A stretch of DNA of 64,000 nt from Polynucleobacter sp. HIN5 (GTDB lineage Bacteria > Pseudomonadota > Gammaproteobacteria > Burkholderiales > Burkholderiaceae), in contig NZ_AP028136.1 in the NCBI RefSeq assembly GCF_030297555.1, positions 1,054,001 to 1,118,000 on the forward strand. Direction: 5' to 3'. The notes under the pieces were generated by a model. It worked only from the letters and a program-made list of their open reading frames with translations, was not told the origin of the DNA and did no database searches. Positions 1 through 64,000 of this stretch are shown here, in pieces. The first letter of the stretch is position 1; every line of letters starts with the position of its first letter. The position numbers were made by a program, and so were the translations under genes.

Positions 1-701
1 GGGATGTGCTTGAGCAAATCGTCCAAACTGGTTTTAGGGGACTTCATCAAAGCCACGGCGGCGCTTGCCACCTCGCGCAAGTTATGCGATGGAATTTCGG
101 TCGCCATACCCACGGCAATGCCGGAGGCGCCATTGAGTAAAACAAATGGCAGACGTGCTGGGAGTAATTTCGGCTCTTTAAACGAACCATCGTAGTTGGG
201 CACAAAATCGATCGTACCCTCATCAATCTCAGATAGCAGCAGGCTCGCAATCTTAGTCAAGCGTGCTTCGGTATAACGCATCGCCGCAGCCCCATCACCA
301 TCGCGCGAGCCGAAGTTGCCTTGACCATCAATGAGTGGATAGCGTAACGAGAAATCCTGTGCCAAGCGCACCAGGGCATCGTAGGCCGATTGATCGCCGT
401 GTGGATGGAACTTACCTAAGACATCACCAACCACGCGCGCACTCTTAACTGGCTTCGCATCAGCACGCAAGCCCATCTCGTTCATGGCAAACAGAATGCG
501 ACGTTGCACGGGCTTTTGGCCATCAGCAACTTCGGGTAATGCGCGCCCTTTGACCACACTAATCGCGTAATCAAGGTACGCACGCTCAGCGTAGATGCCT
601 AAGGATAAGAACTCCTCAGGGTTAGCGGGATTTGCTTTGGGCCGCTCTTGAGTAAAGAGATCCCCCTGCTCAGGAATTGCTTTCTTATTTTTAGTCGCCA
701 T
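1..701 (-). CDS. parC: DNA topoisomerase IV subunit A (partial)
   Basis: Breakage-reunion subunit of topoisomerase IV, which decatenates daughter chromosomes together with ParE. About 233 N-terminal codons are present; the rest lies beyond the left edge. The protein starts [16 protein letters not shown] and then shows the GyrA/ParC winged-helix core: [41 protein letters not shown] and the active-site region [10 protein letters not shown], whose Tyr forms the covalent DNA link. It lies 8 bases downstream of parE, with AGGA overlapping the parE stop as ribosome site, so the two are one operon. The partner parE and the short N-terminal leader favour ParC over GyrA. Confidence 0.93.
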
Positions 702-709
702 GCTGTGTC

Positions 710-2698
710 CTAAATGTCGGCTTCTACTTCATTACCGCGCTCTTCTAACCAATCGCGGCGTGCGCCAGATTCTGCTTTGCCCATCAACATGTCCATGGTC
801 TTAATGGTCTCGCTCTCACTCATCTCGCCCAAGGTCACCGGCAAGAGACGACGAGTATCTGGATTCAAGGTGGTATCCCACAGTTGCTCAGCACTCATCT
901 CACCTAAGCCCTTAAAGCGCGAGATTTGCCAGGCGCCCTCGCGCACACCGTCTTTGCGCAGCTTATCTTCAATGGCAGTTAGTTCGCCCTCATCAAGTGC
1001 GTAGATCTTCTGTGCGGGCTTCTTACCACGCGCAGGTGCGTCCACGCGATACAGTGGTGGTCGCGCAATGTAGACATGACCGTTCTCGACCAAGCGTGGG
1101 AAGTGTTTATAAAAAAGTGTGAGCAGCAGCACCTGAATATGCGAGCCATCCACATCGGCATCGGACAGTATGCAAATCTTGCCGTAGCGTAAGTTGCCCA
1201 AGTTGGGCTCATCACCGGGCCCGTGGGGATCAACCCCAATCGCTACTGCAATATCGTGCACTTCATTGTTCGCAAAGAGCCGATCACGCTCGGTCTCCCA
1301 GGTATTTAACACCTTACCGCGTAAGGGCAAAATCGCTTGGTACTCTTTATTACGACCCATCTTGGCGGAACCACCGGCGGAGTCGCCCTCCACCAAGAAG
1401 ATCTCATTTAAAAGAATGTCTTCGCTCTCACAGTCGGTGAGCTTGCCAGGCAGTACCGCGACACCCGAAGATTTTTTCTTTTCCACCTTTTGCCCAGCGC
1501 GGGTGCGCGCTTGCGCTTGCTTAATGACGAGCTCTGCAAGTGCTTTGCCGTAATCAACATGTTGGTTGAGCCAGAGCTCAAGTGCTGACTTCACAAAGCC
1601 AGAGACCAAGCGCACGGCATCGCGGGAGTTCAGGCGCTCTTTGATCTGTCCCTGGAACTGGGGATCTAACACTTTGGCAGACAATATGAATGAGGCCCGA
1701 GCAAAGACATCTTCCGGCATGAGCTTCACACCCTTGGGTTGTAAAGCGTGGATCTCGACAAAACTTTTGACCGCATTAAAGAGTCCTTCGCGCAAACCGC
1801 TCTCATGCGTACCGCCCGCTGGAGTGGGGATAAGGTTCACGTAACTCTCACGCACCGGCGCACCCTCTTCGGTCCAACTCACCACCCAAGCGGCGCCCTC
1901 ACCTTCGGCAAAGGCTTCTTCATCCCCTGTGCCGCTGGCGTAATGCTCGCCCTCAAACGCAGGAATCACTGGGGCACTATGGCCACCTTGTGCCAAGGCT
2001 TCATCGAGGTAACCTTTTAGTCCTTGGGTGTAGAGCCAGGATTGGCTTTGACCGTTTTTCTCATGTACGAGCGTGACCTTGACGCCCGGCAAGAGCACTG
2101 CCTTGGAGCGCAAGAGACGTTCGAGGTCGGCCATGGGGATGGTGGCGCTATCAAAGTACTTGGGATTGGGCCAGACACGCACTTTGGTGCCATGCGCTTT
2201 ATCGCTTTTGGTAGCCGCTTTGGATTTGAGTTTCTCGATCACATCACCATCGGCAAAGGTGATGTTCGAGACCTGTTGCTCACGCCACACTGTGACCTCT
2301 AGGCGTTTAGCGAGTGCGTTCGTAACCGACACACCAACCCCATGCAAGCCGCCAGAGAATGCATACGCACCACCACTGCCCTTTTCAAACTTACCACCGG
2401 CATGCAATTGGGTAAACACGATTTCAACGACGGGTTTTTTCTCTTGAGGGTGCATCCCCACGGGAATGCCGCGGCCATCATCCTCCACGCTCACACTGCC
2501 ATCGGTGTGTAAGGTCACCACCACTTCTTTACCGTAACCACCAAGTGCTTCGTCAGAGGCGTTATCTAAGACCTCCTGAATAATATGCAGAGGATTATCG
2601 GTACGGGTATACATGCCCGGGCGCTGACGCACCGGCTCCAAGCCTTTTAAGACTTTGATCGAGGATTCGCTGTATTGGGATGGTTTACGAGTCGCCAT
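710..2698 (-). CDS. parE: DNA topoisomerase IV subunit B
   Basis: ATPase subunit of topoisomerase IV, 662 residues, full length for the short ParE type. The GHKL ATPase motifs are visible: [23 protein letters not shown] and [14 protein letters not shown] in the first 130 residues. The transducer domain follows, then the TOPRIM motifs [15 protein letters not shown] and DADVDGSHI near residues 435-520, and the C-terminal [14 protein letters not shown] block. It is the first gene of the parE-parC operon and is divergent from the CoA-transferase gene. Only 59 bases separate the two starts, so both promoters must lie there or overlap the coding ends. Confidence 0.96.
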
Positions 2699-2757
2699 GC
2701 GCAGAAATTGTAGTCATATCCCAAAGGCGTGTGACAAAAGCGTGGGAAAATAAGCCC

Positions 2758-3975
2758 ATGGGAGCATTAAGTCATATTCGAGTATTAGATCTGAGCCGGG
2801 TATTAGCGGGTCCGTGGTGTGCTCAGAACTTAGCTGATTTGGGTGCTCAGGTGATTAAAGTGGAGCGCCCGGGCGCAGGTGACGATACCCGCCATTGGGG
2901 CCCTCCCTTTGCTAAAGACCCCAATGGTCAAGACACCACCGAGTCAGCGTATTACATCTCGATTAATCGTAATAAGAAATCCATCACGCTCGATATCAGC
3001 ACCCCCGAGGGTCAAGCGATTGTGCGCGATCTGGTCAAGACCTCCGATGTGGTGATTGAGAACTACAAAGTGGGACAGTTAGCGAAGTACGGTCTTGACT
3101 ATCCATCATTATGTGCGATCAAGCCCAATCTCATTTATTGCTCGATCACCGGCTTTGGTCAAACTGGCCCTTATCAACATCGCCCTGGCTATGACTTTAT
3201 CTTGCAAGGCATGGGTGGCTTCATGAGCATTACCGGTGAAGCGGATCATTTACCGGGTGGCGGCCCTCAAAAGGCTGGGGTTGCGATTGTGGATTTATTT
3301 ACAGGGATGTATGCCAGCTCCGCGATTCTTGCGGCGGTGATTCATCGTGATCGCAGCGGTGAAGGTCAATACATTGATATGGCTCTCCTCGATACTCAAG
3401 TAGCGATGCTTGCCAATATCTCCAGTAATTATTTATGCAGCGGAGTCTCGCCGCATCGCTGGGGCAATGCTCACCCTAATGTGGTGCCGTATCAAACCTT
3501 TCAGACCTCAGACAGTTGGATCATTGTGGCAGTCGGTAACGATAGTCAGTTTCGTAACTTCGTGAAAGTTGGTAACCGCGAGGCTCTTGCTGACGATCCG
3601 CGCTTTGCAAGCAACCCCGCGCGCATTGAGCACCGCGCTGCATTAATCCCACTGTTAGCCGAGATGGTGAAGGAGAAGACCAAGGCGCAGTGGATTTCTT
3701 TATTGGAGACGGCAGGTGTGCCATGTGGGCCCATTAATAACTTGCAAGAGGTGTTTGAGAACGAGCAAGTGATCTCGCGTGGGATTGAGATGCGCGTGCC
3801 CCATCCAACCGCCGGCACCATGAAATTGGTCGCCAGCCCAATGCGTCTATCTAAAACTCCTGCAGAAATACGCATGCCACCCCCACTGTTGGGACAACAC
3901 ACCGATGAGGTCTTGCACGAACTGGGTATGAGTGCTTCACAAATTAGCGAGCTGCACCAGAAAGGCATTGTGTGA
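2758..3975 (+). CDS. CaiB/BaiF family (class III) CoA-transferase
   Basis: Predicted family III CoA-transferase that moves CoA between carboxylic acids; the substrate is unknown. It has 405 residues, the usual family length. The N-terminal block RVLDLSRVLAGPWCAQNLADLGAQVIKVE and the RPGYDF motif containing the catalytic Asp (residue 146) are both present. I chose the ATG at 2758: an upstream in-frame ATG exists but would run into the divergent parE coding region, and homology begins right after 2758. The stop overlaps the start of the following MFS gene by four bases, so the two are coupled; uptake plus CoA activation of one organic acid is a fair guess. Confidence 0.9.
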   Translation: MGALSHIRVLDLSRVLAGPWCAQNLADLGAQVIKVERPGAGDDTRHWGPPFAKDPNGQDTTESAYYISINRNKKSITLDISTPEGQAIVRDLVKTSDVVIENYKVGQLAKYGLDYPSLCAIKPNLIYCSITGFGQTGPYQHRPGYDFILQGMGGFMSITGEADHLPGGGPQKAGVAIVDLFTGMYASSAILAAVIHRDRSGEGQYIDMALLDTQVAMLANISSNYLCSGVSPHRWGNAHPNVVPYQTFQTSDSWIIVAVGNDSQFRNFVKVGNREALADDPRFASNPARIEHRAALIPLLAEMVKEKTKAQWISLLETAGVPCGPINNLQEVFENEQVISRGIEMRVPHPTAGTMKLVASPMRLSKTPAEIRMPPPLLGQHTDEVLHELGMSASQISELHQKGIV

Positions 3976-5195
3976 CCCAACGCGCGCCCAGCCTATCGAT
4001 GCTTCAAGTGCTGATCTTTGGCAGTTTGATGGTGACCCTTTCCATGGGGATTCGTCATGGCTTTGGTCTCTTTAATATGCCCATCACCTCCGCCAACGGT
4101 TGGGGGCGTGAGACCTTCGCATTAGCGATTGCCCTACAAAATTTGATTTGGGGATTTGCTCAACCCGTCGCTGGTGCGCTTGCCGATCGCTATGGTCCGT
4201 TCAAGATCATGATTCTGGGTGGATTCTTATATGCCGTGGGTCTGATTGGTATGGCGCTCACTAATGATCCTTTGCTGTTTCATTTGGCAGGTGGCCTATC
4301 AATTGGTATTGGTCTAGCGGCGACGACCTACAGCGTGGTGTACGGCATTATTGGTCGTAATGTATCACCCCAGAAACGCGTCTGGGCGATGGGGGTTACT
4401 GCAGCGGCCGGCTCCTTTGGTCAGTTTTTGATGATGCCGCTTGAGCAAGGCTTGATTAGCAACTTTGGAGCCAGCGAAGCACTCATTTATTTAGGACTCA
4501 TGGCTTCACTCATGATCCCGATTGCGTTTTTCTTACGCGAGACCGGTTTTGCGCCCAATCAAGCGGGTGATCAAACCATCCGACAGGCTCTTAACGAAGC
4601 GATTGGTAATCGCAACTTTCGTTTCTTGATGATGGGTTACTTTGTGTGCGGCTTTCAGGTGATCTTTATTTCGGTTCACCTCGCGCCCTATCTCAAGGAT
4701 ATGTCGGCGATCTATCCGGGCATCAACGGTGCAACGGTTGCCACCACTGCCTTGGCCTTGATTGGACTATTTAATGTGATTGGTACCTACTACGCTGGGG
4801 TCTTGGGTGCACGCTTCCCTAAGCGGTTTTTACTCTCAGGCATTTACTTCACACGCTCGCTAGCGATTGCCCTCTTTTTATTGTTACCCCTCTCCTCGAT
4901 GAGCACCTATGTATTTGCTGCCGTGATGGGGGTACTTTGGCTCTCCACCATTCCACTGACGAATGCGATCGTCGCTCAGATTTTTGGGGTCAAGTACCTC
5001 ACCATGCTCTCGGGGGTGGTGTTCTTCTCCCATCAATTAGGGAGCTTTTGTGGTGCCTACTTTGGTGGCTACCTCTACGATCTCACCGGCTCTTATCAGA
5101 TCGTATGGGGCATTGCCATGGCCCTCGGGGTCTTTGCCGGTCTGATTAATTTACCGATCCGCGAGGAACCCTTGCAGCGCCCGGCAAGCGCATGA
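3972..5195 (+). CDS. MFS transporter
   Basis: Major facilitator superfamily permease, 407 residues with about 12 hydrophobic segments. The MFS motif A is visible as GALADRYGPFKIM between helices 2 and 3. The start is a GTG overlapping the TGA of the CoA-transferase by four bases, which points to translational coupling. The overall type resembles oxalate/formate and monocarboxylate antiporters (OFA-like) rather than drug exporters. The substrate is not readable from the sequence; the CoA-transferase neighbour suggests a small carboxylic acid. Confidence 0.88.
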   Translation: MTQRAPSLSMLQVLIFGSLMVTLSMGIRHGFGLFNMPITSANGWGRETFALAIALQNLIWGFAQPVAGALADRYGPFKIMILGGFLYAVGLIGMALTNDPLLFHLAGGLSIGIGLAATTYSVVYGIIGRNVSPQKRVWAMGVTAAAGSFGQFLMMPLEQGLISNFGASEALIYLGLMASLMIPIAFFLRETGFAPNQAGDQTIRQALNEAIGNRNFRFLMMGYFVCGFQVIFISVHLAPYLKDMSAIYPGINGATVATTALALIGLFNVIGTYYAGVLGARFPKRFLLSGIYFTRSLAIALFLLLPLSSMSTYVFAAVMGVLWLSTIPLTNAIVAQIFGVKYLTMLSGVVFFSHQLGSFCGAYFGGYLYDLTGSYQIVWGIAMALGVFAGLINLPIREEPLQRPASA

Positions 5196-5246
5196 GGACG
5201 TAGTGATTCTGTGGCGATGACCACCTGCTTTCGGTAGAATGCATTC

Positions 5247-5405
5247 ATGAGCCAATCCGCATCAATGACTTCAACTCTGACTAGAAAGAAGATTGCTCTC
5301 TACGCAGTTGTTGTGATCCTTCTAATGCTGGTCTTTGCGCTCTACTTCATTCCAGAGGTTGTGATTGGTTTAGCTGAGCAAGCATGGGCCCTGTGTGGCT
5401 GGTAA
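5247..5405 (+). CDS. Small single-pass membrane protein, unknown
   Basis: A 52-codon reading frame starting MSQSASMTSTLTRKK and followed by one strongly hydrophobic helix (residues about 17-35), then a short polar tail ending in CGW. The basic patch before the helix predicts the N-terminus inside the cytoplasm. It sits between the MFS gene and tRNA-Arg, with its stop just before the tRNA. No family is recognised and no strong ribosome site is seen, so it may not be translated. Confidence 0.45.
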   Translation: MSQSASMTSTLTRKKIALYAVVVILLMLVFALYFIPEVVIGLAEQAWALCGW

Positions 5406-5411
5406 TCCCCT

Positions 5412-5486
5412 CCCGCTGTAGCACAATGGATAGTGCAATCGCCTCCTAAGCGATAGATCCAGGTTCGACTCCTGGCAGGGGGACCA
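5412..5486 (+). tRNA. tRNA-Arg (anticodon CCT)
   Basis: Cloverleaf read by eye: D arm GCAC/GTGC, anticodon stem ATCGC/GCGAT with loop CTCCTAA, T arm CCAGG TTCGACT CCTGG, discriminator A and encoded CCA. The acceptor stem is CCCGCTG against CAGGGGG, which leaves a G-G mismatch at pair 4-69; the other six pairs are standard. The anticodon CCT decodes the rare AGG codon. Confidence 0.92.
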
Positions 5487-5602
5487 AATTTAGTCATAAC
5501 GCATTGATTGTTGAATTAGGAAAACTACTGAGCTGATTCAATCCCAATGTGTCACGCAATTGTTACGTCTTTGAATTCATGCGCGATCGATTAGTGATGA
5601 AG

Positions 5603-5625
5603 TTATCCACAGCGTGTGTGGACAA
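5603..5625. promoter_or_regulatory. Inverted pair of DnaA-box-like 9-mers
   Basis: TTATCCACA at 5603-5611 matches the strong DnaA-box consensus exactly. TGTGGACAA at 5617-5625 is the inverted TTGTCCACA, one base off. They lie in the 256-base gap between tRNA-Arg and the Nudix gene. No dnaA, dnaN or AT-rich iteron block is nearby, so an origin is not claimed; DnaA titration or transcriptional control is possible. Confidence 0.45.
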
Positions 5626-5671
5626 GATGATAAAAATTTTCCTAAGTGCTGATTTTTAAACGAGTGAGCTA

Positions 5672-5694
5672 GCATGCTCAAAATTTGAGCATGC
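5672..5694. promoter_or_regulatory. 11-bp perfect palindrome upstream of the Nudix gene
   Basis: GCATGCTCAAA, a single A, then TTTGAGCATGC: two perfect 11-base arms, 48 bases before the Nudix start. It could be an operator. As a transcript it would form a hairpin with almost no loop and no T-run, so a terminator is less likely. Confidence 0.45.
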
Positions 5695-5742
5695 GTTACC
5701 CAACATTATTTCTTAGTAAATAAGTTGGCTTAAACTTGACTC

Positions 5743-6567
5743 ATGTCAACAATCCCTGTAAGCACACTCGCCGCTCTCGAAGAGATGTTGCAAAACGCGA
5801 GTTGCCATTTGCCCCACGCGTGCTTACCGATTCTGTTGGGTGATCGCACCGTCGGTCATCTCGTCCCTGAATTTACCCCCTTCGTGATCGAGAGTTTACA
5901 AAACGACCCGATTGCCCATCTGAATGTGAGTGCGCGTGGTTTGTCTTTAGCAGCAGTTCCTCCTGCCCACCTCAGTGCCAGTTTGCGCGTCTTGGCGATG
6001 AGGATGCGTGACGCTGGATTGATCCCCGCGTGGCGTAATGAGGAGTTTGCATTCTATGGTGCTGATGGTCATGAGTACTTTCGGGTCGAGCGCGCGGCGT
6101 TTCGTAGTCTTGGGGTGCAAAGTCAAGCGGCGCACATCAATGGCGTTGCTGCCAATGGCCAACTGTGGGTGGGGAGACGCAGCGAGAGTAAGCAAATTGA
6201 TCCCGGCAAGCTTGATAACCTCGCCGCTGGCGGTATTAGCGCCTCGGAGACCGTGGTGCATTGCGCCATTCGGGAGCTCTGGGAAGAAGCAGGTATTCCC
6301 GAGCCGATCGCCAGTGCCATTACTCCAGCAGGCAAGCTACTCATTAGCCGCCCTCACCCACCGCATGGGATCCACCATGAAAGCCTCTTCATCTTTGATC
6401 TTGTCTTGCCTTCGCAATTAGTTCCCATGAATCACGATGGTGAGGTTAGTGGCTTTATCCAACTAGATCTCGCGGAGGCTGCCGCCCGCATCCTGGCCGA
6501 TGAGTTCACGACCGATGCCGCCTTGGTAACCGCCGACTTGATATTGCGCCGCAACCGGATGGCTTGA
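5743..6567 (+). CDS. Nudix hydrolase with DUF4743 domain (Tnr3-type, damaged-ThDP phosphatase)
   Basis: 274 residues: an N-terminal DUF4743-like region (about 1-125) and a Nudix domain. The Nudix box is complete at residues 163-185, fitting GX5EX7REUXEEXGU with the core RELWEEAGI. Family knowledge: the Nudix part of yeast Tnr3 and its relatives removes a phosphate from oxidised (oxo- and oxy-) thiamin diphosphate, preventing its use by enzymes. The gene lies directly upstream of the TPP riboswitch and thiC operon, which supports a thiamine-repair role. It has its own upstream region and is not under the riboswitch. The exact substrate here is inferred. Confidence 0.82.
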   Translation: MSTIPVSTLAALEEMLQNASCHLPHACLPILLGDRTVGHLVPEFTPFVIESLQNDPIAHLNVSARGLSLAAVPPAHLSASLRVLAMRMRDAGLIPAWRNEEFAFYGADGHEYFRVERAAFRSLGVQSQAAHINGVAANGQLWVGRRSESKQIDPGKLDNLAAGGISASETVVHCAIRELWEEAGIPEPIASAITPAGKLLISRPHPPHGIHHESLFIFDLVLPSQLVPMNHDGEVSGFIQLDLAEAAARILADEFTTDAALVTADLILRRNRMA

Positions 6568-6620
6568 TGAAGCTCAAGGATGGGCTTGGGGGATTCGTGG
6601 TTAAATAGGGTCACAAGGAT

Positions 6621-8655
<2,035 letters not shown>

Positions 8656-8663
8656 GTCTTGAA

Positions 8664-9779
8664 ATGAGCATGTCGTATGCCATCGTCGGTGCCGGCCTCA
8701 TGGGTCGGATGATGGCGTATGCCCTCACCAAATCTGGTGCACGCGTTGAACTGTTCGAACGGAGCGGCCCCGATGCGGAGCACTCGGCAGCACGGGTTGC
8801 CGCGTCGATGCTAGCGCCTCTTGCCGAATCCGCGATTACCGAAGCACCCGTGGTGCGCATGGGCTTATACGGTCTTGATCGTTGGAAGCAGCTCATTACT
8901 GAACTGAATACGCAAGTATCTCAACAGACCTACTTTCAGCAAGACGGCACCCTGGTTTTGTGGCATCGCCTTGATGCACCCGAGGCCCAGCGCTTTGCGG
9001 AGCATCTTGAGCGCAATGTGCGCATGAACCCAGCGCTAGCCACTCCCTGGCATCTCGATAGCAAGGCACTCACCGAGCTTGAGCCTGCCGTGGCGGAACG
9101 CTTTACCCAAGGTCTCTTTTTGCCTCGCGAGGGCCAGCTCGATAATCGCCAACTCTTAAGCGCTCTATTGGAGTTCTTAACCAAAGCGCAGGTGCTGATG
9201 CATTGGCATCAGGCGGTGGAGCCCCATGACCTACGTAGCCGTGGCTTTGATTGGGTGATTGATTGCCGTGGCTTGGGGGCCAGAGCCAGTTGGGCCGATA
9301 CTCGCAATCCCCTGCGTGGGGTTCGAGGGGAGGTGATTCGGGTGTATGCGCCCGAGGTCAAGCTCAAGCGCCCTACGCGCTTAATCCATCCCCGCTATCC
9401 CATCTATATTGCCCCCAAAGAGAACGATCTGTATGTGATTGGGGCTTCTGAGATCGAGTCCGATGATCTCTCGCCCGTGAGTGTACGCTCCTCCATGGAG
9501 TTGCTCTCAGCCGCTTACTCGGTGCACTCGGGCTTTGCCGAGGCACGGATTGTGGAAGCGGCGACGCAATGCAGGCCCACCCTCAAAAATAATTTGCCGG
9601 AGATTTGCATACCTGAGCCTGGGCTCATGCAAATCAATGGGCTCTATCGCCATGGTTATTTAATTGCGCCAGCCATGATGGATGCGGCACTGCAAGTACT
9701 ACAGGGCGAATCCCAAATGCTTGCGAAACGCTTTGATTTGCAGATCCAGCAAGCTAGCTTGAGTGGATCCCTCGTATGA
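8664..9779 (+). CDS. thiO: Glycine oxidase ThiO (FAD-dependent)
   Basis: 371 residues, DAO-family flavoprotein. The N-terminal dinucleotide fold YAIVGAGLMGRMMAYAL is clear, and the C-terminal RPTLKNNLPEI and GLYRHGYLIAPAM blocks match glycine oxidases. ThiO makes the iminoglycine that ThiG joins with deoxyxylulose phosphate and thiocarboxylated ThiS. It starts 8 bases after thiC and overlaps thiS by four bases. Use of ThiO instead of ThiH implies oxygen-dependent thiazole synthesis. Confidence 0.93.
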   Translation: MSMSYAIVGAGLMGRMMAYALTKSGARVELFERSGPDAEHSAARVAASMLAPLAESAITEAPVVRMGLYGLDRWKQLITELNTQVSQQTYFQQDGTLVLWHRLDAPEAQRFAEHLERNVRMNPALATPWHLDSKALTELEPAVAERFTQGLFLPREGQLDNRQLLSALLEFLTKAQVLMHWHQAVEPHDLRSRGFDWVIDCRGLGARASWADTRNPLRGVRGEVIRVYAPEVKLKRPTRLIHPRYPIYIAPKENDLYVIGASEIESDDLSPVSVRSSMELLSAAYSVHSGFAEARIVEAATQCRPTLKNNLPEICIPEPGLMQINGLYRHGYLIAPAMMDAALQVLQGESQMLAKRFDLQIQQASLSGSLV

Positions 9780-9976
9780 TGCGCGTGCTCGTCAACCAAC
9801 AGATCCGTGAGCTTCCCCCTGCGAGCAAGGTGAGCGATCTCTTAACAGTACTCGATGCCAAACCGCCGTATGCCGTGGCGGTTAATTTGCAGTTCGTTCC
9901 CAAATCACAGCATGCGGAGTATGTTTTGCATGATAACGACTCCATTGAAATTATTTCACCGGTGACCGGTGGTTAA
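9776..9976 (+). CDS. thiS: Sulfur carrier protein ThiS
   Basis: 66-residue ubiquitin-like protein ending in the required Gly-Gly tail (ISPVTGG). The C-terminus is adenylated and thiocarboxylated and then donates sulfur to the thiazole ring on ThiG. ATG overlaps the thiO stop by four bases; thiG follows 18 bases later. No thiF is present in the window, so adenylation must be done by a ThiF/MoeB protein encoded elsewhere. Confidence 0.95.
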   Translation: MMRVLVNQQIRELPPASKVSDLLTVLDAKPPYAVAVNLQFVPKSQHAEYVLHDNDSIEIISPVTGG

Positions 9977-9994
9977 ACTATTTATTTACACCTC

Positions 9995-10807
9995 ATGACC
10001 GCTCCATTACCTACCCACCTCAACGATCCCCTCATTCTGTATGGTGAGTCGTTTGCCAGTCGCTTACTCTTGGGTACCTCACGCTATCCCTCGCCTCAGG
10101 TGCTGGAGACCGCCGTGCAACGCGCTCGCCCAGCGATGATTACAGCGAGCTTACGCCGTCAGGGCTCCGCTGCAACCGAAGCACACAGTGGCTTTTGGGA
10201 GCTCCTCAAGAAAATGGCAGTACCGGTATTACCCAATAGCGCTGGTTGCCACAGCCCACAAGAGGTGATTACCACCGCGCAGATGGCACGCGAGGTATTT
10301 GAGACCAATTGGATCAAGTTAGAGCTGATTGGGGATGATTACACTCTGCAACCCGATACCTTGCGTCTGGTACAAACTGCCGAGCATCTCATCAAAGATG
10401 GGTTTAAGGTTCTACCCTATTGCACCGAGGATCTCATTTTGTGTCAGCGCTTGGTTGATGTTGGTTGCCAAGCCGTCATGCCCTGGGCGGCACCGATTGG
10501 TACTGGTCAAGGGCCACTCAATCCCTACGCCATGCGCTTACTGCGTGAGCGATTGTCGGTTCCCTTGCTGGTAGATGCGGGCTTAGGCTTGCCATCCCAT
10601 GCTTGTACCGTGATGGAATGGGGCTTTGATGGTGTGCTCCTCAACACCGCAGTGGCACTCGCTCAGGATCCTGTTACCATGGCTTGCGCGTTCGCGGGCG
10701 CAGTTCATGCCGGTCGGCAGGCATTCTTATCGGGAGCGATGCAACCACAAGCTTCAGCGCAAGCGAGTACCCCATTAGTGGGAACCCCTTTTTGGCATCA
10801 CGAATAG
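9995..10807 (+). CDS. thiG: Thiazole synthase ThiG
   Basis: 270 residues, TIM-barrel enzyme that builds the thiazole phosphate of thiamine from deoxyxylulose 5-phosphate, iminoglycine and ThiS sulfur. The Schiff-base lysine is visible in NWIKLELIGD (Lys108), and the phosphate-binding blocks PWAAPIGTGQG and DAGLG and VLLNTAVA are intact. Fourth gene of the thiC operon. Confidence 0.96.
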   Translation: MTAPLPTHLNDPLILYGESFASRLLLGTSRYPSPQVLETAVQRARPAMITASLRRQGSAATEAHSGFWELLKKMAVPVLPNSAGCHSPQEVITTAQMAREVFETNWIKLELIGDDYTLQPDTLRLVQTAEHLIKDGFKVLPYCTEDLILCQRLVDVGCQAVMPWAAPIGTGQGPLNPYAMRLLRERLSVPLLVDAGLGLPSHACTVMEWGFDGVLLNTAVALAQDPVTMACAFAGAVHAGRQAFLSGAMQPQASAQASTPLVGTPFWHHE

Positions 10808-10816
10808 GAAGATAGT

Positions 10817-11746
10817 GTGAGTCATATTCGGGAGATGGCGAAGCAAATTGTGACGGCGCATTGCCATGATGATTTGTGCCTGCCTCTGCCAAGCTTTAGT
10901 CCAGATCAACCACCGCCCACGATTAAGACCGAGACCAGTCAAGATCAATACGAACTTGCTGGCACGATTGCGGCGATTGAGATGGGCTTTATTGAGAGTG
11001 ATGCGCGCGTTTTAGGCAAAGCCTGGTCACGTATGATCAAAGACGTGGGTGACTTTAATCCCAAGCTCTGGCCCTCACGCCCAGAGTATTTTGAGATGTT
11101 GCCCTACTCGCGCAATTCGAATCCAAAAGCCTTTAAAGAGTGTCCCAAGCGCTTGGGTCTTTACGGAGTGTTCCCCGATGCCGATTGGATTAAGCGCATG
11201 GTCGATGCTGAGCTCCCTACCGCACAGTTGCGATTTAAATCCGATGATGTAACCCAAATACGCACACAAATCCGTGAGGCGGTTGCGGCAGTTAAAGGTA
11301 GCAAGACCCTCTTGTTTATCAATGACCATTGGGAAGAAGCGATTGCAGCTGGCGCCTATGGAGTGCACTTGGGTCAGGAGGATTTAGTAAGCGCCAATTT
11401 GGATGCGATTCGTGAAGCTGGACTGCGTTTGGGGCTGAGTACCCATGGCTACGCTGAGCTGGTGATTGCGGATCGCTATTGCCCAAGTTACATTGCCATG
11501 GGTGCGGTGTTCCCGACCAATCTGAAGAAGATGCCCACTGCACCTCAAGGCTTAGGACGCTTATACGCCTATGCCAAGCTGATGCAGCACTATCCACTCG
11601 TCGCGATTGGTGGCATTGATGAGGGAAGTATTCATGCGGTGGCACAAAGTGGTGTCGGCTCAGTTGCAGTCGTGCGTGCGATTGTGGCCAGCGATGACCC
11701 CAAAGCGGCGGTCAAGCGCTTACAAGAGCTCATGAAAACTAACTAA
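10817..11746 (+). CDS. thiE: Thiamine phosphate synthase ThiE with N-terminal extension
   Basis: Couples hydroxymethylpyrimidine pyrophosphate and thiazole phosphate to thiamine phosphate. The ThiE barrel begins near residue 113 (LGLYGVFPD) and contains INDHWEEAIAAGAYGVHLGQEDL, STHGYAEL, MGAVFPTNLK and VAIGGID, all typical. About 110 residues precede it; they include a conserved-looking stretch around AAIEMGFIESDARVLGKAWSR and match no domain I know. The total of 309 residues is about 100 longer than a usual ThiE. Last gene of the operon, convergent with thiD five bases away. Confidence 0.9.
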   Translation: MSHIREMAKQIVTAHCHDDLCLPLPSFSPDQPPPTIKTETSQDQYELAGTIAAIEMGFIESDARVLGKAWSRMIKDVGDFNPKLWPSRPEYFEMLPYSRNSNPKAFKECPKRLGLYGVFPDADWIKRMVDAELPTAQLRFKSDDVTQIRTQIREAVAAVKGSKTLLFINDHWEEAIAAGAYGVHLGQEDLVSANLDAIREAGLRLGLSTHGYAELVIADRYCPSYIAMGAVFPTNLKKMPTAPQGLGRLYAYAKLMQHYPLVAIGGIDEGSIHAVAQSGVGSVAVVRAIVASDDPKAAVKRLQELMKTN

Positions 11747-11751
11747 GCAAG

Positions 11752-12627
11752 CTATTGTTGGTCAGGTAGTTGGGTGGGATAGAAGTCATGCATATGCCAC
11801 AGCGGCCCGGGACCCTTACCAATTTCTAAACGCTGCCCTGCTTCAATTGCTGCACTCACAAATGAGATTGCTTTCGCTACCGAGTGACTGAGATCATGCT
11901 TGTCAGCCAAGTAGGTTGCAATAGCACTTGAGAGTGAGCAGCCTGTGCCATGGGTGTTCACCGTCGGTATGCGTGGATGCTTAAACTCTTTATGAAACAC
12001 CACTGGTACATCGTCTTTGCGATCATGCCAGATTAAATAGTCGACTAGCTCATTGGGCTCACCTTCCAGGTGTCCACCTTTGATCAAGACCGCGCGTGGG
12101 CCAAGGGCTAATAGTTCTTCAGCAGCTGTCTTGAATTGATCAACCGCCACAATCGGACGTCCCAATAAGATCGAAGCTTCATGTAAATTGGGGGTAATGA
12201 TGGTGGCAAGTGGAAAGAGCTCGGTCACCATGGTGCGCGCTGTGTCGTCACCACCCAAACTGGCTCCAGAGGTAGCCCGCAAGACCGGATCCAATACGAT
12301 TTTACAAATACCGTGTTTCTTGAGTGTGGCGGCCACCGTTTTTACAATGGCGGGACTGGCCAGCATGCCGATCTTGACCACATCCACACCAATATCCGTA
12401 ACGACTGCATCAATTTGCGCTTCAATCACATCAAGGTCAATATCTTGGATACGGGTTACACCCAGAGTATTTTGTGCGGTAATCGCCGTAATGGCAGTCA
12501 TCCCAAATCCACCCAAGGCGGTAATCACCTTTAGATCCGCCTGGATGCCTGCGCCACCACCACTATCAGAGCCCGCAATACTCAATACCTTGGGGATCAG
12601 GATGGGGTTGGGTTTAGTGAGCTTCAT
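11752..12627 (-). CDS. thiD: Hydroxymethylpyrimidine/phosphomethylpyrimidine kinase ThiD
   Basis: 291-residue ribokinase-fold enzyme phosphorylating HMP and HMP phosphate. Motifs: LSIAGSDSGGGAGIQADLK at the N-terminus, VLDPVLRATSGASL in the middle, and the anion hole and catalytic Asp region NTHGTGCSLSSAIAT. It is on the opposite strand to the thiC operon and ends five bases from thiE. No second riboswitch is seen in its leader; AAGGA lies upstream of the ATG. Confidence 0.95.
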   Translation of the reverse strand: MKLTKPNPILIPKVLSIAGSDSGGGAGIQADLKVITALGGFGMTAITAITAQNTLGVTRIQDIDLDVIEAQIDAVVTDIGVDVVKIGMLASPAIVKTVAATLKKHGICKIVLDPVLRATSGASLGGDDTARTMVTELFPLATIITPNLHEASILLGRPIVAVDQFKTAAEELLALGPRAVLIKGGHLEGEPNELVDYLIWHDRKDDVPVVFHKEFKHPRIPTVNTHGTGCSLSSAIATYLADKHDLSHSVAKAISFVSAAIEAGQRLEIGKGPGPLWHMHDFYPTQLPDQQ

Positions 12628-12767
12628 GAAAATGATGTCCTTGGAATATATTCGCTATTATGGCTTAGGAAAGAAAAAATTAACCTACGACCTAGGAAAA
12701 ATCTTCGCTATTAAAAGTATATGGATTTCCTAAATTTACAGCGTCAAGAGGATCAATTTAATAAACT

Positions 12768-12784
12768 TTGTATCAGACATACAA
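12768..12784. promoter_or_regulatory. Inverted repeat operator candidate upstream of ltnD
   Basis: TTGTAT-CAGAC-ATACAA, perfect 6-base arms with a 5-base spacer, 45 bases before the ltnD start. Its size fits a dimeric regulator such as a GntR-type protein, but no regulator gene lies beside the operon in this window. Confidence 0.5.
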
Positions 12785-12828
12785 TGGGATTTATGTTTAC
12801 TCAACCCTTCATATTTTAGCTAGGATCC

Positions 12829-13737
12829 ATGACTACTAATTCCAAAAACTCATCATCTATAGGTCTCATTGGTCTTGGTGCCATGGGATTAGGTATGGCT
12901 AGCTCTTTACGTCGTAACGGCCATGCCCTTAATGTTTGCGATGTGCGATTCGAAGTAGCTGAAAATTTTGCATTGGCAGGGGGACAGGCTTATAAAACGC
13001 CTGCTGAGCTAGCAAAAGTATCTGACATCATCATTAGCGTAGTTGTAAACGCGGAACAAACAGAAACTATCCTGTTTGGTGAACATGGCGCAATAAATGA
13101 AATGAAGCAAAAGTCACTCTTTATCATGTGCTCAACAGTTGATCCTAATTGGTCTGCTTCGCTTGAGAGACGGCTAAATGACTTAGGATTTCTGTATTTA
13201 GATGCCCCTATTTCTGGCGGCGCTGCAAAAGCAGCCTCTGGCCAAATCACAATGATGACCTCTGGTCATATTGATGCATACCAAAAAGCAGAAAATGTCT
13301 TAGAGGCTATGGCAAGTAATATCTACAAATTAGGAGATCGGGCAGGCTTTGGTAGTAAGGTGAAAATTATCAATCAGCTATTGGCTGGCGTTCATATTGC
13401 TGTAGCAGCCGAAGCAATGGCCTTAGGCATTCGTGAAGGAGTAGATCCCGCTGCTCTTTATGAAGTTATTACGCATAGTGCTGGTAATAGCTGGATGTTT
13501 GAAAACCGAATGGCCCATGTCTTACAGGCAGACTACACAGCTCTATCCGCAGTGGATATTTTTATAAAAGACCTAGGTCTTGTTCTCGATACTGCTCGCG
13601 CAAGCAAGTTTCCACTCCCTTTGGCGGCGACAGCCCATCAAATGTTTATGCAAGCCTCTGCGGCAGGGTATGGTCGCGAAGACGATGCAGCTGTCATTAA
13701 AATATTTCCGGGTATTAAATTACCAGATGCAAAATAG
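12829..13737 (+). CDS. ltnD: L-threonate dehydrogenase LtnD
   Basis: 302 residues, 3-hydroxyisobutyrate dehydrogenase superfamily. N-terminal NAD site GLIGLGAMGLGMA, substrate loop APISGGAAKAASGQ, and the catalytic Lys region KVKIINQLLAGVHIA. The block HSAGNSWMFENRM is characteristic of the LtnD group, which oxidises L-threonate to 2-oxotetronate. It leads an operon with denD, otnK and otnC, all from the DUF1537-linked acid-sugar pathway, which supports the assignment. Confidence 0.88.
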   Translation: MTTNSKNSSSIGLIGLGAMGLGMASSLRRNGHALNVCDVRFEVAENFALAGGQAYKTPAELAKVSDIIISVVVNAEQTETILFGEHGAINEMKQKSLFIMCSTVDPNWSASLERRLNDLGFLYLDAPISGGAAKAASGQITMMTSGHIDAYQKAENVLEAMASNIYKLGDRAGFGSKVKIINQLLAGVHIAVAAEAMALGIREGVDPAALYEVITHSAGNSWMFENRMAHVLQADYTALSAVDIFIKDLGLVLDTARASKFPLPLAATAHQMFMQASAAGYGREDDAAVIKIFPGIKLPDAK

Positions 13738-13747
13738 TTTATAAGAG

Positions 13748-14761
13748 ATGCATATTCTAATTACTGGAGGCAGTGGTTTCTTGGGAGCGAGTCTAGCTCG
13801 TGAGCTTTTAAAGAAGTCTCTCATCAGGATTGAGGGTAGATCCCCTGCGCCACTCTCCACTCTCTTTTTAACTGATTTACACAAAATACCTGATGATCTT
13901 GCTGCAGAGAGCCGTGTTATCCCATTTATTGGCGACTTAAATGAGTTAATTACTTCTAAAACCCTTCCACTAAATAAGATTGATGCCGTTATTCATTTAT
14001 CTGCTGCTGTCAGTGCAGAATGTGAGGCTAACCTAGACCTCGGTTTACAAAGTAATTTACTGGTAAGTTTAAATTTACTGCAAGCAATTCGTCATCAATC
14101 ACAACGCCCTGTTTTTGTATTTCCAAGTTCTGTTGCAGTTTATGGGGCATCTCCTGATCATTCTTTGCCAAGCAAAATCTCCGATATCGATCAGCCCACA
14201 CCGCAAAGTAGCTATGGAATTCAGAAATTTATGGTTGAGCAGTTAGTTGCTGACTTCTCGCGGAAAGGCTTTATTCATGGCCGTAATATTCGCTTAATGA
14301 CTGTTTCCATTCGTCCCGGAAAACCAAATGGTGCTGCATCAAGCTTTTTAAGCGGAATGCTGAGAGAACCTTTAGCAGGACAGAACAGCGTAGTTCCAGT
14401 CCCACCAGAAACGCGTGTTGCCCTTTCCTCCCTAGATAAAACGCTTGAGGGTTTATTTTGTGCACTTGAATCTCCATCCTCGATATGGGGTGCACCCACA
14501 GCAGTTAACCTCCCCGCACTCAGCACCACCGTGGGTGAGATGGCAGAGGCATTGCAAGAGTTGGCTGGTAAAGAAGTTGCAAATTTACTCCAATGGAAGG
14601 TAGACCCTCAAGTTCATGCAATTGTGAGTTCGTGGCCAAGTCAGTTTAGTCATCTTCGGGCTAGCCAACTTGGATTAAACCCAGACTCTTCGGTTGAGGA
14701 CTTAATTCGAGCATATGTAATGAGACATCCGCAAGCTGTATCCTGCTCTGTAAGAAAATAA
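13748..14761 (+). CDS. denD: D-erythronate dehydrogenase DenD
   Basis: 337-residue extended short-chain dehydrogenase. It has the NAD site ITGGSGFLGASLA, the catalytic Ser in FPSSVAVYG and YxxxK in SYGIQKF. The stretch VSIRPGKPNGAASSFLSGMLREPL is typical of DenD, which oxidises D-erythronate to the 2-oxo acid. It lies 10 bases after ltnD and 2 bases before otnK. Confidence 0.86.
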   Translation: MHILITGGSGFLGASLARELLKKSLIRIEGRSPAPLSTLFLTDLHKIPDDLAAESRVIPFIGDLNELITSKTLPLNKIDAVIHLSAAVSAECEANLDLGLQSNLLVSLNLLQAIRHQSQRPVFVFPSSVAVYGASPDHSLPSKISDIDQPTPQSSYGIQKFMVEQLVADFSRKGFIHGRNIRLMTVSIRPGKPNGAASSFLSGMLREPLAGQNSVVPVPPETRVALSSLDKTLEGLFCALESPSSIWGAPTAVNLPALSTTVGEMAEALQELAGKEVANLLQWKVDPQVHAIVSSWPSQFSHLRASQLGLNPDSSVEDLIRAYVMRHPQAVSCSVRK

Positions 14762-14763
14762 TA

Positions 14764-16124
14764 ATGATCAAACCTAATCTACGGCCATTACTGGGTTGCA
14801 TTGCAGATGATTTCACGGGAGCAAGTGATTTAGCAAATAACTTAGTTCGTGCAGGAATGCGAACCATTCAAACAATTGGTATACCAGCAGAATCACAAAA
14901 ACTGAATGCAGATGCGATCGTCATTTCTCTCAAATCTCGAACCATTTCTAAACATGAGGCCATCAAACAGTCTTTACAGGCATATGAATGGTTAAAAGTA
15001 CAAGGTGTTGAACAATTTTATTTTAAATATTGCTCAACCTTCGATTCAACACCACAGGGTAATATCGGTATTGCTCAACCTTCGATTCAACACCACAGGG
15101 TAATATCGGCCCAGTTACAGAAGCCCTAATGGATGAAATTTTCGGAGAAGGTAAAGGCTTCACAATTGTCTGTCCTGCATTCCCAGAGGCCAAACGAACC
15201 ATATTTAATGGTCATCTTTTTGTTGGAAATGAACTTCTTTCAGAAAGCGGAATGCGAAATCACCCACTGACTCCGATGACGGACGCAAATTTAGTTCGAG
15301 TTATGCAAGCACAAACACAACGCGTTGTAGGCCTTGTAAATTATGACTATGTACGCGCTGGTCCTGATGAAATTCGCGCTCGTTTCCATGCGCTTCAAAA
15401 TCAAGGTATTGGGATTGCTGTGGTTGATGTCACCTGTAATCAAGATTTGAAGTCGATTGCTCTTGCTACTGCGGATATGCCCCTTGTTACTGCAGGCTCA
15501 GGTCTTGCAATTGGCCTACCGAGTAATTGGCAGATTCGAGGTTTATTCGATTTAAACGATAGCTCTGACATGCTTCCTCCAGCTTCTGGCTATCAAGCCG
15601 TGATCTCGGGTAGCTGTTCAGAGGCCTCCAATGCGCAAGTCCGAGACTTTTGTCAAAGGGGGTTACCTGCTTTTGCAATCGATCCACTTGCCGATGTATC
15701 TCATGTCAATATTGCACAACAAGCGATTGCGTTAGCAGAAAAACATCTGAAGAATGGTCCAATGCTTTTTTATACCACTTCACAGCCTGATATTGTGAAA
15801 TCAATACAAGAAAAATTGGGAGCAATTAAGGCAAGTGAGCATATTGAAAAAATACTCGCAGAGATTGCAAAGGGCTTGGTTCAAAATGGCGTTCGCCAAT
15901 TGGTGGTCGCCGGTGGGGAAACCTCAGGCGCTGTTGTACAAGCATTAGGAATTAAACAGATGACCATCGGCCCACAAATTGATTCGGGGGTGCCATGGAT
16001 GTCAGCAAGCTCTCCATGCTGTCAGGATGAGACTATTCACTTAGCCCTAAAATCTGGAAACTTTGGTTCTATCGATTTTTTTACAAAATCATTTACTCAC
16101 CTATCGAACTTACATCATGAATGA
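14764..16124 (+). pseudogene. otnK: 3-oxo-tetronate kinase (DUF1537), frameshifted by a tandem duplication
   Basis: Four-carbon acid-sugar kinase. The N-terminal part (LGCIADDFTGASDLANNLV, then FYFKYCSTFDSTPQGNIG) is followed by a perfect 41-bp repeat that shifts the frame and leads to a stop at 15127-15129. The C-terminal part reopens in the correct frame (PVTEALMDEIFGEG onward) and runs to 16124 with the DUF1537 C-terminal block VAGGETSGAVVQALG. Removing one repeat copy would restore a normal enzyme of about 439 residues. As written, only a 121-residue fragment and a possible internally started 331-residue fragment can be made. An assembly error, a recent mutation, or reversible slippage are all possible. 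Confidence 0.88.
15028..15109 (+). repeat. Perfect 41-bp tandem duplication inside otnK
   Basis: Copy one is 15028-15068 and copy two 15069-15109, identical throughout; flanking bases differ on both sides, so the unit is exactly 41 bp. Since 41 is not a multiple of three, the second copy shifts the frame. Each copy codes in one frame for CSTFDSTPQGNIG, a conserved DUF1537 segment. Confidence 0.97.
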
Positions 16125-16776
16125 ATCACAAGCACGTGCAGAAATATGTAGGATAGGCACATCTCTTTATATGCGTGGCTACGTGCATGCCAGTGCAGGC
16201 AATATTAGTGTTCGACTAGATGATGGAAATATTTTAATTACCCCTACGGATGCCTGTCTTGGTAATTTAATACCCCACGAGCTTGCACTCATTAATTCTG
16301 GTGGCGAGCAAATCAATGGATCCCCCGCCTCAAAAACGGTATTACTGCATCGTGGTATTTACTCAGCAAATAATCAAGTGTCTTGCGTCATTCATACTCA
16401 TGCCAGCCATTTAGTCAGTTTGAGTATCAGAGGGATCTGGAATGAGGCGGATATATTGCCCCCCATTACTCCGTATTACGTCATGAAGGTTGGTCACATC
16501 CCTTTTATTAGCTATCGACGCCCTGGTGATCCCGAGGTAGCTACTATGGTGATTGAATGCATTAATAAAGCTATTAAGACAGGAAAACCGATCCGAGGTG
16601 TCTTGCTTGACCGACTTGGCCCTGTGGTGTGGCATCAATCACCCTCCATGGCTAGTGCTGTTCTTGAGGAGTTGGAGGAAACCGCTAAGCTTTGGTTGAT
16701 GTCAAATTGCCAGGCAGCGCCACTTAACGATGAACAAATTGAAGTTTTACGAAGTACATTTGGTGCAATTTGGTAA
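16117..16776 (+). CDS. otnC: 3-oxo-tetronate 4-phosphate decarboxylase OtnC (class II aldolase family)
   Basis: 219 residues, class II aldolase/adducin fold. It splits the phosphorylated 3-oxo acid to dihydroxyacetone phosphate and CO2. The zinc ligands are visible in CVIHTHASH; the N-terminal HASAGNISVRLDDGNILITPT is typical. I chose the ATG at 16117, which overlaps the otnK stop by eight bases; the open frame extends further upstream inside otnK, but without homology. It could serve L-threonate, D-erythronate or both. Confidence 0.88.
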   Translation: MNESQARAEICRIGTSLYMRGYVHASAGNISVRLDDGNILITPTDACLGNLIPHELALINSGGEQINGSPASKTVLLHRGIYSANNQVSCVIHTHASHLVSLSIRGIWNEADILPPITPYYVMKVGHIPFISYRRPGDPEVATMVIECINKAIKTGKPIRGVLLDRLGPVVWHQSPSMASAVLEELEETAKLWLMSNCQAAPLNDEQIEVLRSTFGAIW

Positions 16777-16866
16777 ACCGATTGCAATCAATAAAGGTAA
16801 ACCACTAGCTAATGTACATTTATTTAATGATAAAAAGACATATCTCTCTAAATTAAGGAATCACTC

Positions 16867-17832
16867 ATGCGCTCCTTGCTACTTAGTTTTTTTGTTTTCT
16901 TACTTAGTTTTGCTCCTTTTACTGCGAGCCATGCACAAAACTATCCCAATCGCGCTATTAAGTTAGTTGTACCCTTTCCGCCGGGCGGCTTAATTGATAA
17001 TGCAGCACGTTTGATTGGTCCAGAACTCTCAAAAGAGTTGGGTCAACCCGTGGTAATTGAAAATAAACCAGGAGCGGGTGGTAATTTAGGAGCAGCCGAA
17101 GTTGCCAAAGCAAGTCCGGATGGCTACACCCTTTTAATGGCCTCTGCTCCTCTGAGCATTAGTCCCGCTCTATATAAGACTCTGCCCTATAACCCAGCGA
17201 ATATTGAACCCATTGCGGTTCTCGGACAACTTCCGAATGTCTTATTGGTCAACCCAGAGTCGGGGATTAATACTGTTGCAGATTTAGTCAAACGAGCAAA
17301 GGGAAATCCTGGAAAACTCAACTATGCTTCCAATGGTAACGGCACGTCACTACATCTCAGTGCCGAGATGTTAAAGAACCAGGCGGGGATCTATGTGGTT
17401 CACATTCCTTATCGTGGCTCGGCGCTTGCAAATGTTGGACTAGTATCAAAAGAGGTGGATTTTATGTTTGATAACTTACCACCTGCACTTGGTCTGATTA
17501 ATGGTGGTAAGTTAAAGCCTCTAGCTGTTACTACTGCCACCCGTAATCCCGCTCTTCCTAATGTACCAACCATGATTGAAGCTGGATATCCTAATTTCGA
17601 GGTTTCAGCATGGTTTGGTATTGCTGCTCCTAAGGGTATCCCTGATGGCGCCAGTCAACGCCTGCAAGCCACTTTGGAGAAAATTGTGGCACGCAAGGAA
17701 ATGGTTGAGGCAATCTCCCGGTTAGGTGCTACTGTCACCTTCATGAATGCGCAGCGTGCCGCTCAATTTATGAAGACCGATACTGATCGCTGGCGTAAGG
17801 TGATTGACTACGCTAAGATCCAAATGGATTAG
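16867..17832 (+). CDS. Bug/TctC-type periplasmic solute-binding protein
   Basis: 321 residues with a signal peptide (cleavage near SHAQ, residue 24) and the Bug-family blocks IKLVVPFPPGGLIDNAARLI, NKPGAGGNLGAAEVAKASPDGYTLL and LNYASNGNGTSLHLSAE. These proteins capture carboxylated solutes for tripartite tricarboxylate transporters. Its place at the end of the threonate/erythronate operon suggests an acid-sugar ligand. No TctA or TctB gene is nearby, so membrane partners must come from elsewhere, or it acts as a sensor. Confidence 0.9.
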   Translation: MRSLLLSFFVFLLSFAPFTASHAQNYPNRAIKLVVPFPPGGLIDNAARLIGPELSKELGQPVVIENKPGAGGNLGAAEVAKASPDGYTLLMASAPLSISPALYKTLPYNPANIEPIAVLGQLPNVLLVNPESGINTVADLVKRAKGNPGKLNYASNGNGTSLHLSAEMLKNQAGIYVVHIPYRGSALANVGLVSKEVDFMFDNLPPALGLINGGKLKPLAVTTATRNPALPNVPTMIEAGYPNFEVSAWFGIAAPKGIPDGASQRLQATLEKIVARKEMVEAISRLGATVTFMNAQRAAQFMKTDTDRWRKVIDYAKIQMD

Positions 17833-17850
17833 ACAAAACCTTTAATGCAC

Positions 17851-17880
17851 AAAGGGGATCAAATGATCCCCTTTATTCTT
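17851..17880 (+). terminator. Rho-independent-type terminator after the acid-sugar operon
   Basis: AAAGGGGATCA-AA-TGATCCCCTTT, an 11-base perfect stem 19 bases after the Bug receptor stop, followed by ATTCTTTG. The T-run is short, but stem and position fit a terminator. Confidence 0.8.
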
Positions 17881-18001
17881 TGATGGTAATCATTTATTAC
17901 CCAATAAAGCTAAATGCAATCAGAGAACCTCGGTTACTATCGAACCTAGGGGCTCGGGACAACTAATCTGCTAGAAAAAATGCTGTAAAATGGCAAATTA
18001 T

Positions 18002-18077
18002 TCCCTGATAGCTCAGTCGGTAGAGCGACGGACTGTTAATCCGCAGGTCCCTGGTTCGAGTCCAGGTCGGGGAGCCA
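18002..18077 (+). tRNA. tRNA-Asn (anticodon GTT)
   Basis: Full cloverleaf: acceptor TCCCTGA/TCGGGGA with discriminator G and encoded CCA, D arm with GCTCAGTCGGTAGAGC, anticodon loop CTGTTAA, T arm CTGG TTCGAGT CCAG. Its 3' half is repeated at 26.5 kb as the far end of an integrated element, so it is the insertion target and remains intact. Confidence 0.97.
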
Positions 18078-18099
18078 AATTCAGTAAGGCTTACAGGTT
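18031..18099 (+). repeat. Left attachment repeat (tRNA-Asn side)
   Basis: 69 bases identical to 26530-26598. It begins two bases before the anticodon loop and extends through CCA into the terminator stem. The divergence upstream in the right copy (tail TTTTAA instead of the tRNA 5' half) places the recombination site at or after the anticodon loop, as for many tyrosine integrases. Confidence 0.95.
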
Positions 18100-18122
18100 C
18101 ATTAGCTTGTAAGCCTTTTTTG
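18086..18122 (+). terminator. tRNA-Asn terminator
   Basis: AAGGCTTACA, a 12-base loop, TGTAAGCCTT and a run of Ts, 8 bases after the tRNA. A near copy is found at 26585-26621 beyond the right attachment repeat. Confidence 0.85.
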
Positions 18123-18133
18123 TTTATGCGTTA

Positions 18134-18153
18134 TAGACTACATATAGACTACA
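18134..18153 (+). repeat. Left pair of TAGACTACA repeats (candidate integrase arm sites)
   Basis: TAGACTACA at 18134-18142 and 18145-18153, identical and 11 bp apart start to start. The same 9-mer and close variants recur inside the right end of the element with the same 11-bp phasing. Confidence 0.7.
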
Positions 18154-18273
18154 TCTAACAACCTTAAACAGAGTCGAAATAATGCCCGTCAAATTCAACA
18201 TGGGGGGTGTGGGGTAAGGCGTTGACATGTTATTTACGGATACCGCCTCTCCTCACAAAAAAGAAAGCCAGAT

Positions 18274-19140
18274 TTAATTAAAAAGCATTCGGTGATAGCG
18301 AATGTATTCGATCGAAATTTCATGTTCTGGATGCTTAATAAGGCTGCCTTCAATCCCAATAAGCGATAGATCATCTCCGATCATGTAGACACCTTTATCC
18401 AGCATTAGATGGTGATTGGGGCATAGGCAAAGCAAGTTTTCGGGTCTATCTGGACCGTTGTGAGGTTTTCCTACTGGCTTTATATGCGCAGCCTCTGCAT
18501 ATGGACCTGCATTAGTTGTAATTTCAATTGAGCAAACTTGGCACTTATGTTTATAAAGCCTCTTCAGCTCACGACCAAGTTTAGAGTCTCTAATAATTCT
18601 TGCTGAATTAACAAGCGTTCTTTTAGGAGCATCGCTGCCTGATGGGAGCGGAATTAAGCCATTAGATAGCTTATTTGGCGGTAGTTCAGAGTCTAGTTTG
18701 ACCAATCGAAATCGGTAAACAAGGAAACCAGACTTTCCGACATCGTGCCAATGGCTCTCAACTTGGTACAAACCATCGTATCTATATCCGTTTTCTGGAG
18801 CATAAGGATTCTTTTTATCAGCACCTCTGATAACTCTTACGGGCAAGCCATCAATTTCACTTTTGGCAAGCGCTAAATTACCCCGAGTTAATTCTTGGTT
18901 TGCAATCTGACGACCATTCTCGTTCTGACCGCCTTCGCCTGTATAAATAATGACATCACCTGAATCGGAGTCATCCTCATATCCACCTGATATAACTATA
19001 GAGTCGGCTCCATCGTCCTTTGAACCTGAAATTCCAGCTTGCAAAGGCTTATGAACGCCAGCCGAAGCGGCTTCTTTTCTTGATTGAAAAGTAGTCCCAG
19101 CAGGTATACCTTGAATTTCCCCAAAGATTCTATCTGCCAT
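18274..19140 (-). CDS. SRA (YDG)-HNH modification-dependent endonuclease
   Basis: 288 residues in two parts. Residues 1-148 form an SRA/YDG domain (FGEIQGIPAGTTF, VHKPLQAGISG, SIVISGGYEDDSDSGD, YTGEGG), which in this family flips out and reads 5-methyl- or hydroxymethylcytosine. Residues 200-252 form an HNH nuclease with zinc cysteines Cys200, Cys203, Cys238 and Cys240 nearby, His219 in AEAAHIKP, Asn235 and His243/His244. The architecture matches type IV, TagI-like restriction enzymes. Role: cutting modified foreign DNA. It is the best defence candidate of the island and sits next to the left attachment site. Confidence 0.9.
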   Translation of the reverse strand: MADRIFGEIQGIPAGTTFQSRKEAASAGVHKPLQAGISGSKDDGADSIVISGGYEDDSDSGDVIIYTGEGGQNENGRQIANQELTRGNLALAKSEIDGLPVRVIRGADKKNPYAPENGYRYDGLYQVESHWHDVGKSGFLVYRFRLVKLDSELPPNKLSNGLIPLPSGSDAPKRTLVNSARIIRDSKLGRELKRLYKHKCQVCSIEITTNAGPYAEAAHIKPVGKPHNGPDRPENLLCLCPNHHLMLDKGVYMIGDDLSLIGIEGSLIKHPEHEISIEYIRYHRMLFN

Positions 19141-19143
19141 AGA

Positions 19144-19329
19144 TCACTTTATTAAAAGAAAAAGTCCTACCAAACTAAACAATAAATATAGACTAGCAAA
19201 TATCTTTATATTCTTAATCAGCTCTTTTTTCTCAACTTTCTTGAACTTCCAAAGATAGTAGGTGTGAATGATTGGGGCAAGAAGAATGACAGCAAACTCT
19301 ACTAGCAGTTCAATCTTTATTCCTGTCAT
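19144..19329 (-). CDS. Small two-helix membrane protein, unknown
   Basis: 61 residues with hydrophobic segments at about 8-26 and 43-60, joined by a lysine-rich loop (KFKKVEKKELIKNIK). It ends three bases before the SRA-HNH start, so the two are probably one transcript. No family is recognised. A membrane partner of the nuclease is possible but unproven. Confidence 0.6.
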   Translation of the reverse strand: MTGIKIELLVEFAVILLAPIIHTYYLWKFKKVEKKELIKNIKIFASLYLLFSLVGLFLLIK

Positions 19330-19353
19330 TATCGAAGACTTAGCCTTAGCAGG

Positions 19354-19689
19354 TCACTTTCTTTTACAAGGATAAAACTTTATTAAGGCTTGAGTTATTA
19401 ATTCATCGGCTGATTTGTGTCTTATCTGAGGATTATCACGGAGATAATTAAAAACAATGTCAACTAATTGACCTTTTGATGCATTTGATGGAGTGCATAT
19501 TACAGAGCCATCAAGGGCATCGTGAACGCCAATTACATATCCAAAACTTTGACCAGCTTTGATAGGACTAGTTGTAGAATCTCGTTTCCAATCCTCCAAT
19601 CCAGCATATATAGTATTTCCAGTTTCAAAACTCGCTGTACATACTTTGTAAGAAAAGAGTAAAAAAATAAAGAGAGTAGCCTTTTTCAT
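19354..19689 (-). CDS. Rap1a/Tai-like periplasmic protein
   Basis: 111 residues: signal peptide (MKKATLFIFLLFSYKVCTA), then the Rap1a/Tai pattern GYVIGVHDALDGSVICTPSNASKGQLVDIVFNYL ending in a late YPC. In this family some members are immunity proteins against type VI peptidoglycan effectors (Rap1a, Tai4), but most are uncharacterised. No effector gene is visible next to it. It is part of a minus-strand run of short island genes. Confidence 0.72.
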   Translation of the reverse strand: MKKATLFIFLLFSYKVCTASFETGNTIYAGLEDWKRDSTTSPIKAGQSFGYVIGVHDALDGSVICTPSNASKGQLVDIVFNYLRDNPQIRHKSADELITQALIKFYPCKRK

Positions 19690-19697
19690 ATTCGCCC

Positions 19698-19898
19698 TTA
19701 TCTTTTAGGCATCCTTCCGCCAGCTTTTAAACAGTCATCCAAAGTCTTATAAGGTGTGAAATTCTTAGTTTGATCGTAGTATGTCGTATTCGGTGCATGG
19801 CAAATGCCTGAGTTGCTCATTTTTACGGGTTTCCCCTGAGCAGCTAAGCCACTAAAAAAAAGTATCGACACAAAAAATGAGATGACTTTAATTTTCAT
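19698..19898 (-). CDS. Small secreted Cys-containing protein, unknown
   Basis: 66 residues from the ATG at 19898: a signal peptide, then SGICHAPNTTYYDQTKNFTPYKTLDDCLKAGGR in the mature part. I have seen the pattern ICHxxxxxYYxxTxNFTxYxxLxxCLxAGGRxPK in small exported proteins of many proteobacteria, but I know no function. The frame stays open 22 codons upstream; the downstream ATG is preferred because it begins the signal peptide. Two cysteines could form a disulfide. Confidence 0.65.
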   Translation of the reverse strand: MKIKVISFFVSILFFSGLAAQGKPVKMSNSGICHAPNTTYYDQTKNFTPYKTLDDCLKAGGRMPKR

Positions 19899-19974
19899 AA
19901 CCAATAGGCTAACATAATCATAATTATTACTTCTCCCATTTTTAATGTTTAGAGTAACTACCATAAGGCTGCGA

Positions 19975-20388
19975 ATGAATTTATTCCTAGGATTCTTGTT
20001 GTTACTTCCATTTCATGTTTTTAGTCAGACTAAAAGTAGTCTTGTAATTGACTGCTCGACATCAGGGCTTTCGATAGAGACATTAACGGTGAACCCCAAA
20101 TTAAACGAGAAGCTTATCTATGAGCAAGGCGAAACTTCTGGTGGTTTTAAATACTCAAAGACCGAGTTTTTAGTGAACGGAAAAGAGTTAAAAGAATTTA
20201 AACCTACAACAATCTCAAAATCGGATTCATATCTCGTCATGGCAAATGCCAGAGATAGTGGCAAAGGTTTTAATCGAAAAGTTTATGTTTTTACCTACTT
20301 CTATGACTTAGATGCCAAAGAAGTTACAAGACAAGTAACCATCTTTCCTGATAATAGGATTGAGAAAAGTATTGGTAAATGTAAATAA
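19975..20388 (+). CDS. Secreted protein, unknown
   Basis: 137 residues from the ATG at 19975, which opens a signal peptide (MNLFLGFLLLLPFHVFSQ). The mature part has two cysteines (in VIDCSTSG and the last residues GKCK) and a beta-rich, charged sequence with no known motif. It is divergent from the small minus-strand genes and 40 bases before a membrane protein gene. Confidence 0.6.
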   Translation: MNLFLGFLLLLPFHVFSQTKSSLVIDCSTSGLSIETLTVNPKLNEKLIYEQGETSGGFKYSKTEFLVNGKELKEFKPTTISKSDSYLVMANARDSGKGFNRKVYVFTYFYDLDAKEVTRQVTIFPDNRIEKSIGKCK

Positions 20389-20428
20389 AAACTAATAACT
20401 AGCAAGAACTATTATTTGGTGAAATAAG

Positions 20429-20899
20429 ATGTCTGCAAATGAAACAGCTGAGGCAATTTTAATTGTTATAAAGAGAATCTCGAAATGGATACTTATTTTT
20501 ATCCTGTTGCTTCTTAGTATTGGACTCCTTATTTATGGTTTAGCTGCTTTTTATGATTGGTATTCGATTGATAGACATAGATTAAAGGTAGAGGCTTTTG
20601 CTTCGTTTGATTCCGAAAAATGTACTAAAGAATATCCTTTGTTCATTGGCGTCGTGAATAACTCAAAAAAGACTGTAGATAAAGTGACTATTTATGTCAA
20701 AGTAACAAAGGCAGGACATTCAACCCAACTCAATTACGATACTTCATATTCAATTGACAGAATTCTGGCGCCAAGTGAGGGATGGGGTGGTTGTGTAGCA
20801 GTATTGGATAACCATTTTGATTGGGCTAAGCGTAAGCCGCTTGATGGTAAAGATATGGCTGTTACTATCTCAACTTTTTATCCATCATTCCAAAACTAA
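20429..20899 (+). CDS. Single-pass membrane protein, unknown
   Basis: 156 residues. One strong hydrophobic helix (about 17-42, IILIFILLLLSIGLLIYGLAAF-like) is followed by an outside domain of about 110 residues with two cysteines and an Ig-like beta pattern (FIGVVNNSKKTVDKVTIYVKVTKAG). Such extracytoplasmic domains are common in FxLYD-type proteins, but a family call is not secure. Confidence 0.55.
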   Translation: MSANETAEAILIVIKRISKWILIFILLLLSIGLLIYGLAAFYDWYSIDRHRLKVEAFASFDSEKCTKEYPLFIGVVNNSKKTVDKVTIYVKVTKAGHSTQLNYDTSYSIDRILAPSEGWGGCVAVLDNHFDWAKRKPLDGKDMAVTISTFYPSFQN

Positions 20900-20947
20900 C
20901 ACTCTAAAATCAATGAGGACAGCTGATTACTAAATAGGTGACGCGAG

Positions 20948-22006
20948 ATGCTGCGAAAGCAAGCATGTAAGTACTGCGCAGGGCTATTTCAACCCCTTCG
21001 GGTGGGGCATATCTACTGCTCAGACACCTGCCGAAAGCTCAAATTCAAGGCTAAAAAGGCTTCAGAGACAAAGAAAAAGCTCTCTAGGAGGCTAGAGAAG
21101 AAACTAGGTATTCTTTCAGCCAGTGCATTTGGGAAATTCCTCGTTAGAGAGATTAGACGGGCTGGAACGGTTCAAATCCTGCATGGGCATACGGCAGCGT
21201 CACTAGCTGATTTGGTAAGCCTCAAGAGGCGTTGTACCTCTGCAGCTGGCTTCAAAGATGGCGAATCCCTGGGGGCTTACGAGTTAAGTCACATTTACCC
21301 AGTCGGAAATAGTCAATCCAAGCACATTGGACTTCTAAGCCCTAAAAATCTAACAATTGCACCTAAAGAGTTCAATCGAAAGCATTCAACAAAGCTGCCC
21401 TCTTGCGGTTACCTTGGTGAGTCCATTCCTAGGTCTATTCTTAATCCCCAATGGAGTATTCGAGATAACTCCAGTTCTCAGGAGATTCTCGCATTAGCTA
21501 GAAAGTACATTGGAGCTGACTTTGATGCTTGGCTCGGGAAGCACAACATTACTTTGACCCAAAAGCAAGGGTTAATCAGATCTTTAAAGAAGGCTGGCTA
21601 TCACGAGGAAAGATTGCGAGATTTGAATCTTAAAGAGCTGCAAGCAATTGCTAATGATGAGGATGTTGGCTATTTCCACATGACTGCCTCTCCAGCGGAA
21701 ATCAATATGGTTCTAATGGATGAGCTAAATCGATTAAAGATTGGAAATCCTCTATTAACTGCTCTGGAATATTTGGAGCATGAGGAATGGGATAGCTTTT
21801 ACAACTCTAAGTTCAAATTTATAGGTTTTGACAGGGAGAAAAAAGCATTTAAGAAATATCTCATCACCCAGTCATTAGCATGTCTGCACGGTCAGCCTTA
21901 CTCTGAAGTTTGGAAGAAAAAGGCGGTCTTACGGCACTTTAAAGAACAGAAAGAATCGCCTCAAAAACTAAATATTGACGATGAGGATGCAGAAATTCCT
22001 TTGTAG
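20948..22006 (+). CDS. Zinc-ribbon protein with HNH-like motif, putative nuclease
   Basis: 352 residues. Near the N-terminus CKYC and, 13 residues on, CSDTC form a zinc ribbon. A lysine-rich linker follows, and then a segment near residues 116-146 reads ELSHIYPVGNS ... LSPKNLTIAPKEFNRKHS. Its spacing of His, Asn-Leu and Asn resembles the beta-beta-alpha metal motif of HNH nucleases. The C-terminal half is helical, charged and unassigned. It could be a nuclease of a mobile element or an island regulator. Beyond the zinc ribbon the function is inference. Confidence 0.5.
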   Translation: MLRKQACKYCAGLFQPLRVGHIYCSDTCRKLKFKAKKASETKKKLSRRLEKKLGILSASAFGKFLVREIRRAGTVQILHGHTAASLADLVSLKRRCTSAAGFKDGESLGAYELSHIYPVGNSQSKHIGLLSPKNLTIAPKEFNRKHSTKLPSCGYLGESIPRSILNPQWSIRDNSSSQEILALARKYIGADFDAWLGKHNITLTQKQGLIRSLKKAGYHEERLRDLNLKELQAIANDEDVGYFHMTASPAEINMVLMDELNRLKIGNPLLTALEYLEHEEWDSFYNSKFKFIGFDREKKAFKKYLITQSLACLHGQPYSEVWKKKAVLRHFKEQKESPQKLNIDDEDAEIPL

Positions 22007-22126
22007 CTAATTCTGTTAATAATTAACAAAATAGGGTGCTTAGCCCACCCCCACACCTCTTCCCCTTATATGTTTACATAGCTCTATTACAGGATTTCTT
22101 AGTCCCAAATAAGCAAATGACTTTAC

Positions 22127-24478
22127 TTATAAACCAATGATATAAGTTGCCAGTACTGTAGTGGTTGATACGGCTTGGAATGGCTCCTGACGATAGATAC
22201 CAGTGATGCCTATGCGTTGGTTCTTGAGGATGTCGTAGTACCCCCCAACAGTCGCAGTAGGTCTGGTCTTGACTGGATTGGGATTGAAGTTCAATGGGGT
22301 TAAACCATCCACACCGGTTGCCGAATATGAACCGTTACTGGTATTGGTATCCGTCTCCACTCCCGCACTGGCAAAAAGCGTGGTCTTGGGGATACCACGG
22401 TATCTGGCTTCAGCTCCTGCTAAGGCAGTTGTGGCATTGGTATTCAGTGCTGAATAGGTAAGCGGCGCAGTTACTGCACTGGAAGTGGCTTCGGTATAAC
22501 CACCCATGTTGTTCTGTGTGTAACGAACCCCGGCGTATGGGGACACAACCACATCAGGCATTACAGCAAAGCCATACTTAGCCACCACTTGAGCGCCTTG
22601 GCTAATCAGTTGCGAGCTACCAGTACCCGCTTCACTAGTACCCACAATTTGTCGAGTAATAGTCGTGTCTTTTTGTCCATAAGCCGCTGAGACTTTGACT
22701 TCGGCGCCCACGCCATCAGGGCGTTGGCTCCACACGCCAAATACACCAATCATCGGGGTGCTATTACCCAATTGAACGGTGCCGGGACCACTTGCTGATA
22801 AGTTCTGATCCACCCACGCACCAATGCGGCTATTGTTCTTACTTAAACGGTAGGAAGCAATCAAGAGACCGCTGGTGTTGTTAATCCCTTGGGCTTGAAC
22901 GGTGGTGTTACGACCACCTGCACTGACGCAAATACCATACTTATCAAATAAGGAGCAGTCGTAGGTAAAGCCATTGACCATCACAGAGTTTTGCAAGGTG
23001 TAGGTGCCTTGCAAGACTGAGGCGGTATTTGCGAGGGATTGTTGAGTGTCGGTTGTCGATGCGCCGGTGACAATTAAATCCCAAATATCTGACGACGAAT
23101 TAGTGAGACTCCAACGGAAGCCATTGAATGTACCCGAAGTGTTGGAAAGGTTGCTGGAGGTAAATCCTGAAAGTACAGAGCTGTAAGTACCCTTTTGGAC
23201 ACTTGAGCTAGCATAAATACCGAAAGTCGTGATACCACTTATTGCTGATCCTGCTAACTTTCCAAACTGCGTCGAACTATTAATAATAATGTTGTAGCTT
23301 GATGGAAGTGTTCCTGTGTAAGTTAATGCAACACCTCCATTAAGGTTGTTTAGAGTTGAAATTCCTCCAGAGTTAGAAATCATATTTCCGAATGGAGCAA
23401 GAATTTGACCTATGTTCGTAATAACACCTAAGTTTCCTGAGTTAAATAATCCCGTACTGAATGAGGAAGAGATCTGACCGTTGTTCAGAAGCGTATCTAT
23501 AGTTCCCGCATTATTAATGCCAGTCCCTCCGCCCCCAATACTTCCGCCAGTAGCATTTAGCAGTGTTGTGATGGTTGCGCCAAAATTATTATCTAAGCCG
23601 GAAGTGAGTCCTGATATAACTCCAGTATTGTTTAAGGCAGAGATGTTTCCTGAATTAGTTATTCCGTACTGACCGCCCATTCCAAAACTTCTAATAGTTC
23701 CCGAATTGGTAAGGTCAATAATAGTTCCAGAATTGTAGAGACCATTGCCTCCAGCGCCTTGGATAGTCCCGCTGTTTGTCATATTTGTAATGACGCCAAT
23801 ATTAGAAATCGCTGCTAATCCACCTGAGATAGTTCCGGTGCTTGAGTTATCCAGACTAATAATGGTGCCGCCACTACTATTAACAATTCCATTTCCATTA
23901 TCACTAGCTCCTATAGTTCCAGTATTACTGAGAGTCGAAATTGTGCTACCAGTATGATTGAGTATTCCAATACTGCCAACTCCCACATTAATAGAGCCAG
24001 AGTTGTTTAGTGTCCCAATGGTGCCTCTATCGTTAAAAACTCCAGTCCCACCATTTCCTGACAGGATAGTTCCAAGATTATTTAATGTAGTAATAATGCT
24101 TGAAAAATTAGCTATTCCAGTTCCACCATTTCCTGCTGAGATAGTGCCAGTAATCGAGTTATTTAGAGCAGTAATCGTGCCACCAATAAGATTTACAATT
24201 CCTGACCAACCAACCACATAGATATTTCCGGTATTTGAAATGCGTAGACCGCTATAACCGCCATTTGTTACCGCATCGGAAGCTAATGGGCTACCTGACT
24301 GCCCAATAGATCCGCTAGCAGTAATCTCCAAACATTCATTATTAGAGGTAAATGAAAATGGAGTATTCGTATTAGATGAGATTGATGTACATACTTGAGC
24401 AATAGTATTTGACGAAGCACCTACTGCAAGCCCTCCTAAAAGGAGTATCTGAAAGATATGTTGAAACCTACTTTTCAT
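22127..24478 (-). CDS. Autotransporter with Asn/Gly-rich repeat passenger
   Basis: 783 residues. Signal peptide at 1-27. A passenger of about 400 residues is built from degenerate repeats of the form LNNSGTI...GNGGTGI.N..GTI, typical of a beta-helix. A C-terminal region from about 490 has alternating beta-barrel strands (GVRYTQNNMGGYTEA, GVETDTNTSNGSYSATG, GGYYDILKNQRIGITGIYRQE). The final residue is Leu where most barrels end in Phe or Trp. A surface adhesin or phage-exclusion role is possible but unsupported. It is by far the largest gene of the island. Confidence 0.82.
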   Translation of the reverse strand: MKSRFQHIFQILLLGGLAVGASSNTIAQVCTSISSNTNTPFSFTSNNECLEITASGSIGQSGSPLASDAVTNGGYSGLRISNTGNIYVVGWSGIVNLIGGTITALNNSITGTISAGNGGTGIANFSSIITTLNNLGTILSGNGGTGVFNDRGTIGTLNNSGSINVGVGSIGILNHTGSTISTLSNTGTIGASDNGNGIVNSSGGTIISLDNSSTGTISGGLAAISNIGVITNMTNSGTIQGAGGNGLYNSGTIIDLTNSGTIRSFGMGGQYGITNSGNISALNNTGVISGLTSGLDNNFGATITTLLNATGGSIGGGGTGINNAGTIDTLLNNGQISSSFSTGLFNSGNLGVITNIGQILAPFGNMISNSGGISTLNNLNGGVALTYTGTLPSSYNIIINSSTQFGKLAGSAISGITTFGIYASSSVQKGTYSSVLSGFTSSNLSNTSGTFNGFRWSLTNSSSDIWDLIVTGASTTDTQQSLANTASVLQGTYTLQNSVMVNGFTYDCSLFDKYGICVSAGGRNTTVQAQGINNTSGLLIASYRLSKNNSRIGAWVDQNLSASGPGTVQLGNSTPMIGVFGVWSQRPDGVGAEVKVSAAYGQKDTTITRQIVGTSEAGTGSSQLISQGAQVVAKYGFAVMPDVVVSPYAGVRYTQNNMGGYTEATSSAVTAPLTYSALNTNATTALAGAEARYRGIPKTTLFASAGVETDTNTSNGSYSATGVDGLTPLNFNPNPVKTRPTATVGGYYDILKNQRIGITGIYRQEPFQAVSTTTVLATYIIGL

Positions 24479-24555
24479 ACTGGTCTATATGGTTAAAGCA
24501 CTAATTATTACAGAGAACAATCTTTCACCACAAGCAAATAATTAGAATTCGCTAG

Positions 24556-24732
24556 TCATACATCCTCGCACGACCACCAATCCTTTTCGTCTCTTACATA
24601 TTCAATGTCGGAGTAGGTAAGAGATTTATTTGATTCTTTATATTTGAGTTGATCTAAGGGATTCCGATTCTCATGTAACTTATGCTTAACAGGACGATAT
24701 AGGGGTCTTCCGAGAATTTCGACATTGCTCAT
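24556..24732 (-). CDS. Micro-ORF, 58 residues, unknown
   Basis: Polar, tyrosine- and aspartate-rich (MSNVEILGRPLYRPVKHK ... DEKDWWSCEDV). It begins five bases after the stop of the 35-residue membrane peptide, with AAGGA inside that gene as possible ribosome site. No family is recognised. Its compact arrangement with the upstream micro-ORF supports real expression. Confidence 0.45.
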   Translation of the reverse strand: MSNVEILGRPLYRPVKHKLHENRNPLDQLKYKESNKSLTYSDIEYVRDEKDWWSCEDV

Positions 24733-24737
24733 AAGAC

Positions 24738-24845
24738 TTAATGATCCTTGTCGTTTGATCCACGGCTGCCAAAAATGATGATGAGTAATGTAGCTATTCC
24801 TACACCTGAGAATATGAGTCCAAGCGTTACGCTAGTGATTTCCAT
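24738..24845 (-). CDS. 35-residue membrane peptide, unknown
   Basis: MEITSVTLGLIFSGVGIATL then a short isoleucine run and a polar tail (GSRGSNDKDH): one transmembrane helix. AAAGGAAT stands seven bases before the ATG, a good ribosome site. It is followed at five bases by the 58-residue micro-ORF. The function is unknown. Confidence 0.5.
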   Translation of the reverse strand: MEITSVTLGLIFSGVGIATLLIIIFGSRGSNDKDH

Positions 24846-24911
24846 GAATTTATTCCTTTCTTAGTTACTGTTGATGATCTAGATTAGCGCTGTTGAGGGC
24901 GATTAGCTAAG

Positions 24912-25115
24912 TTACTGTCTTCTACGCTTTCTCCATGTGTAGGCTTCACCATTTGGAAATTTGCCGTCTAGAATGCCATCTGCTCCAAATTTCCCGACAA
25001 CTTTCATTCCATCAAACTCAATCCTGACGAATTCGCCTAATTCCTTTGCCCAAGCCATCGCTTGATCAAGAGTTTCAAACTCGTGGATTTCTGAGTTGTG
25101 CTTTACGGCAATCAT
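24912..25115 (-). CDS. Small protein downstream of the integrase, unknown
   Basis: 67 residues, soluble, mixed alpha/beta, with a basic end (AYTWRKRRRQ). It follows the integrase by 16 bases, in the position often held by excisionase or other accessory DNA-binding proteins. The sequence shows no recognisable helix-turn-helix, so an Xis role is only a positional guess. Confidence 0.5.
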   Translation of the reverse strand: MIAVKHNSEIHEFETLDQAMAWAKELGEFVRIEFDGMKVVGKFGADGILDGKFPNGEAYTWRKRRRQ

Positions 25116-25131
25116 TTGGAATTAAATTATT

Positions 25132-26379
25132 TCAGTCATAAGGCTCTTCAAATAGTCCATTTTGAATATCCTCAAGAATTCCCAAATGCCTCTTCCATGT
25201 TTTTTGAATATATCCCGCAGTAACGCCCTTCTTCTTATGGTTTAAGACTGCACCAATTGCATCTAGGTCATACCCCAAATCTGCGGCTACCGTTGCAACT
25301 GTCCTGCGTAAATCATGGGCGGTGAATTCAAATCCAATTTCACTGGAAAGACGATCAAATGTTCTACTCGCACTAGTTGGCTTCTTAGGATCAAGCGGAC
25401 TTGGAAATATATAGGGACTTTGAATGCTTTTAGCCTGAGAAGCTCTGTATTCAAGCCTTCTGCTAAGCATTGAATAAATTGCATTTGTCATCGGCAAGGT
25501 ATGTTTTTGATGATTCTTTGTATCCAATACCGTAAAGAACCGATCGGTCAAAGATACCTCAGACCATTTAAGGAGTCTTGCTTCATCCAGCCTAAGTCCC
25601 GTATGAATTAATAGCCACGCAAGATCCGCATCTTCCTGATTGATTGAGCCAGCGTATTGATAATGCGAACATTGGGTAAGCTGCTCAAGTAGTGCCTGTC
25701 TTGCCTTGCTATCCAAATACCTTTCTTTTGGTTGCAATGCACGCCTTAGCTTTTTATCTTTAAGGACTAGAACTGGGTTTCCCTGTGGTATCAGCTTCTC
25801 GCCTGCAGCATCATCTGAGGCAAATGAGTTAAATACTGCGGAAAGGTAGCGAAATGCTCTTTGTGCCTCTCCTAAGCCTACTTCATTAGGAGTCTCATAA
25901 ACACTCAAGCCCTGCTTTCGACGCCGATTAGCTACATCTTCCTTCTTTTGAGCAACCTCCTTCTTGATTGCTGTAAAACGCTTCAAAATATCTTCCCTTG
26001 TAATGGATGCCAATGGCTTTCGATACCAGTCTCCGAATCGTCTTTGTAGGGTTGATAAAGCATCTTTCCTTGTTTTTAATTTCCAATGAGCCAGTTCGGA
26101 ATATTGCTCAATCGCCTGACCAAGAGTAAAGCCCCTCGCCTCAGCAACCTTTTTAGCTTTAACTTGCTCTTGATTTGGATTAATGCCCTGAGATAGTTTT
26201 GCTAAAACAGGTTTTGCTAGCTTTCTAGCTTCGGCAGCAGTTATGTAATTAGCCTTACCGAGCGTAATACTTACAGGTTTACCGCCTTTAACCCTCGCCT
26301 TAACAGCCCAGACATCCCTTCCATCTTTTCTAGGTCGACGATAAAGACCTGGTAGGGATTTATCTTTAATCCAATCCAA
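25132..26379 (-). CDS. int: Tyrosine site-specific integrase
   Basis: 415 residues. An N-terminal DUF4102-like arm-binding part (GLYRRPRKDGRDVWAVKARV, GKANYITAAEARKLA), a core-binding helical part and the catalytic domain. Catalytic residues: Arg263 in HTGLRLDEARLL, a Lys near 288, His355 and Arg358 in AHDLRRT, His381 in LNHKKK and nucleophile Tyr390 in TAGYIQ. All are intact. It lies next to the right attachment repeat and reads away from it. It should catalyse integration at the tRNA-Asn anticodon-loop site. Confidence 0.96.
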   Translation of the reverse strand: MDWIKDKSLPGLYRRPRKDGRDVWAVKARVKGGKPVSITLGKANYITAAEARKLAKPVLAKLSQGINPNQEQVKAKKVAEARGFTLGQAIEQYSELAHWKLKTRKDALSTLQRRFGDWYRKPLASITREDILKRFTAIKKEVAQKKEDVANRRRKQGLSVYETPNEVGLGEAQRAFRYLSAVFNSFASDDAAGEKLIPQGNPVLVLKDKKLRRALQPKERYLDSKARQALLEQLTQCSHYQYAGSINQEDADLAWLLIHTGLRLDEARLLKWSEVSLTDRFFTVLDTKNHQKHTLPMTNAIYSMLSRRLEYRASQAKSIQSPYIFPSPLDPKKPTSASRTFDRLSSEIGFEFTAHDLRRTVATVAADLGYDLDAIGAVLNHKKKGVTAGYIQKTWKRHLGILEDIQNGLFEEPYD

Positions 26380-26394
26380 AAGACCTCCAGAATT

Positions 26395-26442
26395 TAGACC
26401 ACATTTAGACTACAATTGAGCCCAGACTACACTCAGACTACA
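26395..26442 (+). repeat. Right group of four TAGACTACA-type repeats (candidate arm sites)
   Basis: TAGACCACA at 26395, TAGACTACA at 26406, CAGACTACA at 26423 and 26434: two pairs, each spaced 11 bp, just upstream of the integrase gene. The left end of the element carries one identical pair with the same spacing and orientation. Confidence 0.72.
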
Positions 26443-26529
26443 TTAATGTCAATATTGTATGTAGCCTTATAAGCCATTAATTATATGGTTTTATTAGGAA
26501 ATCTATCGTGGATATGAAGCTGGTTTTAA

Positions 26530-26598
26530 GACTGTTAATCCGCAGGTCCCTGGTTCGAGTCCAGGTCGGGGAGCCAAATTCAGTAAGGCTTACAGGTT
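26530..26598 (+). repeat. Right attachment repeat (partial tRNA-Asn)
   Basis: Perfect copy of 18031-18099: the 3' half of tRNA-Asn without its 5' half, followed by the original downstream terminator sequence. It marks the distal end of the element. Confidence 0.95.
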
Positions 26599-26621
26599 AA
26601 TTGACTTGTAAGCCTTTTTCT
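26585..26621 (+). terminator. Second copy of the tRNA-Asn terminator
   Basis: AAGGCTTACA ... TGTAAGCCTT with a T-run, the same hairpin as at 18086-18122 with changes only in the loop. It also lies just after the stop of the minus-strand solute-binding gene and could end that transcript too. Confidence 0.75.
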
Positions 26622-26630
26622 TTGTTCTAA

Positions 26631-27398
26631 CTACTTATAAAACTGCTGATTGGCACTCTCAATCAGTTGATTGATCTCGCCACTGGCAACTGCTTTCTTA
26701 ATCCCCTCGGTAAAGCCCTTTTCTAATTGCGCATAACACTTCGACTTTTTGGAGAATGCAATATACATGTCTGCTGTTAGTACACTCTTAGGCAAGAATA
26801 CGACCTTGGAGTCCAGATTTAACTTCTTAGCCTCTAATTTGCCTGGGTAGGTTCCAATAATTAAGTAGTCGGCCTGTTTATTGAGCAACTGAGTAAATGC
26901 CTGATCAACGCCATTAGATCGAGCCACATTCAAATCACTTTTGATATAGGCATCAAATTGACTGCCGTAACTTTCTCCTTGATTGGTCACGCCGCGATGC
27001 CCTTTTAGATCAGACCATTGGGTGAACTTAAAGTTGTCACCCTTACGAATCACGACCGATACTGGGTCGAGCATGTAAGGCGGCTCTATGTAATGCATGT
27101 ACTCTGCCCGGGCTGGGTTTTTATAGATGCCAAAGATGACATCTGCACGACCATCACGAATGGCTTGTTGTGCCTTCTCCCATGAACCAAAATCCATTGA
27201 GGTCACCTTCTCAACTCCAAGACCTTTGGCAATATTGCTTACTAAAGTAACCGATGACCCTTGCAGTTTTCCGTCAGTCGCCCAAGCAACTGGCGGATAT
27301 GCCGGATGACCTGTGATAACCAATGCTTTGCATTGTTGTGCCTGAGCGATATTGGCGAGGAATAAAGTAACAAGGATCGTAATTAAATATCGGGTCAT
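26631..27398 (-). CDS. Family 3 periplasmic solute-binding protein
   Basis: 255 residues from the ATG at 27398, which begins a signal peptide (MTRYLITILVTLFLANIAQAQ). The mature part has the amino-acid-binding-protein pattern: PPVAWATDGKLQGSSVTLV, MDFGSWEKAQQAIRDGRADVIFGIYK, and IGTYPGKLEAKKL. No permease or ATPase gene is adjacent, so it is an orphan receptor. The substrate is unknown, likely a polar amino acid. Confidence 0.8.
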   Translation of the reverse strand: MTRYLITILVTLFLANIAQAQQCKALVITGHPAYPPVAWATDGKLQGSSVTLVSNIAKGLGVEKVTSMDFGSWEKAQQAIRDGRADVIFGIYKNPARAEYMHYIEPPYMLDPVSVVIRKGDNFKFTQWSDLKGHRGVTNQGESYGSQFDAYIKSDLNVARSNGVDQAFTQLLNKQADYLIIGTYPGKLEAKKLNLDSKVVFLPKSVLTADMYIAFSKKSKCYAQLEKGFTEGIKKAVASGEINQLIESANQQFYK

Positions 27399-27677
27399 GA
27401 TTAAGAGCCTTTCGTTTAGAGACTTCATCATACTTGACCTTATTGGGCTGATTGAATACTAACCCCAAGGTAGGCCCCAAAACCTTTGGTACTGGTAGGC
27501 GTTCTGTTTACCACATGGTGATTATTGGGGATTGAGCCAGCGCCACCCCTGATGGCAATGGAATAGTGAAGCAAATAAAATTTCAGTAAATTAGTCAACT
27601 GCTGCGGTTCATTCGGTGTACGATTCATCAGATTGCTTAATTTGATGCATTCCTACTTTTTATCTACGGAGACTGAA

Positions 27678-27950
27678 ATGATTCAATTTCGCATAAGTCA
27701 ACCCATATTAACTATTGGGGTTACCCTAATAATCTGGGTCAGTCCTGGAGTAGCCCAAGACACGAGCAATGAACAGCGCATGATTGATCATTGCCGCCAA
27801 CGCCATCCTGAGATGAGTGTTGATCAGTGTCGCTCGATGTATCAAAACATGAAGAACATGACCCCTGAGGAGCGGATTGAGCGTTGTAAGCGCAATCACC
27901 CTGAGCTATCAGCCGAGGTGTGCCAAAAAAAATACGGTGGCTCAACCTAG
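27678..27950 (+). CDS. Small secreted protein with two Cys-His-Pro repeats
   Basis: 90 residues from the ATG at 27678 (GGAG ribosome site). Signal peptide ending at VAQ. The mature part carries the unit CRQRHPEMSVDQCRSMYQNM and a related CKRNHPELSAEVCQKKYGG, so four cysteines and two His-Pro pairs in a duplicated arrangement. No family is known to me; disulfide pairing within each unit or metal binding is possible. It ends four bases into the convergent GMC gene. Confidence 0.65.
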   Translation: MIQFRISQPILTIGVTLIIWVSPGVAQDTSNEQRMIDHCRQRHPEMSVDQCRSMYQNMKNMTPEERIERCKRNHPELSAEVCQKKYGGST

Positions 27951-29641
27951 CGCTGCGCTAGGATTTGCCTGGCAATCGTTTCAGCAATCAGCATCACCGG
28001 TGCATTGGTGTTGCCCGATGTAATGCAAGGCATTGCTGAAGCATCGATGACTCGCAAGCGTGCCACACCCCGTACCCGACACTCGGAGTCCAGGACAGTA
28101 TTAGGATGATCGACTTGTCCTCGAGCATCAACCCTCCCCATAGCACAAGTGCTCACCGGATGAAAAATCGTGGTTCCCAAAGCACGTGCTGCCTGTTCTA
28201 GGTCTTGCTCGCTTTGTAGCTGTGCGCCTGGTAGCAGCTCTTTGGGGACATATGGCTTTAGAGCCTTACTCTCCATAATCTGACGCGTGATGCGAAGGCT
28301 GTCCACTGCCACCTTGAGATCGTCTGGGGTTGATAGATAGTTGCATTGGATTTGTGGATCGATCTGGGCGTCTGCTGATTGAGCCCTCACCCAACCACGT
28401 GAGCTGGGTCGTAAGTTGCACACACTTGGTGTAATCGCATTAAAGGGATGCAGCGGTTCTCCAAATTTTGGTAATGAGAGGGGTTGCACATGCCACTCAA
28501 TATTGGCTGAGGGTTGCGATGGATCGCTTTTAGTAAATGCACCCAAAGTAGAGGGCGGCATCGTCAATGGGCCCGTTCTCTTGAATACATACTCCAAGCC
28601 CATCCCAATTCGGGTAAACCAGTTTTTGTAGAGGGTGTTCACCGTCTTACAGTTCTCAACCTGATACACGCTGCGGATCTGTAAATGATCTTGTAGGTTC
28701 TCGCCCACTCCTGGAAGATCCACCTTCGTTTTGACTCCGATGGATTCTAAATGCTGGTGTGCACCGATTCCTGAGACTTGCAAGAGTTGAGGTGAGCCAA
28801 TCGAGCCAGCCGACAGAATCACTTGGTCCCTGGCATGGGCAGTCAGGCGTGATCCGGCGTGTAACAGATCTAGACCGTTCACTTCCCAATCTGCGCCACA
28901 CCACGCGTTCTTTTGTTGCTGGGGATTATTCTGAGTTTGGGGTCGAGTGGGAACGAGATTCAGTTGCAGGACCTGGGCTTTAGTGAGGATGGTCAGGTTC
29001 TTTCGATGGCGAATGGGATGAAGGTAGGCATCGGCCATCGACCAACGCACCCCTCTCTTTTGAGTCATCTGAAAATACGCACACCCTTCGTTATCACCCC
29101 GATTGAACTCCTCAATCGACGGAATACCTTGCTCTGCGGCAGCTTTGCGCCAGGCGTCCAGGATCTCCCACTGTACCCGCGGCTGCTCAACGCGCATCTC
29201 CCCCTGGTCCCCGTGCCAAGCATTGGCTCCAGCAAAATAGTTCTCGAGGGATTTATAGGTCTCAAGGGTGGTGTCCCAACTCCATCTAGGGTCGCCAGTT
29301 AACTCTACCCAGCGGGCATAATCACTTGCCTGACCGCGCATATAGATCATGGCATTGATCGATGAGGAACCACCAATCACGCGCCCTCTCGCATAATGAA
29401 TCGAGCGTTGATTGAGGCCTGGGTCAGGATTAGTTTTAAAGCACCAATCGGTTCTTGTATGAGCAATCGTATAGAGATAACCAACTGGGATCTTGATCCA
29501 AAACCAATCGTCCTCTCCACCTGCCTCAAGTAATAAGACCCGGTGACTTGGGTCGGCAGACAGGCGATTGGCTAAGAGACAACCTGCGCTGCCAGCGCCC
29601 ACAATGATGGTGTCGAATTGAAGCCCTTGAGAAGATGTCAT
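27947..29641 (-). CDS. GMC family FAD-dependent oxidoreductase
   Basis: 564 residues, choline-dehydrogenase-like. FAD site TIIVGAGSAGCLLANRLSAD and LLLEAGGEDDW at the N-terminus, the GMC signature ARGRVIGGSSSINAMIYMRG, and the second signature around LSAGSIGSPQLLQVSGIG. The C-terminal catalytic region has HPVSTCAMG and SGNTNAPVMLIAE. It oxidises an alcohol at the flavin; the substrate cannot be told. It stands alone without an aldehyde dehydrogenase partner. Confidence 0.9.
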   Translation of the reverse strand: MTSSQGLQFDTIIVGAGSAGCLLANRLSADPSHRVLLLEAGGEDDWFWIKIPVGYLYTIAHTRTDWCFKTNPDPGLNQRSIHYARGRVIGGSSSINAMIYMRGQASDYARWVELTGDPRWSWDTTLETYKSLENYFAGANAWHGDQGEMRVEQPRVQWEILDAWRKAAAEQGIPSIEEFNRGDNEGCAYFQMTQKRGVRWSMADAYLHPIRHRKNLTILTKAQVLQLNLVPTRPQTQNNPQQQKNAWCGADWEVNGLDLLHAGSRLTAHARDQVILSAGSIGSPQLLQVSGIGAHQHLESIGVKTKVDLPGVGENLQDHLQIRSVYQVENCKTVNTLYKNWFTRIGMGLEYVFKRTGPLTMPPSTLGAFTKSDPSQPSANIEWHVQPLSLPKFGEPLHPFNAITPSVCNLRPSSRGWVRAQSADAQIDPQIQCNYLSTPDDLKVAVDSLRITRQIMESKALKPYVPKELLPGAQLQSEQDLEQAARALGTTIFHPVSTCAMGRVDARGQVDHPNTVLDSECRVRGVARLRVIDASAMPCITSGNTNAPVMLIAETIARQILAQR

Positions 29642-29758
29642 TGATGTGCTGCGGGTCTTTTGGGTTTTATCAAGATTTCAAATATTGATTTTATAGACCA
29701 TTCATGTAATGGGATTATTTGCCCAATACGAGGTCATTTAGATCCCAATTACTCACTA

Positions 29759-30412
29759 TCAATGATTCATCTTATTGTTGACTTTACAAAACAGTATCAC
29801 CATTACGAGAGCAGCTATAAGTTCACCGCTGACAAAGCCCAACACATCGGCAGGCGCAATTCCCACAAAGGTATTGGTCAGACTTCTGGCCACAGCAACC
29901 GCAGGATTGGCAAAGAAGGTTGATGAGGTGAACCAGTAGCCCGCAGTGACAGTCAGCGCCACCAACATCGGCACCTTATCTTTTGTGCCTTGATCCCCAA
30001 TCCGAATCACCGAGAGCAGGACAAGGGTTGAGATCAGCTCACTTGCCCAAATACCAAGGCCAGTTCGCACCTTGGTTGACTCTTGCAAAATTGCCAGACC
30101 AAACATCAGGTGGGTAACCCAGATGCCAGCAATCGCACCACTGAACTGACATGCCCAATAGGCAAATAGCCTCTTAAGGCTTAGATGCCCCAGCTTCCAA
30201 AACATGAGGCTCACTACTGGATTGAAATGTGCGCCTGAGATAGGACCCAAGAGAACGATTAAGACATAGAGCCCCGCTCCCGTTGCAATACTATTACCAA
30301 GTAAAGCCACGGCTGCATTGCCATTCGCGAGGGTCTCACCCATGATGCCACTACCCGCCACAATCGCGAGCAGTAATGCAGTGCCGACGAACTCGGCCGC
30401 GTAGGACTTCAT
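29759..30412 (-). CDS. Aquaporin-family channel of the arsenic operon
   Basis: 217 residues with six hydrophobic helices and the two pore motifs, NPV in GAHFNPVVSLMF and NPA in FFANPAVAVARS. It overlaps arsC by four bases (ATGA). Known parallel: AqpS in Sinorhizobium meliloti takes the place of ArsB, letting arsenite made by ArsC leave down its gradient. No arsB or acr3 lies here, so this channel is the likely arsenite exit. The first NPA box reads NPV, a variant. Confidence 0.88.
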   Translation of the reverse strand: MKSYAAEFVGTALLLAIVAGSGIMGETLANGNAAVALLGNSIATGAGLYVLIVLLGPISGAHFNPVVSLMFWKLGHLSLKRLFAYWACQFSGAIAGIWVTHLMFGLAILQESTKVRTGLGIWASELISTLVLLSVIRIGDQGTKDKVPMLVALTVTAGYWFTSSTFFANPAVAVARSLTNTFVGIAPADVLGFVSGELIAALVMVILFCKVNNKMNH

Positions 30413-30891
30413 GAGGCTTTGTGATGGATGTCTTTAAGAGCCATCGAGTCGAGTTTCTCGAGCGGCATGCTGGCTAATAAATCAACACGCTTTTTAAGTC
30501 CGTTCATGACCTCGATAAATGCAAGGCGCTTCTCCACATCCGTACCGCTTACTTGCGATGGATCAGAGAAACCCCAGTGTGCAGTAGCAGGATTACCTGG
30601 CCAGATCGGGCATACCTCACCGGCGGCGTTATCGCAGACCGTAATAATGAAGTCCATCTTGGGGGCATTGGGTAAACCAAACTCATCCCAGCTCTTACTG
30701 CGTAATTTGGATTGGTCATAGCCCATCTCTAAGGCCAACTCCTTAGCAAAGGGATTGACTTGGGTACCTGGGGTTGACCCTGCAGAGTAACCCGCGAATA
30801 GACCACTAGGATGGGTGGAGGCTATTGCCTCACCGAGCACTGAGCGGGCAGAGTTGTGGGTGCACAAAAAGAGTACATTGTATTTTTTCAT
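30409..30891 (-). CDS. arsC: Arsenate reductase ArsC (LMW phosphatase fold)
   Basis: 160 residues. The phosphatase loop CTHNSARS near the N-terminus has the CX5R motif with nucleophile Cys, followed by the GWDEFG/KSWDEFGLP region and MDFIITVCDNAAGEVCPIWPG with the further cysteines. It reduces arsenate to arsenite. I chose the ATG at 30891 because it forms the ATGA overlap with the arsR stop; another ATG lies two codons upstream. Middle gene of arsR-arsC-aquaporin. Confidence 0.92.
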   Translation of the reverse strand: MKKYNVLFLCTHNSARSVLGEAIASTHPSGLFAGYSAGSTPGTQVNPFAKELALEMGYDQSKLRSKSWDEFGLPNAPKMDFIITVCDNAAGEVCPIWPGNPATAHWGFSDPSQVSGTDVEKRLAFIEVMNGLKKRVDLLASMPLEKLDSMALKDIHHKAS

Positions 30892-31217
30892 GAGCATTGG
30901 ACCTTTTTCTTAGATTTAGGCGTACCGCAGGATTGGCCTTGGCAGCAGTTATCCAATAAGAAACCACTTAAATCCTCAATCAAGTTTGGATTGGGGCGAT
31001 AAATAAGGTTTCGGCTTTGGCGCTCCACCAGCAATAACTTGGCATTAAAAAGTTCCTTCAGATGAAAGCTCAAGGTTGCATTGGGAATGCCTAACTTTTC
31101 AATCAACTGACTAGGGGTCAAGCCAATATCACCGCGTTGCACGATCAGACGGAAGATATTGAGGCGGGTCTCCTGCCCAAGGGCTAGGAGGACTTGGATG
31201 GCATCGGTATTTTTCAT
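30888..31217 (-). CDS. arsR: ArsR-family arsenic-responsive repressor
   Basis: 109 residues, winged helix: LGQETRLNIFRLIVQRGDIGLTPSQLIEKLGIPNATLSFHLKELFNAKLL. The usual N-terminal-helix CVCDLC motif is missing; instead the C-terminus has DNCCQGQSC and a final Cys, which may bind arsenite as in other ArsR types with displaced thiols. It heads the operon; four-base overlap with arsC. Confidence 0.9.
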   Translation of the reverse strand: MKNTDAIQVLLALGQETRLNIFRLIVQRGDIGLTPSQLIEKLGIPNATLSFHLKELFNAKLLLVERQSRNLIYRPNPNLIEDLSGFLLDNCCQGQSCGTPKSKKKVQCS

Positions 31218-31227
31218 ATTTCCAATT

Positions 31228-31241
31228 ATATAGAAATATAT
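31228..31241. promoter_or_regulatory. Candidate ArsR operator
   Basis: ATATA-GAAA-TATAT, an AT-rich inverted repeat starting 11 bases before the arsR ATG. AT-rich dyads here are usual ArsR sites. Not a match to a strict consensus. Confidence 0.45.
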
Positions 31242-31276
31242 GACTGGTTTATGACAGGAACTGAAAGATTCAATAC

Positions 31277-31948
31277 TTACTTCGGGATTACTTTTGTGGA
31301 ATCTTGATGGGTCTTCATAAACTGCGGTGATGTAACGCCCATCGATACGTAGATACTGGTTAGCTCTTCCATACCAATCTCAGCAGGACTGACCCAATCA
31401 ATTGGCACATAGAGTAAGCCACCCCCAATGGGTACCGGCGCGGTTGGCACAATCACCGCATAGCAGGCCTGCTCTTTCACCATCACGGCTTGGGGGGATG
31501 AGAGCAAAGCCAGAGCGGATACACCACCTGAGCCACCAAAATGCACCCATACCGGGCGCATCGTTTTGAGTTCTTCATCATCCCGCTTAGCAACCAAGCT
31601 CACAAAGCTATGAATGGTGTCATAGACCGTTCGCACTATGGGTATCTTACGAACGATGCCATTAATGATGGCTGAAAATCCCTTTTGCAAGCCCTTCTCA
31701 ACCAACAGACCCAAAAACAACAACGATAGGATCACAATCGCCAAACCAACCACATAACCGACCCACTCTAAGCCGGCGATATTAAGACCCATTTTCGCCA
31801 TCACACTTCCAACGGCACTTGAAGGTCCAAGCCAACGGATCACAATCCCCACCACAAAGGCAATCAGCAAAGCCGTTGCGATGAGAGGAAAAGCCGCCAG
31901 AAGACCAGTTAGGAATAGGCGAACGAGTTTAGATGGGGCTGGAGACAT
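31277..31948 (-). CDS. DUF502 membrane protein
   Basis: 223 residues, with two hydrophobic helices near 9-35 and 59-85 and the DUF502 pattern: PIVRTVYDTIHSFVSLV then VWVHFGGSGGVSALALL, and VIVPTAPVPIGGGLLYVP. The function of the family is unknown. It lies between the ars operon and the pirin gene. Confidence 0.88.
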   Translation of the reverse strand: MSPAPSKLVRLFLTGLLAAFPLIATALLIAFVVGIVIRWLGPSSAVGSVMAKMGLNIAGLEWVGYVVGLAIVILSLLFLGLLVEKGLQKGFSAIINGIVRKIPIVRTVYDTIHSFVSLVAKRDDEELKTMRPVWVHFGGSGGVSALALLSSPQAVMVKEQACYAVIVPTAPVPIGGGLLYVPIDWVSPAEIGMEELTSIYVSMGVTSPQFMKTHQDSTKVIPK

Positions 31949-31985
31949 AACTACTAGATGTTCTCTTTTATTGTCTTAGTGTAAT

Positions 31986-32684
31986 TCACGCAAGATCAAA
32001 GACTAACACTTCCGCCCCTTGCCCCTGACTGATCTTAATATATGACTCGTTGGCGATTATGGCAGCATCCCCACCGCTTAAGCGCTGACCATTCACCGTC
32101 AGTACGCCTTTGATGAGGTGAACGTAAGCCTTACGGCTGGGATCCATTGCAAGTATTGCATGCTGAGTGTCATTAAACGTTCCGGCATAGAGCTTGGCAT
32201 CCGCATTCATGGTAATCGAGTCCTCTGACCCATCGATAGAGGCTAAGAGGCGTAATTTGCCATCTTTATCTTGGGCTGGGATTGATTTTTGCTCATAGCC
32301 TGGCTTGACCCCCGTAAATTTGGGTTGGATCCAAATTTGCAGAAAGTGTGTCGTTTGATCTTTGGCATAGTTGAACTCGCTATGGGTGACACCGGTACCC
32401 GCACTCATGCGCTGGATATCGCCAGGCGGGATCGATTTGACATTACCCATACTGTCTTTGTGCGCCAACTCACCTGATAGAACATAGCTAATGATCTCCA
32501 TATCCCGATGGCTATGCTCACCAAATCCAGTTCCGGGATCAATCCGATCCTCATTGATTACACGTAAATTACCCCACCCCATAAATTTAGGGTCGTAGTA
32601 ATTGGCAAAGGAGAAGGAGTGAAAGCTCTTGAGCCAGCCATGGTCTGCATAGCCCCGCTCCTGCGATTTACGAATCTGCATCAT
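31986..32684 (-). CDS. Pirin-family protein (YhaK-like)
   Basis: 232 residues, bicupin. The N-terminal cupin has the pirin metal motif: NEDRIDPGTGFGEHSHRDMEIISYVLSGELAHKD and MSAGTGVTHSEFN. Some relatives oxidise quercetin; most are uncharacterised. Two ATGs in a row at the start; the first is used here. It stands alone and no adjacent flavonoid genes are seen. Confidence 0.88.
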   Translation of the reverse strand: MMQIRKSQERGYADHGWLKSFHSFSFANYYDPKFMGWGNLRVINEDRIDPGTGFGEHSHRDMEIISYVLSGELAHKDSMGNVKSIPPGDIQRMSAGTGVTHSEFNYAKDQTTHFLQIWIQPKFTGVKPGYEQKSIPAQDKDGKLRLLASIDGSEDSITMNADAKLYAGTFNDTQHAILAMDPSRKAYVHLIKGVLTVNGQRLSGGDAAIIANESYIKISQGQGAEVLVFDLA

Positions 32685-32735
32685 TTAAGTCAAGGTACAA
32701 AAAATGAAATTAATAAGCGCAAACCGAAGAGAACT

Positions 32736-33623
32736 CTAATCAGCCATATTACGCAAGGCGGCAATGCGCTCATCCAATGGTGGATGGCTCATAAAGAGAC
32801 GCTTGAGACCGGTGCCCATACCCCCTGAAATACCAAAGGCTTCTAACTGCTCAGGCAAGTGCGGTTCATTGATCGACTTTTGAAGTCGCTCTAGCGCCCG
32901 AATCATCTTTTGTTTCCCTTCAAGGTAAGCTGCGCCGGCATCGGCACGGTATTCCCGCTGACGGCTAAACCACATCACAATCGCACTGGCTAAGATACCC
33001 AAGACCAACTGTGCAATAACGGTAGTAATCCAATAGGCAGGCCCATGCCCGCGCTCAGTCTTAAAGACGGCACGGTCAATAATGTGACCAATAACTCGTG
33101 AGAGGAAGAAGACAAAGGTATTAATGACGCCTTGAATGAGTGCCAAGGTCACCATATCGCCGTTAGCCACATGGCTCACCTCGTGTGCCAATACGGCTTC
33201 AGCCTCATCGCGGGTCATGCCACGCAACAAGCCCGTGCTCACTGCAACCAAGGAACTATCACGCATCATCCCCGTAGCAAAGGCATTGATATCGGGCGAG
33301 TCATAGATTGCCACTTCGGGCATACCAATACCTGCTTCCTTAGCTTGCCTTGCCACCGTATTGACCAACCACTGCTCCTGTTCATTGCGGGGCTGCTCAA
33401 TCACATAGGCGCCGGTAGAATGCTTAGCCATGGTTTTGGAGAGTGCCAGTGAGATAAAAGAACCGGTCATGCCGACAACCGCAGAGAGCATCAGTAAAGA
33501 GGTGAGGTCAAGGCCAACGCCCTGCTCATCCAAGACCTGGCCCAAGCCAAAGACATTAATGATGATCGTAATCACCAACATGATGGCAATGTTGGTAATG
33601 AGGAAGAGAAAAATCCGTTTCAT
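32736..33623 (-). CDS. htpX: Membrane zinc protease HtpX
   Basis: 295 residues, full length. Two N-terminal hydrophobic segments, then the zinc motif HEVSH (residues 147-151) and further membrane segments near 158-180 and 195-215, with a downstream Glu in the [12 protein letters not shown] block as third ligand. It degrades misfolded membrane proteins together with FtsH. No heat-shock promoter is evident by eye. Confidence 0.95.
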
Positions 33624-33762
33624 TCGCAGAACTCCTTATAACAATAGAACTACGCTATCAGGAATTGATTAAATACGCTGAGAACCAATTATCTGACTAT
33701 TTTTAGGGGAATTATTCGCTGTATTCAAGCCGTCCCCTGTCTTTGGGGAGGCAGTTTCAAGC

Positions 33763-34140
33763 TTACCAAACTAAGTAGAGGAAGATCCCGAGTTGAATAA
33801 AGTTCACCACCACACTCAAGCCGTGCAGGATTCCAAACGTTTTCTTATTCCCGCGATCCGATGCGCGGTTAATTGCTGGAGTCAGTACCCATAGGGAGAT
33901 GAAAAATAAGGCGGCGCATCCCACCAACAATCCCATGCTCAAGGTGTCCGCTGCCAAGAAGGAGGCGATGATCGAGACCGCTCCTAAGAAGGCGTAGTAC
34001 TTGGGAAAGAAATTACGTACGTATTTACTTGCCCACTCTTGGGGCAGAACCTTAAATACTGTTGGTGCCACGGCGATGGTGAAGAACACCATAATGCCGA
34101 TCATAGCTGATACGAGATAGAGGCTCAGATTAGGATTCAT
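33763..34140 (-). CDS. DUF4149 membrane protein
   Basis: 125 residues from the ATG at 34140; an in-frame upstream extension exists but overlaps the preceding gene and lacks homology. Four hydrophobic helices. Features VAPTVFKVL near residue 27 and the TPAINRASDRG block are typical of the family. Four bases after the DUF2805 gene, so co-transcribed. The function is unknown. Confidence 0.8.
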   Translation of the reverse strand: MNPNLSLYLVSAMIGIMVFFTIAVAPTVFKVLPQEWASKYVRNFFPKYYAFLGAVSIIASFLAADTLSMGLLVGCAALFFISLWVLTPAINRASDRGNKKTFGILHGLSVVVNFIQLGIFLYLVW

Positions 34141-34144
34141 CGAT

Positions 34145-34399
34145 TTATTTGTATTTGTATTGGGTTGGACAGTAAGCCCGTTGCACATCTGGATCACGCA
34201 ATTGCCGATGCTTGGTTTGTCGTCCTGTAACTCGCACACGCCACAGACGATAGGAGCTTGGTTTTAGAACACTGCGCATCAACGCTTTAACTTCAGGCTC
34301 AGTTAACTGAAACTGAGCATAAATCGCCTCAAAGGGTGTGCGGTCTTCCCACGCCATCTCAACAATGCGCGATAACTCAGATGGATCACGTGTGCTCAT
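34145..34399 (-). CDS. DUF2805 (TIGR03643-type) small protein
   Basis: 84 residues starting at 34399 (MSTRDPSELSRIVEMAWED). The family pattern is clear: AWEDRTPFEAIYAQFQLTEPEVKALMR, then KPSSYRLWRVRVTGRQTKH. Probably a helix-turn-helix-like fold; the function is unknown. Such genes often lie beside cryptochrome/photolyase clusters, as here. Confidence 0.82.
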   Translation of the reverse strand: MSTRDPSELSRIVEMAWEDRTPFEAIYAQFQLTEPEVKALMRSVLKPSSYRLWRVRVTGRQTKHRQLRDPDVQRAYCPTQYKYK

Positions 34400-34446
34400 C
34401 CTATGGATTAAACACGAATTTACAAAATCAGGTACAGTCACTTCGC

Positions 34447-35142
34447 ATGACCCTACTCCAGAAACCATTTCGGGCCCTTGTAATTGGCTCATCAGGGACC
34501 ATCGGTTCCGCCCTGGTCTCTGCCCTTCAAATGCATTCCAACTGCGCTGAGGTGATGGGGATCCATCGTGGGTCTGTGCCATCCATTGATTACGCTGACC
34601 CAGGCACGATCGCCACAGCAGTCGAAGCACTGGCGGCCCACCGGCCCTTTGATCTGATTATTAATACTATCGGGGTTTTGCACAATGAGAACGTCTCCCC
34701 CGAAAAGCGCTTAGCGGATCTCCGAGCCACACAACTCCAAGAGCAGTTTTTAGTGAATGCAATTGGGCCAGCGCTGACCATCAGCCAGTTCACGAAGCTT
34801 TTAAATCCTGCGGGTGGTATTTATGCCACCCTATCAGCCAAGGTGGGTAGTATTAGTGATAACCGGTTGGGGGGTTGGTATAGCTACCGATCTTCTAAAG
34901 CGGCTCTTAATATGCTGATTAAAACCGCTGCGATCGAGCTGAAACGAACCATGCCTAAAGTTGCTTTAATTGCTATCCATCCAGGTACAGTCAACTCCAA
35001 TTTATCGAAACCCTTTCGGGGTGAGGAAATTGGCCGTGACCCTCAGCAAGCCGCTAATGAAATCCTAACTGTTCTATTGAAAGTCAATACCGAGGACTCT
35101 GGAACGTTTCGGTCCTACAGTGGCGAAGTGATTCCTTGGTAA
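34447..35142 (+). CDS. Short-chain dehydrogenase/reductase (CsgA-like)
   Basis: 231 residues from the ATG at 34447. Rossmann start LVIGSSGTIGSALVSAL, middle NTIGVLHN, catalytic Ser in LSAKVGSISDN and YxxxK in YSYRSSKAALNM. Close in type to the C-factor-like SDRs that lie in photolyase clusters of many aquatic bacteria. Divergent from DUF2805 and ends on the base before the convergent FAD oxidoreductase. The substrate is unknown. Confidence 0.85.
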   Translation: MTLLQKPFRALVIGSSGTIGSALVSALQMHSNCAEVMGIHRGSVPSIDYADPGTIATAVEALAAHRPFDLIINTIGVLHNENVSPEKRLADLRATQLQEQFLVNAIGPALTISQFTKLLNPAGGIYATLSAKVGSISDNRLGGWYSYRSSKAALNMLIKTAAIELKRTMPKVALIAIHPGTVNSNLSKPFRGEEIGRDPQQAANEILTVLLKVNTEDSGTFRSYSGEVIPW

Positions 35143-36129
35143 TTAGAGGGACTGCTTTAGTTGCTGTGCCAAGCGATAACCGCTTAACCAAGCGCCCTCA
35201 ACGGTGGAGTTCTTTAACCAATCGCCACATAACCCCACCGCAATGGATAGATCAAGAGCAAACTCCCGTTCATTGGCTTGCTCAAGTTTGGCATAGCGCC
35301 ACAAATGGCTTTGGTGTAAATCAGGCTCCACTCCAGTGAGTTCCTGAAATCCTTGAATCAAGATTGGTTCAATCTCAAACTGGGTGTGATCAATGTGCGC
35401 TGCAGACCATGCGTGACTGGCTTGCGCCACCCAGGTCTCATACACGGGACGATTGGGTTTGGAGTTATCGCGAGCTAACCAAGAGAACACACTGCCTTCC
35501 ACAAACGCGCCATCGAATGCTAGATGAAGAGGCTCTTTCAGATAGGCAAGCAGTGTCCAACAGGGCAGCATCACCACTTCCTGACAAATCGCTTTTAGTT
35601 CAGCTGAGTATTTGCCAATTAAGCGTTCAGCCTGCACCGACGGAATCGCGAGTACGAGGTATTCAAATGCCTCAGGGATTTGACCGTGTTCTTTGGTGGT
35701 GATTTTCCAGAGATCATTGATGCGATGCACATCCACCACCATATGTTGAGTGTGTACGTGTAGGCGGTTTGCTAAATACTTCGCTGGCGAGGTCATTGCT
35801 GGAATGCCGACATAGCGCGTTGCATCCGATGGTTTATCAATGGTATTGCCATGATTGAAGGTCACGATTCGACCTGACCATGGTTTGGCGACATCGGCTT
35901 GTACCCACTGGGCAACTTCTTCTTTGAATAAGGGATCGCGCGCCGTAAAGTACTGGGCACCATGATCAGCTTCCCAATCGCCAAAATAGCGATGGCTCAT
36001 ACGACCGCCTACCCCTTTGCTCTTATCAAAGAGGGTCACTGCAAACCCATGGGCTTCTAGGTTTTGGGCGCAGGATAGTCCGGCAATACCCGCACCGATG
36101 ATGGCAACCCGTTTTTTTGTAGAAATCAT
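35143..36129 (-). CDS. NAD(P)/FAD-dependent oxidoreductase (COG3380, renalase-like)
   Basis: 328 residues. FAD motif RVAIIGAGIAGLSCAQNLEAHGF, then FDKSKGVGGRMSHRYFGDWEADHGAQYFTARDP, the amine-oxidase-like RM and HGAQYF blocks of this family. The C-terminus GLCGDWLKNSTVEGAWLSG closes the FAD site. Directly abuts the photolyase-like gene 36130-37368 with no spacing, so one operon; function in vivo unknown. Confidence 0.87.
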   Translation of the reverse strand: MISTKKRVAIIGAGIAGLSCAQNLEAHGFAVTLFDKSKGVGGRMSHRYFGDWEADHGAQYFTARDPLFKEEVAQWVQADVAKPWSGRIVTFNHGNTIDKPSDATRYVGIPAMTSPAKYLANRLHVHTQHMVVDVHRINDLWKITTKEHGQIPEAFEYLVLAIPSVQAERLIGKYSAELKAICQEVVMLPCWTLLAYLKEPLHLAFDGAFVEGSVFSWLARDNSKPNRPVYETWVAQASHAWSAAHIDHTQFEIEPILIQGFQELTGVEPDLHQSHLWRYAKLEQANEREFALDLSIAVGLCGDWLKNSTVEGAWLSGYRLAQQLKQSL

Positions 36130-37368
36130 TTAATCCAACCAGCGTTTTCGATAAGAACCGTCTGCATCATATTGCGCAATTTGTTTGGCGACATTAAAGG
36201 CTCTACCACCCCGTGGATCGGTGCCATGACCTGCCACATATAGCCAGTTGCCTTGATTGCTATAGACATCATAGTCAATTAAGCAGGACTCAAACCAAGC
36301 TGCGCCCACCTGCCAGTTCCCGTTCATGGCATAGACCCAGTGACTTGCCACAATCTGGCGCATCCGATTCGATAGAAAACCCGTCGTTGTCAACTCACGC
36401 ATCCCCGCGTCGATGAGATCAACTCCTGTCGTCCCAGTAGACCATCGGGTAAAGCGTTCAGAATCAAAGGTGTTGGGTGTGCGTTGGCTCAGTCCCTTTG
36501 GACTAAATAAGCGCTTGCCGTATTTGAGCATCAGAAAGCGAAAGTAATCACGCCAGAGGAGCTCAAACCAAAGCCAATACGTACCATCATTAGCCCCGTA
36601 TTGCTCTTCATATTGATGAATCCGCTTTGCAAGCGTGCGCGCGGAGATCGATCCGACCGCTAACCAGGGTGAGAACTTACTCGATGCATTAAATTGACTT
36701 AAGGCATTCCGTGTCTCTTTATAGGTATCGGGCAAGCGTCGCTCACAGTATTGCTCAAGGTGGGTAAGCGCTTTGGACTCACCGCCGTTTACGAAGAGCG
36801 AGGTTGTAAGCTCTGAAATCGGGTCTTGCTTTGCTAGCTTGGATGGTAACGGCGGAATTGATTGGGGTCTAGCAACAGGCTTGGCGTATCGCAGTCGACG
36901 CTTTTCAACCCACTGTCGGAAGTTGGTAAAGACATCCGGTAAATCGCTAATCTCCATATCCAGGGTTTGAGGATCGAGCATGGTCGATTGCCACTGGGTA
37001 TTGATGATCAGTCCCGCTTTCTGGAGCTCCAAAATATCGGATTGTTCCTCGGGAGCGACGATTGCCTCGCAATAAATGACATCGGTACCGACCTGTGCGC
37101 AAAGTGCTGGCAAGACATTTTTAGGATCACCCTCCACAACAAATAGGGTTGAGCCCTTCTCTTCTAGTGAGTTTCTTAAGTCACGAAGGTTCTGGTGCAG
37201 CCATAGAGAGCGTTGCTTACTTGCTCGCTGAAAGCCCCATGGTGTTTGCTCTTGCGGGGGAAGTACAAAAACGGGTAAGAGACTATCTGAGTGTTGGCAG
37301 GCGTTTACAAATTGGGGATTATCTAGAAGACGCAGGTCTGCTCTAAACCAATAGATTGAACAGCCCAC
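36130..37368 (-). CDS. DASH-type cryptochrome/photolyase
   Basis: 412 residues. Photolyase N-terminal fold YWFRADLRLLDNPQFVNACQ, and the FAD-binding C-terminal domain with GSISARTLAKRI, WFELLWRDYFRFL, TGVDLIDAGMRELTTTGFLSNRMRQIVASHWVYAMNGNWQVGAAWFES and DYDVYSNQGNWLYVAGHGTDPRGGRAFN. These FAD-contact blocks follow the Cry-DASH type, which repairs cyclobutane dimers in single-stranded DNA or senses blue light. Upstream partner of the FAD oxidoreductase. Confidence 0.87.
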   Translation of the reverse strand: MGCSIYWFRADLRLLDNPQFVNACQHSDSLLPVFVLPPQEQTPWGFQRASKQRSLWLHQNLRDLRNSLEEKGSTLFVVEGDPKNVLPALCAQVGTDVIYCEAIVAPEEQSDILELQKAGLIINTQWQSTMLDPQTLDMEISDLPDVFTNFRQWVEKRRLRYAKPVARPQSIPPLPSKLAKQDPISELTTSLFVNGGESKALTHLEQYCERRLPDTYKETRNALSQFNASSKFSPWLAVGSISARTLAKRIHQYEEQYGANDGTYWLWFELLWRDYFRFLMLKYGKRLFSPKGLSQRTPNTFDSERFTRWSTGTTGVDLIDAGMRELTTTGFLSNRMRQIVASHWVYAMNGNWQVGAAWFESCLIDYDVYSNQGNWLYVAGHGTDPRGGRAFNVAKQIAQYDADGSYRKRWLD

Positions 37369-37379
37369 GATGAGTTACT

Positions 37380-37721
37380 TTAGGTTGACTGCAACTTAGC
37401 GTTGGGGTCCACCATGCATTGCTTTTGAGCGTTGCGCTCAATCGCTTTGAGCCACTCCGGCTTGGCTTGATTCGTCATTGCATTGAGCTCACTTAATTGT
37501 TGATCATTGGCCAAATTACGCACCACGCGTGCCACACATATACAGTAATGATTAAAGTCACTCGCCTCAATACTTTTGTTCTTCACATTTTGATGATTGC
37601 GCAATTGCTGATTAATGCAATTTTTAGCAATCGGGTCGCCGCTAACCGAAGCCAAGGATGGGCCAGATGATATTAGTAACACACTACTCAAAACGATGGT
37701 CAGGATAGGAATGGGTTTCAT
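37380..37721 (-). CDS. Small secreted protein, unknown
   Basis: 113 residues with a signal peptide (MKPIPILTIVLSSVLLISSGPSLA) and four cysteines in the mature part (NCINQQ, HYCICVARV, KQCMVD). It sits between the two photolyase-family genes, 11 bases after the second in reading direction. No family is recognised. Confidence 0.65.
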   Translation of the reverse strand: MKPIPILTIVLSSVLLISSGPSLASVSGDPIAKNCINQQLRNHQNVKNKSIEASDFNHYCICVARVVRNLANDQQLSELNAMTNQAKPEWLKAIERNAQKQCMVDPNAKLQST

Positions 37722-37821
37722 GGGAAGCTTTCAAAGAGATGAATTCAGCATACCAAAATCCAGGTATTTATGCAGAAGGTTCATCGCCCTCACTCATAGC
37801 CATGCTATTTTGTGGAGCTCG

Positions 37822-39339
37822 TTAAAAATCAAAGCCCAGTTGTGCCTTATCTAGTGCAACCTTTACCCTAGTCCGATGCATCGTCTTGCGAGAGCCGTGC
37901 TTTTCCAAAACAGCCTGTTTGGCGATACGGACTTCAGCGAGCTGGCGGCGTCCATACAAGCGTGACTTGGCCTCTTTGGTTGCAATTGCTAAATCCACTA
38001 TCGGTAATGGGATCTCAACCCCTACCCGAATACCAAGTTGCTCTTGCAGGGCTTGGGGCATATTCCAGGGCTCAAAAAGGTAGGTATCGGGCACTTTTCT
38101 CATGATGGGTAACCAGGTACGCACAAACTCACCGGTAGGATCATGATCCATGGCTTGCTTAATCGGGTTATAGACCCGGGTGGTGTTGATTCCGGTAGTA
38201 CCGGATTGCATTTGCAGTTGGCTCCAATGAATCCCCGGTTCGTAATCCAAAAACTGGGTGGCCAACCATTCGCCCACGGGGCGCCAATGCAGCCATAGCG
38301 GGTAAGCAGCGACCGAGACTAACATCGCACGCATCCGAAAATTGAGCCAACCGGTCTCGCGCAACATCACCACACACGCATCAACCATTGGCCAACCCGT
38401 TTGTGCTGCTTTCAAGGCCTCAAAGTGTTGATGATGAAAGTCATTCTCCCGCAGACCATCGTAACCACGGTGCATATTGCGCCATTCAATCTCAGGCTCG
38501 CTCTCTAGCTTTTGAATGAAATGGCAGTGCCAATACAAACGGCTCAGAAATGCCCGCAAGCCCGCCTTTTGCCTTGCTGAAATCCCCTCCGCCTTAGCAA
38601 TTTGTGCACGCGTGCGATTCACCACCTCACGCATACTCAGGCAACCATAGGCAAGATAGGTCGAGATACGAGAACATGCTTGTGGAGAGATTAAAGGCGA
38701 TGAAATACCACCTCGATAACGTTGACTGCGATGCGTCAAAAAATCATTCAGGGTTTTGACGGCAAGATTTCGCCCACCTCGCTGACGCTGTGGTGGATCG
38801 TGTTGAAGATGCGCTGGAGGATTGATTACTGGCAACGGCGGTATCGAGTGATTCCAGAATGAGAGGGGTGAAACCGTTGCTGGTGGACTTGCCATATGAC
38901 GCTCCCATGCCGACTGCCAGGCATTACGGCTCTTCAAACGTCGTACCACTCCAAATTGTGGATACTCATGCCACAGAATGTGATGATCGCGGCACCAACG
39001 CCCAACACGTCGATCACGATCATAGGTCCATTGATTACCGGTCTCCTCATGCGAATGCAGCCCAGCGAATGGTTGGACTTGCCACAAGCGCTCAAGGATC
39101 TCAACCACCTCGCCGGTGAACACCTCAAGACCTCCGCCCTGCTTTCTGAGTTCAGCATCAAGATCAATCAACGACTCGGCAATAAACTTAAAATGACTAA
39201 GGGCCATATCAGCTTGCTGCCAGAGGCCTGGCTCAACAATATAGATACAGCGTATTGGTCCGCGTTTTGCAGCGTGAGCTAAGGCGGCATGATCCTCCCA
39301 ACGCAGATCACGTTTAAACCAAACAAGCTGATAACTCAT
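37822..39339 (-). CDS. Photolyase/cryptochrome family protein (second copy)
   Basis: 505 residues. N-terminal QLVWFKRDLRWEDHAALAHAA and a C-terminal FAD domain with YLAYGCLSMREVVNRTR, LSRLYWHCHFIQKLE, GWPMVDACVVMLRETGWLNFRMRAMLVSVAAYPLWLHWR, and NTTRVYNPIKQAMDHDP. Longer than the DASH gene and of another subtype; the repair substrate is not clear from the sequence. A basic C-terminal tail follows residue 455. The pair of subtypes in one locus suggests separate repair and sensing jobs. Confidence 0.88.
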   Translation of the reverse strand: MSYQLVWFKRDLRWEDHAALAHAAKRGPIRCIYIVEPGLWQQADMALSHFKFIAESLIDLDAELRKQGGGLEVFTGEVVEILERLWQVQPFAGLHSHEETGNQWTYDRDRRVGRWCRDHHILWHEYPQFGVVRRLKSRNAWQSAWERHMASPPATVSPLSFWNHSIPPLPVINPPAHLQHDPPQRQRGGRNLAVKTLNDFLTHRSQRYRGGISSPLISPQACSRISTYLAYGCLSMREVVNRTRAQIAKAEGISARQKAGLRAFLSRLYWHCHFIQKLESEPEIEWRNMHRGYDGLRENDFHHQHFEALKAAQTGWPMVDACVVMLRETGWLNFRMRAMLVSVAAYPLWLHWRPVGEWLATQFLDYEPGIHWSQLQMQSGTTGINTTRVYNPIKQAMDHDPTGEFVRTWLPIMRKVPDTYLFEPWNMPQALQEQLGIRVGVEIPLPIVDLAIATKEAKSRLYGRRQLAEVRIAKQAVLEKHGSRKTMHRTRVKVALDKAQLGFDF

Positions 39340-39344
39340 GACAA

Positions 39345-39367
39345 ATCACTCTTATAGGCAGAGTGAT
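39345..39367. promoter_or_regulatory. Inverted repeat at the second photolyase start
   Basis: ATCACTCT-TATAGGC-AGAGTGAT, perfect 8-base arms, ending five bases before the photolyase ATG on the minus strand. No clear Shine-Dalgarno lies outside it. It could be a repressor operator or an RNA hairpin limiting translation. Confidence 0.5.
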
Positions 39368-39451
39368 AACGATAGCACCGAAGTAAAGATTATGTTGGGA
39401 TGTAATCGGAGAGACCCGAGACCATCGACATCAAACGACTGAAAAGTATTT

Positions 39452-40837
39452 TTAGTTTGAGACTGAGCGTCGATGATGACGAATTCGGTTTAGGTACAAG
39501 GGGATAAAACCAAGAGCAAGACCGCCTAAGCCAATGAGATTAGTCAGAAAATCAAAAGTTTGGGCACTGTAGATCGCAATAAAGACCATGAATAATGCTG
39601 ATAGAAATGGCCAAATGACATAGCCAATGGCATGGCTTGGCCCATTGGCTAATTTAGAACGGTAGTACCAAGCACACGCAAATCCTGCAAGACTCATATA
39701 GAAACAAATTTGGAAACCAATCGCCATAATGGAGCTCGAAAGAATCGATTTCACAGTCGGCATATACGATGAGGTAAATAATAATAAAAGTCCTAAGACC
39801 CAGATTGCTAAAGTTGCAACCCACGGCGTTTGCCACTCTGGATGAATTTTTGAATAGGATGGATGCATCATGCCATCCCGAGACATCGAGAATAAGCTCC
39901 GACTAAATTGCAGAATTTGGGTTTCGATGGTTCCGACTGTACTCAAAATCGTACAAAAGACAGCAAGATAATTCCATGGCTCTGGAAATAGCTTAGTTGC
40001 AACCGCAAATAAAACGTTGGTATTGGCACTTGAGATTTCATCATCGGTCAGAACAATCAAGACCACTACCATCATGATCGAGAAAAATAGAATCATGTTA
40101 ATCACCGACCAAAAAGCACCGGTACTCGCCGCACTGGATGCATGTCCCTGACTTGATTTACTCTCCTCGCTCAAGTTCATGGTGACATCCCAGCCCCAGA
40201 AAAAGAAAATTGCGATCAATGCACCAGTTGCAAATAACCCCGGAGAAAAGGACAACGGTGAAATCCATTGAAAAGTGGGGATACGGACTGGGGTACCCCA
40301 ATATTGAATAAAGGCTCCAACAATAATGGCAATCAAAATAGTTGCCTCAATGATTGTGAAGCTGATTTGCACATAGCTAGAATGTTTGATCCCCCTCGCT
40401 ACTAGAAGCGTAATTAGCGTTAACCAAATTGCTGCAACAGCAGCAATCGCGTGGGTATTCTCAACATAACTTGGAGCAATCAATAATAAAGTGGAGCTAG
40501 CGGCTGGAATCGTTGCAGATACCATAAAGCATACTGAAGCGACCAGTAGGCCCCAGCCGGTAAAAAATCCCCAATTGGGTCCAAATACGTGGCCCACCCA
40601 TGCATAAGCTGCACCCGCATTGGCCGTAATTTTGCTCAAGTTCATGAATGCGAGAACAATGCCAAACATGATGAGGCCGCAAAAGAGAACGCTGCCTACA
40701 GAAAGTTCACCAACCGATGAAACAATTGCTGCGGTGGTCACTGCCACACTAAAAGCAGGAGCCGTTCCAGCGACCCCCATAATGATGGACTCAGAGCTAC
40801 CTAAGGTGTTTTTGGATAGTTCATCGGGCGCTGACAT
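39452..40837 (-). CDS. APC-family amino acid permease
   Basis: 461 residues, about 12 hydrophobic helices. N-terminal GVAGTAPAFSVAVTTAAIVSS and GAAYAWVGHVFGPNWGFFTGW fit the APC superfamily consensus (helices 1-3). FFFWGWDVTMNLSEESK in helix 6 is the substrate-site region. The substrate is not known. It stands alone, with an inverted repeat in its leader. Confidence 0.87.
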   Translation of the reverse strand: MSAPDELSKNTLGSSESIIMGVAGTAPAFSVAVTTAAIVSSVGELSVGSVLFCGLIMFGIVLAFMNLSKITANAGAAYAWVGHVFGPNWGFFTGWGLLVASVCFMVSATIPAASSTLLLIAPSYVENTHAIAAVAAIWLTLITLLVARGIKHSSYVQISFTIIEATILIAIIVGAFIQYWGTPVRIPTFQWISPLSFSPGLFATGALIAIFFFWGWDVTMNLSEESKSSQGHASSAASTGAFWSVINMILFFSIMMVVVLIVLTDDEISSANTNVLFAVATKLFPEPWNYLAVFCTILSTVGTIETQILQFSRSLFSMSRDGMMHPSYSKIHPEWQTPWVATLAIWVLGLLLLFTSSYMPTVKSILSSSIMAIGFQICFYMSLAGFACAWYYRSKLANGPSHAIGYVIWPFLSALFMVFIAIYSAQTFDFLTNLIGLGGLALGFIPLYLNRIRHHRRSVSN

Positions 40838-40869
40838 ATTGGACTTTCAAGGCCTTAGGGAAAGTCAAT
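40838..40869. promoter_or_regulatory. Inverted repeat in the permease leader
   Basis: ATTGGACTTTC, 10-11 bases, GAAAGTCAAT: arms directly before the permease start on the minus strand, with one base unpaired. The arms would form a hairpin at the start of translation, or an operator for a dimeric regulator. No strong ribosome site is visible. Confidence 0.4.
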
Positions 40870-40957
40870 ATTGTAAGGGTGCTAGGAAGAGCGACTCCGA
40901 TTGGCAAGCCGCTTGAGCTGAGTAATTAAATAGAGGCTTGATTACACCCCTAATGAA

Positions 40958-41206
40958 TTATCGATCAGCCATCGCTTTGATTTCAGCAGCAGTTACATAC
41001 CCCTTCTTCTGGGTATCAATGCGCTGAAAGTTTGCTGCGACTCTTGGCATCCCGGCTTTTGCTTCCTCCAAGGTCAGCTTGCCATCCTTATTTTTATCGG
41101 CAGCTGCAAAACGCTCATCAATCTCACGATCAGTTCTTGACTCTTGAGCGTAGGCTGTAGCAACAGCTGCAAGCATAAATAGAGTAAATACAGATTTCTT
41201 CATCAA
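40958..41206 (-). CDS. Small secreted EF-hand protein
   Basis: 82 residues: signal peptide (MMKKSVFTLFMLAAVATAYA), then a canonical calcium loop DKNKDGKLTLEE and a second degenerate one around DTQKKGYVTAAE. Calcium binding in the periplasm is likely. It ends the same strand run as the amidohydrolase, 16 bases downstream of it. Confidence 0.82.
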   Translation of the reverse strand: MMKKSVFTLFMLAAVATAYAQESRTDREIDERFAAADKNKDGKLTLEEAKAGMPRVAANFQRIDTQKKGYVTAAEIKAMADR

Positions 41207-41222
41207 CTAAGTCATCCAGTGA

Positions 41223-42929
41223 TTACTTCAAACTGACCTGCTTACCATCGATCCAGGTCGACAGGACCTTTATATTGCGGATCTCTTCTGGCTTAGTCTT
41301 ACGGGGGTTCTTTTCCAGAATCACCAAATCAGCTTGCTTACCAACTTCTAAACTACCAACCAATTGATCGGCAAAGATCTGATAAGCGGCATCGATCGTG
41401 ACCGCGCGAATGGCATCATCGACCGAGATTGTCTGGTCTGGACCCAAAACTTTAGTTGGTGGTAACTGCCACATCCGAGTAACCGACTCGGTAATGTAGT
41501 TGAGTGGCCCAACGTTAGAGACTGGGGTATCACTATGCAGGGTGAACTTGCCACCAGCACGCTTAATCTCCGCAGCGGGATCAATACGGTTGGCACGCCT
41601 CTCACCGATGATGTGGTTATGAAAAGCTGACCCCCAATAGTCGACGTGGCCAATCGTAAAACTTGGAATCACTCCGAGTTTGACGGTTTGCCTAACCTGT
41701 TCAGGATGGTTCACCGTGAAATGCTCAATCCGTAAACGCCGCTCTTGCGGCTTCGAGTTGCCGGCTAAGAGCTTGGTATAACTTTTGAGGGTTTGATCAA
41801 TCGCCTTGTCACCATTAGAGTGGGTAGAGATCTGCCAACCTTGATCGAAGTACAACTTCATCGATTGATAGATCTCATCGTCCTTGTAATTGAGTGCCCC
41901 ACTCCAAGAACTTCCCTTGGGATAGCTATAAGGCTCGCGCAGTGCGGCGGTTAAGCCTTGGGTTGAGCCGTCCGAGATGTATTTAATACCGATGAAGCGC
42001 AAACGATCATCGCCTTCATTCGGCTTAATGGTTTTATATCCAGGCGGCATTGCCTCACTGAACAAATATCCCCGAACTCGGATCGGTGACAGATTCTTGG
42101 CAAAAAGACCTTTATAGATGGCGATTTCTTGATCAACCCCAAAATTACCGCCCACACTCATCTCTGAGGCCGTGGTCACACCAACCGAGGCCATTTTGCG
42201 CATGGTGCCCAAGATTGCCGCTGTCAACTCCGCTTCTGTGGGGTTGGGCATTTTGGACATAAATGGTAAATAGGAAGGTGGCTCAACCAACTTGCCAGTC
42301 AGCTTGCCATTGGCATCTTTCACATAAATACCGCCACCCATGGGATTAGGGGTCCTCTCGGTCACGCCAGCGAGCTCGAAGGCTTTGCGGTTCACATAGC
42401 CAATATGGCCAGATTGATTGATGATAAAGATTGGTACATCTTTTGATACCTTATCAAGATCATCGGCATTGAGTTCCGCCATAAATGGTGAAGTTCGCGA
42501 TGGATCCACACCAAAGCCGAATAGCCAGCCGCCCTTGGGAATATTCTTTAGATGCGCCCTCATCTTGGCAATCAAGGTCTCTTTGGTGTCATACGGTAAT
42601 GTGAAATTACTGAGATTGAGTCCCAAGCCCTCAAAGACGGAGGTAATCATGATATGAACGTGGGGCTCCACAAATCCTGGCATTAAGGTTTGACCCTTGA
42701 GATCCATCAACTGTGTGGTTTTGGATTGCCAGTCTTTCATGACGGAATCCTTACTACCCACCGCCACAATCTTGCCACCCTGAACTGCTAGCGCTTGGAC
42801 TTCATCGTTTTTCTGGTTGACGGTCACAATTGGGCCACCATAAAAAATGGTATCGGCATTGCCTTTGGCAAAGGTCAAAGAAGTAGAGCCCATTAGCACA
42901 ATGGTGAGTATTTTTCTAAGTAAGGTCAT
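41223..42929 (-). CDS. Exported amidohydrolase (YtcJ-like)
   Basis: 568 residues. Signal peptide (MTLLRKILTIVLMGSTSLTFAKG), then the YtcJ-type N-terminus DTIFYGGPIVTVNQKNDEVQALAV, LMPGFVEPHVHI with metal-binding histidines, and DQGWQISTHSNGDKAIDQTL and LHSDTPVSNVGPLNYI with further ligands. The C-terminal blocks DDAIRAVTIDAAYQIFADQLVGSLEVGKQADLVIL are typical. Substrate unknown. Upstream of the EF-hand gene and followed in the same strand by patatin and lipase genes. Confidence 0.88.
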   Translation of the reverse strand: MTLLRKILTIVLMGSTSLTFAKGNADTIFYGGPIVTVNQKNDEVQALAVQGGKIVAVGSKDSVMKDWQSKTTQLMDLKGQTLMPGFVEPHVHIMITSVFEGLGLNLSNFTLPYDTKETLIAKMRAHLKNIPKGGWLFGFGVDPSRTSPFMAELNADDLDKVSKDVPIFIINQSGHIGYVNRKAFELAGVTERTPNPMGGGIYVKDANGKLTGKLVEPPSYLPFMSKMPNPTEAELTAAILGTMRKMASVGVTTASEMSVGGNFGVDQEIAIYKGLFAKNLSPIRVRGYLFSEAMPPGYKTIKPNEGDDRLRFIGIKYISDGSTQGLTAALREPYSYPKGSSWSGALNYKDDEIYQSMKLYFDQGWQISTHSNGDKAIDQTLKSYTKLLAGNSKPQERRLRIEHFTVNHPEQVRQTVKLGVIPSFTIGHVDYWGSAFHNHIIGERRANRIDPAAEIKRAGGKFTLHSDTPVSNVGPLNYITESVTRMWQLPPTKVLGPDQTISVDDAIRAVTIDAAYQIFADQLVGSLEVGKQADLVILEKNPRKTKPEEIRNIKVLSTWIDGKQVSLK

Positions 42930-43015
42930 TGGATCTTTCTAATCAAGGACATACAAAACAACAAGTTGAAATCAAACCATACAAAATACAAGCGACACTT
43001 CGTTGACAAAACCAA

Positions 43016-44089
43016 CTAAGCCCAGAAAACCTTAATTTGAGCTGCTTCTTTCTTAGCACGCTCATACCCTGCTGTGAGAGCAGGTTGGATTTGACGGGGG
43101 TCTGTTAGATTAATTCCGTCTGGCGCTCCGGCCACTATCCATTTCACTTTCGTACCCACACGTTCAATATCCTTAATGTTTTGTGCCATCGGATGCGGAA
43201 TCTTCGTCAAAATAGGACCGGTCACCCCATCAGTGAGAGTAATTACTAGAGCACGCTTTGATCCGGCCACTACATCAACATGGGCTGGATTAGAGCACAT
43301 CCCGCCATCCATGCCGTAGCGCTGACCCAGTAAGGTGGGTCCCACGATTCCTGGGAGCGAACTACTCGCTGCTACGGCATGAGCCAAGGCAATCTTATTC
43401 TTTCGCGCACTGGCTTGGCCTACGATTAAACGTTCACCGGTATAGCAATCAATGGAGGATGTGAACATTTTGGGTGTTGGCCAATCCGTTTTACTATCGC
43501 CCGTAAGTAATGCTGCGAGAGCTTCAACTCTCGAGCCATTCAAGCGGTTATCCGCTGCTAGTGCAGCTCGGCCAATCACTTGCCTTGTTTCAATACTGCC
43601 GTCGGTCGCACTCATATTAATTTCCATGGCTCTGAGCTGACTTGCATTGGGATTCGTCGTTGGTGCGAGCTTGGCAAAGATCTTGGGGAACTCGCCAAAG
43701 AAATCCATTTCGGTACGTAGGCGTTTGAAGTGTCCCGATAACAGCGATGAACCCATATAGGAACCAGCTGAGGTTCCCACCACCATATGTGGCAAACCAG
43801 CCATATCAAGACCGGCTTCTAACAAGCCATGAAAGAATCCGCAGTACCAAGCGATGTAATACTCCCCGCCGCCACCCAATACCATCGTACGGTCCAGGCC
43901 TTTAGCTAGAGGAGAAACCGTTGGGGTTGTCGCAATGGGAATCGATAGGCCGTCGCTGGCAAAGATCTTCTCTGAGATCTGCTGAGCTTTTTGAGTCAAA
44001 CCCTGGGCATGGGTGGGCGATAGATACGAGGCGCCGATGACTGCGGGTCCAACCAAGGCAGATGTTTTTAGAAAGGTTCGACGTTGCAT
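43016..44089 (-). CDS. Patatin-like phospholipase with Tat signal
   Basis: 357 residues. A Tat signal RRTFLKTS at residues 3-10 with hydrophobic stretch to THAQG. Patatin motifs: oxyanion-hole VLGGGGEYYIAWYCGFFHGLLEAG and nucleophile GTSAG (Ser107), and the catalytic Asp in RYGMDGGMC. It hydrolyses acyl esters, probably in the periplasm, cleaving a lipid. Tat export is unusual for patatins. Confidence 0.86.
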   Translation of the reverse strand: MQRRTFLKTSALVGPAVIGASYLSPTHAQGLTQKAQQISEKIFASDGLSIPIATTPTVSPLAKGLDRTMVLGGGGEYYIAWYCGFFHGLLEAGLDMAGLPHMVVGTSAGSYMGSSLLSGHFKRLRTEMDFFGEFPKIFAKLAPTTNPNASQLRAMEINMSATDGSIETRQVIGRAALAADNRLNGSRVEALAALLTGDSKTDWPTPKMFTSSIDCYTGERLIVGQASARKNKIALAHAVAASSSLPGIVGPTLLGQRYGMDGGMCSNPAHVDVVAGSKRALVITLTDGVTGPILTKIPHPMAQNIKDIERVGTKVKWIVAGAPDGINLTDPRQIQPALTAGYERAKKEAAQIKVFWA

Positions 44090-44166
44090 AGAAATAAATG
44101 AGCAAATTGAAAAACTATAACTTCATCATGATAAGCGACGGTTTCGATGACATCATGAGCGATCCG

Positions 44167-45471
44167 TTAGCTTTTGGGGCAGGCATTGGCTAAGGGCTTG
44201 TCCGCAATCCGGTCTTTCACCCACTGCAAGTACATCGGAGCAGATACTCCAGGAGTTGAGAAATGGGTTTGTTGGCCTGGTAGTTGAATCCGCTCGATGT
44301 TTGCCCCCATGGCACACATTTGTTTCTGATAAAGCTCATGCATGATCGGTGGCACCGCGGTATCTTTTGTTCCCCAATAGATCACAACCGGTGCAATCGG
44401 CTTCACCGGAGGAACACTTCCATCAATCAGTGCTTTTATCCAGGCGATTGTATTGTTGGGTTTATCCCTGAGAAGCGTTTTGAACTCAGTACCGTAGGCG
44501 TAATTAAACGTATCCGAAACGACATGCATGCACTTATTTGACAACACTTGATCAACCACTTTTGCACCCTGATCAGTAAACAAGTCGGTCAGCTTAAGAT
44601 TGGGGTAAGCCGCTTGTGTGCCCCAAATGGTCATCGCAAAATGGGAGAAATTAAATACGTTGTCAGAGAAGAGCTTAATAAGTCCATTTAGGGCTTTATC
44701 AGCAGTCGCTTGATCTTTATTGGCATTTGGGAGCATCACCGCAGCATCATCGGGTGCCATGGCAACAAAGCCAAGCACCTGCAAATCGTCAGCCACACTT
44801 CCATTTTGGTTTAAGTAAGCGCCCAAGCTTGCAGCTGCAATCGTGGCGCCTCCTCCTTGAGACCAGCCATAGAAAATAGTGCGCTTACTGGCACCCGTGT
44901 CTTTCATGGAAATGGCAGCGCGTGCGGAGTTGATTAAATCACGTCCATTCGTCCCGGCCACTGCGTATTGATGTTTACCACCTCCGCCAAGACCCTGATA
45001 ATCCGTTGCCACAACCACATAGCCCTCTTTGATGAACTCCTCAAGATTGGGAATACCGTAGTCCGTCCACGAATTACCGCCTACTAAAAAATACTGATTA
45101 AGCGGGGCTGCGGGGTTGATTACCTGTGAGGGTCCGCAATTTTGCGCAGTGCCGGTCGTGCCATGTGCCCATGCCAAAATGGGTCTTCCTTCTTTTGCGG
45201 CGGGCCCAACAGGTGCCACAATCATGCCAGTAGAAATGGTCTTACGACCAGCAACATCCGATGAAATGTATGCAATCTTCCAAGCCTGCGTGCCTTTGAT
45301 CGAGGTGTCAATCTTTTCTTGCTTGATGACTTGCCCTAATTTGCCTTCGGGTTTCATTTTAATGACATCGGCATAAAACGCGGGTATGGGTGGATTGGCA
45401 TGCGCCTCCCAAAAGGGAATGCTCAGCAAGGTGCTAACTGTTAGAACTGAAACTAAAGCGATTGATCTCAT
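44167..45471 (-). CDS. Secreted alpha/beta-hydrolase (secretory lipase type)
   Basis: 434 residues from the ATG at 45471, the start of a signal peptide (MRSIALVSVLTVSTLLSIPFWEAHA); the frame stays open 17 codons upstream. Nucleophile elbow IFYGWSQGGGATIAAAS, and a late His in QQTHFSTPG, give a Ser-His dyad with Asp in WGTKDTAVPP. This matches the secretory LIP-type family. Acts on esters outside the cytoplasm. Third exported hydrolase in a row. Confidence 0.85.
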   Translation of the reverse strand: MRSIALVSVLTVSTLLSIPFWEAHANPPIPAFYADVIKMKPEGKLGQVIKQEKIDTSIKGTQAWKIAYISSDVAGRKTISTGMIVAPVGPAAKEGRPILAWAHGTTGTAQNCGPSQVINPAAPLNQYFLVGGNSWTDYGIPNLEEFIKEGYVVVATDYQGLGGGGKHQYAVAGTNGRDLINSARAAISMKDTGASKRTIFYGWSQGGGATIAAASLGAYLNQNGSVADDLQVLGFVAMAPDDAAVMLPNANKDQATADKALNGLIKLFSDNVFNFSHFAMTIWGTQAAYPNLKLTDLFTDQGAKVVDQVLSNKCMHVVSDTFNYAYGTEFKTLLRDKPNNTIAWIKALIDGSVPPVKPIAPVVIYWGTKDTAVPPIMHELYQKQMCAMGANIERIQLPGQQTHFSTPGVSAPMYLQWVKDRIADKPLANACPKS

Positions 45472-45627
45472 AAGACTAATGTTTTTTAACAGTGGATTAA
45501 AGATATAAATTATATTAGGCACAAATACCGTATTTATTACTTTAATTACACAATTTAATCTGCTCTAGAATAGCTCAGAGGGCATCACAAGATTCAGTGA
45601 ATGTAATTTGATACAGAATAGATAGAC

Positions 45628-46743
45628 ATGGCACCTTGGAAAGCGGCACGCGTTGGCGATCACATTAATGATGTTGATACTCCAGCTTTAATTCTGGATC
45701 TTGATGCATTTGAGCGCAATATGAAGCGCCTACAAGATGCAGTCTCGAGTGCTGGGGTGCGCTTACGCCCTCATGCCAAGAGCCATAAATGCCCTGAGAT
45801 TGCCTTGCGTCAGATTGAATTGGGTGCAGTGGGCATTTGCTGCCAGAAAGTCAGTGAGGCAGCCGTCTTTGTTGATGCTGGTGTATCGGATATCTTAATT
45901 ACCAATCAAGTGGTGGGTGATAAAAAAATAGCGCATGCACTTGACTTAGCCGCCCGCGCACGCATTGGTGTGCTGGTTGACCACGAAGATCAAATTAGTG
46001 CTTTTGCACGTGCTAGCGCAGAGCGCCAAGTCTCGATTGATGTCTATCTTGAGATTGATGTGGGTATGGGTCGCTGCGGCGTAGTATCGATTGAGCGTGC
46101 GGTCGCAATGGCTGTACAAATTGATACCGCGCCCTACTTAAACTTTATGGGTCTGCAGTGTTATCACGGTAGTGCTCAGCACTACCGGCTACCTGAGGAG
46201 CGCCAACAAGCGATTGCGGCGGTCTGTGCCAAAGCGGCGGCTGCCAAAGCGGCGATTGAGGAAGTGGGAATTCGGGTGGAAAGAATATCGGGTGCGGGTA
46301 CTGGCTCGGTCATGCTCGAGAGCCACTCCAAGCTATTTAATGAAGTGCAGGCGGGGTCTTACATTTTGATGGACCGCGATTACGCTACTAATCAACGCGA
46401 TCCTAGCGACCTACCCTTTGAACATGCCTTATTTGTTAAAACTGCTGTTCTCAGTCATCCGACCGTCAATCGTACGGTGGTCGATGCTGGCTTGAAAGCA
46501 TCAAGTGTTGACTCTGGAATGCCGGTGGTTTGGCAGCGCACTGATGCCAAATACCTGAAGGCCTCAGATGAACATGGGGTTCTGGAGCTCACGCCAGATA
46601 GCACTCTTAAACTCGGGGACTATGTGATGCTTGTACCAGGGCACTGTGACCCGACCGTTAATCTCTACGATGAGTTCATTGCTATTCGTGGAGATCGAGT
46701 CGAGGCCATCTGGCCCGTAGCGGCGCGAGGTGCACTACTTTAA
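45628..46743 (+). CDS. DSD1-family PLP enzyme (D-threonine aldolase-like)
   Basis: 371 residues. N-terminal alanine-racemase-type barrel: DTPALILDLDAFERNMKRLQ, then the PLP lysine in RLRPHAKSHKCPEIA, and LEIDVGMGRCGV. The C-terminal domain has the paired metal-site His-Cys: VPGHCDPTVNLYDEFI, as in D-serine dehydratase and D-threonine or 3-hydroxyaspartate aldolases. Which of these it is cannot be fixed by eye. No amino-acid transporter is adjacent. Confidence 0.84.
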   Translation: MAPWKAARVGDHINDVDTPALILDLDAFERNMKRLQDAVSSAGVRLRPHAKSHKCPEIALRQIELGAVGICCQKVSEAAVFVDAGVSDILITNQVVGDKKIAHALDLAARARIGVLVDHEDQISAFARASAERQVSIDVYLEIDVGMGRCGVVSIERAVAMAVQIDTAPYLNFMGLQCYHGSAQHYRLPEERQQAIAAVCAKAAAAKAAIEEVGIRVERISGAGTGSVMLESHSKLFNEVQAGSYILMDRDYATNQRDPSDLPFEHALFVKTAVLSHPTVNRTVVDAGLKASSVDSGMPVVWQRTDAKYLKASDEHGVLELTPDSTLKLGDYVMLVPGHCDPTVNLYDEFIAIRGDRVEAIWPVAARGALL

Positions 46744-46860
46744 TGCTGGTAATCGTTTATCAGGCCTAGAACTTTTTCAGCTCTGAAAGATCTTGCATAT
46801 TACGATCGTAGCAGATGGTGCCTAACAATTGTATTAACTAAGACAAACTCTGTATCAGCA

Positions 46861-47000
46861 ACCTACTACCCAGAAGAGCTAGATAATCTCCGAACCACCA
46901 TGTCTAACATTGGTATACAGTACTTCCGTCGAGCTGGCGATTAAAACACTGGGGTAGTGGCCTTGTGTGGGGTCTTGTATCGAGGTATTGGTATCCGAAG
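46861..47000 (+). repeat. Intergenic repeat, copy E (degenerate)
   Basis: From CAACCTAC through AGAAGAGCTAGATAATCTCCG to the GTGTGGGGTCTTGTAT region it aligns without large gaps to copy B at 57991 (AGAAGGGCTGGCTAATCTGCAG ... AGTGGGGTCTGATG), with many substitutions. The tRNA-like head is mostly decayed. It fills the 276-base gap between the PLP enzyme and the GNAT gene; the remainder of this gap holds no gene I can see. Confidence 0.6.
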
Positions 47001-47019
47001 GTCTCTATCTAGAAAAAAA

Positions 47020-48033
47020 TTATCGTGTTCTGCGCCATTCGGATAAAACGTAATCTCGAATAAATTCACTTTCTTTTCTTGCGCAAACAATACTTGTTTC
47101 ATTTACAGATGGATCCAACAAACACTGCAGTCGTAATACATCCCCATTTTGTTCATAATTTGGTAGCCAAGCCCCCCAAAAAAATCCAAGAGACTCTAAA
47201 TCAATTGTTGATTGGCTTGCCAAGGGATCACTCAATGGTATGTCAATATAAATCACTGGGTGATTTTCATTTCGAAGTACTTCCATAAAGCTCTCAATCC
47301 TTCTCAAAAAATCCCGGCCGATTTCCCTTACTTTGATAAATGACGGCTTTCCTTCTGGGGAGTGATGCATACTTAAGTTTGACAGTTCAGCAAATGTATT
47401 CAAGGTGCTTTGATTGATCAGTTTTCTTTGAATTCCTGTGTGCCTTAGTAAGTCCTCAAAAAAAGGTGCATGGTGTGGTGCAAGATGTACCAAAAAATTG
47501 CCCTTATCTTGAATATTGACATAGCATGGAATCAGGGAATGCCGTGCATCATCAACATTTTGCAATCCATCCATGTGGACAGACTTGGGTTGTCCGTTGA
47601 TTAATAATCCAGTTTCTGCCCCACCCAGGGCGATAATTTCTAATTGGCTATAGGGGTGATTGGTAACACAAGCTGCCCAAAAGCCCTGTAACCCAATGAA
47701 TTGGGCATGTTTTTTTCGCTCCTTTGCCAACATATCAGAGAGATGTTTTCCTCGATACTCGGGATCAACAAATAACTTTCCGGCCTCTGGAACTTGATCT
47801 AGGGGATGCTCATAACTAAGAGCGCAATGCCCAGCAACCGTACCTTGGGGAGAGATTGCAATGACCGAGTGCATCAGCTCAGATTGGATTAAATTTTTTA
47901 CCTCATCCACCAGATACATCTGGGGATTAGGATAACTATTACCGTAGCAACGTTTGAGTGCCTCAATAATAGCTTTTGCATCACTGGGTTCCGCAGGTCT
48001 GATTAAAAAATCATCGGTTGAATTTGAATTCAT
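47020..48033 (-). CDS. GNAT-type N-acetyltransferase
   Basis: 337 residues. The N-terminal half has the acetyl-CoA-binding pattern GHCALSYEHPLDQVPEAGKLFVDPEYRGKHLSDMLAKE, where PEYRGKHL is motif A. The C-terminal half may be a second, degenerate GNAT-like domain. Substrate unknown. Confidence 0.78.
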   Translation of the reverse strand: MNSNSTDDFLIRPAEPSDAKAIIEALKRCYGNSYPNPQMYLVDEVKNLIQSELMHSVIAISPQGTVAGHCALSYEHPLDQVPEAGKLFVDPEYRGKHLSDMLAKERKKHAQFIGLQGFWAACVTNHPYSQLEIIALGGAETGLLINGQPKSVHMDGLQNVDDARHSLIPCYVNIQDKGNFLVHLAPHHAPFFEDLLRHTGIQRKLINQSTLNTFAELSNLSMHHSPEGKPSFIKVREIGRDFLRRIESFMEVLRNENHPVIYIDIPLSDPLASQSTIDLESLGFFWGAWLPNYEQNGDVLRLQCLLDPSVNETSIVCARKESEFIRDYVLSEWRRTR

Positions 48034-48059
48034 TTAGATCTTTTATTCAATGAAATACT

Positions 48060-48434
48060 TTACTTGCTGCGGCATGGCCATTTTTGAGCCATCGCATCAA
48101 AAGTTAATGAAGCAAAAGCCTCACCTGCCCTATTTGGTTGATTAGCAATATAGTTGTTCACGACTCGAATGCGTTCTTTAATGTCGATATCTTTCGGTAC
48201 ACAAATTTTCTTGTCGTAATGAGCGTTATCCTCAACCCCTAAAATAATACCAATGCACAAGCCCTGATTAAAACTTACAGCCTGTTGGCCGTCTTTTAAC
48301 AATTGATTACAGATTGAATTTAATCTCACCGATGTTAGATTTGGAATTGGCATAGGCGAAGATTGAGAGTGTGCGCTTACAGGAAGAAAAAGTGAGGTCA
48401 GCAATAAAATAGAGAAGATTGTCTGTCGATGCAT
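48060..48434 (-). CDS. Rap1a/Tai-like secreted protein
   Basis: 124 residues: signal peptide to SAHSQ, then CNQLL, GLCIGIILGVEDN, KICVPKDIDIKERIRVVNNYI and a final KWPCRSK. This is the Rap1a/Tai pattern, paralogous in type to the island protein at 19354 although dissimilar in detail. No type VI effector is nearby. Confidence 0.72.
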   Translation of the reverse strand: MHRQTIFSILLLTSLFLPVSAHSQSSPMPIPNLTSVRLNSICNQLLKDGQQAVSFNQGLCIGIILGVEDNAHYDKKICVPKDIDIKERIRVVNNYIANQPNRAGEAFASLTFDAMAQKWPCRSK

Positions 48435-48491
48435 TACGCTAGATTAACAAAAATCCACTCAAAGATAAATCTGCTTCACCCCGTTAGTATT

Positions 48492-48624
48492 TAGAAACAC
48501 TTCGCACTGCCTTGAGGGCTCGCAGTACCCCGATGTCACTGTCTGTGACACCTCAAATGGGCATGACATTTGTTGGGGTCCGATGTCAGGCTCGTCGCGT
48601 ATGCAGGTACTTGTCGGGAAAACC
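48492..48624 (+). repeat. Intergenic repeat, copy D
   Basis: GCAGTACCCCGATGT onward aligns with GCAGTGCCCTGATTT of copy A, and the end GTCGGGAAAACC equals the end of copies B and C. The tRNA-derived head is not recognisable. It occupies the gap between the Rap1a-like and aldo/keto reductase genes. Confidence 0.7.
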
Positions 48625-48630
48625 AAAAAT

Positions 48631-48661
48631 TATCAAGCGTCCTTACTGGAGACGCTTGATA
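48631..48661 (-). terminator. Hairpin terminator for the aldo/keto reductase
   Basis: TATCAAGCGTC-loop-GACGCTTGATA, an 11-base stem; on the minus strand it is followed by ATTTTTGG. It lies 16 bases beyond the aldo/keto reductase stop. The stem core AAGCGTC also appears in the hairpin after repeat copy B. Confidence 0.75.
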
Positions 48662-48676
48662 TAAGTCAGCCGAATG

Positions 48677-49753
48677 CTATTTAGCGGTTGCAGCAGCTGC
48701 CCTTGCCCCTATTGCTCGCCGAATGGTTCCGTTATAGGCTTTGCCTGGATAGGCTGGCATCTCTTGTAGTTTGTCAAAGCCAGGAATGGTTTCCATAAAC
48801 TTGACCATACGAATACGCATATCCGGATCAGGCAACTTACCGCGCATGGCACGAATGTTCTCTGTCTGATGGGCAGGGTTACTAGTAGCCGGAATTGCAC
48901 ACGTAATTGCAGGATTAGAAATAACCCACTTTAAGAAAAATTCTGCCCAGTTCTTGCAATCAAACTCTTTAGCAAAGTCGGGCAATGGTCTGCCCTCAAC
49001 AATCTTAAATAAACGCGCCTTCTCAAATGGCATATTAACCAGAACTGCCGTTCCCTTATCGAGGGCAGCAGGAAGAATACGCTCTTCGGCTAGGCGCATC
49101 TGAATGGAATAATGCACTTGGACGAAATCCAGATCGTTGCGCTCAACTTGTGAAGCCAAAATATTGAAATATGGAATCTCATGATGGGTGACGCCAACAT
49201 ACCGAATCTTTCCTTCCCGCTTCCAGTTCTTAAGTACTGGAACAATTTGATCCACATTGACCAAACTATGAACTTGCATGAGATCAATCTTGTCTCGCCA
49301 GAGCCGTTGCTGGCTTTGTTCAAAACTTTTACGAGCATGGCTATCATCGGCCAGGAACTCACCGGTAGACCAAATCTTATTAGCAATAAACATTTGCTCA
49401 TTAATTCCCATGCAGGTCGCAAAGTCACCCACACTAATCTCACCGGTACCATAAAGTGGTGAGGTATCAAACACCCGGCCTCCGCCATCCCAGAAACGCT
49501 TAATCACCTCACGAATATTAGTACGCGGGGCACCCGGTAATAAATCAAACGTGAGATACGTTCCCAATCCAATTGCTGGCAGAATTTCACCGGTTTTGGG
49601 AATTTTTCGAGTAATTAAGCCCGAAGATGATTGTGCAAACGCACTACCTGTGGGCAATAACGAAGCTGGGAGTGCACTCGCCGCGGCGGTCAGCCCTATG
49701 GTCTTAAAAAAATCACGACGCTCAGGTTGGGTGGGTTGCGAAGATTGGGTCAT
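48677..49753 (-). CDS. Tat-exported aldo/keto reductase
   Basis: 358 residues from the ATG at 49753 (MTQSSQPTQPERRDFFKTI); RRDFFK then a hydrophobic run to SAFAQ is a Tat signal. The AKR barrel follows: LPAIGLGTYLTFDL, FDTSPLYGTGEISVGDF with the active-site Asp and Tyr, KIWSTG for the Lys and LMQVHSLVNVD for the His. An NADP-fold enzyme sent folded to the periplasm suggests cofactor loaded before export. Upstream of it on the same strand lies the exported FAA hydrolase. Confidence 0.87.
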   Translation of the reverse strand: MTQSSQPTQPERRDFFKTIGLTAAASALPASLLPTGSAFAQSSSGLITRKIPKTGEILPAIGLGTYLTFDLLPGAPRTNIREVIKRFWDGGGRVFDTSPLYGTGEISVGDFATCMGINEQMFIANKIWSTGEFLADDSHARKSFEQSQQRLWRDKIDLMQVHSLVNVDQIVPVLKNWKREGKIRYVGVTHHEIPYFNILASQVERNDLDFVQVHYSIQMRLAEERILPAALDKGTAVLVNMPFEKARLFKIVEGRPLPDFAKEFDCKNWAEFFLKWVISNPAITCAIPATSNPAHQTENIRAMRGKLPDPDMRIRMVKFMETIPGFDKLQEMPAYPGKAYNGTIRRAIGARAAAATAK

Positions 49754-49795
49754 AAAAGTCTCCGATGTGATCAAGCAATGGAATGAAAATCATCA

Positions 49796-50605
49796 TTAAA
49801 CAATCTTAATGACTAAATCAGGAAAACCGTCGAGCATACAACGCACAATATCGCCACGCACCACAGGACCCACGTTTTCTGGGGTTCCTGAATAAATGAT
49901 GTCACCAGGGAACAGTTCATTGGCTTCGGATAACTTCACAATTTGCTCTGCAACTGACCAAATCATCTGGTTTAAGTTTGCCTTTTGACGAACTTCACCA
50001 TTAACCGATAAAGCAATGGATCCGCTCTTTTGATGCCCAATTTTGCTGACTGGAAAAATGGGGCCAATGGGTGCCGAATGATCAAACGATTTACCGATTT
50101 CCCAGGGTTTCTTTTGATCCCCCATGAATCGCTGCAAATCACGCCGCGTCATATCTAAACCAAGGGCATATCCATACACATGGTCTAAGGCTTTATCAAT
50201 GGTAATGTTTTTGCCACCGGTTTTTAGGGCAGCTACTAACTCCACCTCGTAGTGATAATTCTTAGTTAGGGTTGGATACGGGTGATCCACAATTTTATTG
50301 GGGGCAACAAATTGAATCGCATCCGTGGGCTTTTGAAAAAAGAATGGCGGTTCGCGTGTCGGGTCAGAGCCCATCTCCCGAGCATGCGCTGCATAATTTC
50401 GTCCAATGCAATAAATACGCCGAACGGGAAATTGCTCACTACTATTCGCTATCGGAATATACGTTGGCTCTACTTGAAACGGCGTTTTTGGCTTTGCTGC
50501 TTCTACCGAAGATGTGGCCCCTAGGGTCACGATGGAGGCAGCCCCCAGTCCAAGCTTCATCCATTGTCGACGATTTTCGTAAGAGGTCTCTTTTTTAGTT
50601 GTCAT
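49796..50605 (-). CDS. Tat-exported fumarylacetoacetate hydrolase family protein
   Basis: 269 residues. N-terminus NRRQWMKLGLGAASIV is a Tat signal, followed by an FAH domain: IYCIGRNYAAHAREM, PFFFQKPTDAIQFV, YEVELVAALKTGG with metal-binding Glu, GYALGLDMTRRDLQ with Asp, and PGDIIYSGTPENVGPV. Normal FAH-family hydrolases are cytoplasmic; export is unusual. 42 bases upstream of the aldo/keto reductase start, so co-transcribed. Confidence 0.86.
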   Translation of the reverse strand: MTTKKETSYENRRQWMKLGLGAASIVTLGATSSVEAAKPKTPFQVEPTYIPIANSSEQFPVRRIYCIGRNYAAHAREMGSDPTREPPFFFQKPTDAIQFVAPNKIVDHPYPTLTKNYHYEVELVAALKTGGKNITIDKALDHVYGYALGLDMTRRDLQRFMGDQKKPWEIGKSFDHSAPIGPIFPVSKIGHQKSGSIALSVNGEVRQKANLNQMIWSVAEQIVKLSEANELFPGDIIYSGTPENVGPVVRGDIVRCMLDGFPDLVIKIV

Positions 50606-50804
50606 TGTTCATCCTTGGTTGATTGATCGAATACAACCATTGTGCGCCTCATCCTTTTGAATTTCAATGGACTGCTATTCCTGAATTTCCCTAATGGTGA
50701 ACATCAATACCTGGGATTTGTATTAATGTTCCTAGTTTTGTTCTTACTGAAGTGCTTATCAGTAAACTATTGCTTTCAGTGTATTGATTTATAAAGGGAT
50801 GGGC

Positions 50805-52472
50805 ATGAGTCATTCGTCAACCTTAATGCATGGTGGCCAGATCTTAGCCAATGCCCTGGTCCGTCAAGGTGTTGAATTCGCTTTTGGTGTTCCTGGCGAA
50901 AGCTTTTTGCCTCTTCTGGACGGCCTGGTTGATCACGATTCCAAATTACGCTTTATTACCTGCCGCCAAGAAGGTGGTGCCAGCTATATGGCCGAAGCCT
51001 ATGCCAAACTGACTGGAAAGCCAGGTGTTTTGATGGTTACACGTGGCCCTGGTGCTGCAAATGCCTTGATCGGAGTGCATACAGCTTATCAAGATTCAAC
51101 TCCCATGGTATTACTGATCGGACAAGTGGGTACGGACATGGTAGGTCGGGAAGCCTTTCAAGAAATGGACTACCGCAAGGTGTACTCTGAGTGTGCCAAG
51201 TGGGTGGGCAGCATTGATCGTGCGGATCGTATCGATGAATATATCTCCCATGCATTTCATCTTGCTCAATCCGGACGCAAGGGTCCCGTGGTGTTGGCTC
51301 TACCAGAGGATGTTTTGTTTGCCCAAGCCCATGAACACCCTACCCCTAAAGCCCAAATCATTAGTCCCGGATTAGACCAAGCCTTATTTAGCGAAGCCAT
51401 GCAGGCTCTAGCCAAGGCCAAACGAAGCATGATCCTTGCGGGCGGCGGCTCATGGACCAAAGATGCGTGCGATGCATTAAAACATTGGGCAAATCGGGAA
51501 GGCATACCCGTAGCTACGAGTTTTCGTTCTCAAGATCTGATTGATAATCACGATCCTTGCTTTGCAGGAGATCTTGGTATTGCTGCTAATCCAGCCTTAA
51601 TAAAACGAGTCCAAGAGGCGGATGTTCTACTTGTTATTGGTGAGCGTTTAGGCGAAATGACCACTGGCGGCTACACTATTCTTAGCGTTCCAAAACCGGC
51701 ATTAACACTCATTCATGTTTTACCTAGTCCCGACGAACTGGGTCGGGTTTATGCGGCCGACTACGCCCTAGCATGTTCGCCAGAGACGTTTTGTTTAGCA
51801 TTAACAAACGTAACCATGGGTAAGCAGCATAAGCCCGAGCGCATGCATGCAGCGCACAAGGACTACCTTGCTTTTAGTCAACCCAACTCCATTCCAGGGG
51901 GTGTCCAACTATCTGAGATCGTTGCTAACTTAGCAAATGAATTACCCCGTAACGCGATACTTACGAATGGAGCGGGTAATTTTGCCGCCTGGCTCCATCG
52001 CTTTTACCCCTATGGTGGTTTTAAAACACAATTAGCTCCAGCCAATGGATCCATGGGCTATGGCTTGCCAGCTGCAATTACAGCAAAATTGGTCGATCCT
52101 CAGCGGGTGGTCGTGGCTTTTTGTGGTGACGGCGACTTCATGATGAATTGCCAAGAGCTGGCAACAGCGCTTCGCTATCAAGCCCAACCGATTGTCTTAA
52201 TTATCAACAATGGGATGTACGGCACCATTCGAATGCACCAAGAACGAGAGTTTAAGAGTCGAGTGTCCGGCACTGAATTAACAAATCCTGACTTTGTGCG
52301 TTTTGCGGAGAGTTTTTCAATGCCCGGTTATCGGGTTGAACGAACTGAGCAGTTTGCCTCTGTACTACAGGCAGCCCTCAAAAGTTCGAGGGGTGCCATT
52401 ATTGAAATCGTCATAGACCCAGAAGCAATTAGTCCGAGTAAGCGCCTTTCTGAACTCGGGCGCCCCTCTTAA
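50805..52472 (+). CDS. Thiamine-diphosphate enzyme (acetolactate synthase-like)
   Basis: 555 residues from the ATG at 50805, chosen for its AAAGGG site; an in-frame ATG 21 bases upstream lacks one. Three domains: [19 protein letters not shown], with the catalytic-type Glu in [15 protein letters not shown]; a middle domain; and the ThDP site [36 protein letters not shown]. Similar to oxalyl-CoA decarboxylase and acetolactate synthase-like decarboxylases; exact reaction unknown. It may depend on the thiamine made by the 6-12 kb block. Confidence 0.87.
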
Positions 52473-53506
52473 TCGACTTTTGCTCCAGACTCTTTAACTA
52501 CTCGGGTCCACTTTGCAATCTCACTCTTAATGAAATTAGCAAATTGCTCAGGGGTGTTGCCGACGGGTTCAGCACCCATGGCCGCGTATTTCTCACGTAC
52601 TGCTGGGCTGTTTATCGCGCGCACCGCCTCGGTGTTGATCAATCGTACTAAATCGGGGGGCGTATTCGCAGGCACCAAAATTCCAAACCATGAAGTAGCC
52701 TCATAACCTGGAAGGTTGGCAGCTTCAGCCACGGTGGGTAAATCGGGTAATGCTGGCGAGCGTTTGGCACTTGTCACAGCCAAAGCCTTTAAGCGTCCGG
52801 CTTTGATGAAATTAATAGCCGACGGAATGTTATCGAACATGATATCCACATTACCTGCAATCAAATCAGCAACTGCTGGGGGACTACCCCGATACGGTAA
52901 ATGAACCATATAGGTTTTGGTCATTGACTTAAATAGTTCCCCAGCCATATGAATCGAGGTCCCATTTCCGCTGGATGCCATATTCACCTTACCGGGATTG
53001 GCACGCGCGTAACGAATCAAATCATTCACACTATTTATATTATTACGCTTGGCCCAATCTGGATTGACCACCAAGACGTTCCCAAACTCTGCCACCAATG
53101 TAACCGGTGCAAAATCTTTAATCGGATCAAATGGTAGCTTGCCGCCACCTTGAGTGTACAAGGGCTGGTTAATTCCGTGGGTACCCACCGAGCCCATCAA
53201 CCAGGTGTAGCCATCAGCCGGAGCTTTGGCAACCAGTTCAGCGCCAATATTTGCTCCAGCCCCTGGTTTATTGTCAATCACAATATTCCATTTAACTAAA
53301 ACCCCTAACTCTGCAGCCAAAGGTCGAGCAATATTATCCGTTGCACCGCCGGGGGGGAATGGGATCACATAACGAATCGGTTTATTTGGAAACTGACTTT
53401 GTGCATGAACACCGCCGAGACCAAAGCTTGCAAGAAAAATAAATGGCAAGACTAATCGTAATAATTGGCTAGGCGAACGAAAATTAGTAAATGTTGCCTT
53501 TTGCAT
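52469..53506 (-). CDS. Bug/TctC-type periplasmic solute-binding protein
   Basis: 345 residues. Signal peptide around [19 protein letters not shown], then the Bug blocks [54 protein letters not shown] and [17 protein letters not shown]. Overlaps the ThDP enzyme gene tail to tail by four bases. Orphan receptor without TctAB; it likely serves the surrounding catabolic cluster. Confidence 0.9.
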
Positions 53507-53725
53507 AGTATTCCCCTTTTAAAAACCTCGTTATCAATCAACGCATTATTTTTAGAGTCAATGGCTCAAACCGCCCACATTAGCTTTAATGCCCATATTA
53601 AAGACAAGCATCAAAATAATGATCAGGATAAATCCTAATAGCCTCCAATAAAACAGCTAAATTCATGGTTTAGCTCAGCATAATTACCTACAATGACTGT
53701 TTAAGTAGGCTAATTAGCAACAATC

Positions 53726-54562
53726 ATGACAAACCCAGCGATTATCTCTGTGGCTATTACCGGCTCAGTCCCCAGAAAGAAAGATTGTGCCGGCCTGCCA
53801 GTGACGGTTAGCGAACAGATTGAGGAAACGCATAAGGCGTATGACGCTGGGGCTAGTTTGGTTCATATCCATGTTCGCAATCCAGATGAAAGCCCTGGAT
53901 CGAATCCCGATCAATTTTTTGCAGTGCAGGAAGGAATTCGTAAATACTGCCCCCAAATGATTGTTCAGTTTTCAACTGGCGGTCGGGGCCGCAATCAGCA
54001 AGAGCGTGGCGCCATGCTTACTCACAGACCTGATATGGCTTCTTTGGCGACCGGTTCAGTCAATTTTCCAACCGCGATCTATGAAAATCCCCCCGATTTC
54101 ATTGAACACCTAGCAACTGAAATGCTCAAATACGATGTGAAGCCAGAAATTGAGATATTTGACTTGGCAATGCTCTATAACGCTGCCAATTTAGTTACGA
54201 AAGGCCTCATCCGAGCGCCGGCCCATGTGCAATTTGTGATGGGCATCCCCAATGCCATGCCTGCTAAGCGTAGTATCCTAGAGTTTTTAATCAAAGAACT
54301 TCATGAGGTATTGCCACAAGCGACTTGGACAGCTGCTGGGATCGCCAAGCATCAACTTGTTCTCAATGAGTGGGCCTTAGAACTTGGGGGTCACGTACGA
54401 ACTGGCCTTGAAGATAATATTCGCTTTGATAAAGACCAAATTGCTAAAGATAATGCGCAATTAGTTGCTCGGGTAGCCAAACTATGTAGCGAATACAACC
54501 GGCCAGTTGCTACAGCGAAAGAAGCCAGAGAAATATTGGGGTTGCGCCAAGTTAAAGAATGA
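53726..54562 (+). CDS. BKACE family beta-keto acid cleavage enzyme (DUF849)
   Basis: 278 residues. The zinc-binding HxH is visible in AGASLVHIHVRNPDESPGSNPDQF, with QFSTGGRG and ASLATGSVNFPTAIYENPP further on, and VMGIPNAMPAKRSILEF near the C-terminus. BKACE enzymes condense a beta-keto acid with acetyl-CoA to acetoacetate and a CoA thioester. The side-chain-specific residues cannot be assigned by eye. It ends on the base before the convergent FAA hydrolase gene. Confidence 0.88.
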   Translation: MTNPAIISVAITGSVPRKKDCAGLPVTVSEQIEETHKAYDAGASLVHIHVRNPDESPGSNPDQFFAVQEGIRKYCPQMIVQFSTGGRGRNQQERGAMLTHRPDMASLATGSVNFPTAIYENPPDFIEHLATEMLKYDVKPEIEIFDLAMLYNAANLVTKGLIRAPAHVQFVMGIPNAMPAKRSILEFLIKELHEVLPQATWTAAGIAKHQLVLNEWALELGGHVRTGLEDNIRFDKDQIAKDNAQLVARVAKLCSEYNRPVATAKEAREILGLRQVKE

Positions 54563-55438
54563 TCACAACCCCTGATCTGTGATCGAGTTTTGTAAAACCC
54601 CTATCCCCTCAATCTCGATTTCACAAACATCACCCGGCTTCATAAAAACCGGTGGCGTTCTGGCATAACCAACTCCAGCAGGGGTTCCTGTAATCACCAC
54701 ATCCCCAGGCTCCAAGGTCATGCACTCCGTAATTAGTTGAATCGTCTCGGCAACACCCCATAAAAAATCTTTAGTATTGGCATTTTGCATAAGATTACCG
54801 TTTAAGCGCGACTGAATCTGCAAACCATGTGCGCCGCTAGGTAACTCATCTGGGGTCACAAGCCATGGACCAAAAGCCCCTGTTTGATCAAAGTTCTTCC
54901 CAATCGTCCATTGACTCGTTTTTCGCTGGTAGTCTCTGAGACTACCGTCATTGAAAATACTATAGCCAGCGACACAATCAAGAGCGTTTTCCTTGGTTAA
55001 ATTACGCGCTTTCTTTCCTACAATAAAAACGAGCTCCGCTTCATAGTCTAATTTGTCAGAAACGCTAGGCCGAATGATTGGCGCTAAATGTGCGGTTAGT
55101 GAGGATGGGCCGCGCATAAAAAAACTGGGGTACTCAGGCCGAGCATTACCACCCTCTTTAGCATGATCGGCGTAATTAAGCCCCATACAAACAATTTTTC
55201 CAGGCTGATCAATTAAAACATCGAACTTAATTTCAGAAAGCTTCTTATTGATTACATTAGGATTGGATAAAGCTTGCTTGGCCTTTGAAAAAGTGGGGTC
55301 GATTTCAATGAACTCCCTCAACTTACTTGGAATGCTTGGGTCTGTGGCGCATAAATCAATAAATTCTTGTGATGATTTATCACGTAATAAGCCAATTTTG
55401 GGTTGCATGCTCTGGTTACGGTAACTAAATAGTCTCAT
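54563..55438 (-). CDS. Fumarylacetoacetate hydrolase family protein (cytoplasmic)
   Basis: 291 residues, with an N-terminal domain (MRLFSYRNQSMQPKIGLL) and FAH barrel: KIVCMGLNYADHAKEGG, PSFFMRGPSSLTAH, DYEAELVFIVGKKARN with metal-binding Glu residues, GYSIFNDGSLRDYQRK, and PGDVVITGTPAGVGYARTPP. It has no export signal, unlike the copy at 49796. The family splits C-C bonds in diketo acids or decarboxylates oxaloacetate-like acids. Confidence 0.88.
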   Translation of the reverse strand: MRLFSYRNQSMQPKIGLLRDKSSQEFIDLCATDPSIPSKLREFIEIDPTFSKAKQALSNPNVINKKLSEIKFDVLIDQPGKIVCMGLNYADHAKEGGNARPEYPSFFMRGPSSLTAHLAPIIRPSVSDKLDYEAELVFIVGKKARNLTKENALDCVAGYSIFNDGSLRDYQRKTSQWTIGKNFDQTGAFGPWLVTPDELPSGAHGLQIQSRLNGNLMQNANTKDFLWGVAETIQLITECMTLEPGDVVITGTPAGVGYARTPPVFMKPGDVCEIEIEGIGVLQNSITDQGL

Positions 55439-55772
55439 ATTGACACTCTAAATTATTTTTTTAGCCAGGCAAATTAAATACTTGGATACTAATTAACCAC
55501 CAATACGATTTTGAATATTAAAAAGTGTACGACCTAAAACATCATTAACACTCAATACCAGATACATACTTTACAGGTTTTGTCACCAGTGGTCGCCGTA
55601 CGCCACAGAATGAACTTATTGTGGATATATCAACCATGTGACCGATATACACACGCTTTGTTCTACGCAACTGGGCGTTTTTTATCTAATTCCTTAGATT
55701 TTGTACGGATACTTTTGCTCATACTGTGGCACAACTGAAATTCGGTCATCATTCCCTAAAATAGATGAACCT
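55439..55772. other. 334-base intergenic region before the antiporter gene
   Basis: Between two divergent genes. AT-rich near the FAA gene, then mixed sequence with an acgc-gcgt pairing followed by TTTTTTAT around 55667-55687 that may be a weak terminator. I see no reading frame with gene-like features, no tRNA and no known riboswitch. A structured leader for the antiporter cannot be excluded. Confidence 0.4.
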
Positions 55773-57041
55773 ATGAGCAACCCAACTACCATTCAACTCA
55801 TTGCCACTTCGCTATTTGGTATTGCGGTATTGCATACCTTTTTAGCTTTTTATTTTGAGCGGCTAGCCCATCGTTCACGGCACCACGCTGGTTTGTTTCA
55901 TCTCTTAGGTGAAGTTGAAGCTGTATTTGGCTTTTGGGCGATGGTCCTCGTTATTTTCATGGCTTTTATTCATGGTAGTGCTAAGCCGGCCATCACTTAC
56001 CTAGAATCTCGCAACTATACCGAGCCATTGTTTGTCTTTGCCATTATGGTGATTGCAGCTAGTAAACCGATTTTGTACGTTGCCAAAACCATTGTTCTTG
56101 CAATTTCAAAACTGCTTGAAAAGTCGCTCAAGTTACCGGCAGCTAATGCCAACTATTTTGTGACCCTGAGCGCCGTCCCCATTTTAGGCTCGTTTATTAC
56201 AGAGCCAGCTGCGATGACCTTGGCAGCCTTTTTGCTTCGTGACACCATCTTCTCGAAAACCAATTCAACGAAATTGATGTACCTCACGATTGGGGTCTTA
56301 TTTGTCAACATTTCAATTGGTGGGGCTTTAACAAGTTTTGCTGCCCCTCCCATTTTGATGGTTACTTCTGCTTGGAATTGGGATACGGCGTATGTATTTC
56401 AGACTTTTGGAATCAAAGCAACCATTGCGGTTTTAGTCAATGCCCTATTAATTACACTGGTTGTTCATAAGGACCTACCAAAGGCCGCATCAGCCCATCA
56501 GGACGATCGTATGCCCCTATGGGTTGTCCTCACTCACTTACTATTTCTGTTAGCAGTGGTTGTTTTTGCCCACCATCCGGTAGTCTTCATGGGCTTTTTG
56601 CTCTTTTTCTTGGGCTATACCCACGCTTACAGTACCTATCAATCCCGACTGATTCTCAAAGAAGCACTCATGGTGGCATTTTTCTTAGCTGGTCTTGTGG
56701 TACTTGGCGGACTCCAACAATGGTGGCTACAACCATTACTAAGTGGCATGAGTAATATGGCAGTGTTTTATGGAGCGACTGCTCTTACTGCAATTACTGA
56801 TAATGCTGCTTTGACGTATTTGGGATCTTTGGTGGAGGGAACAACCGAAGAGTTTCGTTATGCTTTGGTGGCCGGTGCGCTTGCAGGTGGCGGCTTAACC
56901 GTAATCGCAAATGCCCCGAATCCTGCGGGTTTAGCCATCCTTAAAGATTACTTTCCACAAAAAGCAGTGTCAGCACTCAAATTGCTGTTGGCTGCCCTTC
57001 CACCAACTACCATCGCGATACTTGCTTTTCAAGTTCTTTAA
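55773..57041 (+). CDS. Putative Na+/H+ antiporter (NhaD-like ion transporter)
   Basis: 422 residues from the ATG at 55773; the open frame begins 24 codons earlier but those residues are not conserved-looking. About 11 hydrophobic helices. Blocks such as SAVPILGSFITEPAAMTLAAFLLRD and TALTAITDNAALTYLGSLV, followed by AGGGLTVIANAPNPAG, have the TEPAA and NAPNPAG signatures of this antiporter family of the ion-transporter superfamily. Ion identity is not proven. Confidence 0.82.
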   Translation: MSNPTTIQLIATSLFGIAVLHTFLAFYFERLAHRSRHHAGLFHLLGEVEAVFGFWAMVLVIFMAFIHGSAKPAITYLESRNYTEPLFVFAIMVIAASKPILYVAKTIVLAISKLLEKSLKLPAANANYFVTLSAVPILGSFITEPAAMTLAAFLLRDTIFSKTNSTKLMYLTIGVLFVNISIGGALTSFAAPPILMVTSAWNWDTAYVFQTFGIKATIAVLVNALLITLVVHKDLPKAASAHQDDRMPLWVVLTHLLFLLAVVVFAHHPVVFMGFLLFFLGYTHAYSTYQSRLILKEALMVAFFLAGLVVLGGLQQWWLQPLLSGMSNMAVFYGATALTAITDNAALTYLGSLVEGTTEEFRYALVAGALAGGGLTVIANAPNPAGLAILKDYFPQKAVSALKLLLAALPPTTIAILAFQVL

Positions 57042-57042
57042 G

Positions 57043-57234
57043 TGGCCTGCCCGGCAGGAGACAAGCCTGCGACCTACGGCTTAGAAGGGCTGACAAATCT
57101 GCGAAACACAATGTCAAACAATAGCTTGCAGTGCCCTGATTTGAGTGTTCATCAAAACACCCGTTGTCATGTCATTCGGTGGGGTCAGATTTTAAGTACG
57201 AGATGTCTGCAGGAGGTTATCGAGAAAACCGACC
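57043..57234 (+). repeat. Intergenic repeat, copy A (antisense tRNA-Arg 3' half)
   Basis: Starts TGGCCTGCCCGGCAGGAG and runs through CTGCGACCTACGGCTTAGAAG, which on the other strand is a tRNA 3' half with loop CTTCTAA (anticodon TCT, Arg) and CCA; here the T loop is mutated. About 145 bases of non-tRNA DNA follow, ending GAGAAAACCGACC, shared with copies B, C and D. It begins two bases after the antiporter stop. Confidence 0.85.
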
Positions 57235-57254
57235 TTAAATACTTACTAACCAAG

Positions 57255-57566
57255 TTATTTACCCGACACTTTATGGATATATCGTTTTACTGCTTTTTGG
57301 TAAGCCTCATCTTTATCTCGCTTACCAACCGCTATCACAATCACTGTTACTCGCTTATCTGCTACTTCATAGACAAGACGATAGCCACTAGTTCGTAATT
57401 TAATTTTGTAGCAACCTTCTAACTCCCGGCTTAACAGTGACGATGGAATATGAGGTGTCACCAGACGTTTTTCTAATTGCTTCTTGAACTGTTCTTTTAA
57501 AGAACCATCCAACTTATCCCACTCTTTTTTGGCTAAAACATGGAACTCTAGCTTATAGATCCTCAA
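57255..57566 (-). CDS. RelE/ParE-superfamily toxin
   Basis: 103 residues: KLEFHVLAKKEWDKLDGSLKEQFKKQLEKRL, RELEGCYKIKLRTSGYRLVYEV, then VIVIAVGKRDKDEAYQKAVKR. This is the RelE fold with the Arg/Tyr residues (LRTSGYRLVYE and the late KR-Y) that cut mRNA on the ribosome. It overlaps the antitoxin gene by 14 bases. Bounded by repeat copies A and B. Confidence 0.9.
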   Translation of the reverse strand: MRIYKLEFHVLAKKEWDKLDGSLKEQFKKQLEKRLVTPHIPSSLLSRELEGCYKIKLRTSGYRLVYEVADKRVTVIVIAVGKRDKDEAYQKAVKRYIHKVSGK

Positions 57567-57810
57567 GGTTTACCCTAATAGTTTTACCACCACGTCTCTT
57601 TTCAACAATTTTAATTAATTCAAGGTCATCCAAAGCATCCAAAATTTTTTCATATACTTTTGCAGATAACAAATATGCCTCAGGCTTGTTGTGACTAAGG
57701 ATAGCAACAGGATTACCCCCTGCTTGCTCAATGATTTTGCTCGGCGTTAACTTTCTTAAATCAGTCACACTGATTGTTGTCCCTGCATGAATCGGTGTAA
57801 GTGTATTCAT
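57553..57810 (-). CDS. Phd/YefM-family antitoxin
   Basis: 85 residues. The N-terminal half (TISVTDLRKLTPSKIIEQAGGNPVAILSHNKPEAYLLSAKVYEKIL) is the Phd/YefM DNA-binding fold; the C-terminal part binds the toxin. First gene of the pair, so it is made before the toxin, and it should bind the palindrome just upstream. Confidence 0.9.
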   Translation of the reverse strand: MNTLTPIHAGTTISVTDLRKLTPSKIIEQAGGNPVAILSHNKPEAYLLSAKVYEKILDALDDLELIKIVEKRRGGKTIRVNLEDL

Positions 57811-57826
57811 TTTTTCACCATTATTT

Positions 57827-57844
57827 TGTACATAATTATGTACA
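57827..57844. promoter_or_regulatory. TA operator, 18-bp perfect palindrome
   Basis: TGTACATAATTATGTACA, fully self-complementary, 16 bases before the antitoxin ATG. The TGTACA ends match typical YefM/Phd operator half-sites. Autorepression of the toxin-antitoxin operon is expected. Confidence 0.85.
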
Positions 57845-57881
57845 TTGTAATATAGTGAATTTAAATGTGCAATCGCCCAAT

Positions 57882-57903
57882 AAATTAACCTTGAGGTTAA
57901 TTT
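57882..57903 (+). other. AT-rich hairpin upstream of the TA pair
   Basis: AAATTAACC-TTGA-GGTTAATTT, a 9-base perfect stem. It has no long T-run and lies upstream of the minus-strand antitoxin. It may be a bidirectional terminator remnant. Confidence 0.35.
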
Positions 57904-57930
57904 TACTTGGCGTATGAGTGGTAAAAAAAG

Positions 57931-57976
57931 TGTAAACCATGTGCTCGGTACAAACTGTAAAGGATGTGATCGGTAC
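57931..57976 (+). repeat. Pair of 21-bp direct repeats, likely insertion-sequence end remnant
   Basis: TGTAAACCATGTGCTCGGTAC at 57931 less three changes recurs at 57956 (25 bp apart). Close-set repeated 20-mers at a terminus recall the multiple transposase sites of IS21-family ends. No transposase gene is nearby, so it is at most a relic. Confidence 0.5.
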
Positions 57977-57990
57977 TTACCGCCATGATC

Positions 57991-58204
57991 TGGCCTGCCC
58001 AGCAGGAGTGGCTCCGCCGATACTTCGTGTTCGAACCTGCGACCTACGGCTTAGAAGGGCTGGCTAATCTGCAGAACACAATGTTTGACAATGACATACA
58101 GTTGCCAGGTTCGAGCTGTTCATCAAAACAAGGGTTGGCATGGCATTCAGTGGGGTCTGATGTTTAGGGATTGGTGTCTGCAGGTGATTGTGGGGAAAAC
58201 CGAC
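57991..58204 (+). repeat. Intergenic repeat, copy B (antisense tRNA-Arg 3' half)
   Basis: Same head as copy C (TGGCCTGCCCAGCAGGAGT, then CGAACCTGCGACCTACGGC) but with a 22-base insertion in the T-loop part at about 58010-58031. The tRNA-like portion stops at the anticodon loop (TTAGAAG). About 140 conserved bases follow, ending GGGGAAAACCGAC. The next bases form a strong hairpin. Confidence 0.85.
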
Positions 58205-58205
58205 A

Positions 58206-58238
58206 AATTCAAGCGTCCTTTATAGGGACGCTTGAATT
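58206..58238 (+). terminator. Strong hairpin after repeat copy B
   Basis: AATTCAAGCGTCC-TTTATAG-GGACGCTTGAATT, a perfect 13-base stem with an AT-rich flank (ATTATTTG). No gene lies immediately upstream on either strand, so what it ends is unclear. Its core AAGCGTCC is shared with the hairpin at 48631. Confidence 0.6.
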
Positions 58239-58302
58239 ATTTGATACTGATCTTTAACGACTCAATCAAGGCGATTGCACCTCAAGATAGAACTGTGTGG
58301 CT

Positions 58303-58332
58303 TATATGCACTAATAATGTGCATATATGCAC
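58303..58332. promoter_or_regulatory. NtrC-like inverted repeat before the ATP-grasp operon
   Basis: TATATGCAC-TAATAAT-GTGCATATA, 9-base perfect arms, followed at once by a third ATATGCAC. The core TGCACT-N5-TGTGCA is 17 bases, near the NtrC consensus TGCACY-N5-RGTGCA. No clear sigma-54 promoter is seen. Confidence 0.45.
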
Positions 58333-58386
58333 CACCATTTATCAGACTAAGCCGATATTAGATCTCAATCGTAATAGTCTGACTGA

Positions 58387-59799
58387 ATGAAAAATCCGTA
58401 TAACGAGATGTTTGATGAGTATGGTGCTCCACGTCCGCACTATGGGACTTTTCATACCTGGCTTGGTAACCAGAGCCAAGCACTCATGAGTCTTAAACGG
58501 GCAGAGGCCGATCTAATTTTTCGTCGTGTTGGCATTACCTTTGCTGTGTATGGTGATGATCTTGGTGCAGAGCGCACCATTCCCTTCGATGAGGTTCCGC
58601 GTATCTTTACCGCTAAAGAATGGTCCGACCTTGAGTCTGGATTGCGGCAACGGGTTACCGCACTTAATCACTTTATTCATGATGTCTATCATGATGAAGC
58701 AATCATTAAAGCTGGAATCATACCGGCCGAACAGATTTTTAACAATGCGCAATATCGACCGGAGATGCGTCATGTCGAAGTTCCACGCAATATTTATGCC
58801 CAAATTGCAGGGATTGATATTGTGCGAGCTGGTGAAGGTGAGTTTTATGTCTTAGAAGATAACCTGCGGGTGCCTTCGGGTGTTTCTTATATGGTTGAAG
58901 ACCGCAAAATGATGATGCGGCTATTTCCTGATCTGTTTCAGCGCTATCGGGTTGCACCCGTGGAGCACTATCCCGATCTTCTACTGGAATGCCTCAAGTC
59001 CGTCAAACCCGAAGGCATTAAAAAACCCAATGTAGTTGTGCTGACCCCAGGCATGTTTAACTCTGCTTATTTTGAACATACCTACCTAGCCCAACAAATG
59101 GGGGTGGAGTTAGTCGAAGGTAAGGATCTCTTTGTGAAAGACGAAGAGGTTTTTATGCGTACCACACAAGGCCCCGAGCGAGTGGACGTGATCTATCGTC
59201 GGATTGATGATGACTTCCTTGATCCTTTAGCATTTCGGTCTGACTCCGCATTAGGTGTTGCTGGTTTACTGAACGCTTACCGAGCTGGCAACATTACCTT
59301 GGCTAATGCCATTGGCACTGGGATTGCAGACGATAAGTCTATTTATCCCTACGTACCCGACATGATTGAATTTTATTTAGGTGAAAAGCCCATCCTAAAC
59401 AATGTACCAACCTATCAGTGTCGTAAAGCCGAAGACCTCGCCTATACCCTCGCCAATATCGAGCAGCTTGTTGTGAAAGAAACCCATGGTGCCGGGGGCT
59501 ATGGCATGCTCGTTGGCCCAGCTTCCACCAAAGATCAGATTGCACGTTTTAAGGAAAATCTCATCAAGCACCCCGAACAATATATTGCTCAACCGACTCT
59601 TTCATTATCAACCTGCCCTACTTTTGTGGAGTCTGGAATAGCCCCCCGTCATATTGATTTGCGCCCATTCGTACTGTCAGGCAAGACCATCAAAATGGTG
59701 CCGGGCGGACTCACGCGGGTAGCTCTCAAAGAAGGTTCTTTGGTGGTGAACTCTTCTCAGGGCGGCGGTACCAAGGACACTTGGGTGCTAGAGGATTAA
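58387..59799 (+). CDS. Circularly permuted ATP-grasp protein (DUF404/DUF407)
   Basis: 470 residues. Typical blocks: GIDIVRAGEGEFYVLEDNLRVPSGVSYMVEDRKMM, YRRIDDDFLDPLAFRSDSALGVAGLLNAYRAGNITLANAIGTGIADDKSIYPYVPDMIEFYLGEKPIL, and ETHGAGGYGMLVGP. This family carries an ATP-grasp fold in a permuted order and is predicted to ligate a peptide-like bond. First gene of a four-gene operon with alpha-E, transglutaminase and Anbu. Confidence 0.92.
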   Translation: MKNPYNEMFDEYGAPRPHYGTFHTWLGNQSQALMSLKRAEADLIFRRVGITFAVYGDDLGAERTIPFDEVPRIFTAKEWSDLESGLRQRVTALNHFIHDVYHDEAIIKAGIIPAEQIFNNAQYRPEMRHVEVPRNIYAQIAGIDIVRAGEGEFYVLEDNLRVPSGVSYMVEDRKMMMRLFPDLFQRYRVAPVEHYPDLLLECLKSVKPEGIKKPNVVVLTPGMFNSAYFEHTYLAQQMGVELVEGKDLFVKDEEVFMRTTQGPERVDVIYRRIDDDFLDPLAFRSDSALGVAGLLNAYRAGNITLANAIGTGIADDKSIYPYVPDMIEFYLGEKPILNNVPTYQCRKAEDLAYTLANIEQLVVKETHGAGGYGMLVGPASTKDQIARFKENLIKHPEQYIAQPTLSLSTCPTFVESGIAPRHIDLRPFVLSGKTIKMVPGGLTRVALKEGSLVVNSSQGGGTKDTWVLED

Positions 59800-59811
59800 A
59801 ACGGAGACGCC

Positions 59812-60789
59812 ATGCTAAGTCGAACCGCAGATTGTCTTTATTGGATGGCCCGCTATACCGAGCGTGCTGAGAATACTGCACGCATGCTGGATGTGAATTA
59901 TCAAACATCCCTTTTGCCACAACCGTCCGAATACCGTGATCAAAGCTGGCGCAAGTTACTTACGATCTCAAAATTAGAGCCGATGTTCTTGGAACGTTCC
60001 TCCACGATGAATCGTGAAAATATATTACGGTTCATGATTGAGGATTTAAATAATCCATCGAGTATCGTATCGTGCTTGCGCGCTGCGAGAGAAAATGCCA
60101 GAGCTATTCGGGGCAGAATTACCTCTGAACTTTGGGAAACCCAAAACACCACATGGCTTGAGTTCCAGCAGCTCTTAGCAAAACAGGATTATGCCGACCC
60201 TAGTGGTCTATTGGACTGGGTCAAGTACCGCTGCCACTTATTTCGGGGGGTGATGCATGGCACGATGCTCAAGAATGAAGCGTACTACTTTATGCGCATT
60301 GGTACTTTATTAGAGCGCGCTGATAATACTGCTCGTATCTTGGAGACGAAATATCAAGACCCAGATAGTCTGATGCAGTTAAATCCCAAAAATAACATGG
60401 GCGAAGAATCTGATTCAGCCTTCTTTGACTTCTATCACTGGGCTGCGTTACTGCGTTCGGTCTCTGCGTTTGAGATCTATCGACAAATCTATTCAGATCA
60501 AATTGCTCCCCAACAGGCTGCTGAGCTTTTAATCTTTAATCGACAGATGCCGCGTTCTTTAACGTACTGTGTTAACGATTTAATTACCCTCTTGGGTGAA
60601 ATCCGTAATCAGAATTCTAAGGAGATAGAACGCTTAATCGGTAAATTACAGGCAGACTTAGACTACTCTAATATTGATGAAGTATTTGCTATGGGGTTAG
60701 AAGAATTTACAAAACAGTTTCTGGAGCGCATCAATCATATTGGTGATGAACTAAGTAATGCCTATCTCATACCTCTCGCCGTTGCTTGA
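59812..60789 (+). CDS. Alpha-E domain protein (DUF403)
   Basis: 325 residues, almost all alpha-helical. N-terminal MLSRTADCLYWMARYTERAENTARMLDVNY is the family signature. It accompanies the ATP-grasp gene 12 bases upstream and overlaps nothing. Its partner role in peptide synthesis is known only from gene neighbourhood. Confidence 0.9.
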   Translation: MLSRTADCLYWMARYTERAENTARMLDVNYQTSLLPQPSEYRDQSWRKLLTISKLEPMFLERSSTMNRENILRFMIEDLNNPSSIVSCLRAARENARAIRGRITSELWETQNTTWLEFQQLLAKQDYADPSGLLDWVKYRCHLFRGVMHGTMLKNEAYYFMRIGTLLERADNTARILETKYQDPDSLMQLNPKNNMGEESDSAFFDFYHWAALLRSVSAFEIYRQIYSDQIAPQQAAELLIFNRQMPRSLTYCVNDLITLLGEIRNQNSKEIERLIGKLQADLDYSNIDEVFAMGLEEFTKQFLERINHIGDELSNAYLIPLAVA

Positions 60790-60790
60790 T

Positions 60791-61603
60791 ATGACAACCT
60801 TGCACCTAGAGATTGAACATCACACTCAGTATCACTATGAAACTGCTGTGCGTTACTCCATTCAGGAACTTCGACTCAAACCACCGAATTCCCATGGACA
60901 GTCAATAAAAAACTGGAAGATTCTGACGCCGATCAAGACAAAAACAAACCAGGATGCGTTTGGCAATGAATATCAAACATTTGTCCAAGATGCGCCCTAT
61001 AAATCCATGAGTATTTCAGCAAAAGGAGAAGTCATTAGTACTGGCGGCTATGAATACACTGACCTCGAATCCGCTGTCTCACCCTATTACTTACTGCAAC
61101 AAACTAGGCTTACCATTCCCTCGCCAGAAATGATGGCCTATTTTGAGAAAACCCTTCCCAAAAAGGCAGACCTGGATTCTGTTTTAGAGTTAGCCAGCGC
61201 AATCCGAAACACCATCACCTATCAATCTGGAATTACGAATTTTGCGACTGCGGCGATGCAATCGTTTGCCATGAAAACCGGTGTTTGCCAAGACCATAGT
61301 CACATTATGCTCAGTCTTTGCCGAGCGGCAAATATCCCAGCGCGCTATGTCAGTGGTTATTTTTTTGCCGAGGACTCTCCTAATCTAGCTAGCCATGCCT
61401 GGGTTGATATCTGCACCGATATTGATAAATCCAAGTGGCTTAGTATTGATGTCACCCATGCTTGCATCACGGATAATCGGCATATTCGTCTTGCTGTGGG
61501 AAGGGATTATTATTCAGCTGCGCCCATCAAAGGAATTCGTTCTGGCGGTGGTCAAGAGGAGCTTAGTGCCCGAATTTCAATTCATCAAATTAAAGTACTC
61601 TAA
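60791..61603 (+). CDS. Transglutaminase-family cysteine protease
   Basis: 270 residues from the ATG at 60791, one base after the alpha-E stop; an upstream in-frame ATG would overlap alpha-E. Catalytic triad: Cys in MKTGVCQDHSHIM, His in ASHAWVDIC and Asp in LSIDVTHACITDNRHIRLAVGRDY. N-terminal beta domain LHLEIEHHTQYHYETAVRYSIQELRL is typical. Likely splits or cross-links peptides made by the ATP-grasp partner. Confidence 0.92.
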   Translation: MTTLHLEIEHHTQYHYETAVRYSIQELRLKPPNSHGQSIKNWKILTPIKTKTNQDAFGNEYQTFVQDAPYKSMSISAKGEVISTGGYEYTDLESAVSPYYLLQQTRLTIPSPEMMAYFEKTLPKKADLDSVLELASAIRNTITYQSGITNFATAAMQSFAMKTGVCQDHSHIMLSLCRAANIPARYVSGYFFAEDSPNLASHAWVDICTDIDKSKWLSIDVTHACITDNRHIRLAVGRDYYSAAPIKGIRSGGGQEELSARISIHQIKVL

Positions 61604-61604
61604 T

Positions 61605-62441
61605 ATGACTTATTGCATTGGCTTATGCCTTGACCAAGGCCTCGTGTTGCTAGCAGATACGCGGACAAACGCAGGGGTTGACCAGATTGGCACCTTTCGG
61701 AAAATGACCATATTCCAAAAGGACAAAGAGCGCTTCTTTGCCCTGATGAGTTCTGGTAACTTAGCGATTACCCAAGCCGTTAAAGAAATATTGCTCCAGG
61801 GGGAGACTTTCGGTGAGATCAATCTCTGGACGGCTAAAAATAGTTACGAAGCTGCCACAGTTGTCGGGGCTGCTATCAAGAAAGTACGGGAGCGCGATTT
61901 TCAATCCTTGCAAAAATCGGGTATCGAATTTAACTGCAATCTAATTTTTGGAGGCCAGGTTAAGGGAGAGAAGCCGCGCCTATTTAATATCTACGCTGCT
62001 GGTAACTTCATCGAAACTACTCCAGAGACCCCCTACTTCCAAATTGGAGAATCTAAATACGGCAAACCAATCTTAGACCGAGTTATCCGCTTTAATACGC
62101 CTTTAAACCTAGCAACTAAATGCGTCTTGATATCCATGGACTCAACCATCAAAAGTAATATTTCGGTTGGTCTTCCTCTTGATCTTTTGGTTTATGAAAA
62201 TAACTCCTTTGCGCTTGAGAAGCTAATCACTATTGATGAAGATAACCCTTACTTTGAAATGATGCGGGGTATTTGGGGTGAAAAGCTTAAAGAGGTTGCC
62301 CTGAGTATTCCAGAGCCGAGTTGGAATGGATCTAAAAAAAGTATTTCGATTGTGTCAACATCAAAAAAACTAGGTCCAGTGCCTATTCAAACACCCAAAA
62401 CAAAGCGAATCAAGGCAAGCAAATCGATTAAGTCCAAATAA
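61605..62441 (+). CDS. Anbu proteasome-type protease (ancestral beta subunit)
   Basis: 278 residues from the ATG at 61605, one base after the transglutaminase stop. The mature N-terminus after Met removal is TYCIGLCLDQGLVLLADTRTNAG, with Thr as nucleophile, Asp and Arg in ADTRTN, and a Lys in FRKMTIF. Anbu forms ring- or spiral-shaped particles. Compared with the usual about 240 residues, it carries an extra lysine-rich tail (PKTKRIKASKSIKSK). The neighbours suggest a shared peptide-processing pathway. Confidence 0.92.
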   Translation: MTYCIGLCLDQGLVLLADTRTNAGVDQIGTFRKMTIFQKDKERFFALMSSGNLAITQAVKEILLQGETFGEINLWTAKNSYEAATVVGAAIKKVRERDFQSLQKSGIEFNCNLIFGGQVKGEKPRLFNIYAAGNFIETTPETPYFQIGESKYGKPILDRVIRFNTPLNLATKCVLISMDSTIKSNISVGLPLDLLVYENNSFALEKLITIDEDNPYFEMMRGIWGEKLKEVALSIPEPSWNGSKKSISIVSTSKKLGPVPIQTPKTKRIKASKSIKSK

Positions 62442-62461
62442 TAAGATTTACCATCCAGAAT

Positions 62462-62653
62462 TGGCCTGCCCAGCAGGAGTCGAACCTGCGACCTACGGCT
62501 TAGAAGGGCTGGCTGATCTGCTTTAGACAATATCAGACACTGACATACAGTGGGTAGGCTTGAGGTGTAGGCCAAAACAAGGGTCGTCGTGGCGTTGGGT
62601 GGGGCCAGATATTGGGTTTGTGGTGTCGGCAGGCGTTTGTCGGGAAAACCGAC
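62462..62653 (+). repeat. Intergenic repeat, copy C (antisense tRNA-Arg 3' half)
   Basis: The cleanest copy: reading the minus strand, CTTCTAA-GCCGT-AGGTC-GCAGG-TTCGACT-CCTGC-TGGGCAG-G-CCA is a 45-base tRNA-Arg(UCU) 3' half from the anticodon loop. The 5' half that should pair with GCCGT is absent. About 140 bases ending GTCGGGAAAACCGAC follow and match copies A, B and D. It starts 21 bases after the Anbu stop. Confidence 0.88.
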
Positions 62654-62721
62654 ATTTTTGAGTACTCGTGAAAAAGAATCGTAAGGTAGCTAAAGAATGT
62701 TCAAAATTTCAACTAAGAGAA

Positions 62722-63621
62722 CTAAAAATGATTGGCTTTTTCTATTACTAATTGAATAAAGTTTTTCATTGCAATGGTTTGATGAGCTCCCTGACGCCAA
62801 TAAATTGTGGCGTCACGAGATAAGTGATTTCCCTCGATTTCTAGGCTAACTAAATCTTGCTCGCCATAACAAGCTACTGGGCTTCCAATAACGATTACTT
62901 TGCCCGTTTTTGCGATTTGAATTAAATCGTCCATTGATGATACTTCGAGCCTGGCATTAAGAGATACCCCATCACTTTTACATTGAAAATCAATTTTTTG
63001 TCTCATTAAAAAATTTTTATTGAGTAAGGCCAACTCCTCTTCCTCAATCATCTTTAAATTAATTTTGTTTGGAAATTTCCTTAGCTTTATTTTTTTACCA
63101 ATGAGCGAAAAATGCTCTCTAAATAAAAACTGATGTTGCAAATTTTGTGTCTTATAGTCATCTGGCAAAATTCCAATATCAATTCCGCCTTCATTAAGGT
63201 CGTCTATTAAGTTTTTGGCTGACCCCGCCTTAAGAGTTATTTTTATTTCAGGATTTGTTATAAACAAATCAATACATGCAGGTATTACAAGGGCTTTTAA
63301 GTAGGTATTGGTTGCACCAATATTTATTACTCCAGCAGCCTTATTTGAGTTGTTTCTCAATGTCAGAAGTACTTCATCTAGATTGCCAACAATTGGCTCG
63401 ACTTGACTTAGTAGATCTTTGCCAAAGGACGTTAAAACTGATTTTCTTCCTATCTTTTCAAAAATATTCTGCCCAAGAACATTAGTTAAATCCCTCATCT
63501 GCTGTGACAACGCAGATTGGGAAAGATTGAGAATCTCAGCTGCTTTGACATAACCCGTTGATTTAGCAAGCACAATAAAACTGCGAAGAAGACGAAGATC
63601 TATATGGTTATTTATAAGCAT
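62722..63621 (-). CDS. LysR-family transcriptional regulator
   Basis: 299 residues. Winged helix-turn-helix LRLLRSFIVLAKSTGYVKAAEILNLSQSALSQQMRDLTNVLGQNIFEKIGRKSVLT, then the effector-binding domain. Divergent from the Bug receptor at 63710; regulation of that gene is likely. The 88 bases between them are AT-rich, with several T-N11-A-type dyads possible. Confidence 0.93.
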   Translation of the reverse strand: MLINNHIDLRLLRSFIVLAKSTGYVKAAEILNLSQSALSQQMRDLTNVLGQNIFEKIGRKSVLTSFGKDLLSQVEPIVGNLDEVLLTLRNNSNKAAGVINIGATNTYLKALVIPACIDLFITNPEIKITLKAGSAKNLIDDLNEGGIDIGILPDDYKTQNLQHQFLFREHFSLIGKKIKLRKFPNKINLKMIEEEELALLNKNFLMRQKIDFQCKSDGVSLNARLEVSSMDDLIQIAKTGKVIVIGSPVACYGEQDLVSLEIEGNHLSRDATIYWRQGAHQTIAMKNFIQLVIEKANHF

Positions 63622-63709
63622 TTCTTATATTAAATATTAAAAAATATTAATTTACATTATATTTTTTTACGATTACATTGGTTCTGTTCTCTTAACTAAG
63701 GGGGTGGCC

Positions 63710-64000
63710 ATGAAAAATTTTTCAAAATTAATACTTTCCTTCGTCTTGTCTTGGATTTGTGGATTAGCAATCGCTCAGAATTACCCAAACAAACCTATCA
63801 AACTAATTGTTCCTTTCCCGCCTGGGGGTCCAACGGATATTGTTGCCAGACCTTTAGCGCAGATGTTGGGTGAGTCTATGAAGCAATCAATTATTGTCGA
63901 GAATAAAGGCGGTGCTGGTGGCTCTGTTGCAGCTGATTTTGTAGCTAAATCACCACCTGATGGATATACCATCATGGTCGGAACCGTGGGGACTCATGCA
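63710..64000 (+). CDS. Bug/TctC-type periplasmic solute-binding protein (partial)
   Basis: 97 codons to the window edge. Signal peptide (MKNFSKLILSFVLSWICGLAIAQ), then KPIKLIVPFPPGGPTDIVARPLAQML and ENKGGAGGSVAADFVAKSPPDGYTIMVG, the Bug-family N-terminal blocks. A GGGGGTGG-like ribosome site precedes the ATG. Third Bug receptor in the window. Confidence 0.92.
   Translation, partial: MKNFSKLILSFVLSWICGLAIAQNYPNKPIKLIVPFPPGGPTDIVARPLAQMLGESMKQSIIVENKGGAGGSVAADFVAKSPPDGYTIMVGTVGTHA

Follow-up and report, generated by a model that had tools for sequence, protein, structure and literature searches.

Why does one region of a bacterial chromosome carry the same half of a tRNA gene many times over, and what placed accessory genes between the copies? 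The window analyzed here, the whole stretch of 64,000 nucleotides from Polynucleobacter sp. HIN5, covers positions 1054001-1118000 of the 1.88-Mb single-contig genome; positions above 64000 extend the same numbering beyond the window, and adding 1054000 to a number gives the position in the genome. The repeats are very probably attachment-site copies of integrative elements that use the anticodon loop of tRNA-Arg(UCU) for recombination and are shuffled as cassettes in trans. Relatives were represented by one genome per species, and several of these are fragmented MAGs.

Anatomy of the repeats

A full copy of the repeat consists of a 46-bp core, which is the antisense 3' half of tRNA-Arg(UCU), and an arm of ~148 bp. 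The tRNA identity of the core ends one base past the anticodon loop, and the inner end of the arm is a GTCGG-N5-CCGAC-like palindrome that is imperfect in some copies. Copies A (57043-57236), B (57991-58207), and C (62462-62656), all on the plus strand, begin with the core and continue into the arm at the positions that the initial annotation gave for them. The description of their cores as tRNA halves holds fully for C, but the core of A has mismatches and that of B is split. A decayed relative of the insert that splits it is present in a congener. Two further copies, D and E, had been described as keeping only the second part of the repeat; this is correct, but their positions had to be revised to those listed here.

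46878..47003, plus strand: copy E, most of the left arm, decayed, core lost; left-arm HMM match (E=1.1e-11), not an HMM seed
48558..48624, plus strand: copy D, inner half of the left arm only; left-arm HMM match
57043..57088, plus strand: copy A core, antisense tRNA-Arg(UCU) 3' half with 4 mismatches (91%)
57088..57234, plus strand: copy A left arm, attP-arm-like; inner palindrome decayed
57991..58058, plus strand: copy B core, interrupted by a ~22-bp insert
58059..58206, plus strand: copy B left arm, imperfect inner palindrome GTGGG-GAAAA-CCGAC
62462..62507, plus strand: copy C core, 46/46 identical to the 3' half of the resident tRNA-Arg(UCU)
62508..62655, plus strand: copy C left arm, inner palindrome GTCGG-GAAAA-CCGAC at 62639-62653

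Within this genome, the core-plus-arm repeats (192 bp) are 72-98% alike, and perfect 46/46 cores are present at 62462, 72992, 76558, 80419, and 84868.

Extent of the array and the empty site

Past the window the series goes on with copies at 66323 and 69762 (core only), and at 72992, 74840 (core decayed), 76558, 80419, and 84868. Two remnants follow, 15 nt of a core at 95176 and 18 bp from the end of an arm at 103196. An intact tRNA-Arg(UCU) gene on the complement of 111899-111975 closes the array, which is 63-65 kb long. Every copy has the same orientation and lies 3' of this gene. A search of the whole genome with copy C returned 14 matches, 12 of them inside this one stretch (a count that includes copy B as two halves and the intact tRNA); the remaining two are core-only matches in tRNA-Arg(CCT) and tRNA-Arg(CCG). 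In other words, the copies are not scattered, and the search found no core joined to an arm outside the tRNA-Arg(UCU) locus. The inner palindrome motif (up to one mismatch) has 11 matches genome-wide, 10 of which fall in the array, compared with a single match for a reversed control pattern. The repeat series is not due to chance.

The distal cores (E, D, A, and B) are decayed, whereas many of those nearer the tRNA are perfect, the pattern predicted for elements that join at this gene; the copies at 66323, 69762, 74840, and 95176 are exceptions to this trend. Copy E is the oldest and most distal mark of the array. A congener (G124) has an empty site. Its flank, homologous to HIN5 up to 48453, ends 18 bp from its tRNA-Arg(UCU), and at that position HIN5 has copy D, then 63 kb, and then the tRNA. 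Judged from this empty site, copy D appears to be the left end of a 63-kb insert. Copy E lies 1.6 kb beyond copy D, where G124 carries ~9.4 kb of other DNA; the left-arm HMM found no left arm in the 20 kb of G124 that were scanned.

Complete elements in congeners

A second conserved end, the right arm, forms the 3' flank of the tRNA in this genome and in G120, G103, and G127, and is bounded by GTCGGGTTTCCCGAC or a close variant. Profile HMMs were built for both arms. The seeds were most copies in this genome, G120, G103, G127, G148, G070, G007, G016, and G011, with G104, G012, G039, G108, and G083 added for the right arm, so that matches to seed copies follow from the design. The HMMs also recovered arms outside the seed set in G100, G065, G109, G130, and G182, and at further places in G120, G127, G103, G016, G070, and G011. 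The right arm was considered as an inverted left arm, a reading that was rejected when the left-arm HMM gave no minus-strand match at right arms; the two have only the palindrome in common.

Complete elements in congeners are 8-21 kb long and contain the same core and arm, a right arm, and a tyrosine integrase of ~407 aa. The order in G016, G070, G007, and G120 is core and left arm, cargo, a minus-strand integrase, right arm, and then a core or the tRNA. In the stretches examined on the tRNA's contig in G120, G127, G103, G109, and G182, the copies lie 3' of tRNA-Arg(UCU) in one orientation. The earlier proposal that the ~140 conserved bases are an element end is thus supported, as the same arm bounds complete elements with a tyrosine integrase at the same gene. 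Serial integration at one tRNA-Arg gene, the growth mode suggested with it, likewise gains support from the intact gene that closes the array, the empty site, and these complete elements.

Genes that recur were sought among 11 islands by single-linkage BLASTP clustering. The ~407-aa integrase was present in 10 islands, a tyrosine recombinase of 188-207 aa consisting of the catalytic domain only in 9, DUF6641 in 8, a protein of 149-177 aa in 7, and a protein of 258-298 aa and an AAA ATPase in 6 each. The 149-177-aa protein had no Pfam or PHROG match; it looks excisionase-like. The predicted structure of the 258-298-aa backbone protein (pLDDT 66.6) has a helical, partly confident N-terminal half. 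A genome-wide search for the PF03432 relaxase family found none, and no conjugation genes were seen among the proteins scanned. A COQ7-like gene was considered as a captured essential gene, but it is present in only 2 of 14 genomes and is therefore accessory.

An integrase clade linked to the site

In this genome the ~407-aa integrase lies at 101906-103129 in continued coordinates. Named homologues are found in P. sphagniphilus and P. paneuropaeus, and at E<=1e-10 a homologue was detected in 83 of the 151 genomes that make up the genus sample. Linkage to the site was assessed with 27 full-length proteins of at least 53% identity, among the matches listed. Nineteen of them, from 16 genomes, share a contig with a tRNA-Arg(UCU) gene (confirmed by ARAGORN), and the integrase lies <30 kb from that gene in all 19; the other 8 are on other contigs of draft genomes and are uninformative on linkage. 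Homologues at 43-49% identity behaved differently, with 0 of 14 within 30 kb of a core match among the matches listed. These 14 include a homologue in G145 (48%) that is 431 kb away; truncated homologues in G123 and G107 were left out of the comparison. The clade is proposed as the candidate integrase for the tRNA-Arg(UCU) site. Arms and integrase do not always occur together: G127, G065, and G109 have arms and are absent from the genomes with an integrase match, and the best match in G100 is only 46%.

When a sample of the whole family was searched, covering 299 genomes from 25 genera, matches at E<=1e-80 were confined to the own genus (15/299). The element family has been seen in one genus so far. 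A relative of the integrase at 44% is present in one IMG/VR contig. The exact junction pattern was found in four stretches of GTDB contigs. One, on a betaproteobacterial MAG contig, has a real left arm; no left arm accompanies the remaining three, which look like chance. No junction was found in the viral contigs searched. Plasmid matches (9 records) were core only, as were phage matches (20 listed of 28 records), save for one tRNA-Arg match running 13 bases past the core. These core-only matches were rejected as support for the crossover point; they are uninformative because the query turns to the arm after base 46, which forces matches to end close to that point.

Cargo modules and their reordering

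What do the repeats enclose? The cargo in and next to the window's full copies is as follows.

55701..57041, plus strand: cargo X1, Na+/H+ antiporter (PF07399); stop codon 1 nt before core A
57255..57566, minus strand: RelE/ParE-family toxin (PF05016, E=5e-13; TIGR02385 just under cut-off)
57553..57810, minus strand: Phd/YefM-family antitoxin (PF02604)
58387..59799, plus strand: cargo Y, circularly permuted ATP-grasp (PF14403)
59812..60789, plus strand: cargo Y, Alpha-E protein (PF04168)
60758..61603, plus strand: cargo Y, transglutaminase-like (PF01841, PF08379)
61605..62441, plus strand: cargo Y, Anbu/proteasome-family protein (PF00227); stop 20 nt before core C
62722..63621, minus strand: first gene of cargo Z, LysR regulator; Z extends to 66321

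As the initial annotation had it, A and B enclose a toxin-antitoxin pair, here of RelE/ParE and Phd/YefM type, and B and C enclose the Anbu operon, with its circularly permuted ATP-grasp, Alpha-E, transglutaminase, and Anbu genes. PADLOC gave one weak match for the window toxin, to a CARF-RelE model, and no match for five cargo proteins from relatives. A second copy of X1 is present at 75216-76556, and Z recurs at 76558-80418. Most modules in this genome have neither an integrase nor a right arm. A right arm stands before only core 69762 and the tRNA (arm HMMs), and modules A-B, Y, Z, X2, and F stand between core copies, the genome's PF00589 matches being elsewhere.

The last gene of a module often ends 1-20 nt short of the next core, in the manner of integron cassettes. 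The distance from the upstream stop codon to the core is 1 nt at A, 20 nt at C, 1 nt at 66323, 6 nt at 72992, 1 nt at 76558, 1 nt at 80419, and 20 nt at 84868, and at these seven cores the upstream gene reads towards the core; B is the exception. With copies counted once, 4 of 5 cassettes end flush, a count that leaves out the decayed cores at 74840 (gap ~33 nt) and 95176 (118 nt). As background, ~4.4% of intergenic positions in this 140 kb are equally close behind a plus-strand stop. Elsewhere, the stop codons lie 6, 62, and 30 nt from the core in G103, one gap in G011 measures 111 nt, and G127 has no flush gene end.

The modules have also changed places. Y precedes Z in one part of the array and follows it in a later part, and all four switch points lie within 53 bp of a core start, where identity is highest. 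The X1 and X2 modules seem to have been acquired separately. When relatives are compared, modules are seen to have been gained, lost, or relocated with boundaries at the core and arm; the opposite pattern, copies conserved at the same places in relatives that lack the enclosed genes as a unit, was absent.

How was this order produced? One possibility is that integration is old and that the present duplication and reordering reflect homologous recombination between core-plus-arm repeats with no active site-specific shuffling. Repeats of 192 bp with the similarity given above are good substrates, the switch points fall where identity is highest, and the integrase is absent from some arrays. However, a change from Y-Z to Z-Y takes either a circle or two or more exchanges, X1 and X2 look separately acquired, and the integrase clade is tied to the site throughout the genus. 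On balance, we consider homologous recombination as the sole source of the reordering unlikely, although it is the strongest of the alternatives.

The Anbu operon

Cargo Y is found in other species as well. In G182 it is 89% alike and lies between a core with left arm and a partial core, 1.8 kb from tRNA-Arg(UCU), whereas the flanking chromosome gave one aligned 1-kb stretch that is 69% alike. G109 has an 88% copy followed by a decayed-looking core. By these alignments, sharing of Y across species is out of step with the chromosome. The left arm in G182 is of its own lineage's type, and homology of the cargo begins at the inner palindrome; therefore, arm and cargo seem able to separate.

Four congeners (G120, G124, G127, and G103) carry the Anbu operon at 0.54-0.61 Mb (75% alike). 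In this genome only two copies of the ATP-grasp gene were found, both in the array, and the flanks of the native Anbu locus, 91% alike to those in G120, are 110 bp apart where G120 has the operon. This genome has lost the native operon, leaving the array cassettes as its sole copies. An Anbu operon DNA match is present in 145 of 186 genomes sampled in the genus. Arrays at tRNA genes may hold more than dispensable cargo, because these cassettes are the sole copies of an operon found in most of the genus members sampled.

Alternative readings of the repeat

A different reading takes the arm as a conserved regulatory or antisense RNA element and not as a recombination site. Copy C folds, as plus-strand DNA, with somewhat greater stability than shuffled sequences do (z -2.3; other strand z -1.5). 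Against this reading, an Rfam search of 44000-64000 had no match with E values allowed up to 1, covariation is absent, and in different species the arm is found at the ends of modules and elements. RNA readings were dropped after single-strand folds (eight copies), DNA folds (copy C), and a consensus fold (15 copies) gave no covarying structure, and this reading is very improbable.

Even less credit is due to a chromosomal integron with attC-like sites similar to half of a tRNA. Genes that end flush with the site, a single orientation, and small cassettes of accessory genes recall such a system. The TIGR02249 integron-integrase model, however, has a cut-off of 265 and gave only 22.6 bits for the 407-aa protein and 39.6 bits for the 207-aa protein. 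In addition, the core matches the tRNA half perfectly, and in the consensus fold predicted from 15 copies two-sided compensatory change affected 0 of 33 pairs, with a covariation term of ~0. Equally far-fetched is a self-spreading, tRNA-derived mobile repeat (MITE/REP-like) that bounds genes by accident, an option raised in the initial annotation: the copies are many, similar, noncoding, and partly palindromic at the end, but in this genome none with core and arm lies off the tRNA-Arg(UCU) locus, those examined in the five congeners share one side and orientation, and copies coincide with module ends.

A model for array growth

From these observations we infer a recombination reaction, the enzyme driving it, circular intermediates, a role for the arm, and a vehicle between cells. 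Under the favored reading of attachment-site copies, the 46-bp tRNA half would be the crossover core and the ~148-bp arm the left end of the element. The tyrosine integrase would insert circles at the junction of core and tRNA, and each insertion would regenerate the tRNA and leave a core copy at the far end, so that elements would accumulate 3' of the gene. Cut-down cassettes, consisting of core, left arm, and genes, could leave as circles and enter again in trans, one at a time or several together. Such excision and re-insertion would yield shuffled, circularly permuted orders and transfer between species.

A broader proposal, which we put forward tentatively and at rather less than an even chance, is an integron-independent cassette system in which minimal cassettes of genes with a 46-bp core and a 148-bp left arm are captured, cut out as circles, and put back in trans, alone or as linked groups, by a tyrosine integrase specific for tRNA-Arg(UCU). 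The arm would then be a lineage-specific adapter exchangeable at the palindrome, and the array a gene store shared within a freshwater genus and able to take over chromosomal genes such as the Anbu operon. For the question of how streamlined freshwater bacteria exchange metabolic genes across species when no conjugation machinery is visible, this locus offers a concrete, testable platform with a defined core, an arm, a candidate integrase, and traceable cassettes.

Comparison with known systems

CIMEs are att-flanked elements without recombination genes that can be mobilized by a neighbor, and tandem accretion of CIMEs and ICEs in Streptococcus thermophilus was reportedly described by Pavlovic in 2004. 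The modules resemble CIMEs in that they appear to lie between copies of an att site without an integrase of their own. Unlike in CIME/ICE accretion, no conjugation gene was present among the proteins scanned, and the right end is often missing. Chromosomal integrons are arrays of cassettes in the same orientation with genes ending beside the recombination site. The present array differs from them in having no integron integrase, no conserved attC-like fold that could be seen, and a tRNA core. With tRNA-half repeats, an intact tRNA, an empty site, and a linked integrase, the locus has the marks of a tRNA-targeted tyrosine-integrase island array, and is probably one.

Among the matches listed in a search of the Polynucleobacter literature (genomic islands, tRNA, integrase, tyrosine recombinase), no title or abstract start concerned such an array. 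One paper discusses replacement islands, and neither "tRNA" nor "integrase" occurs in its text (PMC5644125). Additive islands at tRNA genes are described for Methylophilaceae at tRNA-Lys (PMC10872708), Alteromonas (PMC4119200, PMC5217437), and Actinomarinales (PMC7771536). Like the array, these have, in the portions of the papers compared, cassettes beside a tRNA, repeats of the tRNA end, and a common site in related strains; a conserved arm, a site-tied integrase clade, and permuted duplicates are not described in those portions, unlike here. The array is also tycheposon-like, with a tRNA border, a tyrosine recombinase, and cargo, a likeness drawn from the description in PMC10872708 only.

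The ssrA islands of Dehalococcoides, in the part of PMC3146451 drawn on here, stand in tandem downstream of one RNA gene and are bounded by copies of its 3' end; some have no integration module, and the authors suggest possible cis-mobilizable elements. The present array is similar in its tandem arrangement at one RNA gene and in having modules without an integrase. However, the islands described there have a 20-bp repeat and a serine recombinase, whereas here a tyrosine integrase, a 46-bp core, and a 148-bp arm are found; likewise, no strain is reported there to contain duplicate islands, whereas modules here are duplicated and reordered (PMC3146451). Thus, the kind of system is already known from additive tRNA islands and CIMEs, and the array is a distinct variant of it, set apart by a conserved arm, an integrase clade linked to the site, cassettes whose genes end flush with it, duplicates in permuted order, and the replacement of an operon.

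Integrases at the tRNA-Arg(UCU) site and left of the array

A separate group of integrases, 31-32% identical, immediately adjoins the tRNA-Arg(UCU) core (the 46-bp antisense 3' half of the tRNA gene) in four congeners, G079, G072, G086, and G129. The location of this group suggests that at least two integrase families may use the site. A further tyrosine recombinase is encoded outside the array.
25132-26379, minus strand: tyrosine recombinase, 415 aa, ~20 kb to the left of the array

Variation among cores and arms

Several cores are split or decayed. Core B is interrupted by a 22-bp insert (window 58010-58031), and a related but decayed version of this insert is present in G127 (local position 16549) after 17 nt of core. 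Three decayed cores from two species are cut at the identical base, one in HIN5 (95176, in window numbering continued past its end) and two in G120 (local positions 6165 and 27737). The cut in these cores comes after CCCAGCAG or its variant. In some copies a second hairpin, AAGCGTCC...GGACGCTT, comes after the inner palindrome.
58210-58235 and 48635-48659: second hairpin, also present in several G103 arms
A similar hairpin is also found upstream of the integrase gene. In some cores, namely those of G100 contigs C73 and C90 and the one at 74840 in HIN5, CCGAGAAGG replaces CTTAGAAGG. This change falls inside the presumed crossover overlap, and it might lock or re-target the cores that bear it.

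Cargo of the arrays and the native Anbu locus

The arrays of G103, G104, and G120 have in common a six-gene cargo that includes 1040-, 346-, 192-, and 427-aa proteins. PADLOC returned no match for the four proteins submitted from this cargo. The integrases of these arrays differ, being 92% identical to the HIN5 integrase in G103 and G120 but 55% identical in G104. Comparison with G120 showed that the native Anbu operon has been cleanly deleted from HIN5 (genome positions 614133-614242, outside the window). The flanks of this locus are 91% alike in the two genomes and lie 110 bp apart in HIN5. After this deletion, the array copies of the Anbu operon alone remain in HIN5.
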